Positions 1 to 64,000 of a stretch of 64,000 nucleotides of DNA are shown in pieces. The first letter of the stretch is position 1. Each line of letters begins with the position of its first letter. The translations under genes and the position numbers were made by a program. The notes below the pieces were generated by a model that worked only from the letters and a program-made list of their open reading frames with translations, was not told where the DNA came from and did no database searches. Source of the stretch: Paenibacillus alvei DSM 29 (GTDB taxonomy: Bacteria > Bacillota > Bacilli > Paenibacillales > Paenibacillaceae); NCBI RefSeq assembly GCF_000293805.1, contig NZ_AMBZ01000009.1, forward strand, positions 186,001 through 250,000, written 5' to 3'.

Positions 1-557
1 AATCTAGCCAATCGACACGCTTGTAATTTTTCCAATTGCACATTGTCGATAATTTCCTTAGCAGCGAATCGGCTGATAAGCGCTGTTGTACCAGCGGCTA
101 ATACAAGGATGTCCGATTCCAAATAACCATTTGAGGTGTGTACGCCTACAACCGTTGCATCTCGTTCTTGAATGCTGGTAACCGTGGTATTGTAAAGGAC
201 AATTGCACCATTTTCCTGGGCTTGTTGTAACAACAAGTTTGTTGTGGCAACGGGATCTAGTCCCCCCTCTTCTTGAGCGAAGCTGGCTTCATCGGGATAC
301 TCATTCAGATTCGGTTCAAGCTTCATGATCTGTTGTCGATTCAGTTGTTGTACTCGCGAGCCTTCCATGTTCATAGGAACTCCCCAAGACAGCGCACCGC
401 TCCAATCAATATTCAAGTCAGGAAGTTCTTCTTGCAGAGCGTGATATTCTGCGATTGCATCCTCATATAAATGTGGATGTTGTTTGGATAAATAGTACGC
501 GATTGCAGAGCCAACGATTCCCGCACCAACAATGATAATTCTCAAATCTCTATGCAT
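1..557 (-). CDS. FAD-dependent oxidoreductase (DAO family), N-terminal part
   Basis: The gene runs off the left edge of the window, so only the first ~185 codons are visible. The start is ATG at 557, with a TAGGAG ribosome site about 11 bases upstream. Near the N-terminus is a dinucleotide-binding loop, IIIVGAGIVGSAIAYYL, as in D-amino-acid/glycine oxidase type flavoenzymes that oxidise amines with FAD. The stretch VLAAGTT near the window edge fits the same family. Odd: the first helix is followed almost directly by a region (YEDAIAEYHALQEEL) that in homologues lies about 40 residues later. The second beta strand with its acidic, ribose-binding residue seems to be missing in frame, which would impair FAD binding. 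Substrate cannot be told from this fragment. Confidence 0.7.
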   Translation of the reverse strand, partial: MHRDLRIIIVGAGIVGSAIAYYLSKQHPHLYEDAIAEYHALQEELPDLNIDWSGALSWGVPMNMEGSRVQQLNRQQIMKLEPNLNEYPDEASFAQEEGGLDPVATTNLLLQQAQENGAIVLYNTTVTSIQERDATVVGVHTSNGYLESDILVLAAGTTALISRFAAKEIIDNVQLEKLQACRLAR

Positions 558-588
558 ACAAATGTAATCTCCTACTATTCGTTTCACT

Positions 589-626
589 GAAGCCGAACTC
601 GCCATTTTCCTGGTGAGCTCGGCTTC
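589..626. repeat. Inverted repeat upstream of the oxidoreductase gene
   Basis: Arms 589-603 and 612-626 pair over about 12 bases (GAAGCCGA core) with one G-T wobble. There is no T-run on either side, so it is not a clear intrinsic terminator. It lies 32 bases upstream of the oxidoreductase start and could be an operator or the worn end of an older terminator. Confidence 0.4.
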
Positions 627-765
627 GTGCATACTATATGGAACAACCTTGTACTTGATGACGACATTCCCCTTTATACGATCTGTGTCCGCATATTGAT
701 GCGCTGCTGGAATCTCATGGAACGAGCACCGTTCAATGACCGCTTGCAATTTGCATTCTCACCGG

Positions 766-807
766 ATAACGAAGGTAACGCACAACCGCTAGTTGTACCT
801 TCGTTAT
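766..807. repeat. Perfect 12-bp inverted repeat in gene-free region 558-1044
   Basis: ATAACGAAGGTA at 766-777 is the exact reverse complement of 796-807, and a second short stem (CAAC/GTTG) lies inside. This is the most structured part of the 487-base interval between the oxidoreductase and the small membrane protein gene. No convincing gene was seen in that interval. The hairpin is not followed by a clean T-run, so its role (terminator, operator or repeat element) is open. Confidence 0.45.
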
Positions 808-1044
808 TTCGTTGCAATCTGGTGAATAAAATAGGAATTATTTTGATCTAATTATAGGAATCATGCATGTAAGCAGTCATCAAATGTACAACGAGAAGAT
901 CGAATTGATAAAGATGAAGCTTGCTCCAGGCTTACAAATTCGTAATGATATTGAAAGCTTGATCGATGGGTAGGGCCAAGGTCTTATTATATGATTTATG
1001 TATAAGAACAAGACAAGAATAATGACTACTAGAGGTGAACATAA

Positions 1045-1362
1045 ATGAAGGAAAACAAACTAATATCGGCATTTTCTTACTGGAGTGTTCTATTTGCTCC
1101 AATCTTATTCCCCATTATTGCTTGGATTGTAGGTGACTCGGAAACAAGAAGCCATGCCAAACGAGCTCTATGGACTCATCTAATTCCTAGTATCGCAGCC
1201 ATTATTGCGGTGATGTTGTTTGGTTTAATTGGGGTTAGCGTTCGCGACATCGGTGTCGCATGGGGAATCGGTGCAATTATCGCGTTTTGTGTATGCGGTG
1301 TGATTAGCGTGTACTACTTTGTATGGAATATTATCAAAGGGATCCAGGTTATCAATTCTTAA
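1045..1362 (+). CDS. Small membrane protein, DUF4870/Tic20-like
   Basis: A 105-residue protein starting at ATG 1045 behind an AGAGGTGAAC ribosome site. It has three hydrophobic stretches, at about residues 10-30 (FSYWSVLFAPILFPIIAWIV), 45-65 and 72-98. A short basic segment, TRSHAKRALWTHL, follows the first. This layout, with a helix pair around a HAKRAL-like stretch, is typical of DUF4870 proteins, small integral membrane proteins of unknown function found across Firmicutes. The gene stands alone, with a stem-loop behind it. Family assignment is fairly good. No function is proposed. Confidence 0.75.
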   Translation: MKENKLISAFSYWSVLFAPILFPIIAWIVGDSETRSHAKRALWTHLIPSIAAIIAVMLFGLIGVSVRDIGVAWGIGAIIAFCVCGVISVYYFVWNIIKGIQVINS

Positions 1363-1409
1363 TTCATTTCGAATCTGATTCTTCTTCTGCTCGACCAGAA
1401 AATTATTTA

Positions 1410-1460
1410 CGCCACACAAAGGTACCTCTTTCGATTGGAATAGAGGTACTTTGTGTGGCG
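1410..1460. terminator. Long stem-loop after the DUF4870-like gene
   Basis: About 19 base pairs form between 1410-1429 and 1442-1460 with one bulged base. The arms begin CGCCACACAAAG. The stem is very stable, but the following T-rich tract is weak on the plus strand (GATCATGTTC) and modest on the minus strand. It probably ends the small membrane protein transcript 50 bases upstream. Confidence 0.5.
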
Positions 1461-1904
1461 GATCATGTTCAAATTCAATGATAGTATTTTCTTTAATCTT
1501 CTATACATTTCCCCGACAATCATATTGGAACGCAGGCTTCGTCTGTAAGAAATAACCATATGAATAGATTATGAAAGGTGACGCGTACAAGCAGCTAGAA
1601 ATAGAGTTGAAATGCGCCCGTTTTGCATGTGCTGTCAGATCCAAAACATAGCTTTTAAAATACGTATTATATTTATGAAAAGAGTTTCTGGTCAGTTAAC
1701 CCTGAGAAAGGCACCGACCAAAGTCCCCTCACGTTTAACGGATCCGAACAGGATACTTTACTGTGATTATAAAATGAATCCGAAGCCATCAATCCAAATA
1801 CCCGAAACTTCAACCTTCATTGGCCCCCGGCAGTTCGTGTTCAGATGCCATATTCTCTCTAGTTAATACATACTCTATTAAAAATAATGGAATGCCTATC
1901 TATG
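1461..1904. other. Gene-free stretch
   Basis: No gene with a credible ribosome site or recognisable domain was found. A plus-strand reading frame at 1612-1866 has low-complexity composition, no Shine-Dalgarno sequence and no similarity that I recognise. Confidence 0.5.
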
Positions 1905-1933
1905 TTGGTAATAACAAGTATTTATGGTAATAT
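1905..1933 (+). promoter_or_regulatory. Candidate sigma-A promoter of the methyltransferase gene
   Basis: TTGGTA at 1905-1910 and TAATAT at 1928-1933 are separated by 17 bases. They lie about 43 bases before the ATG at 1976. Spacing is ideal and both hexamers are close to consensus. Confidence 0.5.
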
Positions 1934-1975
1934 AAAGATGGATTTCTGAAATACCAAAATTAGGAGTTGTTTTCT

Positions 1976-2779
1976 ATGGATATCAAAACGTATACCCAAT
2001 CAAACCGTGAAGCTTGGAATGAAGTGAATCCGATCCATCAGGTACATAACCCCGTGAACTTGAAAGAAGCGTTTTTGCAAGAAGGATATTCCACTTTGGA
2101 CCCCCTAATTACTGAACTGCTTCAAGATCTGGGTCTCCGAGAGAAAAATGTGGCGCAGCTTTGCTGCAATAATGGCAGAGAAGTGTTGTCACTGGTGAAT
2201 CTTGGGGCGCAAAGCGGAACTGGCTTCGATATTTCGGATCACGCCATTCAGGAGGCAAAGGATCTGGCGGATATATCCGGCTTGCCATGCTCATTTGTCC
2301 GCACTGATGTATACGATGTTGATCTGACCGAGCATGCTGGTAAATATGATCTGATCTACATATCGATCGGCGCGCTCCCCTGGCTTCCTGACCTGGGCAA
2401 ATTTTTCAATCTCGCGGCCAATATGCTGGCGAAGGACGGTCAACTCGTCATTTATGAAATGCACCCGTTGTTAAACATGCTTCCCTTAGAAGGCGAGCCT
2501 GAATTTGAAGATCCTTTGAAAATTGCCTTTTCCTATTTTAAAACCGATCCATGGGTTTCCACGAGCGGAATTGACTATGTAGGAAAGACAACCTACGAGG
2601 CAAAAACGAATTACAGCTTCAGTCATACGTTGGCATCCATTTTCAACGCCATTATTCAAAGCGGCATCAATATTACGGAATATAAGGAATATCAGCATGA
2701 TATTTCTAATATTTACGCTCATGTAGAGAAAGAACAGAAGCTCCCGATGAGCTTCACGTTAGTCGGCCAAAAGAGGTAG
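1976..2779 (+). CDS. Class I SAM-dependent methyltransferase
   Basis: A 267-residue protein. ATG 1976 is chosen because TAGGAG at 1961-1966 sits nine bases upstream; a TTG at 1967 is too close to that site. The SAM-binding region is visible around residues 55-110: VAQLCCNNGREVLSL (motif I, with Cys residues in place of the usual Gly-rich turn), then GTGFDISDHAIQEAKDLA with the acidic ribose-binding Asp, and a later TDVYDVD. KYDLIYISIGALPWLPDL corresponds to motif IV. Homologues act on small molecules, but the substrate is unknown. The gene converges on the biosynthetic operon and has its own promoter, so a tailoring role in that pathway is possible but not shown. Confidence 0.85.
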   Translation: MDIKTYTQSNREAWNEVNPIHQVHNPVNLKEAFLQEGYSTLDPLITELLQDLGLREKNVAQLCCNNGREVLSLVNLGAQSGTGFDISDHAIQEAKDLADISGLPCSFVRTDVYDVDLTEHAGKYDLIYISIGALPWLPDLGKFFNLAANMLAKDGQLVIYEMHPLLNMLPLEGEPEFEDPLKIAFSYFKTDPWVSTSGIDYVGKTTYEAKTNYSFSHTLASIFNAIIQSGINITEYKEYQHDISNIYAHVEKEQKLPMSFTLVGQKR

Positions 2780-2809
2780 ATTCCACCTAATGGATCGTGA
2801 CGAGCAGTA

Positions 2810-2845
2810 GGAGGTACGGTTTTTTCTTTCATGCGCCGTACCTCC
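2810..2845. terminator. Stem-loop between convergent genes
   Basis: GGAGGTACGG at 2810-2819 pairs perfectly with 2836-2845. It lies between the converging ends of the methyltransferase (plus) and the peptidase (minus). The T-run lies in the loop rather than after the stem, so it is an atypical bidirectional terminator at best. Confidence 0.4.
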
Positions 2846-2893
2846 GATTTGCACCTGGTTTGCCTTCCCTTCCCCAACCTTTCTCTAGCCTGC

Positions 2894-4453
2894 TTAATCC
2901 TGCATCGTTTCCGTGATGATAGAATCGTCCCTTCTGAAAGTGACAAGCAAGAATGCGTACAGCAGATACAGCACCCCAGGCACCATGCTGCCGTACGCAG
3001 CCCATGCCAGCGAAGCCGGTGACCAAACGTTAACAAATTCCCAGGGCAATCCACGGGTTAATTGGTGAAGCAGCAAGATGTAGGATGTACCAAGAATGAC
3101 GACAAATAGCCCGTGCATACCTAATAAGAAACCTTGCCTCCGATTGTATGGAACTCGTCTTCTTTGCTTATTCCGAATATCAATCAGCCCTTTGCCCGTC
3201 AGAATGAGCAGGACAAGTGACAATCCCCCCCATAGTCCCGTAATCCACATCGCTACCTGATCGACGAAAAGAAATCCATTGGTGCTGCGATCTGCCAGCT
3301 CGGCATGCTTGCCTGACCAGATATCCATGATTGCCCGCCCCATATGTGCGCCTTGTTCGCTGTTCGTATTCATAAGCAAGGCAATGCCCGTCCGTGCGGC
3401 GGGATACAGCGCTACAAATGAGGAAAAAGCAGGATTATTTCCGGCATGGGATATTTCTTGTTTATCTCTATATACGCTCCAGCCGCTTGCATAATAAGAG
3501 CCGTCCCTATCCGGCGCCACGGTTCGATCCGGTTCATGTGAAGCTGTTATCAAGGAAGGCCCTATGCCTCCTAATGTTATATCCTGCAGTTGAAATAGCA
3601 TCCATCTCGCCATATCCCGGGCACTGCTCACGATATAGCCTGCTGGGGTATTTCCGCGATATATTGGAGGCTGATAGTTGCGCTGCCTGCCAAAAAAGAC
3701 CTTGTGCCCCGCAGCCATATCCTGCGCATAAACGGGCACTGTGGCGGCCACCGTCGAGGTCATGCCCAAAGGCTCAAATACGGACTGTCTCATAAATTGT
3801 TCATAGGGCATTCCACTTGCTTTTTCGATGATAAATCCAAGCACGTCATAATTGATTGTCGCATATTCGAAGCTGCTTCCGGGCAATCGTGCCAGTGGTT
3901 GATCGACGAGTGCGCGTACAGTCTGTTCCATGGCAGTTTCTGCTTCGCTTGCCGGGATACGGCCGATGGATTCAAACGGAATTCCGCTTGTATGGTGAAG
4001 AAGCTGATGCAGCGTAATGATTACCGGTTTCCCGTTATAGGTCATCCGCAGCCAAGGTATATAGCTAGTGACAGGATCGCTTTGCCTCAATAGCCCCTTT
4101 TCCTCCAATAGATGCACGGCCAATCCTGTAAAAGCCTTGCTTGTCGATCCCAGTTCGAACAGCGTCCTGCTCGTGACGGGCTTTTGTGCCCCAAGATCCG
4201 CATATCCGAAGCCTTCTTCCAGAACGATCTTCCCTTTATGAACCATAGCCAGGGATAATCCGGGAATTTTGCTGGCAAGCATCTGAGCGTGCACATATTG
4301 CTTTATGGCTGCAAGCCGCTGTTCTTGAGCATGCTCATCCCCTGCTTGAGCTGCGGGATCGACGTGTGAGGGCATAAGAAGCAGCAACGATACGAATGAA
4401 ATGATAACGGTAGTCATCAATTGCTTTCCCCGCCGTTTCCAAGAACTGCTCAT
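2894..4453 (-). CDS. Membrane-anchored S12 serine peptidase, ClbP-like prodrug activator
   Basis: A 519-residue protein from ATG 4453, chosen for the AAGGGGG site just upstream and because a signal/anchor segment (TTVIISFVSLLLLM) follows at once. A longer frame back to a TTG at 4543 overlaps the NRPS stop but crosses a terminator. The class C beta-lactamase fold is shown by GSTSK (nucleophile Ser about 103, Lys about 106), YATINY (Tyr about 197) and SHAGNN (HxG motif). Three C-terminal membrane helices follow, in the last ~130 residues. This design (export signal, S12 domain, three helices) matches ClbP and relatives such as ZmaM and XcnG, which remove an N-acyl-D-asparagine cap on the outer face of the membrane. 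The same operon has a module predicted to make acyl-D-Asn, which supports that role. The third residue of the usual YxN motif is Thr here. Confidence 0.85.
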   Translation of the reverse strand: MSSSWKRRGKQLMTTVIISFVSLLLLMPSHVDPAAQAGDEHAQEQRLAAIKQYVHAQMLASKIPGLSLAMVHKGKIVLEEGFGYADLGAQKPVTSRTLFELGSTSKAFTGLAVHLLEEKGLLRQSDPVTSYIPWLRMTYNGKPVIITLHQLLHHTSGIPFESIGRIPASEAETAMEQTVRALVDQPLARLPGSSFEYATINYDVLGFIIEKASGMPYEQFMRQSVFEPLGMTSTVAATVPVYAQDMAAGHKVFFGRQRNYQPPIYRGNTPAGYIVSSARDMARWMLFQLQDITLGGIGPSLITASHEPDRTVAPDRDGSYYASGWSVYRDKQEISHAGNNPAFSSFVALYPAARTGIALLMNTNSEQGAHMGRAIMDIWSGKHAELADRSTNGFLFVDQVAMWITGLWGGLSLVLLILTGKGLIDIRNKQRRRVPYNRRQGFLLGMHGLFVVILGTSYILLLHQLTRGLPWEFVNVWSPASLAWAAYGSMVPGVLYLLYAFLLVTFRRDDSIITETMQD

Positions 4454-4486
4454 CGATATCCCCCTTGAATTCAAATCGTTTCGATC

Positions 4487-4520
4487 AAAAGCAGCAGATG
4501 ATTGCTCATCTGCTGCTTTT
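4487..4520 (-). terminator. Intrinsic terminator after the last NRPS gene
   Basis: A perfect 15-bp stem (4487-4501 with 4506-4520) has a four-base loop and ends in TTTT on the minus strand. It follows the NRPS stop (4540) and precedes the peptidase ATG (4453), so peptidase expression may depend on read-through or on a promoter of its own. Confidence 0.75.
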
Positions 4521-4539
4521 ATGACTATGTCCAGGTGAT

Positions 4540-7500
4540 TCAATTTGGTGAATCACTCCGCTTTGCTTCTACGATTCGGCTCAAATCACGAATCGTCATT
4601 GCATCGTAAAGCTCCCGAAGCGTGAATTTAACGCTGAAAACTTTACTAATTCGCGTAATGACTTGCGTTGCCAGCAGTGAATGTCCGCCCAGGTCGAAGA
4701 AATTATCTGTTACGCCGATTCTTTCAAGCTGGAGGATTTCTTTCCATATGCCGCAGATGACTTGCTCTGTATCCGTCTCGGGGAGGATGATTTCACGCTG
4801 TGTGAATGGACTGACGTCCAATTCGGCCAGTGCCTTCTTGTCCAGCTTCCCGCTCGGCGTAGTTGGCATGAACGGCACGAAGATAACTTGATCCGGCACC
4901 ATATAGTCTGGCAGGGAGTGTTTTAAGTGGGTTCGCAAGGCATTTGCGCTTATATAGTCCCAGCTATCCGCCGCAGAACCCGCGTCGCAAGGGTGCTCCA
5001 TCCACACGCTCGGCTCGATATATTCTCCGATTCCCTTTTCAAGATCGATATGAACGGGCTGAAGCGTCCCTTTCACCTGATATTGTCCGCTCTTTTCGAA
5101 CGTTCTGCCCGTCCATTTTTCCCAATCCGAGATGCTGCCCCTGATAGACTGAGATTGAACTGCAATTCCAATCATGCGTGCGCCAGTCCGTTCATGCGTA
5201 CGCAGCCAATTGTCCTGAAGGTGCCCGTCTTCCCGTCTGAGCGTGCAGTAGTCGGAAAAGCTTAGCTCCGGAAAATCAGATTTTCCTGTCGGACGTACCG
5301 GGACGATAACCCGTTCCATCTTATGTCCATGTGCCAGATGCTTGAAAGCGCCAAGCAGTACGGAGGCCAATCCGCGCCCCTGGTACCTCTCATTTACGAC
5401 TCCGGCAAGAATGAGCAGCGTATTAGGCTCTTTCTTGGCTGCACTATCTTCGAAAGCTTGGATAAGCCCTGAATCCCACCCTTGGGGAAGCCCGCTGTCG
5501 GTCTTGTCCCAGCAGATCGGAATGGTGTTGCCGACTGCTGCTACCTCACCTTTGGAATCTGTCAGGGCGAATTGGTATTCCGGAAATTTAACGAATACTT
5601 CGGGCCACAGGGCTTGGAATACCTGATCTCCTTCAAAAAATTCGGGCCATGCCGCTAAATGAACGGCATCCATTTTTGGCTTCAGAGAAGGGATCTGTGC
5701 AAGGGTGTGCAATTTCAGACGTTCATTATTTACGATGAATGGCTGCAGGGCATCACTTAGCTCGACATATGCGACCAATCCATCCATCCTCTCGTTTTGC
5801 ACATGAAGGACGGCGCATTTGCCCACACTCTCGTGAGCCACCAAACGACTTTCAACCTCTTCAACCTCCACGCGGTTCCCGCGAACCTTGACTTGGTAAT
5901 CGACCCGACCGATATACAACAAATTTCCGTCTTCTGTATATTTGGCCAAATCCCCAGTACGATACAACCGTGATTCGGGATCACGGGAGAACGGATTGGG
6001 AATAAAACGTTTGGACGTTTCCTCGTAATCGGCAAGATAGCCTCTGGCGAGCGCAGGAGAAGCAATATACAGCTCTCCAGGCACCCCGATTGGCACCAAT
6101 TGATGATGCTCATCCAATAAGTAGACGCGGTGATTACTGATCGGGCGGCCGATCGGAACTTGATTCCCCTCTGCCCCCCGCTCGCATATATAGGTGACGG
6201 AATCCACACTCGTTTCGGTAGGACCGTAATGATTGCTCAGGCTGCTTGCAAAACATTCGAAAAACTTGTCCCGGATCTCCTTTATAAGCGCTGCTCCACC
6301 GCACACGACGTGGCGCAGGCTTGGAAGTTCCGGAAAATCGCCACGCTTGCGGGCGTCTACGAAAGCTTCCAGCATAATCGGAACCATCTGCAGTACAGAA
6401 ACCCCGTGCCGGGCAGCCAATTGACCGATTTGTCCCGGATTTTTGCGTTCCTCCTTGCCGGCAACTACAATCCGTGCTCCATAAGCAAGCGGCCAAAAAA
6501 TCTCCGGTATGGAAGAGTCAAACGTATAGGTCGTTATCAGCAGTGTTGAATCGCGGTCTGTCAACGGGTAGGTTCGCTGCGTCCACTCAAGCAAATTGAC
6601 GAGGCCGCGATGCTCAATTTCAATGCCTTTCGGCAATCCGGTCGAGCCTGATGTAAACATTACATAGGCCAAATTTCTAGAATCAAGAGACAGTTGCAGG
6701 TCAGCAGGAGATTCCTTTTCCAACTCGGAAGCCTCTTCATCTAGGAGCATCCATTGTTGGAAAGGAAGCTGTTTATCTTGTGCAAGCCGCCCTTCCGAAA
6801 TGATGATGGACATCCCTGTCCGGTCGGCAATCCACTGCCGGCGCGAATCGGGAAGATCGGGATTCAGCGGAATATAAGCTCCTCCCGACTTTAAAACCGC
6901 AAGGAGCGCGATAATCATGTCCTCAGACGGATCGAGCAATATCCCCACCTTATTTTCTGGCCGCACTCCTTTTCTGATTAACGCGCGCGCCAATTGGTTT
7001 GATCTGGAATTCAATTCTTGGTAGCTAAGCGTCCGGTCTGCAAATGTCACAGCCGCATGATTGGGCGTTCGGCGAGCCTGCGCTTCAAACAAACGGTGAA
7101 CACAGGTTGCATCGTTATAAGGGTGGTCTGTCCGATTCCATTCCTCAAGCAGCGTGATTTTGTCCTTTGCAGTCACAAGCTCAAATGTCTCCAGCGGCTT
7201 CGATGGTTCGCTTAGCACTTGCTCCGTCAGCAAGAAGAACTGCTCGACCAAACGCTGGGCAGTCGTTCTCTTGAAGAGATCCGTATTATAATTCAGATTG
7301 ATTTCAATACCGGATTCCAGTTCGTCGAAAACATAAGTAAGATCGAAGCGTGCGCTAATCTCTTCGAAATCAAATGGCTGCACCTTGTAAGACAAGCCTT
7401 CAAAACTCAGTTGACTCAACATTTCTCTTTTATTGTTTTGCAAACCGTACATGATGGAAAACATCTTGGTGCGCGACAAATCCGTATCCGGACGCAGTTC

Positions 7501-8679
7501 CTCAATGATAAAATTGCTTGGATATAAATGGTTGTCATAGGCTTCGATCGACGTTTTCTTCACCTGCGCGGCAAGCTGCTCGAAGCTCATTCCCTCTCTG
7601 ATGCGGCAACGGAGCAGCATCGCTTTGGCAAATAGGCCGAGCACATGCTCGATCCGGACATCGTCACGATTGGCAATCGGCGAGCCTACAATAAAGTCCT
7701 TTTGGTTGCTTAGCCTGTACAACTGTAAATTTAACACCGTTAACAAGAACATGTTCAAGGTAAGGCCTTGTTCCTGGCAATACCGATAAACCCGGCTTTC
7801 CAATTCGGAATCGAACCGTCCCAAAATAGTGCCGCCCCGGAACGTCATCTGCGGCGGGCGCGGGAAATCGGTTGGCAGTTGCAATCCGCTAGGAGGATCG
7901 GCAAGCTCCTTCAGCCAATATTGCCGATGCTCTTCCAGCTTGCCGGTTCGCACAGCCTCGTTGATCCATTGCATATAGTCAGTGTACTCTACTTCCAAAT
8001 CCGCCAGTTTCGGCGATCGGCCCATCATTTCGGCATTATACAGTTCATTCAATTCTTTAAAAAGCTGAATGGACGAAGTCTCGTCCCAAATGATGTGATG
8101 TGTGGCAAACAAGAAAAAGTAACGATTCCCTTTGAATTCGACGAGTCGAATGCTGAAAAGAGGCCCCGTTTCGAATGAAAATACTTGATTTGCATGTTCT
8201 TGGGAAAGCTGCCTAACGGTCGCCTCCACATGGTGTTCGGGAATGTGCGTATAATTCTCGCACAATAAGTGAAAAGGAAAATCCGCCACCGGTGTAATAT
8301 ATTGAAACGGAATTCCGGAATTTTCATCAATCCTGAAATATGCCCGCAATACGGAATGACGCTCAATAAGCATTCTCCATGCCCGCTCAAATGCATCTAG
8401 CTGCAAGTGGCCCTCGAACATAATGTCAAAGCTGACATTGTAATAAGGATTGTCTGGTTCCAAAACGTGAAAATACCATTCGGGCAATTGAACCGGCGCA
8501 AGTTCGTAGGCATGCTGAGGCGGCCTTTTCAAAATTGGAGACAATTCGCTGATGTTCGACTTCCCTTGTCGCGCTACCTGCTCATCCAAGAAAGCCGCCA
8601 GATCCTTGAGAACAGGCGTCAAAAAGATTTGTTGCAACGCAATTTGGATACGTAGCCGATCACGAATCCGGTTGACCAC
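4540..8679 (-). CDS. NRPS, second part: (PCP end)-C-A with inserted GNAT-PCP
   Basis: The C-terminal 1379 codons of what should be one NRPS with the upstream frame at 8619-11849; the two join by a one-base change at 8714-8718. Order: end of a PCP; C domain around residues 60-480 with HHIIWDE (Glu replaces the usual Gly of HHxxxDG); A domain from about 520, with FTSGSTGLPKG near 680 and NHYGPTET. Motif A8 (GRVDYQVKVRGNRVE) is at about 926. A GNAT-like domain fills residues about 1005-1225, then A9 (LPDYMVP, about 1257) and SGKLDK resume. A final PCP (LGGHSLLA, Ser about 1335) ends the protein. My reading of the pocket residues is D-S-P-Q-V-G-H-V-D-K, which I do not recognise. No thioesterase or reductase follows, so the release step is missing or supplied in trans. 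Confidence 0.9.
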   Translation of the reverse strand: MVNRIRDRLRIQIALQQIFLTPVLKDLAAFLDEQVARQGKSNISELSPILKRPPQHAYELAPVQLPEWYFHVLEPDNPYYNVSFDIMFEGHLQLDAFERAWRMLIERHSVLRAYFRIDENSGIPFQYITPVADFPFHLLCENYTHIPEHHVEATVRQLSQEHANQVFSFETGPLFSIRLVEFKGNRYFFLFATHHIIWDETSSIQLFKELNELYNAEMMGRSPKLADLEVEYTDYMQWINEAVRTGKLEEHRQYWLKELADPPSGLQLPTDFPRPPQMTFRGGTILGRFDSELESRVYRYCQEQGLTLNMFLLTVLNLQLYRLSNQKDFIVGSPIANRDDVRIEHVLGLFAKAMLLRCRIREGMSFEQLAAQVKKTSIEAYDNHLYPSNFIIEELRPDTDLSRTKMFSIMYGLQNNKREMLSQLSFEGLSYKVQPFDFEEISARFDLTYVFDELESGIEINLNYNTDLFKRTTAQRLVEQFFLLTEQVLSEPSKPLETFELVTAKDKITLLEEWNRTDHPYNDATCVHRLFEAQARRTPNHAAVTFADRTLSYQELNSRSNQLARALIRKGVRPENKVGILLDPSEDMIIALLAVLKSGGAYIPLNPDLPDSRRQWIADRTGMSIIISEGRLAQDKQLPFQQWMLLDEEASELEKESPADLQLSLDSRNLAYVMFTSGSTGLPKGIEIEHRGLVNLLEWTQRTYPLTDRDSTLLITTYTFDSSIPEIFWPLAYGARIVVAGKEERKNPGQIGQLAARHGVSVLQMVPIMLEAFVDARKRGDFPELPSLRHVVCGGAALIKEIRDKFFECFASSLSNHYGPTETSVDSVTYICERGAEGNQVPIGRPISNHRVYLLDEHHQLVPIGVPGELYIASPALARGYLADYEETSKRFIPNPFSRDPESRLYRTGDLAKYTEDGNLLYIGRVDYQVKVRGNRVEVEEVESRLVAHESVGKCAVLHVQNERMDGLVAYVELSDALQPFIVNNERLKLHTLAQIPSLKPKMDAVHLAAWPEFFEGDQVFQALWPEVFVKFPEYQFALTDSKGEVAAVGNTIPICWDKTDSGLPQGWDSGLIQAFEDSAAKKEPNTLLILAGVVNERYQGRGLASVLLGAFKHLAHGHKMERVIVPVRPTGKSDFPELSFSDYCTLRREDGHLQDNWLRTHERTGARMIGIAVQSQSIRGSISDWEKWTGRTFEKSGQYQVKGTLQPVHIDLEKGIGEYIEPSVWMEHPCDAGSAADSWDYISANALRTHLKHSLPDYMVPDQVIFVPFMPTTPSGKLDKKALAELDVSPFTQREIILPETDTEQVICGIWKEILQLERIGVTDNFFDLGGHSLLATQVITRISKVFSVKFTLRELYDAMTIRDLSRIVEAKRSDSPN
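5000..5665 (-). other. GNAT acyltransferase domain embedded in an adenylation domain
   Basis: About 220 residues lie between motifs A8 and A9 of the last A domain. They contain GVVNERYQGRGLASVLLGAF, the acetyl-CoA pyrophosphate-binding motif of GNAT enzymes. Other stretches (FPEYQFALTD, VIVPVRPTGKSDFPE, DNWLRTHERTGARM, YIEPSVWMEH) match a family of free-standing GNAT proteins I know from actinomycetes and other bacteria. Reading frame and codon use run smoothly through the segment. A domains interrupted at this site normally carry a methyltransferase; I do not recall a characterised GNAT at this place. Confidence 0.85.
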
Positions 8680-11600
8680 CTTGACTGCGCTGATAGAATG
8701 TCCGCCAACGAGGAAAAATTATCGTCAGGCGCGATTTGGGTTGCTTCAAGCGACTCTTTCCAAATGTCGATCAAGGCGGATTCCATCATAGTCTGCGGCT
8801 TGGAAGCAAATACTACGGGCTCGTTTTCTTTTAGCGTATCCCGCAGTTTCCTTAGTGCATGCCTGTCGATCTTCTCGCTGGCAAGCAGCGGCATGCCCGG
8901 AATGCAAGTAAGATGGGCCGGTACCATATAGTAAGGAAGCTGCTGGTGTAGGTGGTTCCTGAGCGAGTCCGGCTCCAGACCATTTCGGCTTGTATAAAAG
9001 GCAGCCAGCGCTTGGCCCCCGTCGGATTCTGGGATGACGATCACCGCGACCTCGTCTACTTCCGGATGCTTGCCGATGCAGCCCTCGATTTCGCCCAATT
9101 CGATTCGGAACCCGCGGATTTTAACTTGAAAGTCTATTCTGCTGAAAAATTCGAGCTCGCCCTCCGGCAGCCAACGGCCCAGATCCCCCGTGCGGTAAAT
9201 GCGGGCCTCCGGATCGTCGCTGAACGGATCAGGGATGAATTTTTCTCCCGTCAGTTCGTCGTTCTTCCAATATCCGCCGCCGACGCCAATCCCGCCGATC
9301 CAAATTTCGCCCTTCATGCCCACGGGAGCAAGCTTATGGTACTTATCCATAACATACAACTGCATATTAGGAAGAGGTCGACCGATCGGAATACGAATCT
9401 GATGTTCGGTTACAGGTCCCTCCAGCACTTTTTGAGTCACGTCGTCCGAGCACTCAGTCGGTCCGTATGCATTAATGAGCTTGATTTCCGGAAAATGAGA
9501 AAACCAAGAATTTACGAGCTTAACGGGCAATTCTTCGCCATTTGCAATCATCCAACGCAAATTCGGCAATTGACGTTCTTCCTTGGACACGAGCCCAACC
9601 GTGTCAATAAACGCAAATAACATGGACGGAACCGTTTCTATAATCGTAGCGCCGCTTTTTTTCAAATGCGCTAACAACAGCGTTTGATCTCTGGATGTCT
9701 CAAAGGAAACGAGTGAGGTTTGGGCCCCTGCCATAAGCGCCGTCATGGCTTGCCAGATAGATACATCGAAGCTCACGGATGCATTTTGAATGATGACATC
9801 CTCATGCGTAACGCCAAGCGTCGTGATCTTCGCATATAAATGATTGATCATTCCATTATGTCTAACAAGTGCGCCTTTGGGGTTGCCAGTCGAGCCTGAC
9901 GTGTAGATCATGTATGCGATATCGGATGCTGCATTGACATGCTGCGGATTGTCGGAAGGCATAAGGTCGGCATCTGCTTTATGAAGAATCTGGAAATCGG
10001 CATCATCGCAGGAATCGAGCTGATCCAGGCAGACAATCGTGCGCACAGAGCGAGAGGACATTCTCCTAGCGCGCTGAAGCAGCGCTCTCTGCGTGATGAC
10101 AATACCAGCTTCGCTATGCTCCAAAATATAAGACAGCCGTTCATCGGGCAAATTCGGGTCGACCGGCACATAGGCGGCGCCGCTTTTCCATATTGCGATC
10201 AATGCCGCGACCCATTCCAGGTTGCGCTCGCTCATGACGGCGACGAATTGATTGCGGTTCGCCCGCTGCTTTCTTAATAGATGCGCTAACCTGTTGGCGC
10301 GTTCATTTAATTCCCGATAGGAGACGTCAACGCCTTCAAATGAAAGCGCGATTTGATCCGGCGTGTCCTCTACTTGCTTTTCGAATAAACTTTGAACCGG
10401 CTCGTGGGTCGGAAAGTCCAGCTTCCAATGATTGAATTTTTCCATGACCTGCTTTTTTTCCTCATCGACGAGCATGTCCAGATCGGCGATCCGGATGTTA
10501 GGAGTCTCTAGTGCATGCTGCAAGAGCTGAATAAAATGAAGACTGAGCCTTTGCATCGTATCTGGGCGGAACAAATCCGAGTTGTATTGGATATAACCGT
10601 CAATATAGCCGTCTTTCTGGTACAGCTCGAATACGAAATCGAAGCCGGTAAAGCGGATGTAGTCTAAAGATTTATGGTAAGCAAGTGTCATATCATTGCC
10701 TAAATCTACGCTGCTTGCGGCATCCGTTTTTAAGGTGTGAACCTCGAACAACACATCGAATATCGGGTTGCGGCTAAGGCTTCGTTCCACCCCAAGATCC
10801 TCAACAATTTTGTCGAACGGGTATTCCTGATTTTCATGCAACTCAGACACAGTCTGCTTCATTCTCAGAACAAAATCCTGAAACAACTCGTCTCCCTCTA
10901 CCTGATTGCGCACGGGCAGCGTATTCACGAAGCAGCCGATAACGGGCAAGACGTCCGGATGAACGCGACCGGACAGGGATGTTCCGATAATAATGTCTTC
11001 ATTTCTCGTATACTTGGCGAGCAGTACATTGAATACGGCAAGCAAATACATATAATGGCTGACGTCGAGACTTTCGCATGTCTGCTTGAGCCGTTCCATC
11101 CATTCACCATCAATAATGACGGGGACAGTGCTTCCGTTGAAGGATTGCAGGGCCGGACGAGGGAAATCGAGCGGAAAGTTCAGATCAGCTCGTTCTCCCG
11201 CCAGCTTGTCCGACCAAAATCGTTTCATGCCGTCCAGCTCTCCTTCGGCAAGACGGTGATTGTGCCAATGGGCAAAATCCGCATATTGCACATCCAGAGG
11301 CTCCAGAGGCGACGGCTGGCCATTCAAGAAAGCTGCATAGTTGGCCATGAGCTCAGACATGAACACATCCACAGCCCATCCGTCGGAAATAATATGATGT
11401 GCCGCAATCAAGCATAAATGTTCATTTTCGGCCAATCTATACAGATATACCCTTACTAAAGGGGGTTGCTTCAAATCGAACGCCTGGTTCAACGCAGAAT
11501 CAATTCGCTGATTCAATGCCTGGGATTGCGTTTCCTCCGGCAAACGGCTCAAATCTTCATGCTGAACCTCGAATGGCAATTTCTCATGAACAAGTTGAAC

Positions 11601-11849
11601 CGGATTCCCGTCCTCCTCCATAAAGCAGGTGCGCAGCGTATCGTGCCGGTCGACTATGACTTGAACCGCTTGCTTGAATAGAGCTTCATTCAATGCACCC
11701 TGGAGTGTAAACGCGGTTGAAACATGAGTCATGGCATGAACGGAAGCCTCCTGAACAAACTCAAGCTGTTCCGTAAACCAGAACCGCTTTTGCGCATGAG
11801 ACAATTCGTATTTGTGGATGGCCGCTTCCGCCTCCAAATTCATTTTCAC
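8619..11849 (-). CDS. NRPS, first part: C-A-PCP (broken in the PCP)
   Basis: 1076 codons from a GTG at 11849 (ATG two codons later). A C domain covers residues 10-440 with an intact HHIISDG near 153. The A domain follows, with YTSGSTGNPKGALV near 653 and NAYGPTECSDD. The PCP begins at about 1020. The frame then leaves the PCP at DDNFSS; reading one extra base at 8714-8718 restores DDNFFLVGGHSISAVKVV and joins the frame at 4540-8679. The last ~35 residues of this frame are therefore out-of-frame sequence. Pocket residues read as D-V-W-E-I-N-A-D-D-K; three acidic positions suggest a basic or diamino acid, perhaps the 2,3-diaminobutyrate made by upstream genes (inference). The gene follows the KS-KR-ACP gene by 58 bases in the same operon. 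Confidence 0.9.
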   Translation of the reverse strand: MKMNLEAEAAIHKYELSHAQKRFWFTEQLEFVQEASVHAMTHVSTAFTLQGALNEALFKQAVQVIVDRHDTLRTCFMEEDGNPVQLVHEKLPFEVQHEDLSRLPEETQSQALNQRIDSALNQAFDLKQPPLVRVYLYRLAENEHLCLIAAHHIISDGWAVDVFMSELMANYAAFLNGQPSPLEPLDVQYADFAHWHNHRLAEGELDGMKRFWSDKLAGERADLNFPLDFPRPALQSFNGSTVPVIIDGEWMERLKQTCESLDVSHYMYLLAVFNVLLAKYTRNEDIIIGTSLSGRVHPDVLPVIGCFVNTLPVRNQVEGDELFQDFVLRMKQTVSELHENQEYPFDKIVEDLGVERSLSRNPIFDVLFEVHTLKTDAASSVDLGNDMTLAYHKSLDYIRFTGFDFVFELYQKDGYIDGYIQYNSDLFRPDTMQRLSLHFIQLLQHALETPNIRIADLDMLVDEEKKQVMEKFNHWKLDFPTHEPVQSLFEKQVEDTPDQIALSFEGVDVSYRELNERANRLAHLLRKQRANRNQFVAVMSERNLEWVAALIAIWKSGAAYVPVDPNLPDERLSYILEHSEAGIVITQRALLQRARRMSSRSVRTIVCLDQLDSCDDADFQILHKADADLMPSDNPQHVNAASDIAYMIYTSGSTGNPKGALVRHNGMINHLYAKITTLGVTHEDVIIQNASVSFDVSIWQAMTALMAGAQTSLVSFETSRDQTLLLAHLKKSGATIIETVPSMLFAFIDTVGLVSKEERQLPNLRWMIANGEELPVKLVNSWFSHFPEIKLINAYGPTECSDDVTQKVLEGPVTEHQIRIPIGRPLPNMQLYVMDKYHKLAPVGMKGEIWIGGIGVGGGYWKNDELTGEKFIPDPFSDDPEARIYRTGDLGRWLPEGELEFFSRIDFQVKIRGFRIELGEIEGCIGKHPEVDEVAVIVIPESDGGQALAAFYTSRNGLEPDSLRNHLHQQLPYYMVPAHLTCIPGMPLLASEKIDRHALRKLRDTLKENEPVVFASKPQTMMESALIDIWKESLEATQIAPDDNFSSLADILSAQSRWSTGFVIGYVSKLRCNKSF
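8714..8718 (-). other. Frameshift site in NRPS PCP domain
   Basis: A run of five A (T on the coding strand). Six would join the two NRPS frames into one protein of about 2435 residues and recreate the GGHS phosphopantetheine site. It is either a sequencing error or an inactivating mutation. Confidence 0.75.
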
Positions 11850-11907
11850 GTTCCATCAATCCTTTCTGAATGCGGTTATCATGCAAGCTGCAATTCCAAG
11901 TTTTTTG

Positions 11908-14900
11908 CTACGACAATGTCTTTGCCTTCGGGATTGATTTCATTTTAGGCCTTGAATCATGTCCTTTGGCGGTCGATTCCAGATACTGACTCAATTTTCT
12001 TAACGTTTCATGCTCGAGCAGAACGGCAACGTTCAACTGAATGCCGGTTCTTTTGGAAAGCTCCAGCATGATTTCCATCCCGATCAGCGAGTTTCCACCC
12101 AGAGCATAAAAGCTGTCGTCCGGATCGATATGGTGAACGCCCAAACTCCGTTTCCATATTTCAGCCGTAGCTTGTTCAATGTCGGCAAGCTGCATTTCTT
12201 TCAGGTTCAACCCTTCGGTGCGTTCGGTTTGAACGAAATCAGATGCGCCAGGGACAACATCCGTAACTGAGGTCGAACGTGCTTGGTTCATCTTCGCCGC
12301 AATTTCGTCCGCGAATCGGAACGGCAGTATGCCATGCTGCATAAGATTTTCATTGCGATATTTACTGCGGTAGGCAATTGTCCCAACGAATGATTGGCGA
12401 ATTCCTTTGCGAATTATGGTGTCTAGCGCTTCGATGCCTTCAGCATTCGTCAGCTTTTCGAACAAATCGTCATCGGCGACCCCATGTTCATAGGACATTC
12501 CTGTCTCCGCCCAAGATACCCAATTGATAGTTTGCGTGCGCTTTCCTTGGCGATTGCGATAGGCTTGGAAAGCATCGAGATAAGCGTTGGCCGCCGTATA
12601 ATCGCCTTCACCAAGGCCGCCAGTCAATGTCGTTGCGGACGAATAGAGGATGAAGAAATCCAGTTGGTCATGATGCGTGCATTTATCCAATATCCATGTC
12701 CCCTGAATTTTGGGTCGAACGACCTCGCGAAACTTGGCTTCCTGGCGGTTCAAAAGAAATCCCGATCCCCCTACGGCGGCTCCGTGAACAATGCCTCTGA
12801 TGCTGCCGTGCTTGGTACGTAGAGCGGCGAAAAGCTCCTGCATGGCTTCATAATCGGCTACATCCGCGCTATAGGGATGAACCTTTGCTCCGAGCTGCTC
12901 GATCTCCATAATCGCTGCGATTTTTCGTGCCGTACTTGTCTGGTTCGCATCAGTCAATATTGAAGGCCACATGGAACGATCCGGCAAAGGGGTCCGATTC
13001 AACAAAGCGAGATTGACCGGTGATTTAGCCGCGAAATATTTCGCCGTCTCCAGTCCGATGCCGCCCATCCCCCCCGTAATGACGTAGATGCCGTCAGTAT
13101 GCAACTGCAGCGGAACATCCGGCTCTTCCTCAAACAAAAGCGGAGCGAATTGCTCCGTATAACGCTCTCCGCCCCTAAATGCGACATGATACGAATCGGA
13201 CGATACGTCCAGTTCCTGAAGGATTGTGGCCAGTGGAGTTTCATCATCCCAATCCACGGCGCGGCATTTGAGCTGCGGATTTTCAAGTCCGACAACCTTG
13301 CCCAGCCCGAACAGCGCGGCATGCTCCGGATGAATCTGCGGTTCAAGCTGATTTACTTCTTGCGCATATCGTGCGGTCAAAATAAGCTCAATAGGCTGGG
13401 ATCGCTGCAGCATTGCCAGGGATTTGACACAAGAAAAAAGACTGTACAAGCCTGCATGGAGCGTGTTCTCCAATTCCGCGAGTGAACGGGGATGGTGGTC
13501 GCAGTCCAAGCCGCCCATATGGACGATTTTTGTAAGACGCTCCGCCTTCACGCTTTTGAGCACGAACCGGTAACCTTCTTCCGAGCCGTCGGTAACGTAA
13601 CGGTAATCGTTCAGCTTCATGTTATGGATATCCGGTACAATCTCGACTTCAATGACGCGTCTCCCTTTCGAACGCCATTTTTTCACCAGCTTTGCCCCGA
13701 AACCCGACTTGTCCATAATTGCAAGCACCGTACCCATATCTGATTTGTTCGCTGCTGTAGGAAGCTGTTCCCGGATCCATTTGAGAGAATGAAATTTCTG
13801 CTCTTGCGGAAGAACGGGCAAATTCAGCCAGCATGAGCATGCTTCAAATGGATAGGTAGGCAAATTCCGCTTATTCACGTGAAATGGATAAAAGGCTTCC
13901 CATATCACCTCGCTACCCTTCACGAACAGCTCCGCCAGCTCAGAAAGCTCACGATCCGCCGGATAGATGCTATCCTTCACATCAGCCTCTGCCGCCATGC
14001 CAAAATAATGGCCATACTCCGGGCGATGAGTCAGACCGTGTGCCTCGATTGCCCCCAACCTTAACTGTAAATCGCTTATGCTGGAACACCGTACGGCCAG
14101 CCGCCATGGATGGTGGATTCTTCCCGTATTGGCGGTGTAGCATATCTCCGTCAGCGGAATGGGCGCATGTTCGTGCAAAAATGCAGTATAACGTTTAACG
14201 AGATGAAGCAGCGCTTCGCGCGTTTTGGCCGACAAAAGCAGCAATTCTTCTCTTTCGGGATAGCTTGTCGATCCTGGTTCGGGAGCTTCTTGTAACACGA
14301 TGTGGCAGTTTGTTCCGCTCATGCCGAACGAGCTCACCCCGCATCGACGAGGCGTTGCGTCTCGTGGCCAGGGCTTTACGCGGTCATTGACGTACACAGG
14401 AGAGCGGATAAAGTCAATTCGTGCATTCGGTTTGTCGAAATGGAGATTTGGAGGCAGTTCCTTGTGCTTAAGAGCCAGCACCGCTTTTATAACCCCGGCA
14501 ATCCCCGCTGCGTGATCGAGATGGCCGATATTCGATTTGATTGATCCCAATGCGCAAAACTGATTTTTATCGGTATATCGGCGAAAAGCGCGCTGTATCG
14601 CATCGACTTCTATCGGGTCGCCCAGCTCCGTCCCGGAACCGTGTCCTTCCAGATAACCGATGCTTTGCGGCTCAATGCCTGCGTCTCTCCAGGCTTGAAT
14701 AAGAACATCTTCCTGCGACAATACATTCGGCGACGTTATGCCAATGGAGCTTCCGTCTTGATTAACGGCGCTTCCCTTGATTATGGCGTAAATCGCGTCC
14801 CCGTCCCTGACAGCCTGAGGCAGCGGCTTCAAAATAAGCGCTGCCACCCCCTCACCCGGACCGGTTCCATCGGAATAGTCATCGAATGATCGGGTTCGTC

Positions 14901-15651
14901 CGTCCGATGATTCGATGCCGATTCTTTGCGAGGTATCCAGCGGCAAAATATAGGTTTTCACCGAACCGGCAATCGCCATGTCGCATTCCCCAGCGCGCAG
15001 GGATTGGCAAGCCTGATGTATGGCAACGAGCGATGAAGAGCACGCCGTATCAATCAGCATGCTTGGCCCCTTCAAATCCAGTAAATAAGAGATTCGGCTA
15101 GCGATAATCGAACGGATATTTCCGGCCAGCGCCACGCTCATTGCATCGGGCTCCAACAGTTGCAACATCCGCGAATACTCCCCGTCATCTCCGTAACCGA
15201 CATATATGCCCGTACGGCTTCCGGCCAGTTTTCTGCCGTCGTATCCCGCATCTTCAATAGCGGAGAATACAGTCTGCAGAAACAGCCTTTGGTTCGGATC
15301 CATCAGGCTTGCCTCGCGGGGGGACAGATTAAAAAAACGGTAATCGAACGAATCGATATTGTCGAGACAGGCGCCTTTGTAGAATTTCGCCTGATAGTCC
15401 GTTCCATATGCGACCGCCGCATAGCGTTTCGCTTGCTTTTGTCTACTTGCGGAAGGCAGCCTGACACTATCCACCTTGTCCCTGATGTTCTGCCAGAACG
15501 CATCCGGATTGTTGGCTTGCGGCATTTGCAGAGACATCCCGATAATGGCCACATCTCTTGAAGATGGAGCTTCATAATGCTCGGCATGCGAAGACATGTT
15601 ATCGCGTTTCAGCAATGTAACTTTGTCGAACCCCAGCTTTTTCTTTACCAT
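11908..15651 (-). CDS. AT-less PKS module KS-KR-ACP
   Basis: 1247 residues from ATG 15651 behind AAAGGAAG. The KS spans residues 30-460 with DTACSSSLVAIH (Cys about 204), EGHGSGTELGDP and SNIGHLDHAAG, so the Cys-His-His triad is present. After the KS only linker remains and then the usual post-AT NLPTYPFEA, so the AT has been lost. The KR has GGMGGIGLETA near 863 and the Ser/Tyr/Asn active-site region YSSATTLTGGLGEGDYTAAN. The ACP has GGNSLIG near 1184. The module needs an acyltransferase in trans; the free-standing AT two genes upstream of the small unknown gene is the obvious partner. With hydroxymalonyl-ACP as extender the product would carry an alpha,beta-diol (inference). It lies between the two amino-acid-adding NRPS proteins in operon order. 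Confidence 0.92.
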   Translation of the reverse strand: MVKKKLGFDKVTLLKRDNMSSHAEHYEAPSSRDVAIIGMSLQMPQANNPDAFWQNIRDKVDSVRLPSASRQKQAKRYAAVAYGTDYQAKFYKGACLDNIDSFDYRFFNLSPREASLMDPNQRLFLQTVFSAIEDAGYDGRKLAGSRTGIYVGYGDDGEYSRMLQLLEPDAMSVALAGNIRSIIASRISYLLDLKGPSMLIDTACSSSLVAIHQACQSLRAGECDMAIAGSVKTYILPLDTSQRIGIESSDGRTRSFDDYSDGTGPGEGVAALILKPLPQAVRDGDAIYAIIKGSAVNQDGSSIGITSPNVLSQEDVLIQAWRDAGIEPQSIGYLEGHGSGTELGDPIEVDAIQRAFRRYTDKNQFCALGSIKSNIGHLDHAAGIAGVIKAVLALKHKELPPNLHFDKPNARIDFIRSPVYVNDRVKPWPRDATPRRCGVSSFGMSGTNCHIVLQEAPEPGSTSYPEREELLLLSAKTREALLHLVKRYTAFLHEHAPIPLTEICYTANTGRIHHPWRLAVRCSSISDLQLRLGAIEAHGLTHRPEYGHYFGMAAEADVKDSIYPADRELSELAELFVKGSEVIWEAFYPFHVNKRNLPTYPFEACSCWLNLPVLPQEQKFHSLKWIREQLPTAANKSDMGTVLAIMDKSGFGAKLVKKWRSKGRRVIEVEIVPDIHNMKLNDYRYVTDGSEEGYRFVLKSVKAERLTKIVHMGGLDCDHHPRSLAELENTLHAGLYSLFSCVKSLAMLQRSQPIELILTARYAQEVNQLEPQIHPEHAALFGLGKVVGLENPQLKCRAVDWDDETPLATILQELDVSSDSYHVAFRGGERYTEQFAPLLFEEEPDVPLQLHTDGIYVITGGMGGIGLETAKYFAAKSPVNLALLNRTPLPDRSMWPSILTDANQTSTARKIAAIMEIEQLGAKVHPYSADVADYEAMQELFAALRTKHGSIRGIVHGAAVGGSGFLLNRQEAKFREVVRPKIQGTWILDKCTHHDQLDFFILYSSATTLTGGLGEGDYTAANAYLDAFQAYRNRQGKRTQTINWVSWAETGMSYEHGVADDDLFEKLTNAEGIEALDTIIRKGIRQSFVGTIAYRSKYRNENLMQHGILPFRFADEIAAKMNQARSTSVTDVVPGASDFVQTERTEGLNLKEMQLADIEQATAEIWKRSLGVHHIDPDDSFYALGGNSLIGMEIMLELSKRTGIQLNVAVLLEHETLRKLSQYLESTAKGHDSRPKMKSIPKAKTLS

Positions 15652-15691
15652 AACGACTTCCTTTCTGCCCCTTTAGCATTCTATGCATCTG

Positions 15692-15991
15692 TTAATGCGC
15701 GTTAAGGGAGAAGCTCCACAGGTCATCCATTCGTTCCGCCAGTTCAGCGGGATGAATTTGTTTGGTTGTCAATATTCTTTTCAGCCACTCTGCCGCTTGC
15801 TGCTTTTCTTCCTCGCCAGGGCTTCTTCCTTCACTGTTCAACGTTTCGTTCATTGCTTCCAGCTTGCGGTAAAGCTCGATCACTTCTTTTTCATATACGC
15901 CGGCATCCTCATTCTTATTTTCCGCGCTCGCCGCTAACGCCAAGCACTTCGTTACAAATGAGGGAGCGGACTTTTTGGCGAGATTAGGCAT
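15692..15991 (-). CDS. Small hypothetical protein within the NRPS/PKS operon
   Basis: A 99-residue protein. ATG 15991 is chosen for a GGAGGGG site eight bases upstream; a longer frame starts at 16030. It is hydrophilic and mostly helical by composition, with charged heptad-like stretches (YEKEVIELYRKLEAMNETL). No signal peptide or membrane segment is visible. It sits 40 bases before the KS-KR-ACP gene and 85 bases after the acyl-CoA dehydrogenase gene. I do not recognise the family. A docking or adaptor protein for the neighbouring PKS is conceivable but unsupported. Confidence 0.7.
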   Translation of the reverse strand: MPNLAKKSAPSFVTKCLALAASAENKNEDAGVYEKEVIELYRKLEAMNETLNSEGRSPGEEEKQQAAEWLKRILTTKQIHPAELAERMDDLWSFSLNAH

Positions 15992-16076
15992 AAGCTGCTC
16001 CCCTCCGGAATTTGTGAGAACTGCCGGCACAATCCGGCAGTTCTACTTCGTTGCTGCGCCAAGGGCTTGCTGAACC

Positions 16077-17243
16077 TCAGGCATTGCATGATGCGGCTGC
16101 GGTTCTCGTTCCATACTCCAGATAACCGTATGTCGCGATGTTCATTTGCTGAATTTGTGTACTGCCTTCGATAATTTCCGTAATTTTGGCATCTCGCAAA
16201 TAGCGCTGCACAGAATACTCGTTGCTGCATCCGTTCGCACCATGAAGCTGAACGGCGTCATTCGCTGCCTTAACCGCGATTTGCGACGCAAAATATTTGG
16301 CGGCATTCAACTCGTCCCCGGCCTGCAACGCTTTGTTTTGCTTCATAAATCCCGCGTTCAGACATAACAAGCGGGCGGCCTTTGTATTTGCAAGCATTTC
16401 TGCAATCATGGCCTGTACCAATTGGAATTCTTTTAAAGGTTGTTTGAACTGAATACGACTCTCCGTATACCGAATCGAATCTTCCAGACATGCTTGTGCA
16501 ATACCAACTGCCCCGCATGCGACACTGTACTTGCCATACTCTAGAACATGCAGCGCCACATAGGGGAATCCCGTTCCCTCTTTGCCCAGTATATTTTCTT
16601 TTGGAATGCGGCAATCGTTCAGGCGCAGCTCGGCCAGCATCGAAGCGCGCGTGCCGTACATACCGTTAATGGGCTCAATGGAAAGGCCAGGCCGATTTTT
16701 TTCGACTAGAAATGCGGTCGGTTGACCATTGACCTGGGCAAAAAGTAAAAATACATCCGCCAGTTGTCCGTACGTAATCCATTTCTTCGTCCCGTTCAGC
16801 ACGTAATGATCTCCGGAAAGCACGGCTTGCGTTTCGATATGCCGAGCGTCGCTGCCGATATTCGGCTCGCTCAGGGCAAACGCGCCGATGGTATGGCCTA
16901 TTGCCATTGCGGGCAGCCACGTCTCTTTTTGTTCTTCCGTGCCAAAGCGGATGATGGCTTGGCTTGCCATGGTATGAACTGTGAGCAGGCTGCGGATAGA
17001 CGAACATCCGCGCCCCAGTTCTTCGTTCAGCAGTCCGAACGTAATCATGTCCATGCCAGAACCGCGATATGAGTTCGGGATAAGCGCGCCCAAATAGCCC
17101 AGCGAGGCAAGCTTGTCAATTAAGGCTCTTGGCGTTTTCTCCAGTTGGTCATACGAGTTGGCGATCGGCACAATGTCCTGGTCTACGAAATGCTTGAATT
17201 GTTCATACTGGGATTGCTGTTCTGGAGTCAGGTTGAAATGCAT
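16077..17243 (-). CDS. Acyl-CoA dehydrogenase, FkbI-like (hydroxymalonyl-ACP synthesis)
   Basis: 388 residues from ATG 17243, chosen because a GGTGGTG site lies just upstream (a GTG at 17255 is also possible). Family features: an N-terminal helical domain, then FALSEPNIGSDA and KKWITYG for FAD and substrate binding. The C-terminal region QLHGANGCSNEYSVQRYLRD and IIEGSTQIQQMNI is typical of acyl-CoA dehydrogenases. Together with an adjacent ACP gene and the FkbH- and FkbK-like genes upstream, it matches the set that builds hydroxymalonyl- or methoxymalonyl-ACP, where this flavoenzyme oxidises an ACP-bound intermediate. No O-methyltransferase of the FkbG type is in the operon, which favours hydroxymalonyl. 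Confidence 0.88.
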   Translation of the reverse strand: MHFNLTPEQQSQYEQFKHFVDQDIVPIANSYDQLEKTPRALIDKLASLGYLGALIPNSYRGSGMDMITFGLLNEELGRGCSSIRSLLTVHTMASQAIIRFGTEEQKETWLPAMAIGHTIGAFALSEPNIGSDARHIETQAVLSGDHYVLNGTKKWITYGQLADVFLLFAQVNGQPTAFLVEKNRPGLSIEPINGMYGTRASMLAELRLNDCRIPKENILGKEGTGFPYVALHVLEYGKYSVACGAVGIAQACLEDSIRYTESRIQFKQPLKEFQLVQAMIAEMLANTKAARLLCLNAGFMKQNKALQAGDELNAAKYFASQIAVKAANDAVQLHGANGCSNEYSVQRYLRDAKITEIIEGSTQIQQMNIATYGYLEYGTRTAAASCNA

Positions 17244-17265
17244 CGTTTTCACCACCGATCAAATG

Positions 17266-17514
17266 TCATTGTTTTATTGCGAGCTTGCGCTCAATCAAAT
17301 CCGACATGCTTTGAATGGTGCGGAAATGTGAGAATTCCAAATCATCATTGTCAAGCACGATGGCGAACTCGGATTCCAAGAACGTGACGAGTTGCATCAC
17401 GAAAAGAGAATCGACAAATCCGAGCGAGAACAATTGATCGTCGTCGTGCAACTGGACTTGTTTGAAATATTTCGCCAAAAAAGCCCGAATTTTTTCCTTA
17501 TGCTGTACTTCCAT
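17266..17514 (-). CDS. Free-standing acyl carrier protein, FkbJ-like
   Basis: An 82-residue acidic protein from ATG 17514 with a GGGAGG site upstream. The phosphopantetheine attachment site is in LFSLGFVDSLFVMQL (Ser about 36). Length and motif fit discrete ACPs of extender-unit pathways. It lies four bases after the acyltransferase gene and 22 bases before the FkbI-like dehydrogenase gene, so the three are likely co-translated and handle the same ACP-bound three-carbon unit. Confidence 0.88.
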   Translation of the reverse strand: MEVQHKEKIRAFLAKYFKQVQLHDDDQLFSLGFVDSLFVMQLVTFLESEFAIVLDNDDLEFSHFRTIQSMSDLIERKLAIKQ

Positions 17515-17518
17515 CGGT

Positions 17519-19561
17519 TTATCCTCCCTTGATAGTTTTGGAGCGCTTCGTCAAAGGCATGCGCTCGAACGGATATGTCGGCAGCGGCAAATGCCGGCAT
17601 CCTTTCCGGTAAAAGGCGTCCACACAAAAGTCAACCCCGTTCAGCCATAGCTGTCCAATAGTTCGGAGCAGGAAGAGGCGATCGGAAGCGTGCTCGTAAG
17701 CATACCGCATGGTCGGAATAGTCTGAAGCCGCTCGCCATCTGCAGCAGACGGATGCTGGCGCACAAAGCTGCATAGTGATTGCCCCGGTCCGATCTCCAC
17801 GAAAATCGCATCCCCGTCGTGAATAACTTCGTTTATTCCGTCGCTGAAGCGCACAGTTCGGCACAGATGGTCTGCCCAGTATCCGGGGTCTGTTGCTTGT
17901 TCTGCCGTTATCCATGTCCCCGTTACGTTCGACAAAAAGGGAATGGACGGAGGCTTCGGTTCATGCTCGAAGATCAGTGCCGACAGTGCAGAGGCGGCAG
18001 GCTCCATCATCGGCGAGTGAAAGGCACGATCGGACGGAATGCGGACAGATACTTCACCCATACGGGCAAGACGCCGCTCCAGCTCGCCGATGCCTTCCGC
18101 GGTGCCGGAAATGACCAGTGACCCTGGGCTGTTCATCAATGCGATTGTCGTGCCTTCCGGCAGCAGCGGCGAGACCTCGCTTGCTGTCATCGAGACGGCG
18201 AGCATCGCTCCCTTCTCCAGCCCATTGATGAGTTGGGAGCGCTTGGCGACGATGGTCAGCGCTTGCTCTAACGTAAATACCCCTGCAATGCAGGCCGCAG
18301 TATACTCTCCTAGACTGTGGCCGATCAAGACGTGCGGCTTGATGCCCCAGGATTCCAGAAGGCGTGCCAGCGCGTACTCGACTGTAAACAAAGCTGGATG
18401 CGCCCACGACGTCGACTCCCGTTGCTCGCCCGCAGTTCCTGGCGAGTCTCGGCGAAGGATGCGCCGAATGTCCAGTTCCGGCACCGTGCTAAGCTGTTCT
18501 CCTCCGCCTGAGTGTTTGGCCGAACGCACCGGATAAAGCTTTTCGCGCAGATCGAATCCCAGGAGAGGCTGCAAAAATTTACAGCAGCCATCGACCGTAT
18601 CGCGAAAGATCGGTTCCTGCTCATAGATGTCGCGTCCCATGTTCTCATAATGATCTCCAAGACCTGAAAACATGAAAACGAGCTTGCGAGTACTTGCATC
18701 GCATGAACTGTCCCAATATCGGCACGCATCCCGGTTCTGCAAAATCTCGACGGCCTCACGAATGCCGGAGGACACCAGAATGCGGCGCTCAGGGAGTGAT
18801 GCCGCCATGTTATGCAGACTGTAGGCGACATCTCCCAGATTTGCATCAACGTGTTGATTGAGATAGCCGACAAGTTGATCCGTTGAGACCTCCAGTGCCG
18901 AACTTGTTCCCGCCGCTAGCATGAGCAGTTCTCCGGCACGTGGTTGCGCGGGCATTACGGTTTCGAGTTCATTCAAGGACGGCTGCCCGTCCGTCTCTAT
19001 GCGGACATGCTCGCCATCCACACAAAGGACGGCCGTAATGGATAACAGCTTCCGCTCCGCAATATTCCATGGACTTATGACAAAAGTCCCCACGCCCTTG
19101 CTCCCTAAAGTCGCACACAGTACAACATCGTTCAGGTTGCCGTTCAGACGGACACGGATATCCAGCAACATGTTCGGCAAACTGTTCCCGTGAATGATCG
19201 TAATCGGTAGTGAGGATAGAGCGGCCGTTAATCGAGCTGCGGTCCGCTGTTGAATGAGCTTGCTATCGGCGTAGATCCAAATTCTTCTGCCGAAACCTCG
19301 TGTGCATCCAGCAGTCTGCAGAGCCGTCCACGATGCTTCCAAAAAATCGAGTTCGGCCGAATGCATCTCTGCCGCTTCTTGAATGGTCATTTGAAAAAAG
19401 CGGGCATCGAATCGATCTTTTTCTTCGATTGCTGTACCTTCTTCCATCGATATGGGGGATGAATTCCACCAATCACGAAAATCACGGGCGTCCTTCAAGA
19501 AGCCACCCACTCCCGTTACTGCCAGCTTCATTTCTTCCAAGGCTACATTCACGCTTTTCAT
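17519..19561 (-). CDS. Trans-acting acyltransferase with a decayed KS-like N-terminus
   Basis: 680 residues from ATG 19561 (AAAGGAGG upstream). Residues 1-230 resemble a shrunken ketosynthase (KLAVTGVGGFLKDARDFRDWW, then FFQMTIQEAAEMHSAELDFL) without the active Cys. The AT domain follows: FMFSGLGDHYENMG, the nucleophile in GHSLGEYTAACIAG (Ser about 417), and RAFHSPMME with the AFH signature of malonyl-type rather than methylmalonyl-type ATs. It ends in LPLPTYPFERMPL, the usual post-AT tail. The protein looks like a KS-AT pair that lost KS function and now acts in trans. It is the only intact AT in the window, so it likely feeds the AT-less PKS module from the adjacent ACP. Confidence 0.88.
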   Translation of the reverse strand: MKSVNVALEEMKLAVTGVGGFLKDARDFRDWWNSSPISMEEGTAIEEKDRFDARFFQMTIQEAAEMHSAELDFLEASWTALQTAGCTRGFGRRIWIYADSKLIQQRTAARLTAALSSLPITIIHGNSLPNMLLDIRVRLNGNLNDVVLCATLGSKGVGTFVISPWNIAERKLLSITAVLCVDGEHVRIETDGQPSLNELETVMPAQPRAGELLMLAAGTSSALEVSTDQLVGYLNQHVDANLGDVAYSLHNMAASLPERRILVSSGIREAVEILQNRDACRYWDSSCDASTRKLVFMFSGLGDHYENMGRDIYEQEPIFRDTVDGCCKFLQPLLGFDLREKLYPVRSAKHSGGGEQLSTVPELDIRRILRRDSPGTAGEQRESTSWAHPALFTVEYALARLLESWGIKPHVLIGHSLGEYTAACIAGVFTLEQALTIVAKRSQLINGLEKGAMLAVSMTASEVSPLLPEGTTIALMNSPGSLVISGTAEGIGELERRLARMGEVSVRIPSDRAFHSPMMEPAASALSALIFEHEPKPPSIPFLSNVTGTWITAEQATDPGYWADHLCRTVRFSDGINEVIHDGDAIFVEIGPGQSLCSFVRQHPSAADGERLQTIPTMRYAYEHASDRLFLLRTIGQLWLNGVDFCVDAFYRKGCRHLPLPTYPFERMPLTKRSKTIKGG

Positions 19562-19598
19562 TCGCAAGCCTCCTTTCGTCCCATTCCAAGCAAGAGAT

Positions 19599-22500
19599 TT
19601 ATGCGAGCAGCTCATATTGCTCCACAAAGTCGGCAAGCAATTGATTGTAGCCGAGAACCAAATGATCGAGCCCCTCCTGGCTTAATTTTCTACTGTATTC
19701 ATAGCAGAATTCCAACCGATCCCTTGTTTCTCGGAATTCGAGTATAAGATCATAACTTCGGGTCAACGCCGAATAGTTGGATATCAGGCCGGACTTTACA
19801 AAAAGGGGCACTATTGCCGTATCCGGCAATCCCCCCCGTCTTTCGACAATTGCCGTTTGGAGCGAATGAGATCCGTTGATCCATTTTCCATTATTTATTT
19901 CCTTCACAAAAGAAAAGAGCTGGAAGAAATCCTCGATCGCATTAAAATCCACCCTTATCGGCACAACCGTGTCTGTTCGGCTGACAATGGATTGTACTTC
20001 CACTGCCTGCTGACCGCTCGCTTGTTGAAGGAGATACATGAACATGCCCAAAGCGACATCATGCGTTTCAAGCCCTTCCCCTTGCGCAAGCTTTCTCAGT
20101 TTGGAATATAGCGGTTCAGCACATTCGAAATGCTTGATTTGCCTTGCAGACCCATCGGGCATGCGGGTAAAGAAAACCTGCGGCAACACGACTCCTTCGA
20201 ATACCTGCCCTGACTGAATATGTGCCCCCTCTTCCCCAATAAATTGCGCAAGTTTGGATATGGTCATATAAGCGAACAAATCCGTAATGCTTACCCGATT
20301 TGGGTAGAGCATGTCGATTTGGGCGTGCATCCTCATCAGCAGGATGGAATCGCCGCCTATTTCGAAGAAATTGTCGTGTATGCCGATTCTTTCTGTCGGC
20401 AGCAGCTCTTGCCATATGCGCAGCAACTGCTGCTCGATTTCATTGGAAGGAGCCACACAACGCGTTTCGTTATCTCTTTGCATTGCCGGCGCCGGCAGCG
20501 AATGCCGATCCAATTTTCCATTGACCGTAAGCGGCATCTTCTCCATATGCACAAAATAGGATGGGATCATATAAGCGGGAAGCCGTTCCTGCAGATAGGA
20601 TCGTAGTGCGGATTCGGATTGTTGAATGCCTACATAGTAAGCACATAGTGTCCGATGCCCGTTATTTACCTCAACGGCCAACACTGCCGCTTCTCGAATT
20701 CCGGAGCAGTTCAGCAGCGCACATTCAATTTCGGCCAGTTCGATGCGGTATCCCCTAATTTTAACCTGCTGATCCACCCTTCCCATATAATCAAGCAATC
20801 CGCCAGGCAGCCAGCGCACCAAATCGCCCGTCTTGTACATGCGTTCTCCTGGGAAATACGGACTTTCGTCGAATTTCTCCGCCGTCATCTCCGGCGAGTT
20901 CAAATATCCTCGGACAACGGACGGCCCTGCGATCCATAGCTCGCCTTCGGCGCCATACGGCTGAAGTCGACCCAGCCTGTCCACGAGAGCGAAATAATGG
21001 TTGGCGATAGCCCCGCCAATTGGAATCCGTCCTTTTGTCGGACTCAAGCATTCATAATAGGTAACGGCAACAGTTGTTTCCGAGGGCCCGTATGAATTGT
21101 ACAGCTTCATGCCATGCAAATCGTCGCAATAAGACCATTTGAGCTCATCGCCTCCCGATATCAGCAAACGCAGCCTATGATCGGTCAACCTCCCATTCAA
21201 CTGATGAATCAAATGCGGCGAGCATGACATGAACGTAATCTGTTGTTCTTGAATGCAGTGGACTAGCCGATTGATATCCAGTACATCCGCTCTTGGCAAA
21301 ATGACCAAAGTTCCGCCCCGCAGCAGCAAAGGAAAAATTTCCTCGACAGACGTATCGAAAGACAGGGATGACTGCCATATCCCGCGGTCTTCAGCCTGGA
21401 GCTGATCATACATGAAAGAATAAATGAAGCTGTTCAAATTGCGATGCTCCACCATGACGCCCTTCGGCTTCCCGGTCGAGCCGGACGTATAAATGATGTA
21501 CGCCAGGTCGCTTATTTCGTTAATGGGTGCCGGATTGCCGGGATCGGATTTCTCGAAATCGAATTCGGACAGAAGCACCGTTTCGATATCGGCGTTATCC
21601 AGCTTTTCCAACCAATTCCGCTGAGTAAGAAGGTGCTTGCATCCACTGCCTTCCAGCATATGCTTGATTCGATCGGCTGGATATTCCGGATCAATCGGCA
21701 TATAGGCACCGCCCGCCTTGAGCACGGCCAGCATACTTACGATCGCATCGGCTGACCGCTCCAAGAGAATTCCAACGACTTGCTCGGGTTCAACCTGCTT
21801 GGCGCGCAAGTGATGCGCCAGGAGATTGGCCCGCTTATTGAGCTGTTCATAAGTCAGGACTGCTTGTCCATAAATAATGGCCGTGCGCTGAGGAGAGCAT
21901 GCAGCCTGCATCTCGAAGTGCTGCTGAATGGTATGCTGTATAGGGATGGGCTGGCAGCTTCCGTTGAAATCGGTCAACAATCGATGCGTATCCTCTTCCG
22001 TCATAATATGAAGTTCGTCGACCGAAGCTTCGGGACGCGTGATCATCTCATAAATAAGACAAAGAAAGTGCTTGGATAGCTGAGTTACGAGCTCTAGCGG
22101 GAATTTATGCAGCGCATATTGCATTTGAAAATTCAATTCGTTCCCGGGATGTATGCTAAGCAGCATTTCGTATGGAGTCGACTCGCTCATTTCATAATCG
22201 GTAAAGCGGATGACTTGCTCTTCATCCTGCATTGCTGCGTTCAAGGGATAGTTCTCGAATACGAGCACAGATTCGAACAGTCCCTCCCTTTTATCGATGT
22301 CGCTATATTCATAAACATCGATCAGCGCAGTCGCTTCAAAATCGTTCCGTACACGCAGCGCCTCTTCCATTCGCGCAAGAAGTTCGGAAACCGTCTCCTC
22401 CGGCTTGGCAGTTACGCGGAATGGGAGCGTGTTAATATAAAGGCCGACCATCGACTCCATTCCTCGAACTTTGTCGGTTCTGCCGGAGACTGTGGTGCCG

Positions 22501-23336
22501 AATAAAGCTTCTGCGGAATTGGTATAGCGTTGAAGCAAAATCCCCCAGGCCGTATATACAAATGCAGCCAGCGTTATTTTAAGAGACCTGACACACTGTA
22601 TCAGTTCCAGCGTTTGTTCGGCCGGTAGCCTGAAGTTGTGGATGCCGGGCGCTTCTTCCTTCTCGGAAGGAGATGGGAACGCGGGGAGCAGCGATTTAGT
22701 ATCGAACCCCGCAAGATAGGAACGCCAATAGTGCTCCTGCCCGGCTTTGCCTTGCGATTGTACATATTTGAGATATTCCTTATTGCTCGTCTTGATGCCG
22801 GGAGCATAAGGAACATTTCGGTATAAGTGCTGATAAGCATCTAGAAATTCGGACAGGAGGATGCCGTTGCTCCAGCCATCGTACAAAATATGATGGTTAC
22901 TAATCATCATGACGTATTTCTGCTCGCTCTCTTTGCAGAGAGTGACCCGAAACGGCACTTCCGTCAGGTCGAAGCCTTGCCGTTGGTCGTCTTTTTTCAA
23001 TTGATGGAGAAAATTGCTCCACTGTTCAGCGGGCATTTGGGAGCAATCGTGAAGCGCAACGGTAAAATCCCACTTCTTCAGGACGATTTGCAGTGGTGAT
23101 TTGAGCTTTTGCCAGCGAAATACGCTGCGCAGCGCTTCGTTATTTGCAATAACAAGATTCCAGGCATGCTGAACCAGATCCGCCTGAACGTCCCCTTCCA
23201 GCCATACGCAGAGCTGTTCAAAGTAATGCTCCCTGTCTTGCGGATTAAGATAATGAAAAAGCATCCCTTCTTGCAAAGGAGTCAATCCGATAATGTCCTG
23301 TACTTGATCCCTTTCGATTTGCTTTGCCTCCGCCAT
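19599..23336 (-). CDS. NRPS: C-A-PCP plus C-terminal half C-like domain
   Basis: 1245 residues from ATG 23336; a GTG at 23360 gives eight more. The C domain has HHILYDGWS near 150. The A domain has YTSGSTGKPKGVM near 620, NSYGPSETT, and complete A8-A10 motifs (RVDQQVKIRGYRIELAEIE, LPAYMIP, NGKLDR). The PCP is IGGDSILLM (Ser about 993). Residues about 1030-1245 look like only the C-terminal half of a condensation or epimerisation domain, without HHxxxDG. Pocket residues read D-T-E-S-I-G-S-V-A-K; Glu at the third position resembles lysine-type codes as I recall them, so a basic residue is likely (tentative). By operon order this module would add the residue after D-Asn and hand it to the KS-KR-ACP. 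Confidence 0.9.
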   Translation of the reverse strand: MAEAKQIERDQVQDIIGLTPLQEGMLFHYLNPQDREHYFEQLCVWLEGDVQADLVQHAWNLVIANNEALRSVFRWQKLKSPLQIVLKKWDFTVALHDCSQMPAEQWSNFLHQLKKDDQRQGFDLTEVPFRVTLCKESEQKYVMMISNHHILYDGWSNGILLSEFLDAYQHLYRNVPYAPGIKTSNKEYLKYVQSQGKAGQEHYWRSYLAGFDTKSLLPAFPSPSEKEEAPGIHNFRLPAEQTLELIQCVRSLKITLAAFVYTAWGILLQRYTNSAEALFGTTVSGRTDKVRGMESMVGLYINTLPFRVTAKPEETVSELLARMEEALRVRNDFEATALIDVYEYSDIDKREGLFESVLVFENYPLNAAMQDEEQVIRFTDYEMSESTPYEMLLSIHPGNELNFQMQYALHKFPLELVTQLSKHFLCLIYEMITRPEASVDELHIMTEEDTHRLLTDFNGSCQPIPIQHTIQQHFEMQAACSPQRTAIIYGQAVLTYEQLNKRANLLAHHLRAKQVEPEQVVGILLERSADAIVSMLAVLKAGGAYMPIDPEYPADRIKHMLEGSGCKHLLTQRNWLEKLDNADIETVLLSEFDFEKSDPGNPAPINEISDLAYIIYTSGSTGKPKGVMVEHRNLNSFIYSFMYDQLQAEDRGIWQSSLSFDTSVEEIFPLLLRGGTLVILPRADVLDINRLVHCIQEQQITFMSCSPHLIHQLNGRLTDHRLRLLISGGDELKWSYCDDLHGMKLYNSYGPSETTVAVTYYECLSPTKGRIPIGGAIANHYFALVDRLGRLQPYGAEGELWIAGPSVVRGYLNSPEMTAEKFDESPYFPGERMYKTGDLVRWLPGGLLDYMGRVDQQVKIRGYRIELAEIECALLNCSGIREAAVLAVEVNNGHRTLCAYYVGIQQSESALRSYLQERLPAYMIPSYFVHMEKMPLTVNGKLDRHSLPAPAMQRDNETRCVAPSNEIEQQLLRIWQELLPTERIGIHDNFFEIGGDSILLMRMHAQIDMLYPNRVSITDLFAYMTISKLAQFIGEEGAHIQSGQVFEGVVLPQVFFTRMPDGSARQIKHFECAEPLYSKLRKLAQGEGLETHDVALGMFMYLLQQASGQQAVEVQSIVSRTDTVVPIRVDFNAIEDFFQLFSFVKEINNGKWINGSHSLQTAIVERRGGLPDTAIVPLFVKSGLISNYSALTRSYDLILEFRETRDRLEFCYEYSRKLSQEGLDHLVLGYNQLLADFVEQYELLA

Positions 23337-23372
23337 GCGACTCCGTCCTTTTTTGTTCACGTAGTAAAAAAT

Positions 23373-26300
23373 TCATTTAAACAACATATCAAGCTGCTGC
23401 TGTGAAATTTCGACCGTATCGAAATCAGAAGGAGTAAATTGCTCCTCGCGCTCGTTGGCGGCATGAGAAATAATATCCTGCAACTGCTGTACATAAACGC
23501 TCATCCAATGCCCGATCGTTTCTTGATCATAAGCCTCGCAGTGATACATCAATTCCAGCCTTAGCCTTCCGTTCATCACCAGGCTGTTCAGCTCTAATTT
23601 GGCGCTCATTCGATTATCCGGATGACATTCCATGGCATGTTCTTGATAAACCAGCTCAAACCAGTCATTATCCGCTTCCCTGCCGAATTGCCCCAAATAA
23701 TTAAAGCGGAACGGCGCAGGTTCGCAGCTTCGTTCGAGGAGATCTCTATTCATATAAGCAAGAACTCCATAACCGATTCCTTTATCCGGAATCTGACGCA
23801 GTTGCTCCTTGACTGATTGAATTTGCTTGGATAGAGAGGCCTGCGGCAGTTCCAGCCTAAGCGGAAATAGCGCCGTAAACCAGCCTATCGTCCGTGAAGC
23901 GTCAATGCCTTCCAAATGACGCCCATGATTCTCCAGTTCCAATCCGATCAAGGAATGTCCGGTAAAGAAGTGCATGGTTCTGGCAAAAGCGGTTAACATC
24001 AAGTCCACCGGTTCGGTGTTGAATGCCCGATGTGATTGTGTAAGCAACGTGCGGGTACATTCATCATCAATCCATGTGACATGGCATTCTCTGCGGCCAG
24101 AAGTCCAATCTTTGACTTCCGCGGCTTGAGGAAAGAACCAGTGCTGAGCCTGTTGGTTAGCGCTCCAATAGTCGATTTGCTGCTTGACTTCCGCTTGCTC
24201 CGAATATTGCCGCAAGCCTTCGTGCCAGTCGCGAAGAGAGGCTGTTTTGGCCGGCAATGCGACAGGCCGGGACTCGGATAACTGGTCGTATGCAAGCTTG
24301 ACATCCTCCAGCAAAATGCGCCACGATACTCCGTCGATGACAAGATGATGAGCCGTAATCAGCACATATTCGGTTATGAGTTGCGATGTAAATGCGACTG
24401 CTCGGATGAGCAGATCTTTATAGATGTCCAATTTGGATTTCAAGCTTCTTGCTGCTGCTTCGATTTCAAGCATGTTTTGTTCTTCGGATTGCTGCTTCAG
24501 TTCATAGGTTTCAAGCGGAAAAGATAGATGCGCATGCTTATTTTGATAAAATAGGGATTCGCCGCCGTCTGCCCGGTAATTCAGCCTTAGTCCGTCATGA
24601 TGCAAAACGAGCTGCCCAAGCGCAGTACGGAGGCGTTCCAGCACGATCGGCTGTTTCATTTTCAGCAGCACGCTCTGATGGTAATAACCGGGATGCCGGA
24701 GCTTTTGTTCAAAAAACCAATGATCAATCGGGAACATTTCCTTATCTCCTGAAATAAGGCCTTGTTCATAATGCTTCGCAACGGCATTCATATCCAGATT
24801 CTCGCACAGCGAACCGATAGTTTGATGCTGCAAAATCTGTTTCGTTTCGACCGAAATCCCTGCTTGCTTAAGCCGGGATGAAATTTGGATGGCTTTAATG
24901 GAATCTCCACCCAATTCGTAAAACTCATCATGAATGCCTATTCCGTCCAAATCTAGAACTTCCGCCCAGATGCGCGCGCACGTTTCTTCCGTCTCGTTGC
25001 GCGGCGCCCCTGTCACCCTGTTCGTACGAATGTTGTCTTGAGGCTTGGGGAGAGCATGGAAATTGACTTTTCCGTTCGCAGTCAAAGGGATATGCTCGAC
25101 CTGAACGACGTAAGCCGGCAGCATGTAGGACGGCAGCGTGTGGTTCAACTCTTTACGAATGACGGATATCGAAACGGGTCTGGAGGCGATCACATACGCA
25201 CATAAATAAGCTTGCCCGGCGTTATCTTGTTGCGCCGCCACGACAGCCTCACGGACTCCGGATAGTTGCTGGAGTTCATGCTGAACCTCCTGCAGTTCGA
25301 TGCGATATCCGCGGATTTTGACCTGATCATCAGCGCGTCCGATATACTCCATGTTGCCGTCCGGCAACCAACGAGCCAAATCCCCGGTCCGGTACATAAC
25401 AGCACCTAGGCGCTCGGCAAACGGATCTTCTACGAATCGCTCCCGCGTTAAATCGGACCGTTTTAAATATCCTCGTGCAACACCATCCCCGGCAATGTAA
25501 ATTTCACCAACGCTGAATTTCGGCACAAGCCGTTGACTGCCATCCAGCAAGTAGATGCGGACATTATCGGCAGCTTTCCCGATCGGTACGCACGCTCGCC
25601 GAATTTGCGCATCAAACTGATAAATCATGCATCCGACTACGGTTTCAGTCGGTCCGTATTCATTGAAAATCGCAACCTCTCCGCCAAAGCTGTCAAAAAC
25701 TTCCGAGGCCAAACACATATCCAACTGTTCCCCGCCAACAATCAACGCCGTTACCATCGAATGACGGTTGTCCCATTCCTTAATGAATTTGAGATGAGAA
25801 GGCGTCAGCTTTACGATTTGCACTTTATTGTCTTTGAAAATCCGCTGCACGGCCAAATCCTTGTCGTCATCTCCGTAAATCACGATTTTACCGCCTGTTA
25901 CGAGAGGGGTAAAAATAGAGGTTACGGTCAAATCAAACGAGATTGAAGAATACAGAGGGAAATCAGCCTTCTCCCCGTTTGCGTATACTTTTCGTGCCCA
26001 CCATATATAATTGACCAGCCCCTGTTGCTCGACCATGACGCCTTTCGGCTTTCCCGTAGAACCTGACGTATAAATAACATAGGCCAACTGACGAGGTAAA
26101 CCAGAGCGCGTTATCGGCTCGGGACTGCTCTTTTCCAGTAAGGACGGATCGAGCACATCGACCACTCTGCCTGAAAATCTCGGCTTATCGCGCAAATGAC
26201 CGCCTGTTAACAGAAGCTGCGCACCGCTATCCTCCAACAAATAAGCAATGCGTTCCGCCGGATAATCGGAATCGATTGGCAGATAGGCTCCTCCTGCCTT

Positions 26301-29300
26301 CATCACGGCCAGAATGCAGACGATCTGCTCTAAGCACGGAGGCAGCAAAATAGCAGCCAGCATGTCCCGCTGCAAGCCATTAGCGACAAGAACGCGAGCC
26401 AGGCGATTGGTCTGCTCGTCCAGTTCCCGGTAAGTTAGCGAACGTTGCCCGTCCTCTATGGCGGTATGATCGGGCGTCATGGCAGCTTGATCCTCGACCA
26501 GCCAGTGAATGAATGCGTCTTTCGGATAATCGGCTTCCGGGCCTGCCCCCATTCGCAGCAGTTCCTCCTGCTGGGACGAGTTCAAGACGTTTAATTCGCA
26601 TAATCGATTCTCCGGATTCTCGCACATTTGACTTAAAATCCCGCAATAGTAAGCATTTAGCTCCGATATCATGCCCTGCTCGTACAAATCCAGGCTGTAT
26701 TCCCAATCGAGCGCGAATGTATCGTCCAAATCCTCCACAATGAGCGAAAAATCAAATTTGGATGATTTCGCGGAATAAGGAACGCGTTCGATGTGAAGCT
26801 CGTTCTCCCGCCAGGCTGCTTTGTCCATATTTTGATAGACAAACATTGTATCGAACAGCGGATTTCGGCTCGCATCCCGCCGGATTGGCAATTTCTCAAG
26901 CAACCGCTCGAACGGATAATCCTGATGTTCAAGAGCGAGCAGCGTCTTCTCTTTGATTTCCCGAACATATTCGGATACGGTTTTATGGCCTTCCGGCTGA
27001 CTCCGAATCGCTAGCGTTTGTACGAACATGCCGGCGGTTCGTTCTGTACCGGGAATGGTTCTCCCGGCAGACGATGTGCCGACGACAAGATTTTGCTGTC
27101 CGGTACATTGGGCGAGCATAAGCTTGTATGCTGCCAAAAGCACCATATAGACGCTTACGCATTGTTCGCGAGCGAAGCTCCTGCAGCGCTCCGCAAGCTC
27201 TTTACTCAGCCTGTCGAAGTAGTGGTCGCCCGCACCAGATAATAGGGCAGGACGAGGAGAACAGGTCGGCATCTCAAGTATGGGAAGTTCTCCCGACATT
27301 TCCGCGAGCCAGTAAGCTTGATGCTCTTCAGATAAAGGCTGTTTCTCCCGCCACAAGGCATAATCGGCAAAGGAAAGGGGCGACGGGCCGAGACTCTGAT
27401 TCAACAGGAGCTGAACGAATTCGCTCATGATGATGTGCATGGATGTTCCATCGATCACGATATGATGAAGATCGATCAGGAACAGATGTTGGTCTTCCGA
27501 AGTCTTGCACAGCTTTGTCCTCCAAAGCGGCGCATGATGAAGATCATAAGGTCGAACGAACGAGTCCGCATAATTTTGGATATCGATGCCGCCAAAGACT
27601 TCTTCGTAGTCCAGTCTGACAGCAAGGTCAGAGACGGCAGCGATTTGCTGCACGGGTTCTCCATCCTGAAAATCGAAATAAGTGCGCAGCGCTCCATGTC
27701 TCTTGACAATTGCCGACCAAGCCTTCTCGACCTGCTCAAAGGATAGCGGCCCTTCCAGTTTCAGGACGGCGGTAATATTGTAGCTTACTCCTTGCTTGTT
27801 TAATTGCTGCCAGGCATATATTCGGCGCTGCGGCGGCGTTGTCGGGAATATCGATCTTTCAGAGGGATCGACCTCCATGATGACTTCATCCGCATCGCTC
27901 GCTTGAGCATGTTCGATCAAATGGGCGATTTGTCGAATTGTCGGCTGATGAAAAATGTCGTGCAAAGAGATTTTTACGCCGAACTCTGCTCTGATGTTTG
28001 CGATCAAATAGGTCAACTGTAGGGAATTGCTGCCCCAATCAAACAAACTGTCAAGTGTGCCGATCTCGTTGACTCCTAATAATCGGCAGCATATTTCCAG
28101 CAGCCGTTCTTCCGTCCCCGAAACGGGCATCGCGAGTTGGCGTTCCTGCAGGTGCAATTGAACATACTCGGATACCTGCTCGATGATTTCGGCGAAATGT
28201 TGCTGCCGATACCATTCGCCAAGCTTGTAGCGCTGTATTTTCCCGCTCGTTGTTTTCGGGAGCCTGGTAACCGGAACGACATGCTCAACAGTGATACCTA
28301 GTTGACGCTGAACATGGCTCCGCAGCGTTACCGCCAGGGGAGCGAAATCTTCCAGCTTGCCGCGATAGAGAACGAACAGGAGCAAATCGTCGCTGGCCGC
28401 CTCGGGATTGCTTACTCCGCAGGCCGCTATCGTGCCGAGCTTGATCGGTTCCACAGCTTCGCATACTCGTTCAATATCATGAGGATATACGTTCTGCCCG
28501 TTAACGAACAGAATGTCTTTAACGCGCCCGGTTACGTATAACCTTCCATTGCGCATAAAACCGAGATCGCCTGTCCGAAGCCAACCGGTGGACGTGATTC
28601 GTTCGGCTGTCGCCGATTCGTTGTTGTAATAACCGGAAGTGACATTTCTTCCCTTCAAGTAAATTTCGCCGATCATCAGCTCAGCCAAATCCGTGCCAGA
28701 GCTGTCCCCGATGTATATACAGCAATCATCAACCGGGCTGCCTACATCGACAAAGGACACGCCCTCTCCGGCTTCCGTTTCCTTGACGACGCTTCCGAGT
28801 GAGAGATGCTTTCTATTCAGGTGCATCGTATTCAATTCATCTCCGACAGGGGGAAAGGTTACAGCGAGACAAGCTTCGGCCATACCGTATACGGGAAACA
28901 TCGCATTTTGCTTCAGCCCGCATGGAGCCAATGCAGCCATAAACCGGGCGGCAAGCTCTGCTGAAATCGGTTCCGCTCCATTAAAAATGAGCCGCACATG
29001 GGACAAGTTCCATGCTGAAGCCGCCTCTTGTTTGAATTTTCCCAAGAAATATTGATAGCCGAAATTCGGCGATGAAAGTATAGTCGATCGGTGTTCGCTG
29101 CATTTCGCCATCCATAGTGTCGGACGGCGAATGAATAAGGAAGTGGGCATGAGATACTGCTGAATTTGTGCGGCTATTGGCACCATATGGCAGCCGATCA
29201 ATCCCATGTCATGTGTCAAGGGCATCCAACTAAGCGTTGAATCCTCTGATCCTATAGCCGAGCGGTTTATCATCGCAAGTATATTACTAAGCAGGTTATC

Positions 29301-29855
29301 GTGGGTCAGTATGACTCCCTTTGGTTCTCCTGTCGATCCAGATGAGAATTGGATAAAAGCTGTATCCGACGGCTCTGCCTCATGGACGGCTCCGGGCCTG
29401 CAGGATGCGAAATCAATGCTGTCAGCAAACAAGGTGCGCTTCTTCATATCGGACCATCGATCTTGGTAGTCCGCTTTTTGAGAAAAAGCTTCTACGTACG
29501 AATAGCTGGTTTCAGCTATCAAAAGCACGGGACGCTTCAACACGTCCCATATTTGAAACAATTTCCTTTTATGCTCATCATTGCTGCCAACCGATACAGG
29601 TACCGGAATGAAACCGCCCAGCACGCATGCCCAAAACATTTGAATAAATAGCTCTTCGTCTTCAATTTGGAATAAAATTTCGTCTCCAGGCACGATTCCT
29701 TTTTCCTGAAAATAACCGATCAGGTGCCGAGCCCGGTCATACAGGTTTTTGTAAGAAAGAAAGTGTTCCTTTTCACCTCCTTGGATAAAGGTAATTCCTC
29801 TATCCTCCTGTCGCCTTACAGCATGAAGCATGTCCGTCAGTCGCCGGAATTCCAT
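23373..29855 (-). CDS. Lipo-initiation NRPS: FAAL-ACP-C-A(Asn)-PCP-E
   Basis: 2160 residues from ATG 29855 (AAGGAGG upstream). Residues 1-585 are a fatty-acyl-AMP ligase (FSSGSTGEPKGVILT, NGQNVYPHDIE). An ACP follows (WGSNSLQL). The C domain has HHIVIDGTS near 800. The A domain has YTSGSTGKPKGVM near 1265 and NEYGPTETV. The PCP is LGGDSIKA near 1650. An E domain completes it (HHLVIDGVSWRILLED near 1840, FNYLGQFG near 2053). The pocket reads D-L-T-K-I-G-E-V-G-K, one step from the asparagine code DLTKLGEVGK. The protein should load a free fatty acid, attach it to Asn and epimerise the Asn, giving N-acyl-D-Asn. This is the cap used in colibactin- and zwittermicin-type prodrugs. Confidence 0.93.
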   Translation of the reverse strand: MEFRRLTDMLHAVRRQEDRGITFIQGGEKEHFLSYKNLYDRARHLIGYFQEKGIVPGDEILFQIEDEELFIQMFWACVLGGFIPVPVSVGSNDEHKRKLFQIWDVLKRPVLLIAETSYSYVEAFSQKADYQDRWSDMKKRTLFADSIDFASCRPGAVHEAEPSDTAFIQFSSGSTGEPKGVILTHDNLLSNILAMINRSAIGSEDSTLSWMPLTHDMGLIGCHMVPIAAQIQQYLMPTSLFIRRPTLWMAKCSEHRSTILSSPNFGYQYFLGKFKQEAASAWNLSHVRLIFNGAEPISAELAARFMAALAPCGLKQNAMFPVYGMAEACLAVTFPPVGDELNTMHLNRKHLSLGSVVKETEAGEGVSFVDVGSPVDDCCIYIGDSSGTDLAELMIGEIYLKGRNVTSGYYNNESATAERITSTGWLRTGDLGFMRNGRLYVTGRVKDILFVNGQNVYPHDIERVCEAVEPIKLGTIAACGVSNPEAASDDLLLFVLYRGKLEDFAPLAVTLRSHVQRQLGITVEHVVPVTRLPKTTSGKIQRYKLGEWYRQQHFAEIIEQVSEYVQLHLQERQLAMPVSGTEERLLEICCRLLGVNEIGTLDSLFDWGSNSLQLTYLIANIRAEFGVKISLHDIFHQPTIRQIAHLIEHAQASDADEVIMEVDPSERSIFPTTPPQRRIYAWQQLNKQGVSYNITAVLKLEGPLSFEQVEKAWSAIVKRHGALRTYFDFQDGEPVQQIAAVSDLAVRLDYEEVFGGIDIQNYADSFVRPYDLHHAPLWRTKLCKTSEDQHLFLIDLHHIVIDGTSMHIIMSEFVQLLLNQSLGPSPLSFADYALWREKQPLSEEHQAYWLAEMSGELPILEMPTCSPRPALLSGAGDHYFDRLSKELAERCRSFAREQCVSVYMVLLAAYKLMLAQCTGQQNLVVGTSSAGRTIPGTERTAGMFVQTLAIRSQPEGHKTVSEYVREIKEKTLLALEHQDYPFERLLEKLPIRRDASRNPLFDTMFVYQNMDKAAWRENELHIERVPYSAKSSKFDFSLIVEDLDDTFALDWEYSLDLYEQGMISELNAYYCGILSQMCENPENRLCELNVLNSSQQEELLRMGAGPEADYPKDAFIHWLVEDQAAMTPDHTAIEDGQRSLTYRELDEQTNRLARVLVANGLQRDMLAAILLPPCLEQIVCILAVMKAGGAYLPIDSDYPAERIAYLLEDSGAQLLLTGGHLRDKPRFSGRVVDVLDPSLLEKSSPEPITRSGLPRQLAYVIYTSGSTGKPKGVMVEQQGLVNYIWWARKVYANGEKADFPLYSSISFDLTVTSIFTPLVTGGKIVIYGDDDKDLAVQRIFKDNKVQIVKLTPSHLKFIKEWDNRHSMVTALIVGGEQLDMCLASEVFDSFGGEVAIFNEYGPTETVVGCMIYQFDAQIRRACVPIGKAADNVRIYLLDGSQRLVPKFSVGEIYIAGDGVARGYLKRSDLTRERFVEDPFAERLGAVMYRTGDLARWLPDGNMEYIGRADDQVKIRGYRIELQEVQHELQQLSGVREAVVAAQQDNAGQAYLCAYVIASRPVSISVIRKELNHTLPSYMLPAYVVQVEHIPLTANGKVNFHALPKPQDNIRTNRVTGAPRNETEETCARIWAEVLDLDGIGIHDEFYELGGDSIKAIQISSRLKQAGISVETKQILQHQTIGSLCENLDMNAVAKHYEQGLISGDKEMFPIDHWFFEQKLRHPGYYHQSVLLKMKQPIVLERLRTALGQLVLHHDGLRLNYRADGGESLFYQNKHAHLSFPLETYELKQQSEEQNMLEIEAAARSLKSKLDIYKDLLIRAVAFTSQLITEYVLITAHHLVIDGVSWRILLEDVKLAYDQLSESRPVALPAKTASLRDWHEGLRQYSEQAEVKQQIDYWSANQQAQHWFFPQAAEVKDWTSGRRECHVTWIDDECTRTLLTQSHRAFNTEPVDLMLTAFARTMHFFTGHSLIGLELENHGRHLEGIDASRTIGWFTALFPLRLELPQASLSKQIQSVKEQLRQIPDKGIGYGVLAYMNRDLLERSCEPAPFRFNYLGQFGREADNDWFELVYQEHAMECHPDNRMSAKLELNSLVMNGRLRLELMYHCEAYDQETIGHWMSVYVQQLQDIISHAANEREEQFTPSDFDTVEISQQQLDMLFK

Positions 29856-29870
29856 CGTTCTGCCTCCTTG

Positions 29871-30719
29871 CTAACTATAGTTGTAAAAGCCCTTGCCCGC
29901 TTTTTTGCCGTACAAACCGGCATCCACCATCTTCTGCAGCAAGGGGGCCGCCCTGAATTTGGTATCCTGATAGCTTTCATAAAGGATATTCAGGGAATCC
30001 AATACGGTGTCCAGCCCAATCAAATCCGCGGTTTCCAACGGTCCCATTTTGTGTCCGTAACACTTTTTAAAGATGTCGTCCACTTCCTGGGGCGAAGCGA
30101 CCTGATCTTGAACGACATAAACCGCTTCGTTCATAAACAAATGAGATATCCGATTCGATACAAAGCCCGGCATATCGTTGACTAGAATGGCTTCTTTGTC
30201 CAAGCTGTCCAGAAATCGATGAGCCTGATCAATCGTATCTGCAGAGGTGTGATAACCCCGAATGACCTCAACGGAGGATTTCATATAGACAGGATTCATG
30301 AAATGCATCCCGATTACTTTGCTCGGCCGTCCGGTAAAGCTGCCGATGCGGGTAATGGAGATGCACGATGTGTTGGCGGCGAAGCAGACTTCTGTCGGAC
30401 ATATTTGATCGAGTGTTCCGTAAATCTCCTTTTTTACGCATTCGTTCTCCGTTGCGTTTTCGACAATAAAATTACAGTTTGCAACAGCCGAAATCTCCGT
30501 GTCGAACGTAACCAGTTCAAGTGCCTGGTCAGCCGTTAACCGGGGGGCTGATCGGTTGATGAGCGGAGCAAGCCGCACGGTTTTCAAAATTTCAGATTTC
30601 GCTGCGGCAAGCGCATTCTCGCTCACGTCGATCAGCACAGACGGGATACCGTGCCAAATGAGATCTACCGTCATGCCGATGCCCATGGTACCTGCGCCAA
30701 TAATGCCAGCCTTATGCAT
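29871..30719 (-). CDS. 3-hydroxyacyl-CoA dehydrogenase family, FkbK-like
   Basis: 282 residues from ATG 30719. The NAD-binding loop AGIIGAGTMGIGMTVDLI is at the N-terminus, with ENATENECVKKEI, GMHFMNPVY (catalytic His region) and NRISHLFMNEA later. It closely follows the 3-hydroxybutyryl-CoA dehydrogenase pattern over its full length. Next to an FkbH homologue (30 bases upstream) and in one operon with an ACP and an FkbI-like enzyme, it is best read as the dehydrogenase that oxidises glyceryl-ACP on the way to hydroxymalonyl-ACP. A primary-metabolism role is unlikely given the operon. The NRPS start lies 16 bases downstream. Confidence 0.9.
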   Translation of the reverse strand: MHKAGIIGAGTMGIGMTVDLIWHGIPSVLIDVSENALAAAKSEILKTVRLAPLINRSAPRLTADQALELVTFDTEISAVANCNFIVENATENECVKKEIYGTLDQICPTEVCFAANTSCISITRIGSFTGRPSKVIGMHFMNPVYMKSSVEVIRGYHTSADTIDQAHRFLDSLDKEAILVNDMPGFVSNRISHLFMNEAVYVVQDQVASPQEVDDIFKKCYGHKMGPLETADLIGLDTVLDSLNILYESYQDTKFRAAPLLQKMVDAGLYGKKAGKGFYNYS

Positions 30720-30748
30720 GGCAACATCATCTCCCTGCTCTATTTCAT

Positions 30749-31801
30749 TTAAATCCCCGCATGATTTCCAATTCGAACTCGAATATAGGAAGGAAGCGGC
30801 TGTATGATCGACAAGTCGTTTTCGAATACAATGAGATCAGCTTGATTGTAAATTTCCTTGAAGTTGGAAAAACGGTAGGTCATCTCCATCATCCGGTTGC
30901 GTCCCGTCTTGCGAAAATCTCCTCGCAGCACTTTATTGGACGCTTTGCATTCTTGCATGATATGACTGAGAAGCACGCTTCCGACCCCGCGTGACATGAC
31001 GCGGCAGGACATAAGCAATAATTTCATATGCCAGGCTGTATCCCCCATCTCGATCAGCGCCATTCCAATTTTGCCGTACGAGCCGTATTTATCTGTTAAT
31101 TCGCATACGAGCAGCTTATGTTGCTCCGATGTGCAATAATAGTTCAGTTCCTCGAAATCATAAGTGATTCCCGTAGAATTCAATTGATTGGTTCTTACCG
31201 TCAATTCCTCGGCTCGCTTTAAATCCTCATGCTGGGCTTCCGAAATAATGAATTCCATGCGAAGCGAGGCGAGAAATTCTTCTTTGGGCCCTTCAAATTG
31301 AAGTTCTTCCTCGTTACGTTTCTGATCCTGCATGTACATGTGCCGGCGTCGAGCCGAATCGACCGTAATGAAAGCCGGGTTCAGCCTTGGATGAACCAGC
31401 AGCCCCTGTATATCGTCGGGAGCCCAGCAAGCAATTTCTTGATGAAAGCTTTGAACTTCATCCCGCTCGAAAGGCTGATCGTCCAAAAACAGCATCGAAT
31501 CCATGCCGATATTTAGTTTAGATTGAATCCAGGCGATATTGGACGACTTGGCGTTCCAATTGATTGCCGGGTACAGAAAATAATCGGCAATTCCGAATTC
31601 CTCCAGCTTCGCATATGCATGTGCATGATCGTTTTTGCTTGCAATCGAGTGGAGAATCCCTCGTGCATCCAACTCCTTGATAACCTCGGCTATTCCTGGG
31701 CGCAGTCGCACATCATTCGAAGATTCAAGGAGAACGCCGTCCCAAATTGTATGATCCAGATCCCAGATGACGCATTTGAATTCTTTTTCCTTTCGCTCCA
31801 T
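30749..31801 (-). CDS. FkbH-like glyceryl transferase/phosphatase (HAD family)
   Basis: 350 residues from ATG 31801, with GAGGAGGG upstream. The HAD motif VIWDLDHTIWDGVLLE near the N-terminus and FLDDQPFERDEV around residue 100 are hallmarks of the HAD-IIIC/FkbH group. The C-terminal half is GNAT-like in layout (MSRGVGSVLLSHIMQE, FRKTGRNRMM). Family members take a glyceryl unit from 1,3-bisphosphoglycerate, remove the phosphate and load it on an ACP. Together with the FkbK-, FkbI- and ACP-like genes the full set for hydroxymalonyl-ACP is present. Its stop and the next start are 30 bases apart. Confidence 0.92.
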   Translation of the reverse strand: MERKEKEFKCVIWDLDHTIWDGVLLESSNDVRLRPGIAEVIKELDARGILHSIASKNDHAHAYAKLEEFGIADYFLYPAINWNAKSSNIAWIQSKLNIGMDSMLFLDDQPFERDEVQSFHQEIACWAPDDIQGLLVHPRLNPAFITVDSARRRHMYMQDQKRNEEELQFEGPKEEFLASLRMEFIISEAQHEDLKRAEELTVRTNQLNSTGITYDFEELNYYCTSEQHKLLVCELTDKYGSYGKIGMALIEMGDTAWHMKLLLMSCRVMSRGVGSVLLSHIMQECKASNKVLRGDFRKTGRNRMMEMTYRFSNFKEIYNQADLIVFENDLSIIQPLPSYIRVRIGNHAGI

Positions 31802-31819
31802 TCCGAATACACCCTCCTC

Positions 31820-33082
31820 TTAAGGATTGATGCTTGCTGCGGCTGCCTCATCCTCCAGCCGTACTTCCAGTATCTCGGATGCCCGATCCAGCGTATCCCG
31901 GACTTCCTCGTATGTCCGTCCCGTAACGATTACATAACCTAACCGATCATAAGCGTTATGGGGCAGCCTTACGCGGGAACCGGACTTGGCCGTAATTGTC
32001 AATTGCCGCATACCCGGCAACTGCTCGATTCGCTCTCTGCCAAGCACTTCGCGCAACACCCCGGCTTCTTTCGCTGTCAAAAATTGAATGCCGGAAAATC
32101 CAACCATCTCTCCGTTCCATGGTTCCGGCTTCATTACTGAGCAGCGAATATGCTGCTCTAGAACGTCAATTCCCGTTGTGTAGCGAATCAATTCTGGAAT
32201 CATGCCGCCGGCTAGGCGAGCATTAATTTCGATAATAGAGCAGCCTTGTTCCGTCAATTTGACTTCAACGTGGGCGGCGCCGTTTCGAAAGCCTACAGCT
32301 TGCAGAGCTGACTCCACGGCGGATCGTATCTCCATTTCGCTTTTCTTGCACAATGGGGCGGGGAAAATGTGTCTCTTCTCTACAAAAAATGGAGCGCCGC
32401 CCACTTGTTTTTCCGTAATGCCGATACAGCGCATGGTTTCCTGCCAGCAAAGCATTTCCACGCTGTATTCAGGCGCGTCAATATACTGCTCTACTAGTGC
32501 TGTCATTGACGTGGATTGTCCGCGCATATTTACCTGTACGTCCAGAATCAATCGAATTTGTTGTTCTGCTTCCTCTCGGCTCCTACACAGCTTCACGTGG
32601 TTCGATCCGCTATCGTCTGCAGGCTTGATTACGCAAGGGAATCCTATGCGACCGATAGCTTGGCCGAGTTCATGAACCGAACGAACGACGGCGAATTCGG
32701 GCTGCCTTATTCCTGCCTCCTCCAGCCGCAAGCGCGTCATATGTTTATTGCGGCAGGTCTTGATCGCTTGGGGTGAGTTGCCCGGAAGCTGGCAGCGCTG
32801 GCTCAGGGTGGCGATTGTTTCAATATAAAACTCGCTTGTAGTTGCAAAGCCGCAAATTGCACCGCGGTCTATTTCCGAGCCCAGCATTTGTTCGATGTCA
32901 GGAATGGAATTAGTGTTGCATACAAGTACGGAACAGCCCGTTTCCATAAGTCCGTCATATCGATCGGGGCAATTGGTCAAAAAAAGTGGCTCCCATCCCA
33001 TTTCGGCAGCTTTGCGCAGTGCCAGCATGCCCGTACCGGTCGTATTGGCTTCTATGAACACCAGTTTATCGCACACCTGCAT
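31820..33082 (-). CDS. ATP-grasp carboxylate-amine ligase
   Basis: About 420 residues. ATG 33082 is three bases from its AAAGGAG site, so GTG 33076 may be the true start; a longer frame from 33151 overlaps the upstream gene fully. The N-terminal stretch LVFIEANTTGTGMLALRKA and the ATP-grasp core (FPCVIKPADDSGSNHV, VEQYIDAPEYSVEML, then IIEINARLAGGMIPELI with metal-binding Glu/Asn) are clear. Such enzymes join a carboxylate to an amine via an acyl phosphate, often forming dipeptides or amides. In this operon it could attach a residue, or release or cap the product since no thioesterase is present. Both are inference. It overlaps the PLP synthase gene end by 17 bases. Confidence 0.88.
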   Translation of the reverse strand: MQVCDKLVFIEANTTGTGMLALRKAAEMGWEPLFLTNCPDRYDGLMETGCSVLVCNTNSIPDIEQMLGSEIDRGAICGFATTSEFYIETIATLSQRCQLPGNSPQAIKTCRNKHMTRLRLEEAGIRQPEFAVVRSVHELGQAIGRIGFPCVIKPADDSGSNHVKLCRSREEAEQQIRLILDVQVNMRGQSTSMTALVEQYIDAPEYSVEMLCWQETMRCIGITEKQVGGAPFFVEKRHIFPAPLCKKSEMEIRSAVESALQAVGFRNGAAHVEVKLTEQGCSIIEINARLAGGMIPELIRYTTGIDVLEQHIRCSVMKPEPWNGEMVGFSGIQFLTAKEAGVLREVLGRERIEQLPGMRQLTITAKSGSRVRLPHNAYDRLGYVIVTGRTYEEVRDTLDRASEILEVRLEDEAAAASINP

Positions 33083-34103
33083 ATGCTCCTTTCGACTGGG
33101 TATAAGACCAGGAATGAACCACGCACTGCTCCGAAACCTGTAAAGGCTCATCGGGAAGCCTTAGTTGGTGAATTCCCTTCTCAAGCCGATACCGTTCGCT
33201 ATAAATGGTATCGACGTAACGATCGCCTCGATCCGGAAATAGAGCGACGATTTTCGTCTCCGGATTGACTCGAGTACTGATCCACCGCGCAACGGCATAT
33301 ACTGAACCGGAGCTGTTGCCGGCAAATATTTTCTCGCGTTCCGCCAGTTGCAATGTGGCCGCAAACGATTCTTCGTCATTTAACCAATGAACCTCGTCGA
33401 CAATGCTATGGTTCACATTTGCCGCTACAAGACTGTTGCCTAATCCGCTTTGCAATCGGTCTTTGCGATCCGGTTGACCGAAAATAACGCTGCCGGTCGC
33501 GTCAACTGCAACGACGCGCATGTTGGGATTATGTCTGCGCAATTCCGCAGCCGTACCCGACATGGAGCCGCCACTGCCGACGGAAGCAACCAGAATATCC
33601 ACATGACCAAGATCTGCCACCAACTCTTCGGCAAGCTCCTTATAGGCGCGAGGGTTGTCGGGATTATCGTATTGACGCGGCCAATATGCGTCAGGGTATT
33701 GGTTTAGCAGTTCTTGCAGCTTCTCCAGACGTGCCCCCTGCCATCCGTTTTCGTTCATCTTATCTACGATGTATACGCGGCATCCTAATGATGTAAGCTT
33801 GGCCATCGTAATCGGGTCGATTCTTGGGTCGGTTACGATATGTACGGGATGGCCCAAATGCGTACCTACAAGCGCAATGCCGCAAGCCATAGTGCCGGAG
33901 GAACTCTCCACGATCGGAGCGCCGTCTTTGAGCTGCCCCGCTTTTTTTGCTTCTAGGATAATTTGTTTGGCTACGCGATCTTTCATGCCGAAGGGATTCA
34001 TAAGCTCCAATTTCGCGTACACATTACCTCTGCACTGCTCATCGAGCCTAAGCTTGACGAGCGGTACGCGTCCCACCGCGTCTACCATGCTTTCATGCAG
34101 CAT
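33066..34103 (-). CDS. PLP-dependent beta-replacement enzyme, cysteine-synthase-like
   Basis: 345 residues from 34103. The PLP lysine lies in NPFGMKDRVAKQ near residue 42. The phosphate-binding loops ESSSGTMACGIAL and ASVGSGGSMSGTA are present. It is a fold-type II synthase of the cysteine synthase/SbnA group. The immediate neighbours, a threonine-kinase-like gene 15 bases upstream and an argininosuccinate-lyase-like gene before it, suggest that it replaces the phosphate of O-phosphothreonine with an amino-acid nitrogen (for example aspartate). The lyase would then cleave the adduct to give 2,3-diaminobutyrate. A similar trio (DabA/B/C type) is, as I recall, known from friulimicin-class clusters. 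The exact substrate is inferred from context. Confidence 0.88.
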   Translation of the reverse strand: MLHESMVDAVGRVPLVKLRLDEQCRGNVYAKLELMNPFGMKDRVAKQIILEAKKAGQLKDGAPIVESSSGTMACGIALVGTHLGHPVHIVTDPRIDPITMAKLTSLGCRVYIVDKMNENGWQGARLEKLQELLNQYPDAYWPRQYDNPDNPRAYKELAEELVADLGHVDILVASVGSGGSMSGTAAELRRHNPNMRVVAVDATGSVIFGQPDRKDRLQSGLGNSLVAANVNHSIVDEVHWLNDEESFAATLQLAEREKIFAGNSSGSVYAVARWISTRVNPETKIVALFPDRGDRYVDTIYSERYRLEKGIHQLRLPDEPLQVSEQCVVHSWSYTQSKGAYAGVR

Positions 34104-34117
34104 CTCGCGTCCCTCCT

Positions 34118-35117
34118 TTACTGATCATTGCCGTATAGCAGCGTCGCCGCACCTACTGTCTGGACTGCACCGTTCCCGTTCCGGCCAGGAAATTCGTCAT
34201 TCTGGCACTGTCGTCCAGCCGTTCCTTTCTTTTTATCCTCATTCCAAGCATGGAACAGGTGCACCTCATCCGCTAGGCGAAGCAACGAGAGGCGCGCAGC
34301 ATGAAGCTGTTGAAAATGTCTTTTATCGGATTCCGTAAATAAAATGCCAATAAAAGTCCCGCTGTGCGCCACTATAACCCCGAGTGCGTCCACCTGTCGA
34401 CAGATGGCAAGGACATCGTCCAGCCTTTTTTTTCACATAGTTTCTGGTTCATGATCGCACTGCGCGTCGAAATTTCGCCGATCGTTCGGACGTCTTTGGC
34501 GCGAATCGCTTCTGTCATTCGGCACAGCATATCGTCATACTCCCGACACTCCATATTCGAAAAGGGCTTGGGCTTGTTGTTGAACTCGACGGTGTCAAGC
34601 TCGCCGCCTTCATCGATTCCCAGCACAGTCAAGAGAGGAGATTCGCCAAGGAACCGGTGAAGCTGGACATGCCTATGGAAAAAGGATACGATTCCACTGT
34701 ACATCACGCCGTCGGTCGGCTCGATTTTCCTTAAAAATATTCCGTTTGCCGTTCATCAAGCCTCAATTGGAAACAATCGCTGACCGCCCGTATCGTAGCT
34801 ACAAGATCAGCAGATGAACTCGCCAAACCTTTTCCTACAGGAATATTGCTTTCGATCTCCAGCATTCCACCTGGCGGAAGTCTGTAATGAGATAAGATTA
34901 AATCAGCCAACTGTTTCGATTTATGCTTGGAGCTCGGATACACCATAATATCCGAACACTGGTCGTAAGAGGTAAACGTGGCAGTTGAAAAACGATTGAT
35001 CGGCATGGTAACCAGAAAATCATTGCCGTCCACACTGACACCCTGAAGCAGTTCCCCGAACGTGCCGCAAGCCTTACCCGAACCCGTGCAGATGATGGAC
35101 ATTTGATGCTGCATCAT
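34118..35117 (-). pseudogene. GHMP-family L-threonine kinase (PduX-like), two frameshifts
   Basis: Three consecutive frames together form a complete PduX-like kinase of about 330 residues. Frame one (35117 to 34731) has CGTFGELLQG and the ATP-binding PVGKGLASSSADLVA. Frame two (to about 34430) has GVMYSGIVSFFHRH after the restored EPTDG. Frame three has ALGVIVAHSGTFIGILF. One extra base in the A5 run at 34733-34737 and one in the T8 run at 34426-34433 restore a continuous protein. PduX phosphorylates L-threonine. Here that would supply O-phosphothreonine to the PLP synthase encoded 15 bases downstream. Start ATG 35117 follows GAGAGAGGAAAC. Because the frame breaks are single-base homopolymer differences, the gene may be intact in the living strain. 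Confidence 0.82.
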
Positions 35118-35156
35118 GTTTCCTCTCTCTCCTGTATCTTTGATATCGCTAAGTAC

Positions 35157-36674
35157 TCATTCGTATAGTCCCGATTTGCGGCCGATCCGCCGCTTGTTTG
35201 CTTGCAATCGCTCTTTGTGGCTAAAACATTCCTTGACTTGCTCGTCCAGCAGCGACAAAACCTCGGAAGGGCGAACTGAGCCTGAGGTGCATTTGCCCCA
35301 CAGACTGTGATCAATCGAAAAAGCGATGCGAAGTTCACTTTCCCCAATGTCTATGCTGTATCCGGCTTCGGAGCAAATTTCCTGCAGCAGCGGAGCCGGC
35401 GCCTCTTGAGGAAGCTTCTTATCGTTAAGCATGGCGACAATATACCTGCCCGCCAGAACCTGCGCCGTCCGATAAGGAATATTGGCTCTAAGAGCCAATA
35501 GGTTGGCTAGGCTGAACCCTCCGAAAAACTCTTGCGTACAGATGCCGAGCAGACGTTCATCTTTAAAATTCAATTGGCGAATGACCGTTGTGAATAACGC
35601 CGCTGTATGGCAGGTCGCGTCGATGAGATCCTGAAAATGACGGCCTCCTTCCTTTGCGGTTTCAACCAGGTTTGTATATGGCGTATTACGCTGAATCATG
35701 ACAAAATCCGTATAGTAGGCAGAGATGTGAGCTGTCTTGCCTCTAATGCGTTCCAAGATGGGAAAATTCTTTTTCTGAGGCATTGCTGAGGAGACACCCG
35801 ATAAGGAATCGGGTAAATCAATGAAGTGATATCCGCTGCTTCCCCAACTGATAAAATCGGTGGCGAATCGACTCAATGCGACGCCCAAGGTCGATAATTC
35901 TGCGGCAATGTGCAGCATCCATTCCTTGGACGCGACGCCGGACAACGCATGTCGTCCCGGACGGGAGAAGCCAAGCTGCTGAGCCAAGCATGTTCTGTCC
36001 CATGCCAGTTCCAACCCAGCCATCGCACCTGACCCGAGCGGACATTCGTCGATGTCGTCGAATACAGCCAGCAGCCGGCGAATTGTTCTGCCCAGTTGTT
36101 CGCTCATAGCGGATATGTAGAAGCCGGCCGTTATAATCTGAGCTGGCTGATAGTGAGTGTAACCCGGCATGGGAAGATCTGCGGTATTCCTAGCGAGAAA
36201 GTGAAGAGCCTCAGTGAAATCCAGCAAATGCTCTGTCACTCGAATTAGTGCATCTCTCGCGAACATCAACTGCGCTGTGGCCTGTACGTCATTTCGGCTG
36301 CGATCCATATGCCAAAGTTCCGAGGATGACTGATGCATGCGGCTCATGCGGCTCTGCACGCATTGTTCCAGTGCAAACAGGATATCGGACATATTGCTTT
36401 CAGGGTCTGCCCCGATAGAACGCTTCTGCTCAATCTCTTCCAATAGTTTGACGATAGCAAGCATGTCTTTCTCGGAGAGCACTCCTAAGCGCGCATATTC
36501 TCTTGCCATTACTTGTTCAATGCGGATGTAATAAGGCAATAGGTATTGAAGCTCGTATTCGAATTGCGGTCGCAACACAAGTTCATTCACTAGCGCGGAG
36601 GGCGATTCCCTAATGCGCCCAGTCAGATTTTTCGTCTCATGTCCTATTTCCACCTTATCACCCACCTGGATCAT
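35157..36674 (-). CDS. Argininosuccinate-lyase-like enzyme, first gene of the operon
   Basis: 505 residues from ATG 36674; a GTG at 36653 has the better ribosome site (CCAGGTGGGTG) and may be the real start. The superfamily signature GVSSAMPQKKNFPILE near residue 295, MPGYTHYQPAQ near 170 and HMDRSRNDVQA near 120 carry the Ser, Lys and His residues used in fumarate-releasing elimination. It is longer than typical ArgH and is not next to argG, so arginine synthesis is unlikely. With the threonine-kinase and PLP-synthase genes directly downstream it probably cleaves an aspartate adduct to fumarate plus 2,3-diaminobutyrate. It is the promoter-proximal gene of the whole cluster. Confidence 0.88.
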   Translation of the reverse strand: MIQVGDKVEIGHETKNLTGRIRESPSALVNELVLRPQFEYELQYLLPYYIRIEQVMAREYARLGVLSEKDMLAIVKLLEEIEQKRSIGADPESNMSDILFALEQCVQSRMSRMHQSSSELWHMDRSRNDVQATAQLMFARDALIRVTEHLLDFTEALHFLARNTADLPMPGYTHYQPAQIITAGFYISAMSEQLGRTIRRLLAVFDDIDECPLGSGAMAGLELAWDRTCLAQQLGFSRPGRHALSGVASKEWMLHIAAELSTLGVALSRFATDFISWGSSGYHFIDLPDSLSGVSSAMPQKKNFPILERIRGKTAHISAYYTDFVMIQRNTPYTNLVETAKEGGRHFQDLIDATCHTAALFTTVIRQLNFKDERLLGICTQEFFGGFSLANLLALRANIPYRTAQVLAGRYIVAMLNDKKLPQEAPAPLLQEICSEAGYSIDIGESELRIAFSIDHSLWGKCTSGSVRPSEVLSLLDEQVKECFSHKERLQANKRRIGRKSGLYE

Positions 36675-36745
36675 AAATTGTAAGAACGAAGGACTGCATA
36701 AAATAGCTGAATTTCTATTTTATACCATAAGCATACTTGAGTTAT

Positions 36746-36774
36746 ATGATACAACCATTTATTAGTAGTTTCAA
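36746..36774 (-). promoter_or_regulatory. Candidate promoter of the biosynthetic operon
   Basis: On the minus strand TTGAAA (36774-36769) and TATCAT (36751-36746) are 17 bases apart, about 70 bases before the first gene of the operon. The whole interval 36675-37091 is AT-rich and gene-free. Apart from this promoter and the ribosome site of the plus-strand gene at 37092, I see nothing definite in it. Confidence 0.5.
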
Positions 36775-37091
36775 TCAAAAAAAATCATATTTCAACACAG
36801 GACTGTCTATTAACCAATAAAATACATTTCCAATATAGGAAAAGGCCACTCGTTCAGTAAAATGTTTGTCCCCCTACAAACTCCCGATTAAAGCTGGTGA
36901 ATCAACTAATCTATTAAATTCGTGTTGAGCCTTATATACAGGAAAGTTGCTGCGCAACCTGCCGGATTTTTATTTCATCGAATGAATTGGTGCAAATATT
37001 AAGCCCATACAAAGATTAAAGAAACGGACTTGCTTTTCCGATACATAAAATGACGATACTTTTTTAATAAATGAAGGAGTGAATAAAGAAA

Positions 37092-37511
37092 ATGCGCATT
37101 GAATCGCCAATTTACCGATTCTCGCCTGCTGCTAACCGAACCAATCGAGGCCAAGAGGTATTATTTGCAGATACGATGAAAGAAACCGCGAGCAAGGAAG
37201 AAGAAAAAGAAGGGGACAAAAAAGGACGTCTCGTCACGGCTCGCGAAGACGGTTACATCAGGCAGTATCTCGTTAGGCCTGACGGCAGCAAGGTGTTATT
37301 GAGCGAAACACAGCAAAATGACAGCTTTCAAGCAGCGAAAATCGATCAACTGCCCGTCGCTATCAACTACCTGCATTCCCCACAAAGCGGATTCAGTATG
37401 AATACGAAAGAAACGATCGCATTGTTAAACCTGCACGCTGGAGCAGTCATGACACTCCCAGTCAACCAGCAGCAGCTAAATGTCCCGAGCAAGGAATCCG
37501 ATATGTCTTAA
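37092..37511 (+). CDS. Hypothetical protein
   Basis: 139 residues from ATG 37092, with AAGGAGTG about 12 bases upstream. It is soluble, with a Lys/Glu-rich stretch (KETASKEEEKEGDKKGR) around residues 30-46. A short beta-rich part follows (EDGYIRQYLVRPDGSKVLLS). No membrane segment or signal peptide is seen, and I do not recognise the family. It diverges from the biosynthetic operon and is followed by a strong stem-loop. Confidence 0.7.
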   Translation: MRIESPIYRFSPAANRTNRGQEVLFADTMKETASKEEEKEGDKKGRLVTAREDGYIRQYLVRPDGSKVLLSETQQNDSFQAAKIDQLPVAINYLHSPQSGFSMNTKETIALLNLHAGAVMTLPVNQQQLNVPSKESDMS

Positions 37512-37544
37512 TGATCCATGCTCTACAATCAATCACAAAAAAAT

Positions 37545-37569
37545 ACAGAGGGAACCTCGCTCCCTCTGT
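37545..37569. terminator. Stem-loop after the 139-residue protein gene
   Basis: ACAGAGGGA (37545-37553) pairs perfectly with 37561-37569. The following plus-strand bases are moderately T-rich (TCTACTG). On the minus strand a run of seven T follows, so it can work in both directions. Confidence 0.6.
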
Positions 37570-37671
37570 TCTACTGCCCAATCCGTCTCACGAAGTCCTC
37601 ACGAAGTCCTCCCCCACAGCATTTCCTGCTATTAGGAAAATCCTATTAGAACCTGACTTTTTTCGCGAGGG

Positions 37672-37700
37672 TTGACGAGAATTAGGACGCCCTATACAAT
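37672..37700 (+). promoter_or_regulatory. ade: Sigma-A promoter of the riboswitch-ade transcript
   Basis: TTGACG (37672-37677), a 17-base spacer and TACAAT (37695-37700). The spacing is ideal and it lies just upstream of the purine riboswitch, so transcription would start about 15 bases before the aptamer. Confidence 0.8.
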
Positions 37701-37721
37701 GTAGAGAATTACAACCGCATA

Positions 37722-37797
37722 CTTCTTCGTATAACTTTGGAAATAGGGTCCAATCGTCTCTACCGAGCTGCCGTAAACAGCTTGACTACGAGGATAA
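37722..37797 (+). promoter_or_regulatory. Purine riboswitch aptamer (guanine-type)
   Basis: The conserved loops are present: CGTATAA, then TGGAAATAGGGTCCA for P2/L2, GTCTCTACC, and CCGTAAAC with GACTACG at the 3' junction. P1 forms between about 37722-37731 and 37786-37797. The base that pairs with the ligand is C in GACTAC, which in this RNA class indicates guanine/hypoxanthine rather than adenine. It sits 175 bases before adenine deaminase, with an intrinsic terminator in between, as expected for transcriptional control. Confidence 0.88.
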
Positions 37798-37878
37798 GAG
37801 CGCTTGTCTCAAGGAGTCGTTTTGAGCCTTTTTAATCGACTTTCTGATACGGACAAGCTTTTCTTGTTCCTTACCGTC

Positions 37879-37915
37879 AAGCTTTAGTTGTCAAAAACTA
37901 AAGCTTTTGTATTTA
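37879..37915 (+). terminator. Intrinsic terminator of the riboswitch expression platform
   Basis: AAGCTTTAGTT (37879-37889) pairs perfectly with AACTAAAGCTT (37896-37906), followed by TTGTATTTAT. It lies between the aptamer and the ade start, so ligand binding likely decides whether transcription ends here. Confidence 0.75.
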
Positions 37916-37971
37916 TATGGGCAATACTTTCCCACACTATTTATACAACGAGAAAAGGAATGTGATTTCGA

Positions 37972-39720
37972 ATGAATTGGAGCAAGCAGCATTGGATTAA
38001 TCGAATTGCCGCAGCAGGCAGAAGGAAGCCTGCCGATCTTGTCATCACGAACGGAAAAATCGTCGATGTCTTCAATCTGGAAATCATGGAAGGCGACATC
38101 GCGATTGTAGATGGCATGATTGTAGGTATTGGCGGCAGCTATGAAGGAGAACGCGTCATTGATGCGGAGGGCCGCTATATTGCTCCTTCTTTTATCGATA
38201 CTCATGTTCATATTGAATCGGCTATGGTCACGCCTGCTGAATTTGCACGTGTCGTGCTTCCGCACGGGGTTACAACAGTCATAACTGATCCGCATGAAAT
38301 CGCGAATGTCGTTGGGACAGCCGGGATTCAATATATGCTTGATGCTTCTGAGAATTTACCGCTTGACGTATATATCATGCTGCCTTCCTGCGTTCCATGT
38401 ACGCCGTTCGAACATGCAGGAGCTAAGTTGGATGCTGGCAGTTTGGAACCTTTCTACGCTCATCCTCGCGTATTGGGACTGGCGGAAGTAATGGATTATC
38501 CCTCTGTAAGACGCGGTGATGACGATATGGTGGACAAGCTGCTGTCTTCGCATCGGAATGGTCGGATGATTGACGGTCATGGCGCAGGTTTAGATGAGGA
38601 GGCTATCAATGTGTACCGGGCAGTCGGCATCCGCAACGATCATGAATGCGTGACAGCCGAGGAAGCTAGAGTGCGGCTGCGCAGAGGCATGTATGTGATG
38701 CTTCGCGAGGGATCGGTTGCCAAGGATGTTGAAGCGCTCATCCCTGCTGTAACGGCAAGCAATGCACGCCGCTGTGTGTTCTGCACGGATGACAAGCACT
38801 TGGATGAGCTGCTCCATGAAGGCAGCGTTGACCATAACGCCCGTCTTGCAATCCGCTGCGGTCTTGATCCGCTTCAGGCGATACAGATGGCTTCCTTGAA
38901 TGCAGCTGAGTGCTTCGGATTGCATACGAAGGGCGCGATTGCCCCTGGATACGAGGCGGATTTCCTGCTGCTTGATAATCTGCATGATCTTACGATTGCT
39001 CAGGTATATAAAGCCGGCAATAGGGTTGGCGATAACGGACAATATACAGGACCGCAGCTTCATTCTGCTGTTATCCCATCTCAACTAATGAAGACGGTAC
39101 ATTTGCCGGATATTACAGAGCGGGATTTGCAAATCGAACTTGGCAATCAGGAGCGCCACTGTCATATTATCGGCATTAATCCAAATAGTCTGATTACGAC
39201 TCATCTTGTAGAGGCAGTTGACATTGAGAACGGATATTTCCGTTCTTCCGTAGAGAAGGATCAGTTGAAAATCGCTGTATTTGAACGGCACCATCATACT
39301 GGCTGCGTCGGACTTGGCATTGTGAAGGGGTTCGGCATCCAATCTGGTGCGATCGCCTCCACCGTGGCACATGATTCCCACAACTTAGTTGTGGCCGGCA
39401 GCAATGATCGGGATATGCTAACTGCCATTCAGGCGCTTCGTCAGATGGAGGGCGGGTTGGTTGTGACGAGTGGTGGCAAGGTGCTTGCCGCGATTGAGCT
39501 TCCACTGGCCGGACTGATGGCGATAAATGGTTATACAAAGGTACTCGAGGACATGGAACAGCTTAATGAGGCTTTAGCGCGTATTGGAGCTTCTCAGGAA
39601 TTCAATCCTTTTGTCACATTATCATTCTTATGTTTGCCTGTAATACCTGAATTGAAGCTGACGGATATGGGGCTGTTTGATTTCTCCAGCTTTACACATA
39701 TTCCGGTATCTGCTAAATAA
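37972..39720 (+). CDS. ade: Adenine deaminase
   Basis: 582 residues from ATG 37972, normal length for the family. The amidohydrolase metal site is seen in FIDTHVHIESAMVTP near residue 80, with further landmarks TTVITDPHEIANVVG and MIDGHGAGLDEEAIN. The C-terminal domain has GGLVVTSGGKVLAAIELPLAG. The enzyme converts adenine to hypoxanthine plus ammonia in purine salvage, using Mn/Fe in the cytosol. It is controlled by the upstream purine riboswitch and terminator and transcribed from the TTGACG/TACAAT promoter. The transcript probably ends at the stem-loop at 39730-39766. Confidence 0.96.
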   Translation: MNWSKQHWINRIAAAGRRKPADLVITNGKIVDVFNLEIMEGDIAIVDGMIVGIGGSYEGERVIDAEGRYIAPSFIDTHVHIESAMVTPAEFARVVLPHGVTTVITDPHEIANVVGTAGIQYMLDASENLPLDVYIMLPSCVPCTPFEHAGAKLDAGSLEPFYAHPRVLGLAEVMDYPSVRRGDDDMVDKLLSSHRNGRMIDGHGAGLDEEAINVYRAVGIRNDHECVTAEEARVRLRRGMYVMLREGSVAKDVEALIPAVTASNARRCVFCTDDKHLDELLHEGSVDHNARLAIRCGLDPLQAIQMASLNAAECFGLHTKGAIAPGYEADFLLLDNLHDLTIAQVYKAGNRVGDNGQYTGPQLHSAVIPSQLMKTVHLPDITERDLQIELGNQERHCHIIGINPNSLITTHLVEAVDIENGYFRSSVEKDQLKIAVFERHHHTGCVGLGIVKGFGIQSGAIASTVAHDSHNLVVAGSNDRDMLTAIQALRQMEGGLVVTSGGKVLAAIELPLAGLMAINGYTKVLEDMEQLNEALARIGASQEFNPFVTLSFLCLPVIPELKLTDMGLFDFSSFTHIPVSAK

Positions 39721-39729
39721 CGAATTCAA

Positions 39730-39766
39730 GAGGGCGGCTTCGTGTTGTAGATTAACAACCGCCCTC
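39730..39766. terminator. Bidirectional stem-loop between ade and the methyltransferase
   Basis: GAGGGCGG (39730-39737) pairs with CCGCCCTC (39759-39766). It lies between the convergent stops of ade (39720) and the minus-strand methyltransferase (39772). Confidence 0.6.
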
Positions 39767-39771
39767 CCTTA

Positions 39772-40560
39772 CTATTGATGAAGCACGTAATAAATTTCTT
39801 CTGCATTCTGAAAATCAACATTTGATTTATCCAAGTCGGCATATTTATGTCCTACCACTAACCCGCATTTTTCTGCGATGCGATCAAATTCTTTTGGCTG
39901 ATACAGTCTCAAATGAAAATCCTCGTATTCGGTACGTACATGCCTATTATCGATGTACAACTCGTAGGAAATCATCGAGTACAAAATTTGTTTGTCCGTA
40001 TCGTAAGCATGCTTGCTTCGCAGTGCAACTTCTACGGAGTCCTTCCCTACCCTCCTGCCTTCCTCGAACGCTGCCAATTCCAATTGTTCCTGGTTTACGC
40101 TTGATGGATCGCTTCCCCGATAAGACAGATCAGTTGCAACGCTTAACACAATTCGTCCGGTTGAGGTTAAGCAATTCTTCATGACCTTCAGTGCCTTGAT
40201 CACCTCTTCACGCTTTGTTAACAAGGATAATGATCCAGCCGCAATAAAAATAAGATCATATTTTTCAGCAGTCGTATCAAAGTTGTTAAAATCACATATA
40301 TCAATACGTGTACTGAAGCCTAATGATGTGAGTTTCTCTATACATCTATGTATCATATCTGCAGACAAATCGAATCCATCGATCTGATAGCCTTGTTCAA
40401 GAAATGGGACTAGAAAACGGCCTGACCCGCACATAGGCTCTAATATTCTCATTGTCTTATCAGCATAAGACATCCAGAAGTCCATTTGCTCCTTCGGCGC
40501 TTCCGGCTTATCCAAATCATAAAATAAGGAACATAATTCTCCATAATATTGCTTCTCCAT
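39772..40560 (-). CDS. Class I SAM-dependent methyltransferase
   Basis: 262 residues from ATG 40560, with a run of five G about eight bases upstream. SAM motifs are clear: ILEPMCGSGRFLVPFLEQG (motif I) at about residues 39-57, GFDLSADMI with the acidic ribose ligand, and DLIFIAAGSLSLL (motif IV). The C-terminal part is beta-rich, as in small-molecule methyltransferases. The upstream regulator gene would end four bases before this start if its frame is repaired, so the two are translationally coupled and probably one unit. Substrate unknown. Confidence 0.88.
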   Translation of the reverse strand: MEKQYYGELCSLFYDLDKPEAPKEQMDFWMSYADKTMRILEPMCGSGRFLVPFLEQGYQIDGFDLSADMIHRCIEKLTSLGFSTRIDICDFNNFDTTAEKYDLIFIAAGSLSLLTKREEVIKALKVMKNCLTSTGRIVLSVATDLSYRGSDPSSVNQEQLELAAFEEGRRVGKDSVEVALRSKHAYDTDKQILYSMISYELYIDNRHVRTEYEDFHLRLYQPKEFDRIAEKCGLVVGHKYADLDKSNVDFQNAEEIYYVLHQ

Positions 40561-41465
40561 ACTCTATTCCCCCTGAGCAGTTTTTTAACTGGGACATAAA
40601 TATCCATGACGACATTGCACTGGCCGTGGCAGCGTTCATCATAAAATTCAAAATCGAGCTTGGATTCATCGTATACAAATTCACTGTTCGGGAACCATTC
40701 TTCGAAAATATATGTCCAGGTTGCTTGAACGGCAGCAGCCAGCGGATCTGCATTATAGGCTGCTTCGCTTCCGAAGTAATCGACTGACGGTGTTGTGAAT
40801 ACGGCATACTGCGCCTCAGGAACTTCGACAGTGATCATGTCGGGTGTAACCTTGCTATAATCATCAACGATGACGCCAAATAAATAGACAATATTCCCTT
40901 CATCGGATGAGGGGATACAGATTCCCACCTCACCGTGCTGCGGCGGAGTTAATTGCGCATACATTTTACTTTCTAAATTGTCACCGATATACGTATCCCA
41001 ATAGGCTGCGATGTCTTTCGTATACCCGTTCGCCAGATTCGTGTGAATACCATAGCCAGCTACTTTGAATTCGGATTTCGTTACAAAAATAGGATTCATC
41101 CTGTCTCCCTCCAAATGAATGTATAGATGGCTTGAATGCCATGCTTCGAACTTAGTAAGATAAACGGTCGGACTGTAGCCAAATTCTTTGCGGAAGGCTT
41201 TGGAAAAACCGCTTGCTGTTTCGAACCCGTAATCTAGGGCAATATCGATAATTTTGCGGTTCGTGAGCAGCGCTCTCCTTGCCTGAATCAGTCTTTTCTT
41301 GCGCACAAAATCCATCAGAGGCACGCCTTGGTGAACACTGAACACTCTACAAAAATGAAATACCGAGTATCCGATATGCTCTGCGATCTCAATGGCGGTA
41401 AGCTCTCTGGTGAGGTTTGTTTCGATATACTCGATACTGCGCTGAATATCGTCATTGTAATCCAA
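40449..41465 (-). CDS. AraC-family regulator with GyrI-like effector domain (3' end frameshifted)
   Basis: Starts at TTG 41465 with AAAGGA upstream. Residues 1-105 are the double helix-turn-helix of AraC/XylS proteins (ELTAIEIAEHIGYSVFHFCRVF and IIDIALDYGFETASGFSKAF). The rest is a GyrI/bacterial transcription activator effector-binding domain (YVPVKK at its end), as in small-ligand or multidrug sensors. After VPVKK the frame runs about 40 residues into the methyltransferase gene. Adding one base to the T6 run at 40581-40586 gives a stop at 40564, just before the methyltransferase start. The long tail is therefore probably an artefact and the true gene is about 300 residues. Confidence 0.88.
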   Translation of the reverse strand: MDYNDDIQRSIEYIETNLTRELTAIEIAEHIGYSVFHFCRVFSVHQGVPLMDFVRKKRLIQARRALLTNRKIIDIALDYGFETASGFSKAFRKEFGYSPTVYLTKFEAWHSSHLYIHLEGDRMNPIFVTKSEFKVAGYGIHTNLANGYTKDIAAYWDTYIGDNLESKMYAQLTPPQHGEVGICIPSSDEGNIVYLFGVIVDDYSKVTPDMITVEVPEAQYAVFTTPSVDYFGSEAAYNADPLAAAVQATWTYIFEEWFPNSEFVYDESKLDFEFYDERCHGQCNVVMDIYVPVKKLLRGNRVWRSNIMENYVPYFMIWISRKRRRSKWTSGCLMLIRQ

Positions 41466-41570
41466 TGCGAGATCTGTCCTTTCTTCTAGCAGTCGTTCGT
41501 TGTTCCCTTTATTGTATCTGTTCTGTGGGATAGATGCTGTTCCAATCTTGCTAAAGGCTTTTATGTTTAT

Positions 41571-41626
41571 AAAAAAGAAATGTCCTCAAGCTTGCGTATC
41601 ATTGATACGACAAAACCTGAAGACAT
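41571..41626 (-). terminator. Intrinsic terminator after the CYP107-like P450
   Basis: On the minus strand an ATGTCTTCAG...CTTGAGGACAT stem with an inner CGTATCA/TGATACG hairpin is followed by TTTCTTTTTT. It lies 41 bases beyond the P450 stop. Confidence 0.75.
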
Positions 41627-41666
41627 GTGAACGTCGAATTACAGTCAGCGAACTGTGATGAAGAGC

Positions 41667-42890
41667 CTAAAACAATACAGGCAAGCTCGCAAGTGAACGC
41701 ATTGAGTCCTTGTTATAGGTCAGATGCTCGGGATCAATTGCGAGGCGCAGATTAGGCAGTCGTCGCAGCAGTGTGCGGAAAGCAACCTGACCTTCCAATC
41801 GGGCCAATGGGGCGCCTAAGCAGTGATGAATTCCCTTGCCAAAGGTTAAGTGCTCATTCTCTTCACGCGTAATGTTCAAAGTACCGGGATTCGCAAACTT
41901 ATGCGGATCAAAGTTGGCTCCATTCAGCGTGATCACAATCATTTCGCCTTTGCGGATCGTCTGACCGTGAAGCACTATATCTTCGCCCGCAATGCGGCTG
42001 CCAAGCAAGACTGGACCAGCGAAACGCAATAATTCCTCCACTGCGGAAGGCACCAAAGAGGAATCGTTCTGGAGCAGACGCATCTGATCTGGGTGCTGAA
42101 GCAGAGCCAGCGTGCCGTTCGCGATCAGATTGAATGTCGTTTCATGTCCGGCGGAGATAAGCAGCCATATGGTCGATAGGAGCTCATTCTCGCTTAATTG
42201 ATCACCTTCGTCATAGGTCTGAACGAGACTGCTGATTACATCGTTTCCAGGATTTTTGCGTTTCTCGGTTAGAAGTAATTGAATATATTGAATAAATTCA
42301 TTCAGTGTGGCAACAACCGCCTCACTTTCCTTCGGATCCAGTGAGGCTTGCCCAAGTGTACGCGTCCATTCTCGGAATTGGCTTCGCTTAGCAACGGGAA
42401 TGCCGAGCATTTCCGAAATGACGGTGATAGGAAGCGGATAGGCAAAATCCGATACGAGATCCATCTTTCCCTGCTCCTGCACAGCATCCAGCAATTCATC
42501 GGCAATCTGTTGAATACGGGGCTGCAGCTCCTCAATCATGTTGGGGGTGAAGGCTTTGGATACCAGCCTGCGCAGCCTGGTATGATCGGGCGGATCAACA
42601 GTGAGCATATTCGGCATGTTGATCACCCATTCCATCAAGGCATTCACGGATGCGTTCTCCTCTATGGGTTGTTCCCTTGGTGTCAGCTTGCGGATGTCTT
42701 TGATGAAGCGCGGGTCTTTCAATATTGCAACAACATCATCGTGGCGAAATGCGAGCCATGCTTCCCCCATGCCAAAAAAATTATCAAGGCGGTACAGCGG
42801 TTCATGTTGCTCATAAAATTTCGAATAAAATGAGACGACATCGTGCATTGGTTCCGTAGTGATAAAGTCGTCACTCGTTAATCTCTTCAT
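41667..42890 (-). CDS. Cytochrome P450, CYP107/CYP109-like
   Basis: 407 residues from ATG 42890, chosen for the AAAGGAGC site upstream; a longer frame to 42971 overlaps the regulator gene. The I-helix oxygen-binding motif SAGHETTFN, the ExxR motif in EELLRFAG and the heme-ligand loop FGKGIHHCLGAPLAR (Cys ligand) are intact. It is a soluble class I bacterial P450 that would need separate ferredoxin and reductase partners, none of which is adjacent. It lies 44 bases after a TetR-type regulator gene and is probably co-transcribed with and controlled by it. Substrate unknown; relatives hydroxylate fatty acids, terpenoids or polyketides. Confidence 0.92.
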   Translation of the reverse strand: MKRLTSDDFITTEPMHDVVSFYSKFYEQHEPLYRLDNFFGMGEAWLAFRHDDVVAILKDPRFIKDIRKLTPREQPIEENASVNALMEWVINMPNMLTVDPPDHTRLRRLVSKAFTPNMIEELQPRIQQIADELLDAVQEQGKMDLVSDFAYPLPITVISEMLGIPVAKRSQFREWTRTLGQASLDPKESEAVVATLNEFIQYIQLLLTEKRKNPGNDVISSLVQTYDEGDQLSENELLSTIWLLISAGHETTFNLIANGTLALLQHPDQMRLLQNDSSLVPSAVEELLRFAGPVLLGSRIAGEDIVLHGQTIRKGEMIVITLNGANFDPHKFANPGTLNITREENEHLTFGKGIHHCLGAPLARLEGQVAFRTLLRRLPNLRLAIDPEHLTYNKDSMRSLASLPVLF

Positions 42891-42933
42891 ATTTTCGCTC
42901 CTTTTCACATTCGCCGTTTCCATAATCATTGGG

Positions 42934-43565
42934 TCATGCATTCGTGTCAGTCGTGTCCGATGCAATTCCATGACGGATCATGCAGCAGAAGCTTTTCATC
43001 TCATCAAGCAAGACATCAAGGCATTCTTCCTCAATGTTATCTATATCCTTGAGCTCCTCAATAAACTTCCTTTGGAAATGCTCTAGCGTAATCTTGATCA
43101 GCTCAAAAGCTTGCTTGCGCTGAACGCCTTCTCGCAGCTGAACTTTTTCAAATAATCGTTCCCACTCTTGATACCTGAGGGCAATTGCGTGCCCATACTT
43201 CAGCTCAATGTCTTCTTTCAGTTCATCAGGCGTCAAATAGAAAGCCTCGTACACCAATTTGTATTCATTCGCGTGTTTACGAAAGTAATTGAGTTTTAAG
43301 CGGCTGATCGAATCTATAGCCTCAAAAAATCCTCGTTATCGAGTATGTAGTCCGCTCGAATTTCGCTTGATAACTTTTCAATGCAATGATCCAATAAGCT
43401 GAAATACAGCTTCTTCTTGCTGGTGAAATGATGAAATATTAAAGCCTTCGATGTGCCGGCTGCTTCAGCCAGCATCCCGGTCGAAGTGTTTTTATAACCA
43501 TTGCTCGCGAATACGGATATGCAGGCCCTCAACACTTTTTCTCTTTCGTAGAGCCTTACAGGCAA
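42934..43565 (-). pseudogene. TetR-family regulator, split by one frameshift
   Basis: The first frame (TTG 43565, with AAGGAGG upstream, to 43314) holds the TetR helix-turn-helix: GMLAEAAGTSKALIFHHFTSK. The second frame (to 42934) holds the ligand-binding half (YEAFYLTPDELKEDIELKYG). Adding one base to the A6 run at 43324-43329 joins them into about 211 residues, the usual TetR length. A near-palindrome 23 bases upstream of the start is a likely operator for autoregulation. The gene precedes the P450 gene and presumably represses it. Confidence 0.85.
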
Positions 43566-43587
43566 AGCTTCGCCTCCTTCACTTTTT

Positions 43588-43605
43588 ACTAACCTTTCGG
43601 TCAGT
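43588..43605. promoter_or_regulatory. TetR-type operator upstream of the regulator/P450 pair
   Basis: ACTAACCTTTCGGTCAGT is an imperfect palindrome: seven-base arms with one mismatch and a four-base centre. It is typical of TetR-family sites and lies 23 bases before the regulator's start codon. Confidence 0.6.
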
Positions 43606-43674
43606 ATCGATCATATGATGGAACAATCCAAATATGACGTCCATTATCTTGAATTATTGTGAAATTAATCTCAA

Positions 43675-43719
43675 GACAAAAAGAGTTCAAGCCACTCCTT
43701 TGAGGAGACTGACTTGAAC
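43675..43719 (-). terminator. Intrinsic terminator
   Basis: GTTCAAG/CTTGAAC arms and an inner CTCCT/AGGAG stem are followed on the minus strand by TCTTTTTGTC. It lies just below the GNAT gene remnant and could end transcription coming from the GNAT gene at 44584. Confidence 0.65.
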
Positions 43720-43729
43720 ATCATATTCC

Positions 43730-43890
43730 CTATCCATGGTTGTCTGGATCTACGAACAACATCTCTATCTTCGTTCCATCAAGTCCGATAAAGCCATTAG
43801 CTTCGCTGCTTTCATTCAACTGGATCCACACCTCAGCCGCTTAACGTCATTACAAATGATTTGAATATCTTCTTCTGTCAAAAATGTACG
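43730..43890 (-). pseudogene. Remnant of a GNAT acetyltransferase gene
   Basis: On the minus strand one frame reads FLTEEDIQIICNDV. After a frame change another reads AAEVWIQLNESSEANGFIGL and then IEMLFVDPDNHG followed by a stop. This is the middle of a GNAT enzyme of the type with GFIGL...LFVDP, lacking its start, its acetyl-CoA motif and its C-terminus. It is too short and too broken to be functional. The rest of the interval 43566-44044 holds an operator, a terminator and nothing else that I recognise. Confidence 0.6.
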
Positions 43891-44044
43891 TGTGTCATGC
43901 GAATAGAGCGATGCCAAATATCTACTCAATTATCATGATACTTTTTACCATATGCAACGATTCTGTCTCCCAAAATAGAATCTCCCATGATCTAATTCCC
44001 GTTCCACCCCTCCAAGGAAGAAAATTTTGGAATTGGTTTGCTTT

Positions 44045-44584
44045 TTATTCAAAAAATACACTTGGGTATTCTACAACCCCTGCTACATGTTCCAGAGCAT
44101 GTTCTCGCAGCTCTAATGCCATAAATGCTTCATCCGGCACTTCAAAGGGTGCCTTTATTCCCCATGTAGTGGCTTGCTTGAAACCGAACTTCGGATAATA
44201 TTGAGGATGACCGAGTACGATTACAGACTCGTATCCAAGTTGTGCAGCCTGTCGCAGAGCTTCGCATATAAGCTGCTTCCCAATCCCTTGGGATTGGTAT
44301 TCCGGCAAGACTGCTACCGGAGCCAATGCGAGTGATTGCACGCTGTGCTTATCTCCCTGAATGGTAATGCGGGACAACAGGATATGTCCAATAAGTTGAC
44401 CATGATTGTGGGCAGCAACCAGTGATAACGCTGGGATGAAACCATCTGATTGTCGAATACGGGATACTAACTCATGTTCCTTCCCATCGCTGTGCTCCAT
44501 CGCTGCAAATGAGCGCTCCACAACTAATTCTGTAGCTTGATAGTCTTCCTCTGTTTCTTTTCGGATCATAATGTTCATATTCAT
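44045..44584 (-). CDS. GNAT-family N-acetyltransferase
   Basis: 179 residues; the second ATG (44578) is better spaced from GGAGG than the first. The acetyl-CoA motif LAPVAVLPEYQSQGIGKQLI is central (about residues 87-106). The C-terminal half (VIVLGHPQYYPKFGFKQATT) resembles the YhbS-like group, whose members are predicted acetyltransferases of unknown substrate. It follows the BpsA-like gene's direction but is read separately. There is no sign that it belongs to the antibiotic cluster, though self-resistance acetyltransferases of such clusters are of this fold. Confidence 0.88.
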   Translation of the reverse strand: MNMNIMIRKETEEDYQATELVVERSFAAMEHSDGKEHELVSRIRQSDGFIPALSLVAAHNHGQLIGHILLSRITIQGDKHSVQSLALAPVAVLPEYQSQGIGKQLICEALRQAAQLGYESVIVLGHPQYYPKFGFKQATTWGIKAPFEVPDEAFMALELREHALEHVAGVVEYPSVFFE

Positions 44585-44600
44585 CCTCCGTTACTTTATT

Positions 44601-45764
44601 TTACTTTTTCTTACTAATCAAATGAAACGAATCGTTGCCGCATGACAAGCAGCCTCGCTGCTTAAGCTGCTCTATTGTAGCCATCTTCCCTTGGATGCCA
44701 ACCGTGATCTTGTTCCCGCACCGTTTACATTGGTACTTGCGTATCGTTTGTCTCACTTCGCCAGTGTATAGTGCATCCATGAACCGCCCTTTACATTCTG
44801 GCATAGTACGCTCGGTCGTCTTGAGAATAATCATCTGACTTCGATTGGCTATAATCTCCGCCCCTTCGTATTCGTTGAATCGGGGCAATGTTGCACTTGT
44901 TGTTATTCCCATTCTTATAAATTCACGCTGCATCGCGAACATGAAGTCAGGTGACTTGTGGGCGAAGGATAAGAATATCGGCAATCCTTTTCTCTTCCGG
45001 AGTGCACTAATTCCTCGAGATACAAAGAGGCTCATGCCCTGCAGTGTATAAGGCGGATCGGTAAAGAAACAATCGAATTGACCGTGCAAGCGTGCAGGCA
45101 GTTGTTCCCTTAAGTCGTGATGGACGTATTGAATGGGCAATTGCCTTAGCTGCGCTATATCATGAATGTATTGTAGAAATCGTTCATCCACATCAATTAC
45201 TTGTACGATTGTTTTGGAATGCCCTCCATTAGGGAAAAGTACTTGAAGCAGCAAGCCGATGGAGATACTGACCAAATCATCATCTCCAACGCATAATATC
45301 TGCTTGCCTACTAAGGTCTGCTGCCGGAGACATAGAAGTGCTCTTCTCAGGCTTGTCTCCGGCGTACATTTGGATTGATCGATCCGCACATCGACCATCG
45401 GACGATGAATCATAATTTCCTTCAGAACGACCAACAGATTGTGGAGCTCGGGATGAGACAAGTCTTCGCAAGCCATCAGCTCCTGATACAGTTTTTTGTT
45501 GATTCCCCGATAGCCCCATTGCTCTTCAACCCATACTCTGCCTCTCATCGAGCAGCGTGCTCCCTTATCCTGCTCGATTGCTCCAGCCTTGATAAGCTCC
45601 CGTTTGACGGCAGCCGCAACCGGGATGGGAATAAGTGCTGCACGGGCCAGTTCTTTGGTGGATATACCAGGGTTCATGTAACACTCCAACAATAGTTGTT
45701 CGATGATGGAAATGCCTTCTTCCAGGCGTACGCTTTCGTTTGCGATTTCGATAAAGTTACGCAT
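44601..45764 (-). CDS. Bis(aminopropyl)spermidine synthase-like protein (BpsA family) with zinc ribbon
   Basis: 388 residues from ATG 45764 behind GAGGAGGG. The N-terminus is a winged-helix-like segment (ISTKELARAALIPIPVAAAVKREL). The aminopropyltransferase core has VGDDDLVSISIGLLL and FTDPPYTLQGM, the latter the acidic/aromatic site of the BpsA group (COG1568). The C-terminus carries two Cys pairs (CKRCGNK and CLSCGND) that would bind zinc. BpsA transfers aminopropyl groups to spermidine to give branched polyamines. In a mesophilic Firmicute the true substrate is less certain. Several related antibiotics end in a spermidine-type amine, so a link to the nearby cluster is possible but unproven. 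Confidence 0.8.
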   Translation of the reverse strand: MRNFIEIANESVRLEEGISIIEQLLLECYMNPGISTKELARAALIPIPVAAAVKRELIKAGAIEQDKGARCSMRGRVWVEEQWGYRGINKKLYQELMACEDLSHPELHNLLVVLKEIMIHRPMVDVRIDQSKCTPETSLRRALLCLRQQTLVGKQILCVGDDDLVSISIGLLLQVLFPNGGHSKTIVQVIDVDERFLQYIHDIAQLRQLPIQYVHHDLREQLPARLHGQFDCFFTDPPYTLQGMSLFVSRGISALRKRKGLPIFLSFAHKSPDFMFAMQREFIRMGITTSATLPRFNEYEGAEIIANRSQMIILKTTERTMPECKGRFMDALYTGEVRQTIRKYQCKRCGNKITVGIQGKMATIEQLKQRGCLSCGNDSFHLISKKK

Positions 45765-45814
45765 TCGTAAATCCCTCCTCAATGGCGGAATGACGTTCAT
45801 TCATGGCGCAGAAA

Positions 45815-45851
45815 AAGGGCGCAGAATGAACAAACGTCATTCTACGCCCTT
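45815..45851. terminator. Stem-loop upstream of the BpsA-like gene
   Basis: Arms 45815-45829 and 45837-45851 pair over 15 bases with one mismatch (a wobble if transcribed from the minus strand). It lies 51 bases before the ATG at 45764, so it could be an attenuator or leader structure. It shares the AATGACGTT element with nearby sequence. Confidence 0.5.
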
Positions 45852-45880
45852 CTTGATTGATGCCTAAATAAGCCCCACAA

Positions 45881-45914
45881 TAAAGCAAAAATCCGTGCTT
45901 GAAGAAGCACGGAT
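45881..45914 (-). terminator. Intrinsic terminator downstream of selO
   Basis: A perfect 10-bp stem (ATCCGTGCTT with AAGCACGGAT) is followed on the minus strand by TTTTTGCTTT. It should end transcripts coming from selO, although it is 260 bases from its stop codon. Confidence 0.75.
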
Positions 45915-45967
45915 GCGGGTTCAAAAAATAGGCATACCTATCATCTAAGGCATGTATGATATCCGTT

Positions 45968-46082
45968 GTTCTTAACTAATTCCGAGGATACGCACATCCA
46001 CAGCAAATAAACATTGCTAAGCAGCAACACTTCTCACTGGTATTACATATTCCTCATATATGGAATTCGATTAGTTAAGAAC
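45968..46082. repeat. 115-bp element bounded by 13-bp perfect inverted repeats
   Basis: GTTCTTAACTAAT at 45968-45980 is the exact reverse complement of 46070-46082. Including flanking bases, 15 of 16 match. The interior is AT-rich and non-coding. The size and terminal repeats suggest a small miniature transposable element or a structured leader. No clear target-site duplication is visible. It fills most of the gap between selO and the terminator upstream of the BpsA-like gene. Confidence 0.5.
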
Positions 46083-46174
46083 GACCGCCAACATCAACAT
46101 CTCTCCCTAGAAAATTATGCAATCATCGTATCATCCTGGGAAAGTTCATGTCAAGTCAATGCAATGTTTCCGAT

Positions 46175-47653
46175 TCATGTGCCGCAATAAGTTCGGTAAG
46201 GGCGCGTTGATGCAGCTGGCAGTGAAGTGTATTCTTCCTGCTCAGTCGAGTACGCAAATGGCTCTGAGAGAACATTCAGCAGGCGCTGCATCACACTATA
46301 GTCTCCTTCTTGAGAAGCAGCATCCAATGCCTCTTCAACTCGATGGTTGCGCGGTATGACGGCAGGATTGCTTCTGCGCATAAGCTGACGTACATCATCC
46401 TTGGAATGCTGTTGTCGTTCAAGTCTTGCTTGCCACTGCTCATACCAGTGTGCATATTCGGTGCTGCCAAATAAGGAAGAATGTTCTTCGCATATGCCGA
46501 GTGTAAGTGCGCGGAACGTATTCGTATAATCCGCACGATGCTTCTGCATCAGATTGAGCAGGTTCTGGATCAGTGTCTCATCTTGTTCTTCTTCATGGAA
46601 TATACCTAACTTGGCTCTCATGCCATCAAGCCAATTGCGTTGGTATAGATCAAAATATTCACCTAATGTATCTTCCGCTATCTCCACAGCCTTTAGTTCG
46701 TTGTCACTAAGCAGAGGCAGGATTGTTTCTGCAAATCGGGCAAGGTTCCACCCCCCAATATTCGGCTGATTCCCGTAGGCGTAGCGGCCTTCCCTGTCGA
46801 TTGAGCTAAATACGGTATCTGGATGATACACATCCATAAAGGCGCAAGGGCCATAATCAATCGTTTCACCGCTAATCGCCATATTATCTGTATTCATGAC
46901 TCCATGAATAAACCCGACAAGCTGCCACTTCGCAATGAGCGATGCTTGGCGTTTTATCACTGCCTGAAGCAGCGCCAAATAACGGTTCTCGCTGCCGTCT
47001 GCCTCCGGATAATGTCTCTGCAGTGTATAATCAGCCAGTGCGCGAAGATCTTCGATGCCGCACCAATTGGATGCATATTGGAACGTTCCTACGCGCAGAT
47101 GACTTGCTGCAACACGAGTGAGAATTGCACCTGGAAGTTCAGATTCGCGTATTACCGGTTGACCAGTGGACACCACAGCTAAGCTGCGAGTCGTTGGAAT
47201 ACCTAGACCGTACATCGCTTCGCTAATGATGTATTCACGCAGCATCGGCCCGAGCGCAGCTCGCCCATCTCCGCCTCTCGAATAGGGAGTTCTCCCCGGG
47301 CCTTTCAATTGAATGTCGAATCTCTCTCCTGATGGGGTAATCTGTTCGCCAATCAGAATCGCTCTTCCGTCCCCCAGCATATTAAAGTAACCGAATTGAT
47401 GTCCAGCATAAGCTTGGGCGAGAGGCATTGCCCCTTCAGGAATCGTATTGCCGGCAAGCGTAGCTACGCCATACTCGCTTCTTAATGCTTCTGCACTTAA
47501 TCCTAGGGAGACAGCGAGCGATTCATTCAGAACACTAAGTCCCGGCGCTCGTACAGGAGTTGGATTCAGTTTGGAATAAAATGAATGTGGAAGACGGGTG
47601 AAACTGTTGTCGAAGTTCCATCCTGCGTCTAAATTAGAAGGTCTCTCGTTCAT
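46175..47653 (-). CDS. selO: SelO-family protein adenylyltransferase (YdiU)
   Basis: 492 residues from ATG 47653, with AAAGGAGAT upstream. It has the family's conserved N-terminal [12 protein letters not shown] and [17 protein letters not shown]. The kinase-like active site is [20 protein letters not shown] with DYGPCAF. SelO pseudokinases transfer AMP to Ser/Thr/Tyr of proteins and are linked to redox stress. No selenocysteine is expected in bacteria. The C-terminus ends with a short Ser/Thr-rich tail. It stands alone between terminators. Confidence 0.95.
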
Positions 47654-48006
47654 TGTATCTCCTTTTCATTCCTGCTATTTCGTATGTATCGTGCTGTTAG
47701 GGTTTGCTAACGTATATTTATTATACCTATTCAGGTAAGCATACGGCTAAGCTAAAGGTAGATAAATTATCGAAATTACGCATCACCTTCTCTATTGTTC
47801 TAATGACGACGAAAGGTTCTATATGAGTTAGCTGGTGAATAACTGAAGCAGTTCATCAATAGTAGGAGCAAGCTGGTGATTGCCATTCTTGATTGCAGTA
47901 AAAGTAGACATCGCTTGCTTCAATAAGTCAAAACTTTAGTAATAATAGATGAAGAACGATAGTGGATCATATTCAGGTGCATAGGGCAGAACCCCCATCT
48001 GGCAGA
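47654..48006. other. Gene-free stretch upstream of selO
   Basis: TATAAT occurs on the minus strand at 47725-47720, about 65 bases before selO, but no good -35 box faces it. Short reading frames on the minus strand around 47850-48000 have no recognisable domain, although their fragmentary, gene-like look could mark an old remnant. Confidence 0.4.
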
Positions 48007-48043
48007 AAGCTCCTCCACCGAGTCCAACTCGGGTGAGGAGCTT
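48007..48043 (-). terminator. Stem-loop after the 464-residue protein gene
   Basis: AAGCTCCTC...ACTCGG arms pair over about 16 bases between 48007-48023 and 48027-48043, 17 bases beyond the stop at 48060. The trailing T-run on the minus strand is short. Confidence 0.55.
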
Positions 48044-48059
48044 CCTAGCGTTCCTAGAA

Positions 48060-49454
48060 TCAGTCTTCCTGGTATACGCGATGGCGCACGATATCTCCGG
48101 GATGCAAAACAAGCAAAGGTCCCCACGATGGATTATGATCATGCATCGATTTTAACAGCAGTATCATCCGCTGAAAAATCATGTCGATATCCGCATGCTG
48201 CACCAAGGCGCCCGTCACGGCGGCCGCGACCACGTGAGCTGCGTAGAATCCAGATTGCAAATGTTCAGGCAGCGGACCCGCGGTGCTCAACAAAGCCCGT
48301 AATTGCGCAGTGAAGGATTCGTCCAGGTTTCTCCAATTTTGAATTTGATCCAAGCTATGATTTTCCAGCGTATGCAGCTTCGTCGTCATGATGGCGGCAG
48401 CCACGATCTTTGCAGACAGCTTGGCTTCCTCGGCGCCAACAACTTTTCCTTCCAGACGGATGTGGGTCAGATCTTTGTCCGTTTCTGTCTCGATGAGCCG
48501 CTCCCATATATTAGCCTGGTCGAACTGCAGGGTACCTACGGCATAGGCGGCTAAATATCCTCTCAAAATGTCAGCAGGATGGACGTCACTCTCAGAACCG
48601 ATATTTTTGAGCGCGGGAATACCCGAATAGGCCGCCCGGATTCCACGGAAATAACCGATTAAACCGATCCCGGCCGCAGGCCCCAGATTGAGTATCCCTA
48701 GGACGTCTGATGCCGTCTCGTCTATGCGTTTAGCCCAATACTCAGCTAAATCATTTCCGAGATTGTTCGCGAGAAGAGCCGCTCGTACCGTATCCGCCAA
48801 TTCTTCAAGCAGTCCCGTATCAGCATGCAAAATATCATGCCCGCCCGTTTCATGACCCAAGCTGGACCAGGCCAGGAGGCCCCGCCGGGCATGAGCGGGA
48901 GGAAGACTTACGATACCCGTTTTTAAGCCTATCTGGTCTGTTATGTCAATAGGCAGGGTATACGGACCGAATTCAGGCATCCCCCACTTGACGAGCGGCG
49001 GTATCATGCTCAAGTCTGGACGTTTCACTCTCGCTCTGTCCTCAGCGCTTAAGAAACCGTCGTACAGATCGCTTACCATCTCCTGAAAAGCGTCAGTGGC
49101 ATCCGCATTATAGCCTTCGCCGTTCTGCAGTATGGTTTGTGCGATATCGAACAGCAGAAAGGCCGGTCCTTTGCGCAGGGGATCGTGAATTAAAATGTCG
49201 GTGAATCCTTCTGGACCCAGTTGATCCAGCGCTCTAAGGAATGGTTCGACGACTGCGTCCCGGTACAGAACAGGCAGCTTTCTGCGTACTGCTTCCAATC
49301 TGCCGCGCAGTTGGTGGTAATCCGTCGGATCGGGCGGACCGGGAATATTGGAAACAACGGCCTTTCTGACATCTTCAACACATTGCGGAAGGTTGCTTAT
49401 ATCGGGTTCGATCGTGACTTCTCCGTTCGTGAGCAACTCGTTTCGTTCAATCAT
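48060..49454 (-). CDS. Uncharacterised protein with HETGGHDILHAD motif
   Basis: 464 residues from ATG 49454, chosen for GGAGG eight bases upstream. It is mostly helical by composition and soluble, with no signal peptide. The striking stretch is SSLGHETGGHDILHADTGLL at about residues 205-225. Its closely spaced His and Glu residues look like a metal site but do not match the classic HExxH zinc-protease motif. Further conserved-looking acidic stretches occur (RIDETASDVLGILNLGPAAG). I do not recognise the family. A metal-dependent enzyme is plausible; nothing in the neighbourhood tells its role. Confidence 0.7.
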   Translation of the reverse strand: MIERNELLTNGEVTIEPDISNLPQCVEDVRKAVVSNIPGPPDPTDYHQLRGRLEAVRRKLPVLYRDAVVEPFLRALDQLGPEGFTDILIHDPLRKGPAFLLFDIAQTILQNGEGYNADATDAFQEMVSDLYDGFLSAEDRARVKRPDLSMIPPLVKWGMPEFGPYTLPIDITDQIGLKTGIVSLPPAHARRGLLAWSSLGHETGGHDILHADTGLLEELADTVRAALLANNLGNDLAEYWAKRIDETASDVLGILNLGPAAGIGLIGYFRGIRAAYSGIPALKNIGSESDVHPADILRGYLAAYAVGTLQFDQANIWERLIETETDKDLTHIRLEGKVVGAEEAKLSAKIVAAAIMTTKLHTLENHSLDQIQNWRNLDESFTAQLRALLSTAGPLPEHLQSGFYAAHVVAAAVTGALVQHADIDMIFQRMILLLKSMHDHNPSWGPLLVLHPGDIVRHRVYQED

Positions 49455-49706
49455 CGTACATCCTCCGTTGTATAAAATCATTTACAGATGTAACATTTCC
49501 TGAAAAAATGAAATTATACCAAAATGTAGATTGTCTGCACGGATCCATGACAATGAACAAAAAGAGTAGTACATGCTATACTCGCTGTTGATTTATTTAA
49601 GCACGTCACCTCTTCCATTTCATCGTTCATACGAAGCAATATCGAAAAATGGTTATCTCGATAACTGCTTTCATAACATTAACTGCTTCAGAAAAAACGC
49701 TTGCAT

Positions 49707-49817
49707 CTACTTTTTTACGTAATCGAACAAAAGGTCATCTTGCAGCTTCCATAACTCTCCTAAGTGCATTATATTTTCCTCGATAAACCATTGATTCGCC
49801 TTCACGACGGTTTTCAT
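49707..49817 (-). CDS. Possible 36-residue protein overlapping the upstream stop
   Basis: ATG at 49817-49815 overlaps the TGA of the preceding gene in an ATGA arrangement, a common sign of translational coupling. The predicted peptide (MKTVVKANQWFIEENIMHLG at its start) has helix-like composition and ends in YVKK. It could instead be the end of a longer original protein. The remaining interval 49455-49706 shows nothing I can name. Confidence 0.4.
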   Translation of the reverse strand: MKTVVKANQWFIEENIMHLGELWKLQDDLLFDYVKK

Positions 49818-50239
49818 TTCTCTAGGTGACGCAAGTATTCTCGATATCCCCATAACGCTTCATCCAATTGATCTTCGCCTTCCAATAAAACCATCACAGC
49901 ATACGAGATCATGTCTATCCATTCGTCGATTTTTCGAACCTGTTCTTGGGAAAGCAGGCCATTGCTCTGCAGCATGCCGTCAGGATATAAAGCCCATGCG
50001 CGGGATAGCTGGCAGATGCTCCAGAAGCACGATATCAAGATTCTGTTTACTTGCGGCTTCGCGAACTCATCAGCCAGAACTTCAATGATCTTCATCAGCT
50101 CGTGGAAATTATCTTCAATCAATTCACCGCGAAAAGGTCTCAGCATGCCTAAAAATCCATTCGTCATTTTTTCGTGCTCGATATCATCATGATGGAAGGC
50201 ATGGCATTTGAGAAGAAATAGCGCCTCGTCTTTCGTCAT
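49814..50239 (-). CDS. Hypothetical protein
   Basis: 141 residues from ATG 50239, with GGGAAGAGG nearby. It is all-helical by composition and contains a His/Asp-rich segment near the start (CHAFHHDDIEHEKM). I do not recognise the family. It is followed by a possible 36-residue coupled frame and preceded, 49 bases upstream, by another hypothetical gene, so the two or three may form a small operon of host genes. Confidence 0.65.
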   Translation of the reverse strand: MTKDEALFLLKCHAFHHDDIEHEKMTNGFLGMLRPFRGELIEDNFHELMKIIEVLADEFAKPQVNRILISCFWSICQLSRAWALYPDGMLQSNGLLSQEQVRKIDEWIDMISYAVMVLLEGEDQLDEALWGYREYLRHLEK

Positions 50240-50288
50240 CTTGCCTCTTCCCTTCTGCAAAAGTTAGTATCAATAGCGCTGCTACTAC

Positions 50289-50786
50289 CTACAAAGAGTT
50301 TTCTCCCGTTATCTTACAGTTCTCGATAACCAGCCATAAATTGATCTCATCGTATTGTGAGACAATCCCTTCTATCCAGTAGCCTGGATATAAATATTGT
50401 GCCGGCGTTCGTTCTCTCAATTTATTGTAATCTGTTACAGCATAAGCATTATCGCTTAATCGGATGATCGCTCCTTGCGGATAAAACATTGCAATTTCCC
50501 CGCTAACTGGTTTACCCGGTGGATACTGCTTCTTCGTTCGCTTCCATGCCGCTAGATTAGGCTCAATCGCTTGCTGCCATTCTATTTCAAATTGTTCCTT
50601 CGTAAGGATACGATCGTACGCCTCAACAATTACTTCTTGATCGCACAGTACAAAATCGGGCGAAGTGGAAACCTCACAATGTGAATCGCCATATTTGCTT
50701 ATTTGTCGATATGCCGTTCCGTTCTCGTCTATCTCAAAATAGTACCGATCGTCTTCCTCGACCCCGGCAGCTTCAATATATATCAT
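50289..50786 (-). CDS. Hypothetical protein
   Basis: 165 residues from ATG 50786 behind AGGGGG. It is acidic, with beta-rich composition (YYFEIDENGTAYRQISKYGD). The later stretch GEIAMFYPQGAIIRLSDNAY reads like an S1/OB-type small barrel, but that is only an impression. No signal peptide or membrane segment is seen. The family is not recognised. Confidence 0.7.
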   Translation of the reverse strand: MIYIEAAGVEEDDRYYFEIDENGTAYRQISKYGDSHCEVSTSPDFVLCDQEVIVEAYDRILTKEQFEIEWQQAIEPNLAAWKRTKKQYPPGKPVSGEIAMFYPQGAIIRLSDNAYAVTDYNKLRERTPAQYLYPGYWIEGIVSQYDEINLWLVIENCKITGENSL

Positions 50787-50912
50787 TGATATTCCCCCTA
50801 CTAGTCTCTGATCCTAGAAGGTCTCCACTACTTTCAACCTCCAATCAAGTATATAAAGCCTGTCCTTTCAACACAATCACACGAATGACCTAGTTGAACT
50901 ATCCAAATGATA

Positions 50913-50937
50913 AAGGGCGCCCATCTAGGGCGCCCTT
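50913..50937 (-). terminator. Intrinsic terminator after CYP102
   Basis: A perfect 10-bp GC-rich stem (AAGGGCGCCC with GGGCGCCCTT) with a five-base loop, then TTTATCATTT on the minus strand. It lies 34 bases beyond the stop of the P450 reductase fusion. Confidence 0.75.
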
Positions 50938-50970
50938 GTCCTGCAACTCATTTACAACTTGTTTTGGTAA

Positions 50971-53900
50971 TTAAGCTTTTCTGCCTGCCCATACATCTTT
51001 CACATATCTCCCGTCGGCCCCGAGCTGCTCCAGCCATCTGTTCGCTTTCGTCTCGCCAACACCATGAACGTCTTGATACATCTGCTTAAGTGTTGCCTCC
51101 ACATCTGGTGACATAGCGCTTCCATCACCGCACACATAGAATATTGCTCCCTGATCAAGGAGACCGATCACTTCGTGCTGTTGCTGCTTGATAAGATGCT
51201 GGACATATGTTTTTGGTTGACCCTCAATTCGAGAAAATGCGGTGTGTACCGTAACAATTCCCTCTAATTGATATTGCTTAAGCTCTTCCTCATAGATATG
51301 ATCCGTCGCATCTCGACAGCCAAAATAAAGATACGCGCTGCCAAGCGAAATCCCTTGCTCCTTCATGGCCTGCCGGGCTTGAATAAATCCACGAAACGGC
51401 GCAATCCCTACTCCGGGTCCTACCATAATAATAGGTGTACTCGGATCCTCCGGCAGCCGGAAATTGGATTGCGGCGGCTGAATGAACATCATGATTGATT
51501 CGCCTGGTTGTCTGTCTGCAAGAAAATTGGAAGCAACGCCTCGATATTCATGGCGTCCATTCCAAGCTGGGCTCTGTACGACCCCTACCGTGAGACTAAT
51601 CTGATTCGGCTGTACGCGAGGGGAACTGGATATCGAGTAGTATCGTATTTTTAGTGGCGGGAGCAGCTCTAAAAAGCGCTCAAACGTCATTAAGCAAGCC
51701 TCATATTTTTCAAGTAAATCTAACATCGATACTCGCTTTTCAAGGATGTTCTGTCTGTAGCTCTCTGCCTCAAGCAGTGCTTCTAATTCAATTCGGTGCG
51801 GAGGACATACCGTCAATGCGGCAAGCTCGCGAATTTGTGCTCGAGTGGCAGGCTCCTGAAGTTCGACGCTCCGGCTTAGAAGATCATTTATCAGTACAGG
51901 GCGATGTAATGGCAAATGGGAAGGACTATTCCCTGTAGTTCGCAACACCACATGATCGCTTCCATTTAAGTCAAATCTGCTGATTACCCGTTCGACTAGA
52001 TTATCCGCATTGATAGGGAACACGCCTAAATGATCCCCTTCAAGATAAGACACTCCTTCAGGCAATTCAATCTCGATATGGCGTGTACTGCGCCCGTTTC
52101 CACCCCTTTGCAGCTCGTGATTGTCGAGGATCGTTGCACAATGGACATTGTATGCATCGGCAAACGGCGATTCAACCGATATGTTTACAACCTCTACGGT
52201 TAAAGAAGAAGCTGTCGATTTTTCTATTCCATCAATTCCGTCAAATTTCAAATCCAGTGAACGCATAACTGCTGGCCACAGCTTATCGCGCCACTCCTCC
52301 ACTTCGGTTTCGAATTCACCGCTGGCATCGCCATGTCCGACAGGCAGCAAACGATTCGCTCCTTTAGCCGCGAGCTGTTCATCAATGAATATGGGAATGC
52401 TTTGATAGGTACTAGGCCAGTTATGATCGCCGCAACCAAAGACACAATAGCTAACTCCTTTCAATGATTCTGGCTCCACTTCCTTTAGCCACTTTACGAA
52501 GCGTCGTGCATTGCTGGGCGGCTGACCGTTATATGATGCTGTCACAATAAACGTAATGCCTTCCTTGGGCAAGTCCGCTGCATAATCGTTAAGGGGCGCT
52601 ACTTTGCTTTTGAAGCCTAGTTGTCGGCCTTTCTCCGCCAGTTCGCGGGCAATTCCTTCTGCTGTGCCAAGATTAGAGCCATACAGTACGAGGAGCGGAA
52701 TATTGTGAGGAAAGCTCGAATTCAGTTCTGAAATGGCTGTTGTTTCTAAAATAGATGGAATGCGCTGACCGCCATGAACGGAAATTGCTTCGTTGCGAGT
52801 GCGACGCGGGCGAACTTGCATCGTAAATCCCTCGGGTTTTATCGTGAGCGACTCCATTAGCTTCAATTGATAATTCGTATGATCGATGAGTTCAAAATTT
52901 TTGAGAATAAGTCCGAGCATTAGCGTCGCCTCTTGCAGAGCAAATTGCTGCCCGATGCACGCACGCTGTCCGATGCCGAACGGCTTGTAGGCATCGTGGG
53001 GAATTCGGCTCGGATCCTCGAATCTTTCTGGGCGGAATTCGTGTGCATCACTTCCCCAGGCAGCAGGATCACGGTGCAATTGAGGGAGCAAAAGGAGCAA
53101 GCGATCTCCTTGCTTCATCACATACCTATCCACGAGCAGCGTATCTTGCTTCACAAGCAAGTTGAAGGCAGGGGCTGTCGGCCATAGGCGCAGTGATTCA
53201 TCGAGAATCATGCGGATATATCTCAAGTTCTTGACCTGTGTATAGGTAGGAACAGGATCCTTCAGTACACGATCTACTTCCTCATAGCCTTTTTGCAGCT
53301 TATCACGATTGTTCAGTAGAAAATATAGGGCGAATGACAATAAGCCGCTCGTTGTTTCATGTCCGGCTACCAAGAACGTAATAATTTGATATCGAATGTT
53401 TGCATCATCCAATGATTCGCCCGTATCAGGGTCTTTTCCTTTCAGCATATAAGCTAATAAGTCGTTTGCCCCTTCATGATCATGAGCTTTGCGTTCAGCG
53501 ATTATTTTATCAACTAGGGAGAACATGACATCAATGTCCTGCTGGAATTGCCGCCGTGTTTTGACCATAAGCATATCCTGAATGCCAAGCCGCTGCGCTT
53601 GATTCAAGGATTCCTCCAAAGCCCGAACCATACTCGTTACAAACGGGTGAGGCTGATCACGGTAGAAGCTGTTGAAGCGGTAATTAAAGCCGCATAGCCC
53701 GATCGTATCCATAGCTAGCCTTGTCATATCCTCTGGCACCTCAATTTGATCATCGGGATTTAGGCGAGACCACTTCTGGATAAGCTGCATCGCTAAATCA
53801 AGCATCTTATCGAAGTAGCCTCGCATTGCTGTACGGCTGAAGCTTGGCAATAAAATATTATGGGCCTTTTTCCAGTTCGGATCGTTGGTCTCAGAGGTGA

Positions 53901-54162
53901 ACAATCCGTCCCCTGCGTAGGCGCGCACATTGTTCAAGATTGTTTTGTCCACGATTTTACCGAAGCGCGCAGTGTCGCTAAATTCTTTAGCCAACTCGTA
54001 GCCAGAGACAACATGCAGCGTTCCAAATGGGAGCTTCATCCGGTAGATTTCACCGTATTGCTCGGCAAGGTTCATGAATGACAGTATCGGAGTATTTGGA
54101 TTCAATTGAGGTACATTTCCTAACGGGCCATATGTTTTGGGCTGTGGAATCGAAATTGACAT
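50971..54162 (-). CDS. Self-sufficient cytochrome P450-reductase fusion (CYP102 family)
   Basis: 1063 residues from ATG 54162 (GGAGG upstream; longer frames to 54240 have no ribosome site). The P450 half covers residues 1-470, with I-helix VAGHETTSG and heme loop [13 protein letters not shown]. The reductase half follows with the FMN flavodoxin ([15 protein letters not shown]), FAD domain (RYYSISSSP) and NADPH domain ([14 protein letters not shown]). Length and order match P450-BM3 (1049 residues) and the Bacillus subtilis CYP102A2/A3 enzymes, which hydroxylate long-chain fatty acids at subterminal positions using NADPH. A TetR-type regulator encoded upstream and an 18-bp perfect palindrome before this gene point to fatty-acid-inducible repression, as known for FatR/BscR. 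Confidence 0.96.
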
Positions 54163-54264
54163 ATAATTTTGCCTCCTCGGATGGTATCTAACATTTCGTA
54201 AGAGGTAGCTCATAAGATGCCGTGTTGTGCAGGATAGCAATAAAAATCATGATTTCAAATCATA

Positions 54265-54282
54265 GGAATGAATATTCATTCC
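54265..54282. promoter_or_regulatory. Operator 1: perfect palindrome before CYP102
   Basis: GGAATGAATATTCATTCC is an 18-bp perfect palindrome between the TetR gene stop and the P450 start. The same half-sites recur upstream of the TetR gene. Confidence 0.85.
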
Positions 54283-54305
54283 GTAATGTGCAGAAGACAT
54301 CCGAG

Positions 54306-54881
54306 TTAATGGACTCGGATCGCATTCCAGCAGCACTCCTCCACGCCAGCAAGAAGCTCGTTCGTCTCCTCCAGCACCTCTGCTCGTATTGTTTCGAATA
54401 ATTTAACAAGAGCCCCATAGAAAATGGAAATCAGTGCATTGGGAGGCAACGGGGAGATTGTGCCCTCCTGTTGTCCTTTGATTAAAAAGTGTCGGATAAA
54501 ATCCATGCCTACTTCGAATGTCTTCAGACTTTTCTCATCCAGCAATCTAGGATTCAAATGTGAATCTATGAACGAAAAAGCCTCTCTATTTTCCTTTGCA
54601 AAATAAATGGTCTGAACAAAAATATGATGGAACTGTGCGCGAGCAGTTGCAGCTTCAGGAAATCCTTGTGAAACGGCATGGAAAAATTGTTCAGTACATT
54701 CTTGGAATAAGGAATTCAGCAGCTCCTCCTTGTTCTCAAAGTATCGGTAAATGGTGCCAGCGCCAACATTGGCCCGATCAGCGATCATTGGTACGGTTGT
54801 TGCATCGTACCCGCGTGCGGTAAATAGATGTAATGCGGCGTGTAAAATGTCTTCTCTTTTGTTAGTGGACAATCGTATCAC
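54306..54881 (-). CDS. TetR-family repressor of CYP102 (FatR/BscR-like)
   Basis: 191 residues from GTG 54881; TTG 54872 has the better-spaced ribosome site and may be used instead. The N-terminal helix-turn-helix reads TVPMIADRANVGAGTIYRYF (about residues 28-47), with KEELLNSLF following. The C-terminal half is a typical ligand-binding domain. Position, family and two matching palindromes make it the likely repressor of the CYP102 gene and of itself, released by fatty acids as in FatR/BscR. It is 144 bases upstream of the P450 start. Confidence 0.9.
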   Translation of the reverse strand: MIRLSTNKREDILHAALHLFTARGYDATTVPMIADRANVGAGTIYRYFENKEELLNSLFQECTEQFFHAVSQGFPEAATARAQFHHIFVQTIYFAKENREAFSFIDSHLNPRLLDEKSLKTFEVGMDFIRHFLIKGQQEGTISPLPPNALISIFYGALVKLFETIRAEVLEETNELLAGVEECCWNAIRVH

Positions 54882-54890
54882 CCTTTATGC

Positions 54891-54908
54891 GGAATGAATG
54901 TTCATTCC
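54891..54908. promoter_or_regulatory. Operator 2: palindrome before the TetR gene
   Basis: GGAATGAATGTTCATTCC shares both eight-base half-sites with operator 1 and differs only in the central dinucleotide. It lies 10-19 bases before the candidate start codons, so it would allow autorepression. Confidence 0.85.
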
Positions 54909-55028
54909 CTTACATAATATACCATGCGATTCGAAGATTCAAGAACTGAATGCGATAGTTCTAAAATTCATTTTGGTGTAATGAAATCTAGAATGTAATG
55001 AAGCTTCCTGCTGAAAGAAAAACGAAAA

Positions 55029-55053
55029 GAGCAGATGCTTTCGCATTCTGCTC
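55029..55053 (-). terminator. Intrinsic terminator of the second NRPS/PKS operon
   Basis: On the minus strand GAGCAGAATGC...GCATCTGCTC forms a stem with one bulge, followed by TTTTCGTTTTTC. It lies 62 bases after the stop of the last NRPS frame. Confidence 0.75.
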
Positions 55054-55114
55054 CTTCGCATGAATTTTTCAACCTTCTTATTGGATGTGTCCACATCCCC
55101 CCTTTCTGCTCCAC

Positions 55115-57775
55115 TTAAATGAATGCAGGCTCAGGAGTTGCATAGATCAAGCTTGCAATGCTTTGATGCGGATGGAGGCAGAGGTCATTGAACATATTCT
55201 GAAGATCCGAGAGCATTTGCAAGATCGATTCGTCGCGGAAACGCGCTTTAAGATAGGTCATATAAATTTGACAGCTCCCCTCCAAAGTCCCAACGACATC
55301 AATGCGCAGCGGCGTACCGGAGTTGAAAATCGCAAGCGACTTGCCATACTCGTTAACCAACGGAATCTCATCCTCATCCATTTCGATGGCGATATCAAAG
55401 TATGATCCGAGGTTCTGAACAATCATGTATGACTCAAACAGGATCTGATTATCCGCTAGTCCGCTCCACTCCCGGACTTTCTTGAGCGGTGTATAATCAT
55501 ATTTCGTCAATCGAAGCTGCTTCGCTTGAATTTGCTTGAGGATCTGCAATACATTTTCGTCTTCAAGCAAACGTATCCTCATGGGGAGCGTATTGATTGC
55601 AGGACCAACTATCTCCTCAATCCCTTCGAATTCCGGGTGTCTGCCAGTCGACATGACGCCGAACAATACATCGCGCTGACCTGTATAACGAGCCAAAAGC
55701 AGCGCCCAAGACAATTGAAACACTACGCTCATTGTTACACCACTTTGACGGATTAGCTCTTTCACCGTGTGCGGAGCAGAGACCTCGAATTCGACGTATT
55801 GTTTCGCGAAGCCGCCAGTTCCTGACCTCCCCCGATTATGCGGAGCATTTTCGATAAGCGGGGTCGCATGGCGGAAGCCAGCAAGTTCCGCTATCCAATA
55901 TCGCTTAGATTGTTCTATATCTTGCTGCTGCAACCATGCTATGTAATTCCGATAATTGCGTACCGGCGGCAGCTGATAAGACCTGCTTTCCACCAGACTG
56001 TAATAGCATTTGAGCACTTCGGCCAAGACAATAAAATGACTCCACCCGTCCATCAGTAAATACGAACAGCTCATAACCAGGAAATTCTCGCGATCTCCTA
56101 TCCGAGCAAACATGACTTCATAAGTAGTCGGCCGTTTGATATAAGCAATATTGCTTGCACACAGTTGAACATCCTGATATCGCATCAGTTCATGAAACTG
56201 ACGGTCAGCATCCCATTCGCGCCAATCCGCGTAGTGAACCGGTATACGAACATTCCGCCGCATGACCTGTATCGGTTGGTCGAATCCTTCATGGAAGATG
56301 GACGTCCTCGTTAATGCATAATGATTTGCCACTCGATTCCAGGCCTGTGTCATGAGTTCAGGCTCCAATTTGTCCGTAAAGCGCATGACCATATTTACAA
56401 AAAACTGAGCCGGTTCGGGATTGTTCAGCAAGGTATCAAGCATGTAATCTTGTAGCGGCGTAACCGGATATACGTCCTCAATCTCTTCAGGATCCAGGGA
56501 GGCAATAGCGGCAACATCGCTTCGGTTCAATCCTACTAATGAAAAGCCCGCAACGGCTTCGTTCTCTCGCACTGCTTTTTCGTCGTGGGCCGCAACCGTT
56601 CCCTTGTCGCACTCGGCAATAACTCCGCTTAATTCCGCAACAGACTGATATTGGTAAATTTGCTCATGGGATATCGATACACCCGCTTGTCTTGCACGGG
56701 ATATCAGCATCATCGTCTTGATCGAATCGCCGCCGATCTCGAAATAGTTCTGATGTATTCCGACCCTGCCAAGTCCAAGCAGATTAGACATTATACCGCA
56801 CAACAGCTTTTCGATATCATTGCGTGGTTCGTCGGACGGATCATTAGACATGCTATCCTCATTCGGCTTCGGCAGCGCCTTCCGGTTGATTTTGCCATTA
56901 TTATTGAGCGGAAGTCGATCAAGCGCAACAAATGCCGTTGGAATCATATAATCAGGTAAACGCTCTTTAAGAGCGCGACGAAGGACTTCTATGTCCGGCG
57001 CAATCTTTGTATTTCCTGTCATGTAAGCCGTAATTCGTTTATCTCCAGGGATATCCTCCCTCAGGATCACGACCGCTTCTTTTATAGAAGGTTGTGCGGC
57101 AAGCGCCGCTTCAATTTCACCAAGCTCGATACGGAAGCCCCGAACTTTCACCTGATCGTCCAATCTCCCAAGAAACTGGATACGTCCATCCGGCAAATAG
57201 CGGGCCCGGTCTCCGCTGCGGTATAACCGCGCTCCCTCTCGTAACGAAAACGGATCCAGTATGAACTTCTCGTTGGTCATCGACGGCATTCGCAAATAAC
57301 CGCTGCCGACCGCGATTCCGCCGATGCACAGTTCCCCGGGAATACCTATCGGGGTTGGCTGCAGCATTTTATCCACAATATATATTTTTGTATTTGCGAG
57401 CGGCCTACCAATATGAGCGGGGCTATGCGCATGTCCCGGTTCAATGATGCGATAAGTGCTGGCGATCGTGCACTCCGTGGGACCATATGCTTCATATACA
57501 TCAAACGGAAGTCCGATTGGAAGCGTTGCGTTCCATTTGTCTCCCCCCGTGAATAAACGGCGCAGAGAGGTATGTTCGGGCCAAGGAATATTGACTAATA
57601 GCTCGACTATCGGTGTTGGAAGAAAGGCAAACGTGATCGCATTGTCCACCATCCAGTCTCGCAGCAACTCGGGCTGAAGTCTTATTTCTTCGGGCGGAAT
57701 CCATAACGATGCACCGCAGATCAGTGACCCCCCAAATTTCCGCGACGGACATATCGAAGCCAACACCGACGGCAA
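55115..57775 (-). CDS. Hybrid PKS-NRPS, third part: A (end)-PCP-C*
   Basis: 886 codons; the real protein enters this frame at the C6 run 57728-57733 by removing one base, which restores AEIWGSLICGAS. It carries the rest of the A domain (EAYGPTECT, GRLDDQVKVRGFRIELGEIE, LPDYMIP, NGKINR), a PCP with IGGDSIKTM near residue 347, and a final condensation-like domain. In that domain the active site is SCSYLLMDGWSHF: both His of HHxxxDG are absent, while Asp and Gly remain. The first ~15 residues of this frame are out-of-frame. The A pocket reads D-M-A-F-F-G-A-I-A-K, which I do not recognise (hydrophobic). No thioesterase follows. Confidence 0.88.
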   Translation of the reverse strand: MPSVLASICPSRKFGGSLICGASLWIPPEEIRLQPELLRDWMVDNAITFAFLPTPIVELLVNIPWPEHTSLRRLFTGGDKWNATLPIGLPFDVYEAYGPTECTIASTYRIIEPGHAHSPAHIGRPLANTKIYIVDKMLQPTPIGIPGELCIGGIAVGSGYLRMPSMTNEKFILDPFSLREGARLYRSGDRARYLPDGRIQFLGRLDDQVKVRGFRIELGEIEAALAAQPSIKEAVVILREDIPGDKRITAYMTGNTKIAPDIEVLRRALKERLPDYMIPTAFVALDRLPLNNNGKINRKALPKPNEDSMSNDPSDEPRNDIEKLLCGIMSNLLGLGRVGIHQNYFEIGGDSIKTMMLISRARQAGVSISHEQIYQYQSVAELSGVIAECDKGTVAAHDEKAVRENEAVAGFSLVGLNRSDVAAIASLDPEEIEDVYPVTPLQDYMLDTLLNNPEPAQFFVNMVMRFTDKLEPELMTQAWNRVANHYALTRTSIFHEGFDQPIQVMRRNVRIPVHYADWREWDADRQFHELMRYQDVQLCASNIAYIKRPTTYEVMFARIGDRENFLVMSCSYLLMDGWSHFIVLAEVLKCYYSLVESRSYQLPPVRNYRNYIAWLQQQDIEQSKRYWIAELAGFRHATPLIENAPHNRGRSGTGGFAKQYVEFEVSAPHTVKELIRQSGVTMSVVFQLSWALLLARYTGQRDVLFGVMSTGRHPEFEGIEEIVGPAINTLPMRIRLLEDENVLQILKQIQAKQLRLTKYDYTPLKKVREWSGLADNQILFESYMIVQNLGSYFDIAIEMDEDEIPLVNEYGKSLAIFNSGTPLRIDVVGTLEGSCQIYMTYLKARFRDESILQMLSDLQNMFNDLCLHPHQSIASLIYATPEPAFI

Positions 57776-59807
57776 AGCAAACGCGGTCAGTGGACGTTAA
57801 TGCCGAAATGTCTTTATACCAGTGCATGAAGTTGACAACCGATGCATGCGGGATTATTGTCCCTTTAGGATTACCCGTTGAACCGGATGTATAAATGACA
57901 TAAGCTGCGTCACTGCCAATGACTTTGTCGATCAGTGGACTCGCCTCTTTGTAACCATTCCGCGAAGCTAGAACGATCCCTTCATGTTCCATCTTGATTC
58001 TGGTCTCACAGCGTGATGCGATATGCTCATGCAGAGAACGACTCGTCAGTAAATTAGACGCCTTGGAATCTGCTAGGATATGAGCAATTCGTTCCACCGG
58101 CATCTCAGGATCAATGGGCAAGTACGCACCGCCCGCTTTAAGCGCGGCCAATTGGGCAATGACCAGTTCAGGCGAACGGTTGAGACATATTGCAGTAACC
58201 GTCCCCGGCCCGCTGCCCTGCTTGAGCAGGTAATGGGCCAGACGATCAGAGCGAGCCGCTAGCTCTATATAGGTTAGAATTTCGGCTCCGTTCTGAACGG
58301 CAATCCGGTCCGGTTCTGCCTCAGCTTGTGCGATCACCATCCGGTGAAGGGTTTCGCAAGGGGAGAATTCCTGCTCGGTCCTATTCCATACATTCAGCAG
58401 CAGATTACGCTCATCTTCCAGCAATATCGGCAAAGATTTGACAGGGGTGTCTGGATGGTCTGCAATACTGGAAAGCAGCATCAGAAAGTGCCTTATCATT
58501 TTCTTCACCGTTGCTTCTTCAAATAGACTTTGATTGTATGTAAAAGTTCCTTTCCAGCTCCCGCCCCTCTCAATCACTTCAAGAGTCAGATCGAAGAGAG
58601 TTGTCTCCGTATTTACGTGTAAAGGCTCGAATGTCAGGTCAGCTATTTCTACATCAATTACAGGCGTATTTTGAAGCGTGAACATGACCTGGAACAATGG
58701 CGAATAACCCAGGCTTCGCGTCCCAGCCACCTTCTCCACTACAAGCTCGAACGGAACGTCTTGATATGCATAGGCTTCCAACGCATGCTTGCGAACTTGG
58801 CGAAGCAGCTCGCGGAACGGCAAATTTGCAGTGATCTCAGAACGAATGACGAGCGTATTGACAAAAAAACCGATCATAGATTCCACATCTTTGTGGTTTC
58901 TGCCTGATATCGCGGTTCCAACGCAAATATCTTCCTCACCGGTATAGCGATGCAGCAGCGTCTGAAATGCTGCCATCAACAGCATAAAGGAAGTGGCCTT
59001 CTCCTCGGCTGCGAGTTGGAAAAGCCTTGTCGATAACTGCTGCGGAAGATCGAAGCTAAGCTTCTTTCCCGTATATTGCTGCCGTGCAGGGCGCGGGCGA
59101 TCTGTCGGAAGCTGAAGCAGTTCCGGCGCTCCAGCCAGCTTTTGTATCCAATACGATAACTGTTCTTGAAGCGCGTTCTCGCAGTACCGTTCCCGCTGCC
59201 ACTCCGCAAAGTCCGCATACTGCACGCGAAGGGCGGGCATGCGCTCCGCCTCTCCGCTAACGAAGGAAAGATAATACTCCAGCAGCTCCTTGCCAAATAC
59301 ATGGTGGGACCAACCATCAGTAATGATATGATGAAAGGAAATCAGCAGTACATGCTCCCTATCAGCAAGGCATAGAAGAATCGCCCTAAGCAGCGGTCCA
59401 TGTGTGAGATCAAACGGCCTACTAATCAAGGACATATGCTGTTTCACCGCTTCATCCTGTTCGCTTGGCGGTACTTCCCGCAAGTCTTTCCGCTCCAGCG
59501 GCATATCCATGTCATCCAGCACGAGTTGATAAGGACTTCCGTCCTCCTCGTGAAATACGGTGCGCAGAACCTCGTGCCGTTTTACGAGTTCCTGCAGGCT
59601 TTTCTCGAATGCTTCGACCTGCAAATCTCCCCTCAGCCTCATGCCGTAAACCAAGTTATACGCCGTTGATTCCGGCTCCAGGGTAGAAAATAGCCATAGC
59701 CTCTGTTGGGCGTACGAAAGCCGATGCTTTTCTTTTTTTTGGCGAACCGGAATCTCATGCCTGTCAGAGGAAGGAGCGTGATCAGCTTTGACGTCCCCTT
59801 GAAGCAT
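57501..59807 (-). CDS. Hybrid PKS-NRPS, second part: C-A (start)
   Basis: 768 codons. The frame formally starts at ATG 59807, but this is where the upstream PKS frame should continue: one more base in the T5 run at 59807-59811 gives an unbroken ACP-to-C linker. The C domain has HHIITDGWSHH near residue 159 and is complete. The A domain begins near 500, with YTSGSTGNPKGTI near 644 and GVGFDMSVAEIW. The frame is then lost at the C6 run at 57728-57733, and the last ~75 residues here are out-of-frame. Confidence 0.88.
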   Translation of the reverse strand: MLQGDVKADHAPSSDRHEIPVRQKKEKHRLSYAQQRLWLFSTLEPESTAYNLVYGMRLRGDLQVEAFEKSLQELVKRHEVLRTVFHEEDGSPYQLVLDDMDMPLERKDLREVPPSEQDEAVKQHMSLISRPFDLTHGPLLRAILLCLADREHVLLISFHHIITDGWSHHVFGKELLEYYLSFVSGEAERMPALRVQYADFAEWQRERYCENALQEQLSYWIQKLAGAPELLQLPTDRPRPARQQYTGKKLSFDLPQQLSTRLFQLAAEEKATSFMLLMAAFQTLLHRYTGEEDICVGTAISGRNHKDVESMIGFFVNTLVIRSEITANLPFRELLRQVRKHALEAYAYQDVPFELVVEKVAGTRSLGYSPLFQVMFTLQNTPVIDVEIADLTFEPLHVNTETTLFDLTLEVIERGGSWKGTFTYNQSLFEEATVKKMIRHFLMLLSSIADHPDTPVKSLPILLEDERNLLLNVWNRTEQEFSPCETLHRMVIAQAEAEPDRIAVQNGAEILTYIELAARSDRLAHYLLKQGSGPGTVTAICLNRSPELVIAQLAALKAGGAYLPIDPEMPVERIAHILADSKASNLLTSRSLHEHIASRCETRIKMEHEGIVLASRNGYKEASPLIDKVIGSDAAYVIYTSGSTGNPKGTIIPHASVVNFMHWYKDISALTSTDRVCFAVGVGFDMSVAEIWGVTDLRCIVMDSARRNKTSARVAARLDGGQCDHVCLSSNTDSRAISQYSLARTYLSAPFIHGGRQMERNASNRTSV
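57728..57733 (-). other. Frameshift site within the A domain
   Basis: Six C (G on the coding strand). Five would join the A-domain halves between motif A4 and the following strand (AEIWG-SLICGAS). Confidence 0.75.
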
Positions 59808-62626
59808 TTTTCTAGCATCGCCCGCTGCTTGTCCGATAACTGCGCTCTACGTTGTGCTAACGAATGCCGATTGGTCATGGGTTTTTCCTCTCCTTCCTCT
59901 TCTTCTTTTTCCAGCAGTTCGATATAGGCTAGTTCGATAATGTCTGCAAGCTCGGAAATGGTTTCAGCCGCATACAATTCCTGCACATTCAGCGAGATCG
60001 GGTACATCTCCCGAATTCGTGATATAACCTGCATTTTATTCAGAGAGTCAGCCCCAAGCTCATAGAATGGAGCATGTATGTCCAGCTCCGGCATGCCGAG
60101 AACCTCTTCGAAAAATACAATAAGCTTCTGCTCCACGTACTGACGCGGGCTCTCGTATTCTAGTGGAGCCGGGTATTCCGGTTCCTCCTGTCTTTCATTG
60201 CTTTTCGCGTTCGGGAAGGATGCGTCGAAGCCTCTCGAGTTTGGAATTTCATAGCGTTGTCTTTCAAATGGATAAGTTGGCAGCGGCATTCTTCTTCTCT
60301 TCTCTAACGCATAACGCGCCTGCCAATTCATTTCGTTGCCCGCTTCCCAAATTGCTGCCAAAGTGTCCGCCCAAGAATGACAGTCGTAGCAGCTTAAAGA
60401 ATTTTCATCCCCGTTTGTGTAGGTGTGCAGTGGTGATCCGATCGCTATCGCTCTCCATCGCCCATCCTTGAGCGCTTCTGTAATTTCTGAACTTAGCGAC
60501 CGTTCTCTGATTTTTGCCGTCAATTCCGATTCTTTATATAATGCGATATTCATCTCCGCATTCAAGGTTGGGATGCGGGGAGCAGCAAAGCGTATGCCAT
60601 TGACTGTATTGGCGAACTTCTCGATGTCTCCGTTTTCTATAAAGTCTTGCCGGGCAAGCGTAAGCTTGAAGGCTTCTTCCAATGAACAACACCCAGCGAT
60701 GCAGGCGGCCGCATACTCCCCTTCTTCTTTACCCCCAATTCGATCGGGCGTTTGCTCCATGTGATTCAATACTGAAGCAAGACTGTAAGAAGCCGCTACT
60801 GAGATCAGTAGTTTTATGCGTGAATTCAATTGCAGTGGATGATGCTGCTGATTAGCGTGGGCATCGTTTAAGAAGCCTTTAAATACGGCTTTCAATTCTA
60901 GTCCGCTGACAGACTCAGCTTTTTCAATTGCTTCATTTAATTCGCGGCAGAAGAGCGGTTCAGTTCTGTACAACTCTAGTAACCCGGAAAGGCTCTCCTC
61001 CAACCAAGGGAGAAGTATCCATACAGTCATTGGTTGTTCATCTGTGCTCCGAATCTTTTCCGAATCCGGTTTAAAGGCCAGCATGCGCTGTGCATCGGCG
61101 GCATTTCGGCAAACGACGGCTTTGCGGAACGGGTATGCTTTTCTGCCAACCTGCGTTGTATAAGTAATTTCTTCGAATGGTATAAAAGGGTTTCTAGTTA
61201 AATAGCCAGCCATCCTTTCGCAAGCTGCGGCAAGTGCCTTCTCCGATTTAGCGGATATAAGCAAGCTGTGCCAAGGCCGCAAGCAAGCATCGCTTTCTGT
61301 CAGGGGTGCTTCCTCCAGGACGACATGAGCGTTCGTTGACCCGATGCCGAAAGAGCTTACTCCCGCACGCCTAGGATATCTCGCATCTTCCCAGTCCCTC
61401 AGTTCCGTATTAACGTAGAACGGGCTTTCCGTAAAATCGATTTGCGGATTCGGTGCTTTAAAATGGAGGGAAGGTGGAATTTGGCGATGATGAAGGGCGA
61501 GCACCGTCTTGATGAATCCTGCCACTCCTGCGGCACAGTCGAGATGGCCGATATTCGTTTTAACGGAACCGATTGCGCAGTATCCGATTAAATCTGTCCA
61601 CTGCCGATAAGCCATCGTTAATCCTTCGATTTCGATTGGATCTCCAACTATAGTAGCCGTGCCGTGGGCTTCGACATATGATATCGTCTCGGGATGGACA
61701 TCGGCGATCGCCAAGGCTTCTGCAACTACGTCAGCCTGACCTTCCGGGCTAGGGGCAGTGAAACCTGCCTTAAGTGCACCGTCATTGTTAATCGCGGTAC
61801 CGCGAATTACAGCATAGATGAAGTCCCCGTCTGCCGCGGCCTTTTCTAGACGCTTCAGTACTACGATCCCAACGCCGTTGCCGGGGACACTTCCCTGAGC
61901 CTCACTATCGAAAGCGCGGCAGATTCCATCAGGAGACAAAATCATGCCTTCCTGGTACTTGTATCCGGAATGATTGGGGAACGTAACGGTGCTTCCGCCT
62001 GCCAACGCAATGTCGCACTCCCCGCTCATAAGAGACTGACATGCCATATGTACAGCGACCAAAGAAGTGGAGCACGCTGTTTGTACGGTCACTGCAGGAC
62101 CTTTTAAATCAAGCTTGTATGATACGCGACTTGTCAAGAAATCCTTATCATTGCTTGATACAATGGAGGTGATATCTCCCAATCCTTGATCGAGTCCGTA
62201 AGCAATAACATGGTTCAACAAGTAAGTGCTTAGCGAGCAGCCGCCATAGACCCCGATCCGTCCGGGATAGCCGTCGGAAATCCAGCCTGCATTCTCCAGT
62301 GCCTCATGCGCACATTCGAGAAACAGCCTTTGCTGGGGGTCGGTCCATTCCGCTTCACGGGGATTCATTCCGAAAAAAGCGGCATCAAACATGACCGGGT
62401 CATCCAACACCCCTTTTGCTTTAATATATTGGGAATCCTGTAGAACTTCTTCCCGAACCCCCGCTTGCAGCAGTTCCTCATCTGTATAGAAGCGAACTCC
62501 TAGATCGCCCTGGCTTAACAGTTTCCAATATGCGTCTACATCCTCAGCTCCGGGAAATCTCCCGGACATGCCGATGACAGCGATTCCTTGCTCCCATAAT
62601 GTTTCATCTCGTAACAAGTGGTTCAC
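59639..62626 (-). CDS. Hybrid PKS-NRPS, first part: KS-(dead AT)-ACP
   Basis: 995 codons from GTG 62626 (a TTG three codons on is also possible). The KS is complete: QTACSTSLVAVH (Cys about 187), EAHGTATIVGDP, TNIGHLDCAAG. Residues about 520-800 are an AT fossil: the nucleophile motif GHSxGE is replaced by GKEEGEYAAACIAG and the N-terminal AT motifs are lost, but the post-AT tail MPLPTYPFERQRY remains. An ACP follows (LGADSLNKM near 860). After about residue 939 the frame departs from the next C domain at the T5 run at 59807-59811; the last ~55 residues are out-of-frame. The module must be loaded by an AT in trans. The upstream NRPS ends 12 bases before it. Confidence 0.9.
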   Translation of the reverse strand: MNHLLRDETLWEQGIAVIGMSGRFPGAEDVDAYWKLLSQGDLGVRFYTDEELLQAGVREEVLQDSQYIKAKGVLDDPVMFDAAFFGMNPREAEWTDPQQRLFLECAHEALENAGWISDGYPGRIGVYGGCSLSTYLLNHVIAYGLDQGLGDITSIVSSNDKDFLTSRVSYKLDLKGPAVTVQTACSTSLVAVHMACQSLMSGECDIALAGGSTVTFPNHSGYKYQEGMILSPDGICRAFDSEAQGSVPGNGVGIVVLKRLEKAAADGDFIYAVIRGTAINNDGALKAGFTAPSPEGQADVVAEALAIADVHPETISYVEAHGTATIVGDPIEIEGLTMAYRQWTDLIGYCAIGSVKTNIGHLDCAAGVAGFIKTVLALHHRQIPPSLHFKAPNPQIDFTESPFYVNTELRDWEDARYPRRAGVSSFGIGSTNAHVVLEEAPLTESDACLRPWHSLLISAKSEKALAAACERMAGYLTRNPFIPFEEITYTTQVGRKAYPFRKAVVCRNAADAQRMLAFKPDSEKIRSTDEQPMTVWILLPWLEESLSGLLELYRTEPLFCRELNEAIEKAESVSGLELKAVFKGFLNDAHANQQHHPLQLNSRIKLLISVAASYSLASVLNHMEQTPDRIGGKEEGEYAAACIAGCCSLEEAFKLTLARQDFIENGDIEKFANTVNGIRFAAPRIPTLNAEMNIALYKESELTAKIRERSLSSEITEALKDGRWRAIAIGSPLHTYTNGDENSLSCYDCHSWADTLAAIWEAGNEMNWQARYALEKRRRMPLPTYPFERQRYEIPNSRGFDASFPNAKSNERQEEPEYPAPLEYESPRQYVEQKLIVFFEEVLGMPELDIHAPFYELGADSLNKMQVISRIREMYPISLNVQELYAAETISELADIIELAYIELLEKEEEEGEEKPMTNRHSLAQRRAQLSDKQRAMLEKCFKGTSKLITLLPLTGMRFRFAKKKKSIGFRTPNRGYGYFLPWSRNQRRITWFTA
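59807..59811 (-). other. Frameshift site between ACP and C domain
   Basis: Five T (A on the coding strand). A sixth converts EKCFKGTSK into EKMLQGDVK, which continues into the C domain without a break. Confidence 0.75.
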
Positions 62627-62637
62627 CCCTATTTATT

Positions 62638-64000
62638 TTATGTTCTTGCTTTTCCTCTGAGATCTCTTTGCCTTTTCATCAGTGATTTGCGTGATTCCAC
62701 CCTTTCTTCGACATCAGCAATCCGCTCTTTGCGAACGGACGGCTCGAACAGGCGGCTTGCCAATGATGCAATCGTGGGATGCATGAAAAAGTCGGTCAGC
62801 TTTATCTGGCTGTTTCGTTCCCTGCGGATTCTTTCAACTAATAGCGCAGCATGCAGTGAATGTCCCCCCAGCTCAAAGAAATTATCATTTCGTCCGACTT
62901 CCCGCACATCTAACACTTCCTTCCACATGTCAGCAAGAATTCGTTCTCCTTCATTGCGCGGCAGGGCATCTCGGGATACAGGAGATTTTGTTGCATTCGG
63001 AAGAGGCAGTGCATGCTTATTGACCTTCCCATTTGAGTTCATAGGAATGCTGTTTAACTGCACAAAAAAAGACGGGATCATATAGGCAGGAAGACGGCAT
63101 CCTAAATATTCACGGAGATTAGATACAGGCAGCGGTTCTGGTTCTGCCGATTCATAATAGGCAATCAAATATGTGCTGTTGCCCGCCTCTTCCCCGTCTA
63201 CGACTACCGCTGCACGGATTGATGGATGGTTGGACAATGCGGCAGCAATCTCGCCAGGTTCGACCCTATTCCCGCGAATTTTCACTTGATCGTCCAGGCG
63301 GCCCAAATATTCGATGGTTCCATCGTTGAGGTAACGGGCACGGTCTCCGGTACGATACATTTTTCCGTATCCATCATCGTGATCTCCATTAAGCTCTTGT
63401 ACGAATCGTTCAGCCGTAAGCTTCCGATTGTTCATATAACCCCGTGCCAGGCCCTTACCTGCGATGTACAGTTCGCCTTCGATGCCGACGGGCTGAATCA
63501 GGCCGTGATCGTTCATAATATAAATTCTTGTATTGGCAATCGGCCGACCTATCGTAATGCGCGTATCATGAGTGAGTTCCTTGACGGTCGACCAGACGGT
63601 TGTTTCTGTCGGGCCGTACATATTGAACAAACGGGCGCTCGTTATCGTACGGACACGATGCAATAGCGTTTCTGTCAGCGCCTCTCCCCCAATTAGCATA
63701 TAGCGCAGCGAACCCAGCGCTTCTGCCATGCGGGTATTATCAAGCAGCATCCTCAGCCGGGCAGGCGTCGTTTGAAGAAGCTCGATCCGATGATCCTGGC
63801 ATAAATGAGCAAGTCGCTCAAGCTCCATTTGTTCCTCATGCGTTGCCATAACCACCGTACAACCTAGCATGAGCGGCAGCAGCGTTTCGAGTACGAAAAT
63901 ATCAAATGAGACAGTCGTCAAAGACAATACATTGTTTATCGTTTCGAGTGGTATTTCTTGAATGATGCCAACGAGCAAATTATGAACCGAACGATGCTCG
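62638..64000 (-). CDS. NRPS C-terminal end: A (glycine-like)-PCP
   Basis: The reading frame is open to the right edge of the window. It begins within an A domain (EHRSVHNLLVGI, the segment after motif A3). A4 (SFDIFVLETLL), A5 (NMYGPTETTVW), A7-A10 (MYRTGDRARYL, GRLDDQVKIRGNRVEPGEI, LPAYMIP, NGKVNK) and a PCP (LGGHSLHAAL) follow. A short basic tail ends the protein. The pocket residues read D-I-L-Q-L-G-M-V-W-K, matching the glycine code DILQLGLIWK except for two conservative changes, so glycine is predicted. There is no further domain after the PCP; its product would pass to the KS of the next protein, encoded 12 bases downstream. Confidence 0.92.
   Translation of the reverse strand, partial: EHRSVHNLLVGIIQEIPLETINNVLSLTTVSFDIFVLETLLPLMLGCTVVMATHEEQMELERLAHLCQDHRIELLQTTPARLRMLLDNTRMAEALGSLRYMLIGGEALTETLLHRVRTITSARLFNMYGPTETTVWSTVKELTHDTRITIGRPIANTRIYIMNDHGLIQPVGIEGELYIAGKGLARGYMNNRKLTAERFVQELNGDHDDGYGKMYRTGDRARYLNDGTIEYLGRLDDQVKIRGNRVEPGEIAAALSNHPSIRAAVVVDGEEAGNSTYLIAYYESAEPEPLPVSNLREYLGCRLPAYMIPSFFVQLNSIPMNSNGKVNKHALPLPNATKSPVSRDALPRNEGERILADMWKEVLDVREVGRNDNFFELGGHSLHAALLVERIRRERNSQIKLTDFFMHPTIASLASRLFEPSVRKERIADVEERVESRKSLMKRQRDLRGKART

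Follow-up and report, generated by a model that had tools for sequence, protein, structure and literature searches.

An NRPS adenylation domain interrupted by a GNAT-fold domain in Paenibacillus alvei DSM 29

We report that an NRPS module of Paenibacillus alvei DSM 29 contains an adenylation (A) domain interrupted between motifs A8 and A9 by a domain of the GNAT fold. The module lies in the window, the 64,000-nucleotide stretch analysed here (contig NZ_AMBZ01000009.1, positions 186,001 to 250,000). It occupies one open frame with intact A and carrier (T) motifs, which confirms the original prediction of a GNAT inserted at this place. That prediction had read the insert as an acyltransferase; the interrupted A domain of the a8-a9 type and the GNAT fold stand, whereas the identity as an acyltransferase is putative: the nearest solved kin are GNAT-like decarboxylases and the expected acid/base pair was not found.

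A domains with insertions are a known kind. In KtzH, TioS, McyA, PchF and ColG, as in the window, a whole catalytic domain sits between A8 and A9 and the A and T motifs are kept. Such domains are used in engineering because one polypeptide both activates and modifies a residue, and few reactions are known to be available. The inserts named in the literature searched are methyltransferases, monooxygenases, oxidases and reductases (accessible text of PMC11355689, PMC8949500, PMC8097286 and PMC12751119), whereas that of the window has a GNAT fold. The first two of these sources, both reviews, name methyltransferase, oxidase, monooxygenase, reductase or ketoreductase inserts, the recombination study PMC8097286 names methyltransferase inserts, and in the accessible text of these three the words "GNAT" and "acetyltransferase" have 0 occurrences. 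A literature search for "interrupted A domain" together with "GNAT" returned no match. As the original prediction had supposed, no paper recognisable as describing a GNAT-interrupted A domain was found among the matches listed, and within the literature searched this type of insert is apparently new. With an insert of the GNAT fold, acyl transfer or decarboxylation would join the known set of reactions, and nine natural examples offer ready constructs.

Architecture of the interrupted module

All features cited in this report lie on the minus strand. The ORF of the interrupted module (4540..8679, 1379 aa) reads C - A(A1-A8) - [GNAT] - A(A9-A10) - T by domains and motifs. Its condensation (C) domain (7150..8517; Pfam, residues 55-510) carries HHIIWDE in place of HHxxxDG, and the A1-A8 part of the A domain (5866..7089; Pfam AMP-binding at residues 531-882, and motifs) has the specificity residues DSPQVGHVDK. 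The inserted domain covers residues ~981-1232 (4984..5739), as delimited by motifs, profiles and predicted structure. Motif reading then places A9 as LPDYMVP (4894..4914, residues 1256-1262) and A10 as TTPSGKLD with its catalytic Lys (4840..4863; Lys invariant in 7/7 aligned), and the carrier (T) domain closes the module (4576..4764; Pfam PP-binding, residues 1306-1368). An extra block of ~250 residues separates A8 (residues 925-938) from A9, Pfam recovers only the second half of AMP-binding_C in this ORF (residues 1244-1278, profile 42-76). The insert, A10 and the carrier motif share one reading frame.

A predicted model of the A-GNAT-A-T part (pLDDT 81.6, pTM 0.57) supports a GNAT fold for the insert, so that the possibility of no GNAT fold, named with the original prediction, is excluded at the level of structure prediction. 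In the model, the A core superposes at 1.6-1.9 A on A domains of solved structure, and from A to T the model matches LgrA (5es8) over 570 residues at 4.5 A. By motifs and predicted fold, both the A domain and the carrier appear intact, and the insert occupies the usual a8-a9 site in the small subdomain (Asub) of the A domain.

Nine loci and their relatives

A search for other A domains with GNAT inserts brought the total to nine distinct loci. Those in Bacillota are the window, Paenibacillus SC116, Paenibacillus NAIST15-1, G271 (a genome of the same family), Polycladospora coralii and an Alkaliphilus MAG; the proteobacterial ones are in Pseudomonas fontis, Trinickia dabaoshanensis and Burkholderia glumae p81s2p (plasmid). 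An assembly artefact is ruled out by the nine loci, each in one frame. The same GNAT-in-A arrangement occurs in distantly related bacteria. Embedded copies range down to 36-37% identity with the window domain.

The window genome shares its genus with SC116 and NAIST15-1, and there an embedded-GNAT match was found in 3/19 genomes, the window genome counted. Across the family, 41/394 genomes match at E <= 1e-3; in 4 of these the match is embedded, within open frames of 1392-3574 aa, in 2 it is a strong free-standing copy, and in the other 35 it is weak and represents other GNATs. A phylum sample gave 3/398 genomes at E <= 1e-10, namely that of the window and two others whose copies are free-standing, one copy containing a stop. 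Scanning 84,980 species genomes with two short peptide patterns returned 58 stretches, which resolved to 7 relatives, 6 of them embedded. Among plasmids, 38 records match, and 3 B. glumae records coincide with an adenylation-domain protein. Because the scan patterns are narrow, the true number of embedded loci is probably above nine.

The motifs of the insert had been assigned to a free-standing family, and this assignment holds: 10 free copies have the same motifs (VPVRP...WLRTH...EPNVW) at 24-35% identity with the window domain. These copies are separate genes, whereas that of the window is embedded, and they occur in Streptomyces, Rhizobium, Sinorhizobium, Proteus and others. Most plasmid records seen for the free-standing family carry the label "hypothetical protein" or "N-acetyltransferase" or have no annotated gene; on a Sinorhizobium medicae plasmid, the free-standing copy adjoins an NRPS. 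In an unrooted GNAT tree, in which the free-standing Miltoncostaea row has a very long branch, the nine embedded domains are set apart by a single branch (98/100; recovered in 97% of 200 bootstrap trees). An unrooted tree of A-domain fragments likewise unites all nine interrupted A domains (100/100). These fragments reach to 330 residues past A3, which for the interrupted domains includes the first ~25 residues of the insert, and 47/48 of them were kept, with Win_57504 left out.

Two other origins were considered and rejected. Recent transfer into the window genome finds no support in base composition, which is 0.49-0.54 in the insert blocks and 0.43-0.55 in the rest of the ORF, nor in the clustering of the embedded copies with one another. 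For a phage or viral origin, a pattern scan of viral_contigs gave 4 pattern matches, none of them confirmed, phages gave no match to the insert, and Foldseek against viral models gave weak matches only, many of them named acetyltransferases (best E 3.3e-5).

A single clade of A domains precedes the interrupted module

In all nine loci, the interrupted module follows A domains of one clade, which cluster in the unrooted A-domain tree (100/99) and are joined there by a second G271 A domain. In the window, the preceding C-A ORF (8619..11849) has the code DVWEINADDK, which is 2,3-diaminopropionate (Dap)-like, and the carrier after it is split by a frame change. In SC116, the Dap-type module and the interrupted module share one open frame of 2460 aa. 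The preceding A domain reads DVWEINADDK in 7/9 loci, DIWELTADDK in G271 and DIWQLISDTK in the Alkaliphilus MAG. Over the specificity region, PvdL is the closest solved chain and sulfazecin A3 the next. Sulfazecin A3 (PDB 9n1u, solved with Dap bound) reads DVWEMNADD and agrees with DVWEINADD at 8/9 readable positions, while PvdL A3, which presumably loads diaminobutyrate, reads DIWELTADD and equals G271 at 9/9 positions; the Alkaliphilus code fits neither. From these alignments, we read the codes of the clade as Dap-like in 7 loci, diaminobutyrate-like in 1 and unclear in Alkaliphilus.

Genes that could supply Dap were found at several of the loci. Five loci (B. glumae, P. fontis, Trinickia, Polycladospora and G271) encode both SbnA and SbnB at a distance of no more than ~26 kb from the module, with SbnB under its cut-off of 326.9 bits in Polycladospora (315.8, in a stretch with one stop) and in G271 (293.4). 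In NAIST15-1, SbnA is close by, with SbnB on a different contig; in SC116, both lie on a different contig and SbnB is under the cut-off. The window holds an SbnA-like PLP enzyme as a possible source of Dap (33066..34103; 275 bits, cut-off 349.95), and in the window genome this gene is an SbnA match under the cut-off only and SbnB gave no match. For the Alkaliphilus MAG, no SbnA above the cut-off and no match to SbnB were found. On codes and gene content together, Dap is well supported as the probable residue of the preceding module in most loci, not in all.

The interrupted module itself is equally stereotyped. Its C domain reads HHI(I/L)WDE in 9/9 loci, and a search in which up to 4 candidates were scored per genome found this special C domain (E <= 1e-72) in exactly the 4/394 family genomes with an embedded GNAT. 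The interrupted A domain has the code D(A/S/V)(L/P)Q(I/V)(G/A)HVDK in 9/9 loci, five of them identical, where, as for the other codes, the ten positions were placed by GrsA numbering and the final K was appended, not read. Upstream of the interrupted module in the window lies a PKS ORF (11908..15651; KS, KR and ACP by Pfam), and a homologous ORF is found upstream on the same strand in all 8 other loci; in some of them the two are separated by an NRPS module, a C-like ORF or genes for SbnA/SbnB. A ketosynthase was seen directly, by Pfam or a KS pattern, in 5/9 of these PKS ORFs (window, SC116, Polycladospora, Alkaliphilus and B. glumae), and is inferred from homology in the remaining 4/9. The elongation module in the nine loci always follows one diamino-acid-type clade and carries a modified C domain, and this constant pairing of modules can serve as a signature in searches for a family of peptide-polyketide products.

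Kinship, pocket and possible reactions of the insert

CurA, SxtA and GphF, all of them GNAT-like decarboxylases, are the closest solved folds to the modelled insert. A profile of 19 family members (9 embedded and 10 free-standing copies, the set used for all conservation counts below) places CurA as the best solved sequence at E 1.1e-8, with the runner-up at 1.1e-3, and an 8-member profile had already put CurA first among solved sequences (E 2.9e-5). A further candidate, the "ATP grasp ligase" of PDB 5ig9, reached E 2.9e-4 and 2.3e-4 with smaller profiles and weakened to 0.11 with the larger one, and was therefore taken as a chance match. The HMM search of the segment proposed with the original prediction thus returned CurA as profile kin, and Pfam Acetyltransf_1 at 18.4 bits for the window copy, under the curated cut-off of 20.7. 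Acetyltransf_1 is matched by 12/19 family members at E <= 0.01 (best 2.3e-7), and a search of Pfam, NCBIfam and PHROGs for a curated family of the insert gave weak matches at best.

The CoA-binding residues, whose loss would have spoken against a working GNAT, are kept in the window copy. By motif reading and conservation, QGRGLAS (5362..5382) is the pantetheine/CoA P-loop, and its QGRGLA fits (Q/R)xxGx(G/A). The Gly of the P-loop is invariant (19/19); at its last position the loop has Gly, Ala or Ser, with Ala in 4/9 and Ser in 5/9 embedded copies. In the VIVPVRP stretch (5290..5310), both Pro and the Arg of PVRP are invariant in 19/19, as are Trp and Arg of the WxR in WLRTH (5194..5208); the His of the His1162 type is present in 9/9 embedded and 9/10 free-standing copies (18/19 overall). 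Since these pocket residues are conserved, the GNAT domain does not appear to be decaying.

Equivalences to CurA rest on the HMM alignment, which would pair His1162 of WLRTH with CurA His389, Arg1160 of the same motif with Arg387 and Val1128 of PVRP with Thr355. In this alignment, the insert shares with the GNAT-like decarboxylases CurA, GphF and SxtA and with malonyl-CoA decarboxylase the fold, the catalytic His and an Arg two residues before it, whereas the catalytic Thr/Ser of the CurA type at Thr355 is replaced by Val. The available part of PMC3701320 assigns roles in CurA to His389, Arg387 and Thr355, with a His-Thr/Ser dyad, reports a drastically lowered decarboxylase activity for T355V, and gives a Glu general base on beta4 and a Tyr general acid as the usual GNAT pair. 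At the Thr355 position, Thr or Ser occurs in 0/19 family members, Val in 17 and Ala in 2 (Val in 9/9 embedded, Val or Ala in 10/10 free-standing copies). None of the 9 embedded copies has a Glu general base inside beta4, 7/9 have a Glu directly after the strand, and the acid position of GNATs holds His instead of Tyr. The Glu/Tyr pair is not required by every GNAT, and GNAT N-acetyltransferases such as RimI, serotonin N-acetyltransferase and the N-terminal acetyltransferases have the fold and P-loop in common with the insert. As aligned, the conserved pocket lacks both the complete dyad of the decarboxylases and the pair typical of acetyltransferases; we therefore assign the insert to the GNAT fold only, with the CurA type as its nearest relative of solved structure.

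Most loci have a free side-chain amine ahead of the module, and for this reason our first guess at the reaction, to which we give a little under an even chance, is acyl transfer from CoA to a free amine by the insert. The Dap-type code, with SbnA and SbnB nearby in 5 loci, would put such amines at hand. As in methyltransferase-interrupted A domains, the swinging arm of the carrier may deliver its cargo, either the residue just loaded or the newly formed dipeptide, to the GNAT site adjoining the A domain. The acceptor could be on the preceding diamino residue, whose side-chain amine would be available after transfer to the carrier of the interrupted module, or an amine on the amino acid activated by the interrupted A domain; the product would be an N-acylated unit within the chain, made on the line. 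That such a group does occur is seen in the fungal NRPS product fusadapamide, which contains a beta-N-acetylated Dap; the available text of PMC12751119 leaves its source open, and describes the interrupted-A inserts of that system as N-methyltransferases and its acetyltransferase as a separate gene. Against acylation count the nearest solved structures, which are GNAT-like decarboxylases, the missing Glu/Tyr pair, the missed Pfam cut-off and Alkaliphilus, which keeps the module without a clear Dap code, an SbnA above the cut-off or any SbnB match; SbnB gave no match in the window genome either. Among the genes examined, none points to an acyl donor.

A composite reading of the system, plausible rather than probable, is that an enzyme of the GNAT fold, either a descendant or a sister of the CurA-type GNAT-like decarboxylases, was built into an A domain, that its site was retuned (His kept, Thr changed to Val, the Arg of PVRP), and that it performs a carrier-dependent reaction on the unit after Dap. 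Having arisen once, it would then have spread through Bacillota and Pseudomonadota together with the diamino module and the special C domain. We know of no NRPS module with such carrier-dependent chemistry. CurA-type domains begin a PKS, whereas the insert sits inside the A domain of a C-A-T module, which raises the evolutionary question of how GNAT kin of PKS starter decarboxylases entered an elongation module.

On-line decarboxylation is the main rival to acylation because of this kinship in fold and sequence, and the catalytic His is kept. Like CurA, GphF or SxtA, the insert would take CO2 off a carrier-bound unit, such as an aminomalonyl one, that has a carboxyl beta to its thioester. We consider this unlikely, though a serious contender: the position of Thr355 is Val in 9/9 embedded copies, and this very substitution cripples CurA (T355V, in the available part of PMC3701320). 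Moreover, no examined gene suggests an aminomalonyl-type substrate for the interrupted module, no solved A domain with its code was found among the five alignments examined, and a common fold proves no function.

Lower in probability, and in our view improbable, is a GNAT-fold insert without catalysis, serving the A domain as a structural or docking element. The incomplete acid/base pair and dyad would suit such a role, as would the Ser at the last P-loop position in 5/9 embedded copies. However, the His, the Arg of PVRP and the Trp and Arg of WxR are each kept in 9/9 embedded copies, as in the free-standing ones, and this pocket conservation holds across copies only 36-37% identical to the window domain.

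A role in chain release or amide formation, with the GNAT taking the peptidyl-carrier thioester and passing the chain to a small amine or a diamino side chain, is very improbable. In five loci (the window, SC116 and the three proteobacterial ones), no NRPS module follows the interrupted one within the stretch read, and a search of these ORFs with a GxSxG pattern detected no thioesterase-like site behind it. Further same-strand NRPS ORFs lie downstream in Polycladospora, NAIST15-1 and the Alkaliphilus MAG, though, so that such a role would not be general, and in B. glumae a separate alpha/beta hydrolase gene is near, so that another protein may release the chain.

The original prediction had offered tailoring or self-protection as the purpose of the insert. 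The assembly line of the window resembles prodrug NRPS-PKS lines of the paenilamicin/zwittermicin type. It shares with them a first module with an Asn code and an epimerase-like domain, a membrane peptidase, PKS modules and a Dap-type residue. The starting NRPS (23373..29855) has the A code DLTKIGEVGK, which we take to be an Asn code, and a C-like domain with HHLVIDGVSW, which we take to be an epimerase pattern. Next to the interrupted module, a serine peptidase of the beta-lactamase family with hydrophobic C-terminal segments (2894..4543; Pfam and translation) is prodrug-peptidase-like, and we infer a prodrug role for it. To our knowledge, lines of this type contain no GNAT-interrupted A domain. 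The available text of PMC9054821 on paenilamicin, which contains N-methyl-Dap, makes no mention of one.

Self-protection would have the GNAT acetylate the finished antibiotic, with the fusion incidental. We know of no assigned resistance role for the free-standing GNAT kin, and EdeQ is a separate self-protection acetyltransferase. A precedent is PamZ, a tandem GNAT that N-acetylates paenilamicin and so inactivates it, and a prodrug is paired with N-acetylation in the organisms that make paenilamicin, amicoumacin, zwittermicin and edeine (available text of PMC9054821). The window line likewise combines a prodrug-type start with a Dap-type residue, and since the two mechanisms coexist in related producers, the presence of a prodrug is no ground to dismiss self-protection. 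It is nonetheless the least probable of these explanations: resistance requires no carrier, a fixed site of insertion brings such an enzyme no benefit, and the site inside Asub is that of on-line tailoring domains, a position that makes tailoring the likelier of the two purposes.

Reading frames of the NRPS and PKS genes

The ORF of the GNAT-interrupted module (4540–8679, minus strand) and the C-A ORF that precedes it (8619–11849, minus strand) overlap at 8619–8679 in different frames, an arrangement that splits the carrier domain lying between the two. At the matching site, the Paenibacillus strains SC116 and NAIST15-1, which carry the same interrupted module, each have a single open frame; the split in the window may reflect genuine damage or an error in the sequencing. 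A second NRPS/PKS gene set (55115–63999) likewise comprises several overlapping ORFs in differing frames, which suggests frame errors or decay as at 8619–8679. The PKS ORF at 17519–19636 encodes an acyltransferase domain, and Pfam finds in it no more than a short part of a ketosynthase; the SC116 homologue is of similar length and 62% identical.

Possible diaminopropionate supply

SbnB, which together with SbnA supplies diaminopropionate, had no match anywhere in the window genome. Adjoining genes at 31820–36674 encode an ATP-grasp ligase, an SbnA-like enzyme, a short GHMP-kinase-like ORF and an argininosuccinate-lyase-like protein, and this group is perhaps an alternative diaminopropionate route.

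Free-standing GNATs and neighbouring genes

On a Sinorhizobium medicae plasmid (14506–30574 of the plasmid stretch read), an NRPS gene with the motif HHLIGDH in two of its C domains adjoins a free-standing member of the embedded-GNAT family, together with SagB-like, PPTase and ParB-N-terminal-like genes. A ParB-N-terminal-like gene also lies near the interrupted module of Burkholderia glumae. The B. glumae plasmid cluster further encodes a protein with ABC ATPase matches repeated over three stretches (4305–5747 of the plasmid stretch read), a type that is often ribosome-protecting, which hints that the cluster product may act on the ribosome. An aminotransferase-class protein of ~475 aa in Polycladospora (2613–4040 of its stretch), the one copy to which the Pfam assignment applies, has relatives in the clusters of NAIST15-1 and Alkaliphilus, at 62–66% identity. 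Within the window, at 44045–45800, a branched-chain polyamine synthase-like gene adjoins a separate, ordinary GNAT gene.
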